Below, in pieces: positions 1 through 23,828 of a DNA stretch of 23,828 nt. A model generated the notes under the pieces. That model worked only from the letters and a program-made list of their open reading frames with translations. It searched no databases and was not told the DNA's origin. The stretch is from a virus. How positions within the stretch are numbered: position 1 is the first letter of the stretch; each line of letters begins with the position of its first letter. The stretch is from positions 1-23,828 of the IMG/VR virus record IMGVR_UViG_3300043449_000257. One strand, given 5' to 3'. The position numbers and the translations under genes are program-made.

Positions 1-1128
1 AGTAACAACATTCCTTTTCCTAATAAAGAAATTACTATTGATGAGTTTGAAGAAAACTTTTTAAGATTGTGCAGAACATCAATGATGGGCGAGTACAAAG
101 ACTTTGACATTGTACAAGAAAAGTTCGATTACAAATATACGTATGATGCAAATCCATTAGGCGTCATTGATAAGGGTCACGTTTACAATAAGTGTGCTGA
201 TTACTTTCAACAAGCAAATCGTATGAAGTGCGGTAGCACACAAGTTGATAGTCCCTGGGACATTTGGCATACAAAGTCAAAGTTGTCAAAGATGAACTGG
301 CACTTTTGGCGAGGTGGGACATTAGGCAAAAGTGATATCGGCCCTGCAACATTTCGTAGTGCATTTCGTTTAGGTACATATACTGCTACACAGTTTAAGC
401 CTAGTGTAGCAAAAGCATTATATGAAAAGCACAAGGCTGTTAACATACTTGATACGAGTTGTGGATGGGGCGATAGACTTGCTGGTTTCTATGCTACACC
501 CAACACACGAATTTATGTAGGATGTGATCCTAATCCCGATACGTTCACTGTATATAAACAGCAATGTATTGAGTATGAACGTTTACTAGGTGGAAAAGCA
601 GTTATCGTAGAAAATGTCAACTATTTCAGTTGCACAGGCGTTAAGCATGTAGAGATATGGAATCTACCTAGCGAAGATGTTGACTGGAAGTTGTATGAAA
701 ATACATTTGATTTTTACTTTACATCACCGCCTTACTTTGAAACTGAAAAGTATGCAGAGACAACTAGCAAAGTAGATCAACAGTCTTGGAAGCGTTATCC
801 TGATTATCAATCGTGGAAGAATGATTTCTTCTTTAAGGTAAATCGAATGGTATGGGATACATTACGAGAAGATGCATACATGATGATTAATATTATCCCA
901 CCTTTGCGAGTTCGTGCTAAGACAAATCTATGCGATGAAATGGTAGATGACATACTAACTTATCCCAATGCTAACTATTTGGGTAAGATTGGGATGCGAT
1001 TGCAAGCAAGACCACATCGAATCAAGACTGGCGGCAAGAATGGAATCTTTATAGAACCTATATGGGTGTTTAGAAAGGGTAATTCAACTTACCCAAAATC
1101 TATTAGTTTTAATGATTTCTTTAAATAA
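1..1128 (+). CDS. DNA methyltransferase (N4-cytosine/N6-adenine type), 5'-truncated by window edge
   Basis: The frame is open from base 1 (S-N-N-I-P-F...) to the TAA at 1126-1128, so the gene starts before the window. The TTG at 67 is not a convincing start. Two methyltransferase signatures are visible: an AdoMet-binding motif I, LDTSCGWGDRL (448-480), and the catalytic motif IV, TSPPYF (721-738), the [ST]PPY form used by enzymes that methylate exocyclic amino groups of A or C. Motif I precedes motif IV. The C-terminus (GGKNGIFIEPIWVF) resembles the end of such domains. Probable role is modification of phage DNA against host restriction, or of host DNA. No restriction partner is visible. The exact target base and sequence cannot be read from the motifs. 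Confidence 0.75.
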   Translation, partial: SNNIPFPNKEITIDEFEENFLRLCRTSMMGEYKDFDIVQEKFDYKYTYDANPLGVIDKGHVYNKCADYFQQANRMKCGSTQVDSPWDIWHTKSKLSKMNWHFWRGGTLGKSDIGPATFRSAFRLGTYTATQFKPSVAKALYEKHKAVNILDTSCGWGDRLAGFYATPNTRIYVGCDPNPDTFTVYKQQCIEYERLLGGKAVIVENVNYFSCTGVKHVEIWNLPSEDVDWKLYENTFDFYFTSPPYFETEKYAETTSKVDQQSWKRYPDYQSWKNDFFFKVNRMVWDTLREDAYMMINIIPPLRVRAKTNLCDEMVDDILTYPNANYLGKIGMRLQARPHRIKTGGKNGIFIEPIWVFRKGNSTYPKSISFNDFFK

Positions 1129-1132
1129 GGAC

Positions 1133-1161
1133 TTGACTTTTAATCCAAGACTAAATATAGT
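1133..1161 (+). promoter_or_regulatory. sigma70-type promoter
   Basis: TTGACT (1133-1138), a 17-base spacer and TATAGT (1156-1161). It belongs to the same family as the promoters at 8727, 9028, 9356, 9682 and 11161 (shared TTGAC[AT]TTWA start and 17-base spacer). Predicted +1 is about 1168, almost on the ATG at 1169. Confidence 0.75.
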
Positions 1162-1162
1162 T

Positions 1163-1288
1163 ATGAACATGACAGAAACACAAAAACAAAAAATCGTATA
1201 CGGTCTGCTATTTGCACCAGTAGCAGCCTTTGTGCTACATAGATTAGCACTAGAAGCATGGTGCATTATATATGGATTAATTTACTAA
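1163..1288 (+). CDS. small membrane protein (41 aa)
   Basis: A short frame opens at ATG 1163 (or ATG 1169) and ends at TAA 1286-1288. It has a polar start (MNMTETQKQK) followed by one hydrophobic stretch (IVYGLLFAPVAAFVL) and a second weaker one (AWCIIYGLIY), so it is probably a single-pass or hairpin inner-membrane peptide. The promoter at 1133-1161 places +1 near 1168, which would make translation from ATG 1169 (39 aa) essentially leaderless. No Shine-Dalgarno sequence precedes either ATG. The next gene starts 17 bases downstream with its own RBS. No family is recognised. It could also be an untranslated leader of the 1306 gene. Confidence 0.4.
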   Translation: MNMTETQKQKIVYGLLFAPVAAFVLHRLALEAWCIIYGLIY

Positions 1289-1305
1289 TCCGTTAGGAGA
1301 CAAGT

Positions 1306-1656
1306 ATGAATAAGATTCTTACAAGTATTTTACTAGGTGTAACATTATTAGCAACAGTTCCTGCAGTCCCCGCACAAGCACACGACCGCCGCTGGGGTGT
1401 AGATAATAATTATCGCAGTCCCTATCATCATGGTCATCATGGTAGACGTTCTGGACTTAATACAACTGAAAAGGTAATTCTTGGTGCGATCATCGGTGGC
1501 GTACTTGTAGATACCGCAAACCGCAATCGTAGACTAGAACCTGCTCCAGTGTATGTTCGTCCACTACCTGAACCTTATTACACACAAACATGTACAACAC
1601 GTGAAGTATACGATCAATATAATCGATTGATTAGTAGAGAACGTTTTTGTAACTAA
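1306..1656 (+). CDS. secreted/periplasmic His-rich small protein
   Basis: 116 aa, with RBS TAGGAG (1294-1299) before ATG 1306. Residues 1-25 form a classical Sec signal peptide (Lys3, hydrophobic core ILLGVTLLATV, AQA cleavage site before H26). The mature part has a His/Gly/Arg-rich segment (YHHGHHGRR, about 40-48), then a glycine-zipper-like hydrophobic stretch ILGAIIGGVLVD (58-69), a Pro-rich stretch, and a C-terminal segment with two cysteines (C96, C115) that could form a disulfide in the periplasm. It looks like a bacterial envelope protein acquired by the phage. It follows a host-type promoter, which fits early expression and envelope modification such as superinfection exclusion (inference). 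No specific family is recognised. Confidence 0.7.
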   Translation: MNKILTSILLGVTLLATVPAVPAQAHDRRWGVDNNYRSPYHHGHHGRRSGLNTTEKVILGAIIGGVLVDTANRNRRLEPAPVYVRPLPEPYYTQTCTTREVYDQYNRLISRERFCN

Positions 1657-1659
1657 TAA

Positions 1660-2658
1660 ATGAATTATCAATTAATAGATGTTTGGGGCAAATTAGATCA
1701 ATGGCAAGATAGAATAAACTCTTTATACGACACTAAATTTGATAAAGTTATATTATATGGTCCGCATGAATGGGGCTATTGGTATGGTAAGTCTTGGAAT
1801 AGTTTACTAAAAGCATGTAAGGATACTGGGCACAAGTTGACTATTGTAATAGGCTCTAAAGAGTTATTTACGACCAAAGAACCTAAGTTAGATATTGAAT
1901 ATGAAATCATTTATTGGCCTACTCATTTTTTTTCTAGAACACACTATTTCTTAGAATCACTAAAAAATAAAATGCCAAAAGTTGATAACTATCAACATCA
2001 TTTTGTAAGTATGAATTATAGGCCCAGAGTCTGGCGTTGTTTACTTATGGATTTGATAGCAAAAAATAAATTGCAACATTTAAATGCTATATCATGGCAC
2101 GATCCTAAAATAGAATATGATTGGAAACATTGGAAACCTAGGTTGATGCAGTTGTCGGATACGTCCTTTACTCAAACAAGAAACTACAATGTTTTACCAA
2201 ACGAATATTATCAATCTTTTGCGCAGTTAATCAGTGAAACAAGAATAGACGCACTTTTCGTTTCAGAAAAAACTGTTACTGCTCTTTTTATGGAAAAGCC
2301 GTTCTTAGTAGCATCCTGTAGTCATTATCACAAATATCTTGACACACTGGGATTTTTACGCTATGATGAGATTTTTGATTATTCATTTGATACTGTAGAA
2401 GATACAGAAACTAGATTTAGTTTGTTAGTTGACAATTTTAAGAACCTATCTACGATACCGTTCAAAGATTTGCCTAAACTAAGAGAAAAGATAGAAGACA
2501 AACTTAGATACAATAAACAACGGGCACACGACATAGTACATGACTATGACTCATACCCTGATGTTGCAAAAGAGTTAATGAACATTTATAAACAAGATGG
2601 AATTAAGTTGAGTGGAATTTTAGTTAAAATGTATGAAAATACATTTGAAACTAAATAA
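1660..2658 (+). CDS. putative glycosyltransferase-like protein
   Basis: 332 aa, starting three bases after the preceding stop, so probably translationally coupled. The C-terminal half has the layout of fucosyltransferase/exostosin-like glycosyltransferases: an Asn/Arg-rich patch with HHFVSMNYRPRVWR (about 113-126), then ISETRIDALFVSEKTVTALF and EKPFLVASCSHYHKYLDTLGF, where an E-K-T/PF pair is followed by a LGF...FD segment. This matches my memory of a phage family annotated as glycosyltransferase-like. No DxD motif is obvious, so the donor and acceptor are unknown. It would fit a role in glycosylating host surface glycans or phage parts, along with the epimerase and aminotransferase at 16.6-18.6 kb. 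It lies directly upstream of the tmRNA and may be co-transcribed with it. Confidence 0.5.
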   Translation: MNYQLIDVWGKLDQWQDRINSLYDTKFDKVILYGPHEWGYWYGKSWNSLLKACKDTGHKLTIVIGSKELFTTKEPKLDIEYEIIYWPTHFFSRTHYFLESLKNKMPKVDNYQHHFVSMNYRPRVWRCLLMDLIAKNKLQHLNAISWHDPKIEYDWKHWKPRLMQLSDTSFTQTRNYNVLPNEYYQSFAQLISETRIDALFVSEKTVTALFMEKPFLVASCSHYHKYLDTLGFLRYDEIFDYSFDTVEDTETRFSLLVDNFKNLSTIPFKDLPKLREKIEDKLRYNKQRAHDIVHDYDSYPDVAKELMNIYKQDGIKLSGILVKMYENTFETK

Positions 2659-2735
2659 AAGTTAAGACTGTATGAAGTAGACAGAAAAGGATTCAAGACG
2701 CGGGGGCAGTGCCCGCCAGGTCCACCATAAGAGCA

Positions 2736-2776
2736 TAAATTTACTTTGGTATTCCGTGTAAATTTACTTTGGTATT
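2736..2776 (+). repeat. 18-base direct repeat in tmRNA intervening segment
   Basis: TAAATTTACTTTGGTATT occurs at 2736-2753 and again exactly at 2759-2776, between the acceptor end (2727) and the coding-piece start (2790). Flanking CATAAA (2734-2739) and TTTATG (2782-2787) can pair and would extend the precursor stem below the acceptor helix. Confidence 0.85.
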
Positions 2777-2898
2777 GTGTTTTTATGATGGGCCTGACAC
2801 AGGATCGATTGGGTCAAGAGTAAAGAAATGGACTGTTCGGCAATGTAGAAGCCGTTAGGATTGGGAGAACTCGGTCGAAGAAGCACAAAAAAGTAACT

Positions 2899-2943
2899 GC
2901 AAATGACAATTACTACACTGAGGAACTACGCCTAGCGGCGTGA
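2899..2943 (+). other. tmRNA proteolysis-tag reading frame
   Basis: Resume codon GCA at 2899, then ANDNYYTEELRLAA and TGA (2941-2943). The start AND-N and the end LAA are hallmarks of bacterial ssrA tags. The terminal LAA is the ClpXP recognition end, and the initial Ala is added from the charged tmRNA itself. The extended 14-residue tag with internal TEEL is of the alphaproteobacterial style. Confidence 0.9.
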
Positions 2944-2982
2944 GTCTCACGAGGCTGACTACCTTGTAACCAAACAGTTAGG

Positions 2983-3009
2983 AAAAGGCTCTTCGGAGCC
3001 TTTTCTTTT
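2983..3009 (+). terminator. rho-independent terminator after tmRNA
   Basis: A 9-bp stem AAAAGGCTC/GAGCCTTTT closes a TTCG tetraloop (2992-2995), followed by CTTTT. It ends the tmRNA unit. An identical 23-base copy lies at 4032-4054. Confidence 0.9.
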
Positions 3010-3016
3010 GGCAACT

Positions 3017-3032
3017 TGTGATCCGGATCACA
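3017..3032. promoter_or_regulatory. perfect 16-bp palindrome matching the CRP consensus
   Basis: TGTGATCCGGATCACA is a perfect inverted repeat of the form TGTGA-N6-TCACA, the textbook CRP/FNR-superfamily operator. Its centre (3024.5) lies about 61-64 bases upstream of the predicted start of the promoter at 3052-3081, the class I activator position. Binding by a host CRP-type regulator is inferred. Confidence 0.5.
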
Positions 3033-3051
3033 TCCTGTGTACGATATAACC

Positions 3052-3081
3052 TTGACAGTGGCACTACAAATGCTATATACT
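3052..3081 (+). promoter_or_regulatory. sigma70-type promoter of the 3112 gene
   Basis: TTGACA (3052-3057), then TATATA (3074-3079, spacer 16) or TATACT (3076-3081, spacer 18). It lacks the TTAA that follows the -35 in the other early promoters here. The leader is about 25 bases and ends with RBS AAGGAA before ATG 3112. Confidence 0.65.
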
Positions 3082-3111
3082 TGTTAAGTTATTTTTTATA
3101 TAAGGAATATT

Positions 3112-4014
3112 ATGACAACAACAATTACAATTAAAGACAAAGCAGTGAATGCTACATATCAAAACGTTACGGGTTTAACAGGTGGAGCAGGAGTTGACGC
3201 AGTTTTTGACGTAGTAAAAACAAACGGTGTTTACACAGCAAGTTTAGACAGTCTAGCCGCAAGTGCTGGTTCTGGATATGTTGCAGGTGACACTATCACT
3301 ATTCTAGGTTCTGCACTAGGTGGCGTGAACGGCACAAACAACTTGATTCTAACTGTTGCAACAGTTGGTACTGCAGGTAAGATTGCTACGTTCGGTGCTG
3401 TTGGTACAGGTCGTGTTGGTGATGGCACTGTTGACGTTGCTGTTGATGTAACCGGTACTACCGGCATTGACACATACACACTAAATGGCGCAAGCACAGA
3501 CTTCACAATTACTAAGACCGTAGACAAAATTACAGCCGCAAGCACAGTCGCAACTAATGTTACATTCACATTAGCAGACCACGAGCGTGTTGTATTTGAT
3601 AACAAAGGTATCGCATTTGATGCTACCGGTCGTGCAGGTGATGTATATGCGTTATTAGCAGCCGCATTAGGTACTAGTGATGTAACTAACTCTTACAAAG
3701 GCATTGGTATCTATCTTGCTGATAATGGTTGGACTAACAAACAATTAGCAACAGCATTACTAGCCACTGATACTTACAAAACTGATGCAGGTGGAGTAAG
3801 CGATGAGACATTCATCAAGCACGTTTACAAAAACGTATTTGGTACAGATGCTACATTGACGCAAGTTACAGAATATACAACTTGGATGCACAACAGCAAT
3901 CTAAGTCAAGCGGATGTTCTAGTAGCCGCAAGTGAATTAGCCGCATTTGAAACTACAATCGGTTTAACTGGGTTAGCAACAACCGGTATCGAATATACCC
4001 CATTCGTAGCGTAA
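3112..4014 (+). CDS. surface/structural protein with DUF4214-like C-terminus
   Basis: 300 aa, no signal peptide, rich in Gly, Ala, Thr and Val and poor in charged residues in its first half. Residues 20-100 hold a beta-rich segment (GAGVDAVFDVV, SGYVAGDTITILGSALGG, ILTVATVG) of a type I know from phage structural proteins. From about residue 155 (LADHERVVFDNKGIAFD) through KHVYKNVFG and LSQADVLVAASELAAFE, the text follows the pattern of the DUF4214 region found at the C-terminus of secreted, often calcium-binding, bacterial proteins. It stands alone between two identical terminators with its own promoter and CRP-like site, which resembles a moron cassette. It could be a virion decoration or adhesin, or a host-surface protein. 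The function is not proven. Confidence 0.6.
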   Translation: MTTTITIKDKAVNATYQNVTGLTGGAGVDAVFDVVKTNGVYTASLDSLAASAGSGYVAGDTITILGSALGGVNGTNNLILTVATVGTAGKIATFGAVGTGRVGDGTVDVAVDVTGTTGIDTYTLNGASTDFTITKTVDKITAASTVATNVTFTLADHERVVFDNKGIAFDATGRAGDVYALLAAALGTSDVTNSYKGIGIYLADNGWTNKQLATALLATDTYKTDAGGVSDETFIKHVYKNVFGTDATLTQVTEYTTWMHNSNLSQADVLVAASELAAFETTIGLTGLATTGIEYTPFVA

Positions 4015-4031
4015 TCAGTTTTACGCTATTC

Positions 4032-4054
4032 AAAAGGCTCTTCGGAGCCTTTTC
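4032..4054 (+). terminator. rho-independent terminator after 3112 gene
   Basis: Same 23 bases as 2983-3005: a 9-bp stem ending in GAGCC/GGCTC around a TTCG loop, then TTTTC. It sits immediately before the late promoter at 4058. Confidence 0.9.
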
Positions 4055-4057
4055 CAT

Positions 4058-4065
4058 TATAAATA
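4058..4065 (+). promoter_or_regulatory. T4-type late promoter TATAAATA
   Basis: Exact match to the T4 late promoter octamer, followed by CT as in T4 consensus. The next ATG (4071) begins only five bases downstream, so the transcript would start at or near the start codon. Confidence 0.8.
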
Positions 4066-4070
4066 CTTTG

Positions 4071-4559
4071 ATGAACCCTGACTACATTGAAATATTACCC
4101 GATTACAAAGTTGATTTATCTAAGTTATTAGAAGAATATAACATGGTAAAACATTTATTATCTGACCGCAAACGTCCAAATAGTCCGGTGTTGATACAAC
4201 GTGCATTGAATTTAGCAACTGGCCATCGTCCCACAGATACATTAGACTCATTACCCTACACCGTTAATGTTGTAAAACATCTAATGGCCACACATAGTTT
4301 CAACACGGTATCGTATAGGTGCATTATGCCCGATACGTGCTATTCCTGGCATACTGATTTTAGCGAAGTGTGCTTACATATTCCGTTAATCACCAACGAA
4401 GGATGTAGATTTGTCTACGAAGATAAAGCATTTCACATGCCCGCAGATGGTTCCGTATACATAGTTAATAATGAAAAATCTCATTCTTTTATGAATGGTG
4501 GAACTGAACCTAGAGTACATATTACCTTAGAGAATTTTGGTTCTAGGCCAATGCGATAA
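4071..4559 (+). CDS. 2OG-Fe(II) oxygenase / Asp-Asn beta-hydroxylase-like protein
   Basis: 162 aa from ATG 4071. An upstream in-frame TTG at 4068 falls inside the promoter region and is not preferred. The C-terminal half carries the jelly-roll oxygenase signature: H94-T-D96 (in YSWHTDF), a distal His138 (KSHSFMNGG) and Arg148 (PRVHI). These are the expected two His, one Asp iron ligands and the 2-oxoglutarate-binding Arg. The spacing suits the small cupin-type aspartyl/asparaginyl hydroxylase group often carried by T4-like phages. The substrate is unknown. A late promoter suggests it acts late, perhaps on virion proteins. Its last bases hold the promoter for the next gene. Confidence 0.65.
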   Translation: MNPDYIEILPDYKVDLSKLLEEYNMVKHLLSDRKRPNSPVLIQRALNLATGHRPTDTLDSLPYTVNVVKHLMATHSFNTVSYRCIMPDTCYSWHTDFSEVCLHIPLITNEGCRFVYEDKAFHMPADGSVYIVNNEKSHSFMNGGTEPRVHITLENFGSRPMR

Positions 4560-4562
4560 ATA
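4555..4562 (+). promoter_or_regulatory. late promoter GATAAATA
   Basis: Seven of eight matches to TATAAATA with the following CT, lying across the stop of the preceding gene. ATG 4567 is four bases downstream. Confidence 0.65.
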
Positions 4563-4566
4563 CTGT

Positions 4567-6666
4567 ATGGATATTAAAGAACTTCACTCATTTAAAATGT
4601 CAGATGCCGTGAAATTTCACGACAAATTGAACCCAAATCTATGGCGTAATAACCATTTAGATCCTGCGGTTAGAAAGCAATTGATCGTAATTGCCGAAGA
4701 CTTTTTATCCAATATGGGCATCAGCGGCCTAGACGTAAAAGACATTACTGTATCAGGTTCTAGTGCGGCATATTCATATACCCCGCATAGTGACTTAGAC
4801 TTGCATATCCTTGTGGATATGTCTAAGTTACCTAATGATGAAGTATATAGAGAACTATTCAATGCTAAAAAGACAATATATAACGATAGCCATGATATTA
4901 AAGTTAAGGGTGTTCCCGTAGAGTTATATGTGCAAGATTCTAATGAGCCGGTTGTGTCACTGGGTGAATATAGTATCCTTAATGACAAGTGGCTTAAGAT
5001 TCCGTCAAAGCGTAGAGCAAATCTTGACCAAAATGCAACTAAAGCAAAGTATGACAAGTTAGCAGGACTAGTTGACTTAGCACTTAAGTCACGCAACTTA
5101 GAACGAGTCAAAGACACTATCAAAACTATCAAGCGTTATCGACAAGCAGGGTTAGATAAGTTCGGTGAGTTTGGTCCTGAAAATCTTGCGTACAAAGCAG
5201 TTAGAAGTCAGGGTGCAATCGATGCACTTTACAAATTGCGTGATGAATTGCATGGCGAAGAATTGAGCATTGAAGAAATGTACAGTGGTCCTAAGATGAA
5301 GTTCTTACGTCCCGGTGAGTTAAAAGGTTCGTATTCTGACTATGATTTACTACGTATGGGCTTTAAGAAATCGCAAAATGGCTCATGGTATATTCCTCAA
5401 GTTAAGTGGGATAAACTTGTTGCTTCACAACAAATTGGTGAAGAAGAAGATTTAGCAGAACGTTATGCTAAAGAGTTCGAAGACTATGATCCAAATGGCG
5501 TTCCACCGGGACCAGAGTTTAAACCAACTATGCCGGCAGGTACTGTCAAAGTAGATGTAAGTGATACATACGACTGGTATAAGTTAGGACAGCATATCAG
5601 CAATCTCAAAGGATTAGGTAAACACGACTTTGGTAAAGGACCTCCCAGCACTATCATGGCGTTTGGCAGTGAACCAGAAGAACACAAATATATTCAAGAC
5701 TTAGAGAAGACTGGTCTAACCACAACTGATATCGATCCAGTTGATCCTAATCAACCTAAGGGTATGAAGCGTCAAAAGGTTGATCCTACATATAATGTTA
5801 ATGAAGCGTTAGATAGAGATAGTGCAATTGCCCAGATTCAAAAATTGAGAAATATAGCAGGTCGTACTCCAGCCGAAATCGATGCCGCCCGATCAATTAT
5901 CAATCGTTTGGCACAGAAGTTTAATATCACTAATAATGATTTAGAAACTGTTACCAAGAATCCATATCAAGCAAAGATAGATCAAAAGTCGGCAGAACGC
6001 AGAGCCGCGGCCGAACGTGTAAAGGCTGAATACAATCGAATGAAAGATGCATTCACTGGCAAGGCGAAGTCAACTTTTTCTAAGTTTGCAGAAGATGAAA
6101 CCCTTCAATATGCCGCAGAAAAAACGGCGGCAACAAATCCATATGGTGGTATGAAAGATAGACAGTATCGTGGAACTATATCAGAAGACTCTGATATATT
6201 AGATATTAAATTTACACAAGAACCATATGAAGGCTGGAATGGTATGGGTACAATGATTACTGCCTACGCTGACGGTGATCAGGTTGGTCAAGTTATTTTT
6301 GAACCTACAGACAACGATAAAAATAAATGGTATGCGACCGAAGTCGAAGTAGAAGATGAATTTCAGCGCAAAGGCATAGCAACTGCTATGTACGACATGG
6401 CTAAGAAAATTGCTCAACAATCAAATGCAGTCATCGTACCAAGTCATGCACAAACCTCTGATGCTAAGGGAATGTGGAAAGATAAGAAAGTATGGGAAGC
6501 CTCAGGATACATTCCATCAGCAAAAGAAAAGAACGATCCTCGTTTTAAGACTGCATTAACTAAAGATGTTCGTCCAGACGCAATCAAGAAAAACGCCAAG
6601 GCATTCGGCTTCAAGACTTCCAGAGCAGGTATTCCTCCCCAAGCCCGGGCAGACGGAAAAGTCTAA
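4567..6666 (+). CDS. nucleotidyltransferase-GNAT multidomain protein
   Basis: 699 aa from ATG 4567. The frame is open further upstream, but those codons overlap the hydroxylase gene and the late promoter. ATG 4597 is an alternative start. Residues 60-84 carry the Pol-beta-type nucleotidyltransferase signature: G64-S65, then SDLDLHILVD with D76 and D78; a third acid is plausible at E119 (PVELYV). The middle contains DTYDWYKLGQHISNLK and GPPSTIMAFGSE, a conserved-looking block I cannot name, plus a charged Ala-rich helical stretch. About residues 560-650 form a GNAT acetyltransferase domain, with VEVEDEFQRKGIATAMYDMA giving the Q-x-x-G-x-A acetyl-CoA motif. This is long for a phage enzyme. A late promoter implies late synthesis, possibly as a packaged protein. 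Substrates are unknown. Confidence 0.65.
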   Translation: MDIKELHSFKMSDAVKFHDKLNPNLWRNNHLDPAVRKQLIVIAEDFLSNMGISGLDVKDITVSGSSAAYSYTPHSDLDLHILVDMSKLPNDEVYRELFNAKKTIYNDSHDIKVKGVPVELYVQDSNEPVVSLGEYSILNDKWLKIPSKRRANLDQNATKAKYDKLAGLVDLALKSRNLERVKDTIKTIKRYRQAGLDKFGEFGPENLAYKAVRSQGAIDALYKLRDELHGEELSIEEMYSGPKMKFLRPGELKGSYSDYDLLRMGFKKSQNGSWYIPQVKWDKLVASQQIGEEEDLAERYAKEFEDYDPNGVPPGPEFKPTMPAGTVKVDVSDTYDWYKLGQHISNLKGLGKHDFGKGPPSTIMAFGSEPEEHKYIQDLEKTGLTTTDIDPVDPNQPKGMKRQKVDPTYNVNEALDRDSAIAQIQKLRNIAGRTPAEIDAARSIINRLAQKFNITNNDLETVTKNPYQAKIDQKSAERRAAAERVKAEYNRMKDAFTGKAKSTFSKFAEDETLQYAAEKTAATNPYGGMKDRQYRGTISEDSDILDIKFTQEPYEGWNGMGTMITAYADGDQVGQVIFEPTDNDKNKWYATEVEVEDEFQRKGIATAMYDMAKKIAQQSNAVIVPSHAQTSDAKGMWKDKKVWEASGYIPSAKEKNDPRFKTALTKDVRPDAIKKNAKAFGFKTSRAGIPPQARADGKV

Positions 6667-6677
6667 CTTTAAAAAAA

Positions 6678-6711
6678 ATCTTTTTTAATAAATACTCTTA
6701 TTAAAAGGGGT
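6678..6711 (+). promoter_or_regulatory. RBS-masking hairpin containing a late promoter
   Basis: A 14-bp stem (6678-6691 with 6698-6711, including four G-U pairs) has TTTTAATAA pairing with TTATTAAAA around loop ATACTC. The right arm contains the RBS AAAAGGGG (6703-6710) for ATG 6716. The late promoter AATAAATA (6687-6694) lies in the left arm and loop. A late transcript starting near 6700 lacks the left arm. Confidence 0.65.
6687..6694 (+). promoter_or_regulatory. late promoter AATAAATA
   Basis: Seven of eight matches to TATAAATA, followed by CT. It drives the tail fibre gene with a leader of roughly 15 bases that keeps the RBS but loses the hairpin's left arm. Confidence 0.7.
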
Positions 6712-6715
6712 AGTT

Positions 6716-8722
6716 ATGCCAACTGCAAATTCATACGTTCCTTCGGAACAACCTTATATAGGGCCTACTGTAAAGACGCCCACCGATGTGCAGCCAGGTG
6801 TTGCTACAGGAACAATTAATAATAGACCAACGCCGGTAAACACTGTATCTAATACGGCTCCCATCACTCCCGGTGTTGCTACTAGTACTGAACCCCCTCC
6901 ACCCTTACCTAATGCTGAGAATTTCAATTTGGAAATAAATCTTGCTTCATTGAGTGTTACTCCTAACCAAGTTATAACTGCTTCTGCTGTTCCAGCCGGA
7001 ACAACCAATTGGATTCAATATAACAATAGTGGATCATTTGGTGCAAATGCAAACTTACAATGGGCACAAAATGGTCTATGGGTGGGCGGCGTTTCAACTT
7101 CGGGTGATGCTTCCGGAATTATTACCGCTAAAAATGATTTTCGTGCAGGTTCTTGGAAGCCTAATAGATTCTCCGCAGATTCAGATACCTTCAGTCGTTT
7201 CCGTCATGCTCCAAATTCACCTAACGCAAACACAACTTTCTATGGATTCAACAGTGATCCTCAAGTCAGTAAACAGCAATCAACTGTTATAACTAACGAA
7301 ACACAGTTAACTAGTGCAATGGTTTTATTTGAAGGTGTTGCGTATAATACTTCGGCATCGAATAGACCTACCGGGACCATCTTTGGCGTGAGTGTTAATA
7401 ACGGTTATGCCAACGACCGCCCAAGTACAGGTACTGAGTTCGGTTGGAAAAAGATGATGACTGTTAGTAACTGGGGTGAACTCGGTGTTGCTGGAAATAT
7501 TAGTATTAATCCAAGTTGGCAATATATCGCTACTCAACCTGCAAATAACCAAGTAGGTATTGTGTTTGCTGATGGCACGTTCCAATACACGGCCGCTACA
7601 GGAGGTGCAATCACTATCAAAGAAGAAGGTACTAATATCGTAGCCTCTGCTAATACAATTAACTTTGTTGGTTCAGGTGTTACTGCAAGTAATGTAAGTG
7701 GTGTAGCAACCATCACAGTGCCAGGTGGAATCACGGGTGTTGCTGTACAAGAAGAAGGTACTAACGTATTAGCAACAGCAAATACAATCAACTTTGTGGG
7801 AAGTGGCGTTACTGCAAGTAATGTAAGTGGTGTAGCAACTATTACAATTTCAAGTGGAGGAATTAGTGGCATTGCTGTACAAGAAGAAGGTACTAACGTA
7901 TTAGCAACAGCAAATACAATCAACTTTGTAGGTTCAGGAGTAACAGCAAGTAATGTTGGTAATGTTGCAACTATCACTATTACAAGCGGCGGCATTAGTG
8001 GCATTGACATCTTAGCCAATGCAAGTCCTGTAACTGCAAATGCTACTTCTATTAGTTTTAATGGACCTCTAGCCAACGTAGCCAATGTAGGTTTCGGCAA
8101 TGCTACAGATGTTACTATTGGTCTAACTGTACAAGATGAAAGCAATGTCATCTCAGGAAATGCATCTATTGGTACACTTAACTTTTTAGGATCAGGAGTT
8201 ACTGTAACTTCTGGCCCAACTGGTGTTGCAAACATTACAATTAATAGTGGTGGTAGTTCAGGCGGTTTGCCGGGATACTTGCGAACCTATACAGGTGGGA
8301 CAAATACACCGGCAACTTCTGCAAATGTTTGGTATCCATTACCATTAGACAATGCGGCTTTAATTAATACAATTAATGCAAGTGACTATGCTAATGGAAT
8401 CGTGAACCTACAGCCCGGTACTTATATATTTGAAACCACAGCATATATTAAGAACGACGGTTCTGACGGGATAACTTATGTGTACACTGCTATTGTTGAA
8501 AATAATCCGGGAGTTGGTGTAGGCAACGTGATAGCCAATGGATGTAGATTGTACATGGGTGACTGGCAAACAGCTACTTTTGTGGCTACCGGTACATTTA
8601 CTATTGCAAATCAAACAAAAGTTTCTGTTGCGTTCCTACAATCAGATCCGTCCCCGCAGGCAGTTGCTTACGCTGAAAATGGCTGGTGTACAACTATATT
8701 AAAACTTTGGCAGACTGCATAA
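6716..8722 (+). CDS. tail fibre / receptor-binding-type structural protein
   Basis: 668 aa, RBS AAGGGG. The N-terminus is a Pro/Thr-rich low-complexity linker (to about 90, with PPPPLP). Next comes a segment with NWIQYNNSGSFGA and LQWAQNGLWVGG, typical of phage fibres. Then come three near-identical units of 43-44 aa plus one diverged copy (about 297-516), with cores EEGTNVLATANTINFVGSGV and TASNVSGVATITI. The C-terminal 150 residues (PLDNAALINTINASD, QPGTYIFETTAYI, FTIANQTKVSVAFLQ) have the pattern of a C1q/TNF-like jelly-roll, likely the trimeric receptor-binding tip. Expressed late. The repeats allow length change by recombination. Confidence 0.75.
   Translation: MPTANSYVPSEQPYIGPTVKTPTDVQPGVATGTINNRPTPVNTVSNTAPITPGVATSTEPPPPLPNAENFNLEINLASLSVTPNQVITASAVPAGTTNWIQYNNSGSFGANANLQWAQNGLWVGGVSTSGDASGIITAKNDFRAGSWKPNRFSADSDTFSRFRHAPNSPNANTTFYGFNSDPQVSKQQSTVITNETQLTSAMVLFEGVAYNTSASNRPTGTIFGVSVNNGYANDRPSTGTEFGWKKMMTVSNWGELGVAGNISINPSWQYIATQPANNQVGIVFADGTFQYTAATGGAITIKEEGTNIVASANTINFVGSGVTASNVSGVATITVPGGITGVAVQEEGTNVLATANTINFVGSGVTASNVSGVATITISSGGISGIAVQEEGTNVLATANTINFVGSGVTASNVGNVATITITSGGISGIDILANASPVTANATSISFNGPLANVANVGFGNATDVTIGLTVQDESNVISGNASIGTLNFLGSGVTVTSGPTGVANITINSGGSSGGLPGYLRTYTGGTNTPATSANVWYPLPLDNAALINTINASDYANGIVNLQPGTYIFETTAYIKNDGSDGITYVYTAIVENNPGVGVGNVIANGCRLYMGDWQTATFVATGTFTIANQTKVSVAFLQSDPSPQAVAYAENGWCTTILKLWQTA
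7607..8265 (+). repeat. in-frame tandem repeats inside the fibre gene
   Basis: The motif GAAGAAGGTACTAA starts at 7622, 7751 and 7883 (periods 129 and 132 bases). A diverged fourth unit begins around 8128 (QDESNVISG...). Units 2 and 3 are nearly identical over long stretches at the DNA level, indicating recent duplication or gene conversion. Confidence 0.85.
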
Positions 8723-8726
8723 TCGG

Positions 8727-8755
8727 TTGACATTAACTGAGTTTGGCTGTATAGT
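8727..8755 (+). promoter_or_regulatory. sigma70-type early promoter
   Basis: TTGACA (8727-8732), 17-base spacer, TATAGT (8750-8755). Predicted +1 falls at about 8762, the A of the ATG of the next gene, so the mRNA would be leaderless. Confidence 0.8.
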
Positions 8756-8761
8756 CACACT

Positions 8762-9022
8762 ATGTCTGAACGATTTAATAACTCACTTGAAGTCAGGGAC
8801 ATTATTGTGGACCTGCGTCGGCAATTGAAACGTTCACGTTATAATCCTGATCTACATAAATTATTGAACAATTTGGGTGAAATGAATTCCCAACTCAGTA
8901 GGCTTGAGGTAGAAGCCCGTCAGACCCATAAAGACCACAAAGTTGTTGCATATAAGCAACAGATTTCACAATCCATCGATTATCTCGAAAAAATGATATT
9001 AATTCTCAAACTTATGGATTAA
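8762..9022 (+). CDS. small coiled-coil hypothetical protein
   Basis: 86 aa, highly charged and almost wholly helical by composition (VRDIIVDLRRQLKRSRY, NNLGEMNSQLSRLEVEARQ, YLEKMILILKLMD), so a coiled coil or helical bundle is likely. No Shine-Dalgarno is seen, and the ATG sits six bases after the -10 box. It is the first gene of the early island at 8.7-12.5 kb, each with its own promoter. No family is recognised. Confidence 0.65.
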   Translation: MSERFNNSLEVRDIIVDLRRQLKRSRYNPDLHKLLNNLGEMNSQLSRLEVEARQTHKDHKVVAYKQQISQSIDYLEKMILILKLMD

Positions 9023-9027
9023 AAGGC

Positions 9028-9056
9028 TTGACTTTAATTCGTTTTGGGCATACAAT
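9028..9056 (+). promoter_or_regulatory. sigma70-type early promoter
   Basis: TTGACT (9028-9033), 17-base spacer, TACAAT (9051-9056), preceded by AAAAGGC. Leader of about 27 bases with RBS GGAG (9080-9083). Confidence 0.8.
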
Positions 9057-9089
9057 ACATGTATTGACACTAAGAAATCGGAGTTAAAA

Positions 9090-9347
9090 ATGAAAGCATT
9101 GCAAGCATATATCGACAAGAAGAATCAGTGGAACGCTATCTTCAAGGGCCGTCAGTACGAAATTCAAACTGCTAAAGGTCGTCAGGAAGTTGCTGATTCT
9201 ATTGATGCTGAACTTAGCCCCGAAAATTTGACTTGCGATGGTGAGTTGCCACGTAGTCAGGTTCAGGCCCGCTATCGTGCATTGACTAGTGCGGCACGTG
9301 ATTTGCAAAAGTTGGACCCATCTGTAAAATTTTATGAGTTTGCCTAA
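9090..9347 (+). CDS. small hypothetical protein (85 aa)
   Basis: ATG 9090 follows RBS CGGAG. The protein is soluble, helical and charged (MKALQAYIDKKNQWNAIF, SQVQARYRALTSAARDLQKL). It has its own early promoter (9028) and ends just before the next one (9356), so it is expressed as a single-gene unit early in infection. Codon usage is rich in CGT/CGC and GCT, unlike the late genes. No family is recognised. Small early phage proteins of this kind often bind host enzymes, but nothing in the sequence shows the target. Confidence 0.7.
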   Translation: MKALQAYIDKKNQWNAIFKGRQYEIQTAKGRQEVADSIDAELSPENLTCDGELPRSQVQARYRALTSAARDLQKLDPSVKFYEFA

Positions 9348-9355
9348 TTTAAGGC

Positions 9356-9384
9356 TTGACATTAAATCAGTTTGGTACTATAGT
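9356..9384 (+). promoter_or_regulatory. sigma70-type early promoter
   Basis: TTGACA (9356-9361), 17-base spacer, TATAGT (9379-9384), preceded by AAGGC. Confidence 0.85.
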
Positions 9385-9415
9385 CTGTATATAGATTGAA
9401 AGACGGAGTTTGAAT

Positions 9416-9685
9416 ATGGCAAACGGTGAAATCAAAATTAAGTTTTACTCTGACCCCGGTCATGGTTGGGCCGCTGTTAAGCGTGACCTCATCAACTCGT
9501 TGGGTATTGCTGATAAGATTTCTTATTACTCTTATCAAAAAGGTAACACCGTTTACCTCGAGGAAGACTGCGACCTTTCTACTCTACTCACTACCCTTAA
9601 TGGTAAGGGCGTGACGGTTACGTTCGATGAACGTCACACAAACAATCGTAGCCCTATTCGTTCGTATGAACAATTTAAGGCTTGA
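9416..9685 (+). CDS. small hypothetical protein (89 aa)
   Basis: The start is placed at ATG 9416, seven bases after RBS ACGGAG (9403-9408). The in-frame TTG at 9410 is too close to that RBS. The product begins MANGEIKIKFYSDPGHGWAA and contains DLINSLGIADKISYYSYQKG and VYLEEDCDLSTLL, a compact alpha/beta protein. I recall similar short phage and plasmid proteins of unknown role but cannot name a family. It is a monocistronic early unit. Its last codons overlap the next promoter, whose -35 box lies within the final TGA (9683-9685). Confidence 0.7.
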   Translation: MANGEIKIKFYSDPGHGWAAVKRDLINSLGIADKISYYSYQKGNTVYLEEDCDLSTLLTTLNGKGVTVTFDERHTNNRSPIRSYEQFKA

Positions 9686-9710
9686 CATTAATTCGAAACC
9701 CTGTTATAGT
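9682..9710 (+). promoter_or_regulatory. sigma70-type early promoter of the MoxR gene
   Basis: TTGACA (9682-9687), 17-base spacer, TATAGT (9705-9710), preceded by AAGGC. The -35 box overlaps the preceding stop codon. Confidence 0.85.
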
Positions 9711-9742
9711 ACACTTATTGTTAAACAAAGGAGCAACTAACA

Positions 9743-10843
9743 ATGTCTCAAGTATCTGATAATCTTACAATCACTTCAGTTCAGGCTCGCAAGGCGATTC
9801 TGACTGCATTTAAAGCAAAGCGTCCCGTTTTTCTTTGGGGCCCTCCCGGCATCGGCAAGTCAGAAGTCGTAGAAGAAATCACTAACGAACTTGGTGGTGC
9901 TATGATTGATTTGCGTATGGCACAGATGGAACCAACCGATATTCGTGGTATCCCATTCTTCAACAAAGAAATCAACAAGATGGACTGGGCTGAGCCTGTC
10001 GATCTACCTAGCGAAGAATTCGCTAAGGACTTCCCTGTTGTAGTTCTCTTCCTCGATGAAATGAACTCTGCACCCCCTGCTGTGCAGGCGGCTGGTTATC
10101 AACTTATTCTTAACCGTCGTGTTGGTAAGTACAAGTTGCCCGATAACGTTGTTATCGTTGCGGCAGGTAATCGTGACAGCGATAAGGGCGTTACGTATCG
10201 TATGCCGATGCCCCTTGCTAATCGTTTCGTTCACATTGAAATGCGTCCCGATTTTGCTTCATGGCAGAACTGGGCTGTGAACAAGAACATTCACAAGGAC
10301 GTTGTTGGTTATCTGTCTTTTGCAAAGCAGGACCTCTATGACTTTGATGCGAAGTCTTCAAGCCGTGCATTTGCTACACCTCGTTCATGGTGTTTCGTTA
10401 GTGATTTGCTTGATGACGAAGACAACACTGATACTGATACATTGTTCAATCTTGTTGCAGGTTCAGTTGGTGATGGTCTTGCTACAAAGTTTATGGCACA
10501 CCGTAAGGTTGCAGGTCGTATGCCTAACCCAACTGACATTCTGTCAGGTAAGGTAACTGAACTCAACGTTAAGGAAATCAGTGCGATGTACTCACTCACT
10601 GTTTCTATGTGCTACGAACTCAAGGACTCACTTGAGAACAAGACTGCTGATCGTAAGCAGTTTCACGAAATGGCTGATAACTTCTTCTCATATATGATGA
10701 AGAATTTTGAAACTGAACTTGTTGTTATGGGTGCTAAGATTGCGCTTAAGACTTACAAGTTGCCGATTGAGCCTTCTCAATTGAAGAACTTTGACGAGTT
10801 TCACAAGAAGTACGGTAAGTACATTGTGGAAGCAGGCAACTAA
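9743..10843 (+). CDS. MoxR-family AAA+ ATPase
   Basis: 366 aa, RBS AAAGGAG (9728-9734) before ATG 9743. Walker A is GPPGIGKS (33-40), Walker B is VVVLFLDEMN, and sensor 1 is VIVAAGN. DIRGIPFF and the NRFVHIEM segment are typical of the MoxR group. These ATPases form rings that remodel target proteins, usually with a partner carrying a von Willebrand A domain. That partner is encoded two genes downstream (11218). A strong terminator (10857) separates them, and the partner has its own promoter, so the stoichiometry is set separately. The phage role is unknown; remodelling of a metalloenzyme or a host complex is plausible. Confidence 0.85.
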   Translation: MSQVSDNLTITSVQARKAILTAFKAKRPVFLWGPPGIGKSEVVEEITNELGGAMIDLRMAQMEPTDIRGIPFFNKEINKMDWAEPVDLPSEEFAKDFPVVVLFLDEMNSAPPAVQAAGYQLILNRRVGKYKLPDNVVIVAAGNRDSDKGVTYRMPMPLANRFVHIEMRPDFASWQNWAVNKNIHKDVVGYLSFAKQDLYDFDAKSSSRAFATPRSWCFVSDLLDDEDNTDTDTLFNLVAGSVGDGLATKFMAHRKVAGRMPNPTDILSGKVTELNVKEISAMYSLTVSMCYELKDSLENKTADRKQFHEMADNFFSYMMKNFETELVVMGAKIALKTYKLPIEPSQLKNFDEFHKKYGKYIVEAGN

Positions 10844-10856
10844 GTAGTTGCTCCTA

Positions 10857-10898
10857 GAGGGGGTAGGGTACGAGACATACTCTATCCCCTCGCTTTTT
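10857..10898 (+). terminator. rho-independent terminator after MoxR gene
   Basis: A 14-bp stem (10857-10870 with 10878-10891, two G-U pairs) has a 7-base loop CGAGACA, then GC and TTTTT. It lies across bases sometimes read as an N-terminal extension of the next ORF, which argues against that extension. Confidence 0.85.
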
Positions 10899-10910
10899 AT
10901 TAGGATTCAT

Positions 10911-11156
10911 ATGTCTGACACTGAAAAAAAGAAACTAGAAGTTGTATTTGCACCCGGTTGCTTTGATAACTTTGAAGGTTCACAGGAAGAACTAGATGAA
11001 CTAGTGGCAGAAATTAATCGCCTAGTTGAATCTGGTGAAATTTTTGACCAAGCAGGGTCTATGGTCCTTTCCGATATGGACCTTTCTGATGAAGAATTGG
11101 AAGAACTTCTAAATGATCTAGAAGATGATGAAAAATCTATCCGTTCGGTTCATTAA
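10911..11156 (+). CDS. small acidic hypothetical protein (81 aa)
   Basis: The start is placed at ATG 10911, preceded by TTAGGA (10900-10905). The frame is open back to 10848, but that part is a terminator hairpin. The protein starts MSDTEKKKLEVVFAPGCFDNFEG, then is strongly acidic and helical (SQEELDELVAEINRLVES, LSDEELEELLNDLEDDE). The VVFAPGCFDNFEG block looks like a conserved hypothetical family, but I cannot give it a function. It lacks its own promoter, so expression depends on read-through of the terminator after the MoxR gene. Placed between MoxR and its VWA partner, it may be a small regulator or adaptor of that pair (inference). Confidence 0.65.
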   Translation: MSDTEKKKLEVVFAPGCFDNFEGSQEELDELVAEINRLVESGEIFDQAGSMVLSDMDLSDEELEELLNDLEDDEKSIRSVH

Positions 11157-11160
11157 AGGC

Positions 11161-11189
11161 TTGACATTTAAACCATTCCTTGCTATAAT
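11161..11189 (+). promoter_or_regulatory. consensus sigma70 promoter of the VWA gene
   Basis: TTGACA (11161-11166), 17-base spacer, TATAAT (11184-11189), a perfect match to both boxes. AAAGGC precedes the -35. Confidence 0.9.
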
Positions 11190-11217
11190 TAAAACATAAT
11201 TAATCGAAGGAGTTTTT

Positions 11218-12516
11218 ATGAGCGATGTAATTTCCCCCACTAAGAAGAAAAAGCGCACACGTAGCAAGAAGTTTGAAAATCTTGTGGGACCAATGGATCC
11301 TAAGATTGACAATCTTGCACGTGAACGATTGATTACTGCACGTATCGGTCTACTGTTGCGTCATTCTTTTTTCGGCAATCTTGCGACCCGTCTTACTCTC
11401 ATCAATGCTGATGAATGGTGTTCGACTGCGGCAACTGATGGCTTGAAGTTTTATTACAACTCACGTTTCATTATGATGTTGAAGCCTAAGGAAGTTGAAT
11501 TCCTCGTAGGTCACGAAGTATTGCACGTTGTATACGATCACATTGGTCGTCGGGGCACACGTGACCCTGAAATGTTCAACATTGCAAATGACTATGCTGT
11601 TAATGCAGACTTGAAGCGTCACAAAGTTGGTGACTTCATCACCACTGTCCCATGCTTGTACGAGCCTAAGTATGATGGTAAGTCTAGTGAAGAAATTTAT
11701 GACGATCTCATGAAGAACGTCAAGTATATTTCTATGGACGACCTCATCGACAAGATGCTTGACGATCACCTCGATGGTGAAGGTGATGGTGACTCTGATA
11801 GTGATGGCGATGGTGACAAAGAAGGCAAAGGCAAGCGGCCACAAATGTCTGATGAAGAACGTGAACGTGTTCGTCAGGAAGTAAAGCAGGCTATTATTAA
11901 CGCCGCATCATCGGCAGAAGCAGGTCAACTGCCACTAGGCGTTGAGCGTATGATTAAGCAGATGACTGATCCAATCATGCCCTGGCGTGAACTCATTCAG
12001 ACTAACTTGACTAGTGCTATTCGTAGCGACTATTCTTGGATGCGGCCATCACGCCGTTCTTGGCATATGGATGCTATCATGCCCGGCATGAATCCTGGTG
12101 AAGAGATTGACGTTACTGTTGCTATCGATATGTCAGGCTCAATTTCTGCAAAGCAAGCACAAGGCTTCTTGTCAGAAGTTGCAGGCATGATGGAAGCATT
12201 TGATGGTTACAAGGTCCACGTGTTTTGCTTTGATACTGAAATCTATAACCCTCAAGATTTCAATTCAGAAAACATGGACACTATCGAAAGTTACGATCCT
12301 AAGGGCGGCGGTGGCACCGACTTTGATGCAATCTTCCGTTATCTTAAGGAAGAAGCAATTGAGCCTAAGCGATTGATTGTCTTTACTGATGGTTATCCCT
12401 TTGGTTCATGGGGTGACCCTGACTACTGCGATACGACTTGGATCATTCATGGTGACCCGAATCCCAATCCCCCTTTCGGGACATATGCGATTTATGACGA
12501 TCATAAAAAGCGTTGA
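11218..12516 (+). CDS. VWA-domain / putative metallopeptidase partner of MoxR
   Basis: 432 aa, RBS GAAGGAG before ATG 11218, with a Lys/Arg-rich N-terminus (KKKKRTRSKK). Residues about 30-170 form a zincin-like domain with HEVLH (H99-E100-x-x-H103), as in the metallopeptidase-like N-terminal region of DUF2201 proteins. A very acidic linker follows (GEGDGDSDSDGDGD, about 185-200). The C-terminal VWA domain has a complete MIDAS: D304-M-S-G-S308, the Thr in GGGGTDFD and the Asp in FTDGYP. MoxR/VWA pairs act together, with the VWA protein as adaptor or substrate receptor. Whether the HExxH is an active peptidase here is not known. Confidence 0.8.
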   Translation: MSDVISPTKKKKRTRSKKFENLVGPMDPKIDNLARERLITARIGLLLRHSFFGNLATRLTLINADEWCSTAATDGLKFYYNSRFIMMLKPKEVEFLVGHEVLHVVYDHIGRRGTRDPEMFNIANDYAVNADLKRHKVGDFITTVPCLYEPKYDGKSSEEIYDDLMKNVKYISMDDLIDKMLDDHLDGEGDGDSDSDGDGDKEGKGKRPQMSDEERERVRQEVKQAIINAASSAEAGQLPLGVERMIKQMTDPIMPWRELIQTNLTSAIRSDYSWMRPSRRSWHMDAIMPGMNPGEEIDVTVAIDMSGSISAKQAQGFLSEVAGMMEAFDGYKVHVFCFDTEIYNPQDFNSENMDTIESYDPKGGGGTDFDAIFRYLKEEAIEPKRLIVFTDGYPFGSWGDPDYCDTTWIIHGDPNPNPPFGTYAIYDDHKKR

Positions 12517-12742
12517 GGAAATAACCATCTTTGAAAGTCCAGATGGTGGTAAGACGGTCTACTCACGTAAGAGTGGATCGTCTGACCGTACTTTAATTAA
12601 AGAAGATCCTGAAAAGAAATTCTTGTCTAAATGGCATGAGTGGCGAGAAATACTTACATTGGCAGAAACAGAACCGTCATTGGCAAACGCTATTAATAAA
12701 GCAGAAATGTTATATGTCCTACTCAAGAAAGAACAAAACTAG
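12494..12742 (+). CDS. small hypothetical protein (82 aa)
   Basis: The start is placed at ATG 12494, overlapping the VWA gene end by 23 bases. ATG 12485 is an alternative, and the frame is open to 12377 only as a shadow of the VWA gene. The product is charged, with VEEITIFESPDGGKTVYSRK resembling a short beta-hairpin start and KKFLSKWHEWREILTLAE helical after it. It has no own promoter, so it is probably co-transcribed from 11161. No family is recognised. Confidence 0.6.
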   Translation: MTIIKSVEEITIFESPDGGKTVYSRKSGSSDRTLIKEDPEKKFLSKWHEWREILTLAETEPSLANAINKAEMLYVLLKKEQN

Positions 12743-13088
12743 ACACTATCTCGCAATGTGGGATATGCTTGGACTTGAATGTCTAGTAGAAGTTGATTCA
12801 CATATCAAAGAATTTGAAGAATGGGATAAGAAACGAGTAGTCGCCATTCTTAAAGAAGATCCTATGCCACCGAAGCCTAAAGGTATCCCATTACAAATGA
12901 TGTTGCTACGTGCAAGGGTTAATAGTCAACGGTGTTATGAGATTTACGAATTCAATAGTACTTTAAAGTACAAAGACCTTAAAGAAGCATTCAATGATAA
13001 TCCACAACCTATCGTAGAATGGATTAGAGAGAATGGTAAAAAAGTTTATAGCGACTATGTTAAGCAAGAAAGAAAGATGATTGTATGA
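12714..13088 (+). CDS. conserved-type phage hypothetical protein (124 aa)
   Basis: The start is placed at ATG 12714, overlapping the preceding gene by 29 bases. The frame is open to 12636, but those codons lie wholly within the preceding gene. The product starts MSYSRKNKTRHYLAMWDMLGLECL; the RHYLAMWDxxGLE block is one I recall from hypothetical proteins of other T4-like phages. Mid-protein PPKPKGIPLQMMLLRARVNSQR is basic, and the C-terminus has EWIRENGKKVYSDYVKQERK. It overlaps the next gene as ATGA, a sign of coupled translation. Function unknown. Confidence 0.65.
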   Translation: MSYSRKNKTRHYLAMWDMLGLECLVEVDSHIKEFEEWDKKRVVAILKEDPMPPKPKGIPLQMMLLRARVNSQRCYEIYEFNSTLKYKDLKEAFNDNPQPIVEWIRENGKKVYSDYVKQERKMIV

Positions 13089-13516
13089 TGTACATTGGTA
13101 CTAGTTTAGGTGGATGCTTGCAATCACTGATGGCAGGTGAAGTGTCCATTCATGACGTTTTATTGATTGTTACACGCACACGTGCTCCTACATTTGAAAA
13201 GTATATTGGAGTAGTGTCAAGTTACATTACATATGGTAATCCAAATTCACGCAATAGTCATTTGTACGAACTATCGCATTATCCCAGCGATGCTGTAATT
13301 GACATGGCAACTAATTTGTGGTACATGGGAAAAATTCATCAACCACGTGTTGGAGTATCAGATAGTGGTAGTGACATGTCTGGTTATTCGCATATTGATT
13401 TAGACGGTAATCTTTGGATAGAAATTATCCCCCCGCAAAAGATGCAGAATCCTGCAGTAAAGGACTTATGGGATAAGGTTAAAATGACAGTGGCTTTGAC
13501 AAATGCTAACGGTTGA
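13085..13516 (+). CDS. conserved-type phage hypothetical protein (143 aa)
   Basis: ATG 13085 overlaps the previous stop (ATGA). The sequence MMYIGTSLGGCLQSLMAGEV, DVLLIVTRTRAPTFEKYIGVV, then LWYMGKIHQPR looks like an alpha/beta protein that I believe is widespread in T4-like phages without a known role. It overlaps the next gene by 14 bases. It lies in the same run as 12494-13748, likely one transcript from 11161 or beyond. Confidence 0.65.
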   Translation: MMYIGTSLGGCLQSLMAGEVSIHDVLLIVTRTRAPTFEKYIGVVSSYITYGNPNSRNSHLYELSHYPSDAVIDMATNLWYMGKIHQPRVGVSDSGSDMSGYSHIDLDGNLWIEIIPPQKMQNPAVKDLWDKVKMTVALTNANG

Positions 13517-13748
13517 TGATATCAATTTACATACTTGGTTTACAGAGCGTGAATTGAATTATATTCCCGGTCATTTTACTGTGGCTAACACACCATTACA
13601 AGATGATTCTAAACTTTGGATTATCGAAAAATTAGTTGGTAGATATGCTATTGCTACAACAGCATCGGGTAGTTTCTTGTTAGATGATGAATACCCGGCA
13701 TTTGAAGACCCAAAAGAAGCAGTTTTTTACGAACTCACCTGGTCTTAA
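13503..13748 (+). CDS. small hypothetical protein (81 aa)
   Basis: ATG 13503 lies within the end of the preceding gene. The product has a beta-rich pattern (HFTVANTPL, KLWIIEKLVGRYAIATTA, SGSFLLDDEYPAF) and is acidic at the C-terminus. No motif is recognised. It ends the unidirectional run before the late promoter at 13776. Confidence 0.6.
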   Translation: MLTVDDINLHTWFTERELNYIPGHFTVANTPLQDDSKLWIIEKLVGRYAIATTASGSFLLDDEYPAFEDPKEAVFYELTWS

Positions 13749-13775
13749 ATAAAAAAATATAACGATGATATATCT

Positions 13776-13783
13776 ATTAAATA
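13776..13783 (+). promoter_or_regulatory. weak late promoter ATTAAATA
   Basis: Six of eight matches to TATAAATA, followed by the CT seen in all other copies. It lies in the 63-base gap before the 13812 gene and has a leader with RBS AAGGAG. Confidence 0.5.
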
Positions 13784-13811
13784 CTTCTGTCAAAACACAA
13801 GGAGAAACAAT

Positions 13812-14534
13812 ATGAGTTTTTTACGACACGTCGGTAAGCACGGTGACCGCAAAGTAGCAATCATTTTCCGTGAAGTTCCAGGCGAGCCTCATATGTGTTT
13901 GGTTACATATACCGAACTATTGAATAAGCACATTCATGACCCAATGATTAGATGCATTGAATCAGATATTGGGCAAAATAGTCCAAATCTTGCAGATGCA
14001 CTGAACCGCTCTTATACAAATGATGGTAGCATCATTCTTCAGAAGTTGCATGCTGAGGGCCAATTAAAGAAGGTTAACACTGAACAGGTTGTAATGACCC
14101 CTGCACCAAACGTTAAGATTAAGTTGAACGAACTCAACAAGATCCTTGATGAAATGGAAATGGGCGAAGCCGCTGTTAAGAAGTTAGCCGAAATGGATCA
14201 GAGCATGGGAATGCAGAATCCAGTAGACGTTGCAAGACGTATGCGCGGTGATGCAATGCCAGATTCAATCACACAGAATCAAGGATCACTTGCCGGTGCA
14301 GTAGATGCACTAGGTGATAATCAACTTGCTAATACATTCAGGCAGCAGGCCGAAAAGATGGAACGTGAAGCGAAGGGTCTAATGGCCGAAGCACAGCGTT
14401 TACTTTCAGAAGCGGCGGCACTTGAACCGGCTCCGGTTAAGGTTCCGGCCAAGCGTGGCCCGAAGCCTAAGACAGCATCAGTAGATGCTACCCCTGTACG
14501 TACTAGTAAGGCTAAGAAGGTAAATGTCGCCTGA
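13812..14534 (+). CDS. hypothetical protein with coiled coil and basic AT-hook-like tail
   Basis: 240 aa, strong RBS AAGGAG (13799-13804). The N-terminal 110 residues form a globular part (FLRHVGKHGDRKVAIIFREV, CLVTYTELLN, DALNRSYTNDGSIILQKLHAEG). Residues 115-200 are helical (LNELNKILDEMEMGEAAVKK, RQQAEKMEREAKGLMAEAQR), and the C-terminus is Pro/Lys-rich with KRGPKPK, close to an AT-hook core. A DNA-associated scaffold-like role is possible but not shown. I believe the N-terminal block recurs in other T4-like phages. The end overlaps the next gene by 11 bases. Confidence 0.65.
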   Translation: MSFLRHVGKHGDRKVAIIFREVPGEPHMCLVTYTELLNKHIHDPMIRCIESDIGQNSPNLADALNRSYTNDGSIILQKLHAEGQLKKVNTEQVVMTPAPNVKIKLNELNKILDEMEMGEAAVKKLAEMDQSMGMQNPVDVARRMRGDAMPDSITQNQGSLAGAVDALGDNQLANTFRQQAEKMEREAKGLMAEAQRLLSEAAALEPAPVKVPAKRGPKPKTASVDATPVRTSKAKKVNVA

Positions 14535-14820
14535 ATTTATCCAGAAATGGGAAAGTTTACTTGAAGACGTTGATAAGCAAAAAATTCCAGTTGAGTTTAT
14601 TAAAAAGTTAGTTGTTAAACTTGTTGGCAAGAAACAACAAACTATCAATATCGAAAAGTTACTAAGTCAGGGACTAGACCCAGATCAGATTGAAGAAGCC
14701 ATAAGCAGAAAACTTATGGAACTTGACGATCAGGTCAACAGCATTGAATTCATTCTTAATGTTCAAAGCATCGCAGATACAGTACAGCCGGAAACAGATC
14801 GTTTATTAAATAAATTATGA
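14524..14820 (+). CDS. small hypothetical protein (98 aa)
   Basis: ATG 14524 lies inside the end of the 13812 gene. The product is all-helical and charged (SPEFIQKWESLLEDVDKQ, VEFIKKLVVKLVGKKQQ, DPDQIEEAISRKLMELDDQV). It shares the transcript with the 13812 gene and overlaps the DHFR gene as ATGA. The pairing with a coiled-coil neighbour suggests a complex, but no family is recognised. Confidence 0.6.
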   Translation: MSPEFIQKWESLLEDVDKQKIPVEFIKKLVVKLVGKKQQTINIEKLLSQGLDPDQIEEAISRKLMELDDQVNSIEFILNVQSIADTVQPETDRLLNKL

Positions 14821-15272
14821 AACTTATAGTAGCATGTGATCCGAAAGGTGGAATAGGCTACAACAACAAGTTGCCCTGGACTAACATCCGGGGCGATTTG
14901 CCAAGATTCAAGGCGTTAACTGATAATAGCGTTGTTGTTATGGGACGTAATACTTGGGAGAGTTTACCAAAGAAACCGTTAATAGGTAGACTTAATTTTG
15001 TTGTAACTAGTAAAACACTTACTTTACCATTTGGAGCCATTCAAGTACCAAACTTAAATCACTTTAGTGAATATAAAAATGCTTGGCTAATTGGTGGCGC
15101 CCAATTGATAAACTCTAGTTGGCATATGATTGATGAGATTCATCTAACAAAAACAATTAACCAATATACTTGCGATTCATTTATTGATTTGTTATACTTA
15201 GAAAATAATTACACAATGACACGTAGTGAATTCAACGGAGATCATATATATCAGATATGGAATAAGAAATGA
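14817..15272 (+). CDS. dihydrofolate reductase
   Basis: 151 aa, close to the usual 155-160 for bacterial enzymes. Motifs in order: MKLIVACDPKGGIGYNNKLPW (substrate loop; longest run here MKLIVACDPKGGIGYNN), an acidic residue in GDLPRFK (equivalent of Asp27), VVMGRNTWESLP with the GR-T NADPH contact, GRLNFVVTS, and WLIGGAQL. It reduces dihydrofolate to tetrahydrofolate, regenerating the folate oxidised by the thymidylate synthase encoded next to it. ATGA overlaps at both ends point to coupled translation. All key residues look intact. Confidence 0.93.
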   Translation: MKLIVACDPKGGIGYNNKLPWTNIRGDLPRFKALTDNSVVVMGRNTWESLPKKPLIGRLNFVVTSKTLTLPFGAIQVPNLNHFSEYKNAWLIGGAQLINSSWHMIDEIHLTKTINQYTCDSFIDLLYLENNYTMTRSEFNGDHIYQIWNKK

Positions 15273-16168
15273 AACAGTATCACGACCTACTTACAGATAT
15301 TTTAGAGAACGGTGAAAGCAAAGATGATCGCACCGGGGTAGGTACGATTAGCGTTTTTGGTCGTCAATTGCGATTTGATTTACGTGAAGGGTTTCCTGCT
15401 GTTACTACTAAAAAACTTGCATGGAAAGCATGTGTAGGTGAATTACTTTGGTTCATCGAAGGTTCAAGTGATGAACGTAGACTAGCAGAGATTACACACG
15501 GTGACCCAGAAGGAAAGGTTACTATTTGGACACCGAACGCACTGGCACCATATTGGAAGCCTAAGGCTACGTTCGAAGGTGATCTAGGCCGTGTGTACGG
15601 AGTACAATGGCGTCATTGGAACAAATATCGTGTAGAGAAAGATATGGGTCCTGCACATAAAGGCGGTACACGACTTGCAGTAGACAACATTGAAGTTGAC
15701 CAGTTGGCAAATCTTATTGAAGGATTAAAGTCTGATCCAAATGGCCGTAGGCATATTCTTAGTGCATGGAACGTTAGCGAGTTAGACCAAATGGCATTGC
15801 CACCATGTCATGTTATGAGTCAATTCTATGTCAACAAAAATAAAGAACTATCTTGTCATATGTATCAGCGCAGTGTGGATGTGTTTCTTGGTTTACCTTT
15901 TAACATCGCTAGTTATGCACTTCTCACTCATTTGATTGCACAAGTTTGTGATTTGAAAGTTGGAGAATTGATTATTTCAACAGGCGATACACACATTTAT
16001 ACTAATCACGTTGAACAAGTTAAAGAACAACTATCACGTGAAAGTTACCCAAATCCAACATTATCTTTGAATAAAGAAATAAAAGATATTGACAAATTCA
16101 CAATATCTGATATAGTGTTAAATGACTACAAGAGTCATGGTACTATTAAGGCTGAAATGGCAGTATGA
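15269..16168 (+). CDS. thyA: thymidylate synthase
   Basis: 299 aa, longer than E. coli ThyA (264) through insertions around residues 80-135 that hold the FEGDLGRVYGVQWRHW block. Key motifs: DRTGVGTISVFG, GELLWFIEGS, the catalytic LPPCH with Cys180, YQRSVDVFLGLPFNIASYALL, and GDTHIYTNH. It makes dTMP from dUMP with methylene-tetrahydrofolate, paired with the DHFR gene that it overlaps as ATGA. The C-terminus AEMAV fits the closing tail of the family. It feeds phage DNA synthesis. Confidence 0.97.
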   Translation: MKQYHDLLTDILENGESKDDRTGVGTISVFGRQLRFDLREGFPAVTTKKLAWKACVGELLWFIEGSSDERRLAEITHGDPEGKVTIWTPNALAPYWKPKATFEGDLGRVYGVQWRHWNKYRVEKDMGPAHKGGTRLAVDNIEVDQLANLIEGLKSDPNGRRHILSAWNVSELDQMALPPCHVMSQFYVNKNKELSCHMYQRSVDVFLGLPFNIASYALLTHLIAQVCDLKVGELIISTGDTHIYTNHVEQVKEQLSRESYPNPTLSLNKEIKDIDKFTISDIVLNDYKSHGTIKAEMAV

Positions 16169-16446
16169 AGAAATACGTTAAGGTTATCGATGATAATCCG
16201 ACAGCATTCTACACTGTCGTTGTTCATAAATTCACTTTAGGTGATGTAGATGATCCTGAAATATATGCCGCAGAGCCTATATGGAAGTGGCAGAATAGCG
16301 ACTCAGGAAAATTTATTATGGAACATGCAACTGAAAAACCCTCGTATCACCAACAGGTAGATCATATGGCATATGGCTATCAGTATGCTATTACAGCAAC
16401 ACTTACAGAAACAGATTATACGTATTGGAAGTTGAAGTATGACTAG
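16165..16446 (+). CDS. small hypothetical protein (93 aa)
   Basis: ATG 16165 overlaps the thyA stop (ATGA). The product has a beta-strand start (KYVKVIDDN, FYTVVVHKFTLGD) and many Trp/Tyr residues. The block DPEIYAAEPIWKWQNSDSGKF and the C-terminus YGYQYAITATLTETDYTYWK look like a compact fold. I think related short proteins accompany thyA in other phages, but I cannot name one. It overlaps the next gene by eight bases. Confidence 0.65.
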   Translation: MKKYVKVIDDNPTAFYTVVVHKFTLGDVDDPEIYAAEPIWKWQNSDSGKFIMEHATEKPSYHQQVDHMAYGYQYAITATLTETDYTYWKLKYD

Positions 16447-16627
16447 AGAAGAAATCATCAATAATATGTGCCTCACGTATCGGCACGATTATGGAATCAC
16501 TATTAGCGAAGACGATAAAATGTATACATTGAGTAGTGGTGTCACTGAACTTGAGCGCAAAGGTATTTGGAATACTATGGCTCAAATCTTTGACAATGAT
16601 ATTGCACCTTATATGGAACTTAAATGA
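16439..16627 (+). CDS. small hypothetical protein (62 aa)
   Basis: ATG 16439 overlaps the preceding stop, and its own stop overlaps the next ATG (16624). Charged and helical (MTREEIINNMCLTYRHDYG, SSGVTELERKGIWNTMAQIF). No family is recognised. Tight overlaps on both sides support it being a real gene. Confidence 0.6.
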   Translation: MTREEIINNMCLTYRHDYGITISEDDKMYTLSSGVTELERKGIWNTMAQIFDNDIAPYMELK

Positions 16628-17589
16628 ATATTTTAGTAACAGGCGGATTAGGCCTAATTGGACATAATGTTGTCTACCGATTAATGCAACAGGGACATAA
16701 TGTCACTATCGTTGACACACAAACTACTTATGGAATAATTCCACAAGATGAAATAGATTATCTTATGTCGGAACGAATGAAAAAGATTCATGATCCGGCA
16801 TTCTATAATATGTGTATCAGTGATACTAAGTTAGATGGAGTATTTGCTTCACATAGGTTTGACCAAGTAATTCATATGGCAAGTTTCCCTAGACAGAAAG
16901 TTGTCAACAATAATCCTGTACTAGGGTCACGCACGATGAGTGAAGGCTTAATCAATCTATGTGAATTGAGCAAGAAGTATAATGTACAAAAGTTTATCTA
17001 TATCAGTTCTAGCATGGTATATGGTGACTTTAAAGATGACGTAACAGAAAACGCTGTATGTAGACCACAAGGTCAATATGGCATTATGAAATTAGCAGGA
17101 GAATGGCTTGTCAAAGATTACTCGCGCCGAGGTTGTTTTAACCATACTATTATTCGTCCTAGTGCTGTATACGGGCCTCTTGACGTTGAGGATAGAGTCA
17201 TTGCAAAGTTCATGCTTACAGCAATGCGCGGAGGAGTGCTTAATGTTAATGGAGCCGGAGAGACCCTCGACTTCACCTACGTTGAAGACGCTGCCGATGG
17301 CATAGTTGCAGCCGCACTTAGTGATAATACTAATTTTAATACTTACAACATTACAAAGAGCCATAGTCGCACATTACTTGATGCTGCCGAGTTAGCAGTA
17401 AAGATTGTAGGCAAAGGTTCAATTGAAGTTAGAGGAAAAGATGTTGACTTCCCTAGTCGGGGCGCATTGAATATTGATGCGGCAAGAAAAGACTTTGGGT
17501 ATAATCCTAAGGTAGACGTAGAAGAAGGTTTTGAAAGATATTATGAGTGGCTTAGTGATTCCCCATTTTGGTCTAAAAAGACAGTATAA
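16624..17589 (+). CDS. NAD-dependent sugar-nucleotide epimerase/dehydratase (extended SDR)
   Basis: 321 aa, close to the family norm. The Rossmann motif is TGGLGLIG (G7, G10, G13 spacing), followed by VTIVDTQTTYG. The active site has ISSSMVYG and Y152-x-x-x-K156 (YGIMK), and the family block RPSAVYGP is present, as is DFTYVEDAADGI. It acts on nucleotide-activated sugars with NAD(P). The exact reaction (4-epimerase, 4,6-dehydratase or related) cannot be read from motifs. The next gene, a DegT aminotransferase, overlaps it by 47 bases, suggesting a two-step amino-sugar pathway. It may alter host LPS or a phage glycan. Confidence 0.88.
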   Translation: MNILVTGGLGLIGHNVVYRLMQQGHNVTIVDTQTTYGIIPQDEIDYLMSERMKKIHDPAFYNMCISDTKLDGVFASHRFDQVIHMASFPRQKVVNNNPVLGSRTMSEGLINLCELSKKYNVQKFIYISSSMVYGDFKDDVTENAVCRPQGQYGIMKLAGEWLVKDYSRRGCFNHTIIRPSAVYGPLDVEDRVIAKFMLTAMRGGVLNVNGAGETLDFTYVEDAADGIVAAALSDNTNFNTYNITKSHSRTLLDAAELAVKIVGKGSIEVRGKDVDFPSRGALNIDAARKDFGYNPKVDVEEGFERYYEWLSDSPFWSKKTV

Positions 17590-18610
17590 AAATCTACGTG
17601 AAGAATTATTAATTGCTACCGATGAGGTTCTTAGGACTGGTTGTCTAGTTAATGGCCCTCAAACATCTAGATTTGAAGACTGGCTAAGACTAAAAACAGG
17701 TACATGGTATGCAACTGTAGTACATAGTGGTACACAAGCATTAGAAATAATGGCCCGCTATGAGAAATCAAAACACGTTCCTGCTATTTCATTCAATCAT
17801 CCCCCTCCCTGTGTAGTAGTACCTAACATAACATATCCGGCAACACTTAACGCATTTATTAATGCAGGTTGGGATGTTAAGATAGGTGATACTGATAAGA
17901 ATGGTCTATTAAATTTAAATGAAAACGTTTTCGATTACAAATGTTTTGTAGGCTTATATGGTGCAACTACAGATAAAGAATTAACTAGTAAAGTTTTTGT
18001 AGATGGCGCACAGCATTGGTTAGTTGCTGATGGTAACGTTGGCATGGGCATGGCAATTAGTTTTGACCCTACTAAAAACTTAAACGCTAGTGGCAACGGC
18101 GGTGCTATTGTAACAAATGATGAAGACTTGTATCACTATGCAGTGAACTACAAGAACAATAGCAAGCCAATGGAGCATATCTATACTGGCACTAACAGTA
18201 AAATGAGCGAATTAGATTGCGCACATTTATTAGTACGTAGCAAATATATTCATGAATGGCAAGAACGTAGAAAGCAAATCAGAGAATACTATATTGAACG
18301 TTTCAAGGACTTGCCTATTCGTTGTCTAAGTGACGGATTTATTAAACATGCGGATCAAAAGTTTGTAATCTATACTGAAGATCGTGACAGACTACATGGC
18401 AATATGATTGTAGATGGAATTGAAACTAAGATTCACTATGAAAAAACATTGAGTGAATTAATGGTTACACGTAATATGGAAACACCAGATATGATTAGTA
18501 CTAGTCTAATGCTATCTAAGGGAGTATTGAGTCTTCCTATGTATCCAGAATTAACTGATAGTGAAATAGAAACTATAACGGAAAAGATTAGGAATTTTTA
18601 TACTAAATAG
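17543..18610 (+). CDS. DegT/DnrJ/EryC1-family PLP aminotransferase
   Basis: 355 aa from ATG 17543. The in-frame TTG at 17531 is less likely, as the family normally starts just before the IPHFGLKRQY block. Motifs: LVNGPQTSRFE, HSGTQALE (PLP phosphate contacts), FVDGAQHW, and SFDPTKNLNASGNGGAIVTND with Lys178 as the probable Schiff-base lysine. It aminates keto-sugar nucleotides using glutamate. It overlaps the epimerase gene by 47 bases in another frame. Together they probably make a modified sugar for surface glycans. The C-terminal domain is slightly shorter than in many bacterial members (about 370-390 aa). Confidence 0.85.
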   Translation: MSGLVIPHFGLKRQYKNLREELLIATDEVLRTGCLVNGPQTSRFEDWLRLKTGTWYATVVHSGTQALEIMARYEKSKHVPAISFNHPPPCVVVPNITYPATLNAFINAGWDVKIGDTDKNGLLNLNENVFDYKCFVGLYGATTDKELTSKVFVDGAQHWLVADGNVGMGMAISFDPTKNLNASGNGGAIVTNDEDLYHYAVNYKNNSKPMEHIYTGTNSKMSELDCAHLLVRSKYIHEWQERRKQIREYYIERFKDLPIRCLSDGFIKHADQKFVIYTEDRDRLHGNMIVDGIETKIHYEKTLSELMVTRNMETPDMISTSLMLSKGVLSLPMYPELTDSEIETITEKIRNFYTK

Positions 18611-18617
18611 TATCACT

Positions 18618-19118
18618 ATGTGGATACTAACATTTTTTCCTGACCTATTGGTCCATCTCATCGTTGCCCTAGGGGCGTTACTATTTCTTGCGGCAACATT
18701 CTTAGGAATGTTTCCTATTGTCAACACATACAAGACGCCCGCACAAATTGTGGGCGTAATCATTCTACTATGGGGATTGTATCTAGAGGGTGGTTTGGCC
18801 TATAAAGACAAACTTGCAATCGAAGTAGCAGAACTTGAAACAAAATTGGCCAAAGCGGAAACAAAGGGCGCAGAAAAGAACACTGAAATCGTTACTAAAA
18901 TTGTCAAGGATACTAAAGTTATCCGTCAAAAAGGCGATGATGTAATCAAGTACATTGATAGAGAAATCGTCAAATATGATGACCAATGCATAATCCCATT
19001 AGAGGTAATTCAAGCACATAATCGTGCGGCTACATTGACTTCTGATCCGGTGACACCAACTGTAACAGAAGAAAAGAAAGACGGCAAAATGCTATTGCCA
19101 GCGAGGACAAGTAAATGA
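18618..19118 (+). CDS. i-spanin-like inner-membrane lysis protein (Rz-like)
   Basis: 166 aa. Two hydrophobic segments lie at about 9-35 (LLVHLIVALGALLFLAATFL) and 42-57 (AQIVGVIILLWGLYLE), then a charged coiled coil (61-115: KLAIEVAELETKLAKAETK). The tail contains CIIPLEVIQAHNRAA, resembling the end of Rz proteins. Its gene overlaps a small lipoprotein gene (19115) as ATGA, the classic Rz/Rz1 layout. Spanins fuse the inner and outer membranes at the last lysis step. Two membrane segments instead of one is unusual and would put both ends on the same side. Confidence 0.7.
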   Translation: MWILTFFPDLLVHLIVALGALLFLAATFLGMFPIVNTYKTPAQIVGVIILLWGLYLEGGLAYKDKLAIEVAELETKLAKAETKGAEKNTEIVTKIVKDTKVIRQKGDDVIKYIDREIVKYDDQCIIPLEVIQAHNRAATLTSDPVTPTVTEEKKDGKMLLPARTSK

Positions 19119-19384
19119 AGCAGTTTTTAATTATACCATTGATTGCCCTAGCAGGATGCACAACTACCGCAGTCCCGGTTACCCCGAAGTTTCCAACTGC
19201 TCCTGAGATATTAACAGAAGAATGCGAAGCCTTAATGAGATTGGAAAATGGTGCTAAATTAAGCAATGTAATGATTACAATCACTGAAAACTACATGCGT
19301 TACCATGAATGTGCTAGAAAAAACAAGGCTTGGAACGAATGGTATACTGAACAAAAGAAGATTTTTGAGCAGGCCACTAAGTAA
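19115..19384 (+). CDS. o-spanin-like outer-membrane lipoprotein (Rz1-like)
   Basis: 89 aa with a lipoprotein signal peptide: MKQFLIIPLIALAGC, lipobox LAGC, lipidated Cys15, mature length about 75. It has a Pro-rich start after the Cys (VPVTPKFPTAPEI), a C-terminal ITENYMRYHECARKNKAWNEW motif reminiscent of Rz1-type spanins (N-Y-x-x-x-x-x-C...W), and an overlap with the i-spanin gene. It would sit in the outer membrane facing the periplasm and bind the i-spanin coiled coil. This implies a Gram-negative host. Confidence 0.72.
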   Translation: MKQFLIIPLIALAGCTTTAVPVTPKFPTAPEILTEECEALMRLENGAKLSNVMITITENYMRYHECARKNKAWNEWYTEQKKIFEQATK

Positions 19385-19392
19385 CAGTTGGG

Positions 19393-19426
19393 CTTCTGAT
19401 TGATAAATACTATATAACGACGGAAG
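19393..19426 (+). promoter_or_regulatory. weak RBS-pairing hairpin around a late promoter
   Basis: CTTCTG (19393-19398) can pair with CGGAAG (19421-19426), six pairs including one G-U, across a 22-base loop. The right arm is the RBS of the 19433 gene, and the late promoter sits in the loop. Confidence 0.3.
19402..19409 (+). promoter_or_regulatory. late promoter GATAAATA
   Basis: Seven of eight matches to TATAAATA plus CT, followed by RBS CGGAAG and ATG 19433. It likely drives the 19433 gene and the three paralogues behind it. Confidence 0.7.
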
Positions 19427-19432
19427 ACTATT

Positions 19433-19966
19433 ATGGCCACACAACAAATTATTAACATTGGTGCACTACCAAACGACGGTGAAGGCGATCCGTTACGTGT
19501 AGCCTTTGGAAAGATTAATAATAACTTCTCTAATCTTTTCTCTACTTTTGTTAATACTAGCAATACATATTCAACAGGAAATACAGCAGGACAAGTGCTT
19601 TTTGAGACTCCTGCAAACGCATTTACCCAAGGTCAATTCTATATTCGTTCTAACGATCCGGGTACTGATAATAGCCAGACTATTCAATTATATGCGCAGA
19701 TTAATCCAGCCGGAGATGAAATTAAATTCACTGGATATGGTTCAACATTCTTTGGTAATGCACTAGCACGTTTTGACATGGATGTATTAGGTGGAAACGT
19801 GCGTATCTTATGTGACCCATTAATCGATAATTCAATCTTTCACTTTATCTCCTCACAGATCATGTTCCAGGGTGTACCTATTCCAGGCCTAGATATTCAA
19901 TTAGATGGGTTTGATGATTCAGTTATGTCAACTGAAGATGATTTTATTTTAGCAACAGAAGAATAA
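19433..19966 (+). CDS. virion fibre-like structural protein
   Basis: 177 aa, RBS CGGAAG. The start INIGALPNDGEGDPLRVAFG, then KINNNFSNLF, is the widespread phage fibre N-terminal signature ('NDGxGDxLRxAFxKxNxNF') that anchors short fibres or whiskers to the virion. The rest is beta-rich (GQFYIRSNDPG, IQLYAQINPAG) and ends in an acidic tail (DDSVMSTEDDFILATEE). It is the first gene behind a late promoter, consistent with a virion part. It may be a truncated fibre or a separate adaptor. Confidence 0.65.
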   Translation: MATQQIINIGALPNDGEGDPLRVAFGKINNNFSNLFSTFVNTSNTYSTGNTAGQVLFETPANAFTQGQFYIRSNDPGTDNSQTIQLYAQINPAGDEIKFTGYGSTFFGNALARFDMDVLGGNVRILCDPLIDNSIFHFISSQIMFQGVPIPGLDIQLDGFDDSVMSTEDDFILATEE

Positions 19967-19967
19967 A

Positions 19968-20372
19968 ATGAGAGCCAGAGAATTTATTACCGAGCAACGG
20001 TTAGATCAAGTCCACGATGGTCTTGATGTGGCATCTATGGCTCTGCCTAACACATATGTTATTCCAGAGTTAAAGAACAATGACTTCTATGATTTATATC
20101 GTTTTGGCGTAGCGATTGCCGCAGTAAGAGGCGAGAGTGGTACCGACGATGTGCAAAATGGTTATAAGCCTAATTTCAATGCAGAAAGCAGTTGGGGTGA
20201 ACATCAAGTAGTATCCTCAGAGTTTGATAAAGACATTGGTAAAACTATTGACCAAGCATTAAAGAAAGTCGGCAAGTCTGGTAAAAAACGTGTAAGCACT
20301 CCCGGTAGCGATGAGATGGATGACACTGAATTTAACTCTCCGATTAAAGCCTTTAAAGGATATAAGAAATGA
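19968..20372 (+). CDS. candidate prohead-targeted internal protein, paralogue 1
   Basis: 134 aa, starting two bases after the preceding stop. It begins MRAREFITE, almost the same as the T4 capsid-targeting sequence (MKTYQEFIAE) whose I/L-x-E end is cut by the prohead protease gp21. Its C-terminus is SPIKAFKGYKK, shared with the two following genes. The middle (YDLYRFGVAIAAVRGES, SSWGEHQVVSSEFDKDIGKT) is alignable with theirs but diverged. It is likely a protein packed into the head and possibly injected with DNA (inference). It overlaps the next gene as ATGA. The biochemical role is unknown. Confidence 0.6.
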   Translation: MRAREFITEQRLDQVHDGLDVASMALPNTYVIPELKNNDFYDLYRFGVAIAAVRGESGTDDVQNGYKPNFNAESSWGEHQVVSSEFDKDIGKTIDQALKKVGKSGKKRVSTPGSDEMDDTEFNSPIKAFKGYKK

Positions 20373-20740
20373 GATTTCATGAATTTATGTCCGAAAGCAA
20401 AGAAGCCAAAGTAAGCAAACGTCAATCTGTTTCTACAAAAGGCTTACATAAGTTTCGTGATCCACAAGGATATGACCGCACTTATGAATTAAATCGTATC
20501 ATGATGGCAGTAGCATGCACAGATGGTGATATTGATCCTGTGCTAGACGGTGAAAGTTGGGCCGGAAGATTTAATACTGCACATCCATATAGTGAATTAG
20601 AACAAAGAATGCTACAAAAAGCATATAAGGCTGTTGGTTCAGAAATTCATGACTTGAATCACGGTGACTTAAACAGCACTGAACTAGATAGTGTTAATAC
20701 CATAAGCCCATTCAAGCCATTTAAAGGCTATAAGAAATGA
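20369..20740 (+). CDS. candidate prohead-targeted internal protein, paralogue 2
   Basis: 123 aa with N-terminus MRFHEFMSE, which fits a capsid-targeting peptide ending at x-S-E. The core YELNRIMMAVACTDGD, ESWAGRFNTAHPYSELEQRML is closely related to paralogue 3 (LLNRVMMAAASTDGK, SWASRYNIAHPYTKEDQ). The C-terminus is NTISPFKPFKGYKK. ATGA overlaps on both sides mean the three genes are translated as a set. A basic C-terminal patch could bind DNA inside the head (inference). Confidence 0.65.
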   Translation: MRFHEFMSESKEAKVSKRQSVSTKGLHKFRDPQGYDRTYELNRIMMAVACTDGDIDPVLDGESWAGRFNTAHPYSELEQRMLQKAYKAVGSEIHDLNHGDLNSTELDSVNTISPFKPFKGYKK

Positions 20741-21111
20741 GAGCATGGGAATTCATAACCGAAGGTAAAAAAATTCCCGGTTCTCCAAACCATCATAGTG
20801 GTCCCTTGACTGGGTTACACCGCTTTAGCGATAGTACCTATGATAGATATTATTTGCTAAATCGAGTAATGATGGCCGCGGCAAGTACTGATGGGAAAAC
20901 ACCACCGGATATGGATAGTGACAGTTGGGCCTCTCGTTATAATATAGCACACCCTTATACCAAAGAAGACCAAGAAAAACTAAGGTTAGCATATGAGGCC
21001 GCCGGCGTAAAAAAGTTTGATGATCTTACAGACGGTGATGTATCTAGTACAGAAGTTGCCGGCGCAAATACTATTAGCCCAGTTAAGCCGTTTAAGGGCT
21101 ATAAAAAATAA
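20737..21111 (+). CDS. candidate prohead-targeted internal protein, paralogue 3
   Basis: 124 aa, N-terminus MRAWEFITE (I-T-E before Gly, the preferred residue after a T4 gp21-type cut), core related to paralogue 2, C-terminus NTISPVKPFKGYKK. The sequence following the targeting peptide (GKKIPGSPNHHSGPLTGLH) is Gly/His-rich. It is the last gene of the cluster; a 51-base gap follows before the methyltransferase gene. Confidence 0.65.
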   Translation: MRAWEFITEGKKIPGSPNHHSGPLTGLHRFSDSTYDRYYLLNRVMMAAASTDGKTPPDMDSDSWASRYNIAHPYTKEDQEKLRLAYEAAGVKKFDDLTDGDVSSTEVAGANTISPVKPFKGYKK

Positions 21112-21162
21112 TTTACAAGCGTTCTAAGTGACTAAGTATTATTATAATATTTAGGAATACGA

Positions 21163-21864
21163 ATGCAAAACTTAATCGACATTAACAACACCCTCGACTT
21201 AATCAAACTCAAGTTCTATAATGAATGGTTATATACCGCTCATATCTATGACGAGGGTGATAGTCAATTTCACAAAGATTTAACCAAGCAGGTTGTAGAG
21301 ACATATATTGATCCTATGAACCTACCAAAGGACGCACACATTCTTGATTTGGGTTGCGGTCCCGGATACTTCTTAGATCAAATGAAAGAGCGTGAATATA
21401 CTAACGTTCATGGCGTAACATTAAGTCCAGGCGATATCAAAATTTGTGAAGACAAGGGTCATGACATCAAAAAGTATGACTTGAGTTTTTTACCTCAGCG
21501 TGATGGCTACTACGATGAATCAGTTGACTTCATCTTTTTGCGTCACGCATTAGAGCATAGCCCATATCCTATCTTCTCATTGATGGAATATAATCGTATT
21601 CTCAAACAGGGTTCTAAAATTTATATTGAAGTTCCTGCTCCCGACTGTGATAGAAAGCACGAATACAATCCAAATCACTATAGCATTTTGGGTTCTAATC
21701 AGTTAGCCGCACTATTACAGCGTACTGGATTTGACATTGATGCGTTCAACAACTTAGAATTTGAATTGAATATCCCATCAGGACCAAACGGTGAAACAAC
21801 AGCCGCTAAAGAAAAGTACTATTGCATTGTTGCTACTAAAGCAAGACCTTTAGACATTAAGTAA
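21163..21864 (+). CDS. class I SAM-dependent methyltransferase
   Basis: 233 aa, RBS TAGGAA before ATG 21163. The Rossmann motif I is ILDLGCGPGYFLDQM (about 63-77), post-I is VHGVTLSPGD, and motif IV-like VDFIFLRHALEHSPYP is typical of the Methyltransf_11/UbiE-like group, where the LEH His is common. It is a small-molecule or glycan methyltransferase rather than a DNA enzyme, because it lacks [DNS]PP[YF]. With the epimerase, aminotransferase and glycosyltransferase-like genes it may decorate sugars. A TATAAT (21143-21148) lies upstream without a fitting -35. The substrate is unknown. Confidence 0.75.
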   Translation: MQNLIDINNTLDLIKLKFYNEWLYTAHIYDEGDSQFHKDLTKQVVETYIDPMNLPKDAHILDLGCGPGYFLDQMKEREYTNVHGVTLSPGDIKICEDKGHDIKKYDLSFLPQRDGYYDESVDFIFLRHALEHSPYPIFSLMEYNRILKQGSKIYIEVPAPDCDRKHEYNPNHYSILGSNQLAALLQRTGFDIDAFNNLEFELNIPSGPNGETTAAKEKYYCIVATKARPLDIK

Positions 21865-21875
21865 TCTACAAAACG

Positions 21876-21883
21876 CATAAATA
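21876..21883 (+). promoter_or_regulatory. late promoter CATAAATA
   Basis: Seven of eight matches to TATAAATA plus CT. It overlaps the left arm of a perfect hairpin (21879-21908). Predicted +1 is about 21889-21890, near the loop-side end of that arm. Confidence 0.75.
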
Positions 21884-21908
21884 CTCTCATATAACTATGA
21901 GAGTATTT
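21879..21908 (+). promoter_or_regulatory. perfect 13-bp hairpin masking the RBS; also terminator-like
   Basis: Left arm 21879-21891 (AAATACTCTCATA) and right arm 21896-21908 pair fully around loop TAAC, followed by more T. The right arm holds GAGAG (21899-21903), the only RBS-like element for ATG 21911. A read-through transcript folds it (RBS hidden, possible termination). A late transcript lacks most of the left arm. Confidence 0.7.
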
Positions 21909-21910
21909 TT

Positions 21911-23566
21911 ATGGCTACACCAGATCCTACAGAAGTTGCACCGTGGTATTTACGCAACATCAATCAAGCGTTAGAACTCAACGAAGCCACTGGCCAAGTA
22001 TTTGTCCGTACTGGTTTTGAGGGTGACATTATCATCACCGGTAATGTCAATATTCCAGGTAATGTTGACGCACATATCTCAGAAATCGGAACATCAGGAA
22101 ACCTAACAGTTCCCTGGATGCCTGTCAGTATCGACGGCAATAGTGCTGTCACAATTACTAGCGGTAATATTACAGTTGCTCAGGGTACAAGTCCATGGGT
22201 CGTATCAGGTAATGTAAATGCCAATGTATCTGGTAACGTAGGTGTTACAGGTAATGTTAACATTGGCACTATGCCGGCAATCACCGGCAACGTCAATGCA
22301 AACATCACTGGTGGCAATGTAACAGTAACTCAAGGCACAAGTCCATGGGTAGTATCAGGTAATGTCAATACTACAATAACAGGTGGTAACTCAAATGTAG
22401 CAATCACTGGAACTAACTTAGATGCATTTGGGCGTTTAAGAGTGAGTGAACCCTACACATTATTTGACAGCCAAAATCGTTACATTGATGGCGACCAATT
22501 TAGTAATATCACTGCTACAGGTGGCAATGTAGTTTATGTTCAAAACGAAAGTTCATTTAATTTAAATGTTTCTTCTACTAGTGGTAGTAGTGTGATTAGA
22601 CAATCTAAAACTGTTCAAGCATATCAGCCAGGCAAAAGTTTATTAGTAATGAACACATTTGCAATGGCTACTCTTAAGGCAAACCTAAGACAACGAGTTG
22701 GTTATTTTACAACTGACAACGGTGTGTATTTTGAAGCAGTAGGTACTACACTTAATCTTGTTATTCGTAGTAGCACAACCGGTGTTGTTGTTGAGGAACG
22801 CATTGCACAAGCAGACTGGAATGGAAACACGTTATTGTCAGGTATTGTGTTAGATCCAACCTTGACTCAAATATTTTGGTGTGACATTGAATGGTTGGGC
22901 GTAGGTAATGTTCGTGCAGGTTTTGTAATCAACGGTGAATTTATCGTATGTCATACATTCCAACACGCTAATCAGCCTGGAAACACAACTGTTTATATGA
23001 CAACCGCGTCACTAAACCCACGATATGAAATAACAAATACTGGCGCAACCAGTGGCAATAGCACAATGAAACAGATTTGTAGCACTGTTATCAGTGAAGG
23101 CGGCTATACGCCAAGCACTAAAATAGGGTACGTCACTAACAATACAGTTCCTACAAGAGTAGGTTCAGCCAATACAGTAATCTCATTATGTTCAATAAGA
23201 TTAAATCCTGCATATCCGGACGCAGTTGTGGTTCCTGCTCAACTTGATTTGTTATTACTTGATGTTCGTTATGGTCAGTTTCAGTTAATTGAAAACGCAA
23301 CTATTGCAAACGCCTCATTTAGTAATGTGGCAGGATCAGTAGTTCAAAGTGCTATTCATACTGATACTATAACAGATGGTACAGTTGTTTATGCAGGATT
23401 AACTAGTAGCCGTGATGAAGTAGAAATTGGTGAAGATGTTAAGAAACGAATTCAATTATGGAGAACTGCTAGTGGTACACCCAGCACACTAACACTTGCT
23501 GTAGCGTACACATCTACCAATGCAGATTTGTTGTGGAAAATGGGCTGGGAAGAACTTACTAACTAA
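21911..23566 (+). CDS. tail fibre / adhesin-type structural protein
   Basis: 551 aa. The N-terminal 160 residues are Gly/Asn/Val/Thr-rich repeats (GNVNIPGNV, VTQGTSPWVVSGNV twice), a beta-helix or collar-like stalk. At about 175 the block NLDAFGRLRVSEPYTLFDSQ begins a large beta-rich domain that I know from big marine phage structural proteins, including GYFTTDNGVYFEAV and IEWLGVGNVRAGFVING. The C-terminus (RIQLWRTASGT, LLWKMGWEELTN) is probably the host-facing end. It is under a hairpin-gated late promoter and immediately precedes the terminase gene. Confidence 0.7.
   Translation: MATPDPTEVAPWYLRNINQALELNEATGQVFVRTGFEGDIIITGNVNIPGNVDAHISEIGTSGNLTVPWMPVSIDGNSAVTITSGNITVAQGTSPWVVSGNVNANVSGNVGVTGNVNIGTMPAITGNVNANITGGNVTVTQGTSPWVVSGNVNTTITGGNSNVAITGTNLDAFGRLRVSEPYTLFDSQNRYIDGDQFSNITATGGNVVYVQNESSFNLNVSSTSGSSVIRQSKTVQAYQPGKSLLVMNTFAMATLKANLRQRVGYFTTDNGVYFEAVGTTLNLVIRSSTTGVVVEERIAQADWNGNTLLSGIVLDPTLTQIFWCDIEWLGVGNVRAGFVINGEFIVCHTFQHANQPGNTTVYMTTASLNPRYEITNTGATSGNSTMKQICSTVISEGGYTPSTKIGYVTNNTVPTRVGSANTVISLCSIRLNPAYPDAVVVPAQLDLLLLDVRYGQFQLIENATIANASFSNVAGSVVQSAIHTDTITDGTVVYAGLTSSRDEVEIGEDVKKRIQLWRTASGTPSTLTLAVAYTSTNADLLWKMGWEELTN
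22178..22367 (+). repeat. repeat pair in the stalk of the second fibre gene
   Basis: A segment encoding QGTSPWVVSGNV occurs near 22178-22213 and 22331-22367 with only third-position differences (ACAAGTCCATGGGT in both). The synonymous changes show that the protein sequence is being kept while the DNA drifts. Confidence 0.75.
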
Positions 23567-23576
23567 ATTGTGAGTA

Positions 23577-23584
23577 CATAAATA
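23577..23584 (+). promoter_or_regulatory. late promoter CATAAATA before terminase
   Basis: Seven of eight matches to TATAAATA plus CT. ATG 23591 lies six bases after it, so the mRNA would be leaderless or nearly so. The octamer lies in a small stem-loop (GTGAGTA 23570-23576 with TACTTAC 23583-23589, one G-U pair). Confidence 0.7.
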
Positions 23585-23590
23585 CTTACT

Positions 23591-23828
23591 ATGAGCAATA
23601 GTAATGCGCCTTCCTTAGTAAAGAATCCTTATACTAAAACTGTCTTTAAGACAGATAAAGAACTACAGGATTTTATCAAGTGCTGTGATCCAGACACAGG
23701 TAATCTATATTTTATGGATAACTTCTTTTATATACAGCATCCTACTAGAGGGTCAATGCTATATCACCCCTGGGAATACCAAGAACGACTAATTGATACC
23801 TATCATAGATTTCGTTTTAGTATTTCAT
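23591..23828 (+). CDS. large terminase subunit (gp17-like), N-terminal 79 aa, cut by window edge
   Basis: The frame from ATG 23591 is open to the window end. After a short variable start (MSNSNAPSLVKNPYTKT), the text LYFMDNFFYIQHPTRG followed by YHPWEYQERLIDTYHRFRFSI matches the N-terminal region of T4-like large terminases (Y-x-x-HP-x-x-G ... Y/F-Q-x-x-x-x-x-x-F), just before the Walker A-containing ATPase core, which is outside the window. It packages DNA into the prohead together with a small subunit, which is not seen here. A late promoter precedes it. Confidence 0.8.
   Translation, partial: MSNSNAPSLVKNPYTKTVFKTDKELQDFIKCCDPDTGNLYFMDNFFYIQHPTRGSMLYHPWEYQERLIDTYHRFRFSIS

Follow-up and report, generated by a model that had tools for sequence, protein, structure and literature searches.

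We have defined a widespread family of small phage proteins, previously without annotation in the libraries searched, starting from three tandem genes in a 23,828-base virus fragment (hereafter the window). Comparative sequence evidence makes it highly probable that members of this family are packed in the phage head and trimmed there by a gp21-type protease. In the proposed mechanism, ORF1, ORF2 and ORF3 would be late genes of a large T4-like myovirus, and their products internal head proteins. A capsid-targeting sequence of the form MR(A/F)xEF(I/M)xE would bind each protein to the prohead core, a gp21-type protease would cut after E9 during head maturation, and the mature proteins of 114-125 residues would stay inside the head. 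The family would be one part of a modular cargo set: tags of this kind also stand on unrelated proteins encoded nearby, and some phages join the family domain to the C-terminal side of a tagged nucleotidyltransferase-like domain, leaving a putative second cut site at the joint. In large freshwater and marine phages, such tags mark a range of otherwise unrelated putative cargo proteins, among them enzymes that mass spectrometry has found in virus particles. The tag may allow the head-packed proteins of a large T4-like phage to be recognised from sequence.

Three paralogues and their family

ORF1 (19968-20372; 134 aa; predicted mature form Q10-K134), ORF2 (20369-20740; 123 aa; predicted mature form S10-K123) and ORF3 (20737-21111; 124 aa; predicted mature form G10-K124) lie on the plus strand, and ATGA overlaps couple ORF1 to ORF2 and ORF2 to ORF3. 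The first-pass annotation had described three tandem paralogues joined in this way, and the description holds. Profile searches and tag conservation place all three in a single protein family, iterative searches from each converging on the same 118 sequences. Further collection scans enlarged the family to about 200 sequences, a few of which are long proteins matched only via a fused domain; 310 loci were matched in one collection scan alone. Most loci of the first set hold two or three tandem copies, with exact ATGA overlaps at 129 junctions, and copy number across relatives ranges from one to three.

The family has no match in Pfam, PHROGs or PDB sequences, and searches of the same three resources found no enzymatic domain in the cores. 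No homologue of the small domain was recovered by tblastn against INPHARED (50,697 phage records), nor any family relative in bacterial genome contigs (one query). Alignment-based collection searches were unproductive, the family being without a conserved block. AlphaFold models of the cores were of low confidence, and Foldseek on these weak models gave no usable match. The cores are not basic (pI 5.4-8.1).

The nine-residue tag

Each paralogue begins with a nine-residue tag predicted to be cut after E9, namely MRAREFITE in ORF1 (19968-19994, plus strand), MRFHEFMSE in ORF2 (20369-20395, plus strand) and MRAWEFITE in ORF3 (20737-20763, plus strand). Tag conservation was assessed in 54 non-redundant members (<90% identity). 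M1 and E9 are invariant (54/54), position 2 is R/K, position 5 is E/D, position 6 is F/I, position 7 is I/V/M/L, and positions 4, 8 and 10 are variable. Residue 7, the P3 position, is I in 40 members, V in 8, M (as in ORF2) in 4 and L in 2; a strict L/I is therefore kept in 42/54, and the V or M of the other 12 makes the range wider than the L/I rule of T4. The nonamer carries 3.44 bits per column vs 1.97 for residues 10-25, and 170 of the 171 standalone members starting with M[KR] are tagged.

In T4, the IPIII targeting sequence comprises 10 residues, of which 4 and 7 are important for targeting and 8 and 10 for processing; gp21 cleaves after L/I-X-E (PMC9026906). Compared with MKTYQEFIAE, the T4 signal quoted in the first-pass annotation, F6, I7 and E9 of the family align with F7, I8 and E10, and the tag would form a short N-terminal propeptide close to the (L/I)-X-E type. 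With E9 invariant and P3 always one of four hydrophobic residues, near the gp21 rule, the likeness to T4 capsid-targeting N-termini first read from three sequences is borne out across the family.

The operon and its late promoter

The operon consists of four genes, with a 177-aa tail-related gene (19433-19966, plus strand) encoding a T4 gp9/10-like N-terminus (phrog_677, E=4.8e-9) followed by ORF1-3. The ATG of ORF1 lies one base past the stop of this gene, and a gp9/10-type gene sits ahead of the paralogues in most loci. A T4-type late promoter (GATAAATA / GATAAATAC; 19402-19410, plus strand) stands ahead of all four genes, and GATAAATA was found 25-36 nt 5' of the gp9/10-like gene in 38/38 distinct upstream regions examined. 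The KATAAATAY count in the window alone (3 vs 2.35 expected) is uninformative, and the promoter question was settled by comparing relatives. In two of these, G001 and G002, GATAAATA precedes 14 genes vs 0.34 expected, several of which are recognisably structural or terminase genes as judged by eye. The late promoter reported in the first-pass annotation is real, conserved and enriched, but it lies at 19402, ahead of the upstream tail-gene homologue and not directly ahead of ORF1. The family is predicted to be expressed late, from the conserved GATAAATA.

The FKGYKK tail as a ribosome-binding site

All three ORFs end in FKGYKK, as had been pointed out, but this shared ending largely reflects the ribosome-binding site of the next gene. 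The codons for the ORF1 C-terminus (20352-20369, plus strand) contain AAAGGA at 20355-20360, the ribosome-binding site of ORF2, and those for the ORF2 C-terminus (20720-20737, plus strand) contain AAAGGC, the ribosome-binding site of ORF3. FKGY is present in 65/66 copies that are translationally coupled to a next copy vs 50/105 last copies (p=4e-14). The Gly codon is GGA in 49/65 coupled vs 12/50 last copies (p=7e-8), which places AAAGGA or AAGGGA eight bases ahead of the next ATG. The enrichment and the codon bias together indicate that the tail doubles as the next gene's ribosome-binding site. The shared C-terminus is thus at least partly a ribosome-binding-site effect and by itself provides no packaging evidence. 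A role for FKGYKK as a second targeting signal was considered and, for coupled copies, replaced by this explanation; about half of the last copies keep FKGYKK, and some protein role may remain.

Protease and head genes in relatives

The first-pass annotation had proposed a search for a gp21-like protease. The protease gene is absent from the window, a 23.8 kb fragment, and present in all eight family-bearing contigs >112 kb. Peptidase_S77 (PF03420) was detected in 2/16 family-bearing records in one search and in 7/12 in another. In G001, a 200 kb relative whose ORF1 homologue is 93% identical, and in G002, the genes for portal, acidic core protein, protease, scaffold and capsid protein are consecutive, in T4-like head order; the G001 protease is encoded at L114:12661-13293. 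Giant phages, PA5oct, 121Q and Vibrio phage 2.275.O among them, have capsid proteins 62-67% identical to that of G001. At the site expected for cleavage, the N-terminus of the G001 protein reads QLLAE|STAG, where 121Q has MLTE|SA. Scans of Vibrio phage 2.275.O, PA5oct and 121Q, giants with the same capsid type, found no family-like tag; not every phage with this type of capsid therefore has the tag. Beyond the capsid gene of G001 lies a 138-aa protein starting MKITEIVVEN, possibly tagged (L114:9037-9453, minus strand); its GGDCPEAA and GHVAVLY stretches look papain/NlpC-like by eye, and Pfam gave no match.

The tag on unrelated neighbours and at fusion joints

A search for the N-terminal motif outside the three paralogues, also suggested at the outset, gave a divided answer. 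Non-family genes within four genes of the family and on the same strand match M[KR]..(x0-2)[ILVMF]xE in 24/180 clusters vs 9/615 elsewhere (p=5e-10), and decoy motifs in which E was changed to D, K or Q abolished the effect. Genome-wide in G001 and G002, on the other hand, a medium-strict motif gave only two matches beyond the family, approximately the internal background, which indicates that tag abundance is local and not genome-wide. In one operon (L029:7040-13454; G003 12538-18952), most of the consecutive, mutually unrelated genes encode an (I/L/V)xE tag in the first ten codons, including a cytidylyltransferase-like protein that starts MLLRELFE.

Eleven fusions carry the family domain at their C-terminal end. 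Most begin MKLREMFE, MKLRELFE or MKLRQLFE and continue into a nucleotidyltransferase-like domain, assigned from an HxGH-type motif and tblastn matches to cyanophage cytidylyltransferases; Pfam gave no match for this domain in one fusion and a weak one for a related neighbour. Since fusions had entered the iterated family model, some of its matches to long proteins (L139, L141, L150-L160, L183 and L156) extend over the nucleotidyltransferase part alone, and these were excluded from the fusion count. At the domain boundary, where standalone members have their tag, the fusions carry MLES, VAES, LLET, LNES, LIES and the like; in L170:5284-6375, a nucleotidyltransferase-domain fusion, the joint is LES. 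A comparison of nine linkers showed E in every one, with L/M/V at P3 and S/T at P1', and linkers of different lineages are mostly 9-34% identical (ungapped comparison). Retention of [LMV]xE[S/T] at the joint of diverged linkers argues that the motif marks a processing site and does not stem from start-codon context. The fusions appear to have lost the targeting half of the tag and kept the cutting half, as the T4 division of labour predicts.

In two proteins of 800-920 aa (L159:7239-9641 and L160:2930-5692), DUF6267 is joined to a nucleotidyltransferase-like domain and to other modules, and several LxE/IxE stretches lie between the modules; both are possible head-protease polyproteins.

Tagged enzymes in cyanophage virions

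Virion proteomics of cyanophage S-CREM2 have been published (PMC10665884, Table 3). When M[KR].{2,5}F[ILVM].E, a motif derived from the window family, was run on the 219 S-CREM2 genes, four matched, all encoding virion proteins (4/52 detected vs 0/167 undetected, p=0.003); the test was not fully blind, as the N-termini were known before the motif was run, though the motif owes its form to the family. The matching genes are gp6, a SAM hydrolase (MKDFDSFLEE), gp13 (MKDLHSFLTE), gp14, an APH-like kinase (MKRFDAFLTE), and gp154, a cytidylyltransferase (MKNFSSFLTE). Past the predicted cut, the sequence continues ADEK... in gp154, QDR... in gp13 and EETEAHK in gp14. A looser motif, which carries some background, adds gp12 (Cas9-like) and gp136 (MQTFSMFFSE). 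The gp12 Cas9-like nuclease, found in the virion, is encoded at 7704-10313 on the minus strand of OR473000.1 (L230); its RFASFMAE stretch, which ends at residue 25, resembles a CTS site moved inward from the N-terminus.

The cytidylyltransferase of S-SZBM1, which starts MRFRQFIIEA, was detected in particles (PMC9146016). The S-SCSM1 NMNAT, which carries a virion-protein annotation, begins MKSFLQFLKEA; ORF30 of S-SCSM1 is a second motif match, without such an annotation. The small domain of the family itself was not found in S-CREM2, S-SCSM1 or S-SZBM1. The authors of the S-CREM2 study could not exclude co-purification of the virion enzymes (PMC10665884), and the cyanophage enzymes might be co-purified contaminants. 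The tag offers an explanation for the recurrence of NMNAT-like transferases, kinases and a SAM hydrolase in cyanophage virion proteomes, and this head-packing explanation is directly testable in existing mass-spectrometry data.

Discussion

Packaging and trimming, which had been proposed from the three N-termini, is strongly supported as a prediction by the conserved tag, the protease of relatives, the tagged neighbours, the fusion sites and the published virion mass spectrometry of tagged enzymes in related phages. The evidence against it is the V or M at P3 in part of the family, the non-basic cores, the giants in which no family-like tag was found, S-SCSM1 ORF30, the absence of the protease from the fragmentary window and the possible co-purification of the cyanophage virion enzymes. 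If the N-terminus were instead unrelated to the head, translational coupling and the context of the start codon would account for its conservation, and ORF1-3 would be ordinary tail-operon or cytoplasmic late proteins. The start codons do lie inside overlaps, the tail of the preceding gene is shaped by the ribosome-binding site and the upstream gene is tail-related. The tag is, however, kept in uncoupled genes and on unrelated neighbours, its P3-P1 part alone persists inside fusions far from any start codon, the requirement for E is residue-specific, and tagged enzymes are present in cyanophage virions; we regard this explanation as very improbable.

What the proteins would do once packaged and trimmed is a separate matter. 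They could be structural, as prohead-core or DNA-packing components that never act in the host. Tandem diverging copies without a detectable enzymatic domain would suit such a role, and T4 IPIII aids head assembly, IPIII mutants assembling heads more slowly (PMC9026906); the copy number of one to three and the fusion to an enzyme-like domain suggest cargo over scaffold, and we consider a purely structural role rather unlikely. Ejection with the DNA at infection, followed by an early role in the host cell, would be the likely next step for packaged cargo, and by analogy with the T4 internal proteins and Alt, ejection is somewhat probable given packaging. Action against host defence, as of T4 IPI against GmrSD, had also been suggested. 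It draws on the analogy with IPI (PMC9026906), on tandem diverging paralogues, which would suit an arms race, and on the tagged SAM hydrolase of S-CREM2 virions, for which an anti-restriction role has been proposed (PMC10665884). The family has no relative of known function and no fold match, and no defence-related context was found around it; we consider an anti-defence role improbable.

T4-type capsid-targeted internal proteins are a known kind of system, of which the family would be a new case. Its likeness to T4 IPI, IPII and IPIII lies in a short tag whose closing F-(I/L)-x-E falls at almost the same place, in small late proteins occurring in several versions and in a gp21-type protease in the phages. 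The family differs in a tag of 9 residues vs 10 in T4, in a P3 that is also V or M, and in cores that are not basic, unlike those of the T4 proteins, and that are unrelated in sequence as far as tested, with no sequence match to the IPI, IPII or IPIII cores and no fold match from the weak models. T4 Alt is an ADP-ribosyltransferase that is packaged and N-terminally processed. As a head-carried enzyme with a short cleaved propeptide, it resembles the tagged nucleotidyltransferase-like neighbours and fusions, but Alt has an enzyme domain and the family itself has none. The virion enzymes of S-CREM2, S-SCSM1 and S-SZBM1 share CTS-like N-termini with the family and have different domains. Many head ejection proteins of the SPN3US / phiKZ type, some of them paralogous, are trimmed after E by a prohead protease, but the SPN3US motif is A-X-E and many propeptides exceed 100 residues, unlike those of the family (PMC5694885).

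The idea that T4-like phages can package varied proteins by means of CTS-like tags was put forward earlier in a review (PMC9026906); within an incomplete literature search, the family, the internal joints and the link to cyanophage virion enzymes seem to be new. We tentatively raise the possibility that M[KR]..x[FIL][ILVM]xE and internal [LIVM]xE[ST] joints form a general cargo-delivery code of large T4-like phages in fresh and marine water, by which multidomain polyproteins and enzyme sets might be loaded into the head, where the prohead protease would cut them apart before their delivery to the host. If such a code is true, injected proteomes would be predictable from sequence alone.

Other genes in the window

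A late protein of modular build (4567-6666, plus strand), in which Pfam recognises nucleotidyltransferase and GNAT domains, is possible further cargo. Its N-terminus is nucleotidyltransferase-like (phrog_36119), and the presence of GATAAATAC at 4555 suggests that the true start may be the ATG at 4597; no tag was seen at the N-terminus. The N-terminal part matches S-CREM2 126042-126749, overlapping gp156, a virion protein, and the C-terminal module (EASGYIP...TALTKDV...KN..AF) also occurs in the fusion L167:4621-6360, directly before the family domain. At 9743-12516, a MoxR-like AAA ATPase gene is followed by a DUF2201 metallopeptidase/VWA gene, a pair with a possible chaperone or activation function. 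The stretch 16624-18610 holds nucleotide-sugar epimerase-like and aminotransferase-like genes in tandem (translations judged by eye), which may belong to surface or DNA sugar modification.
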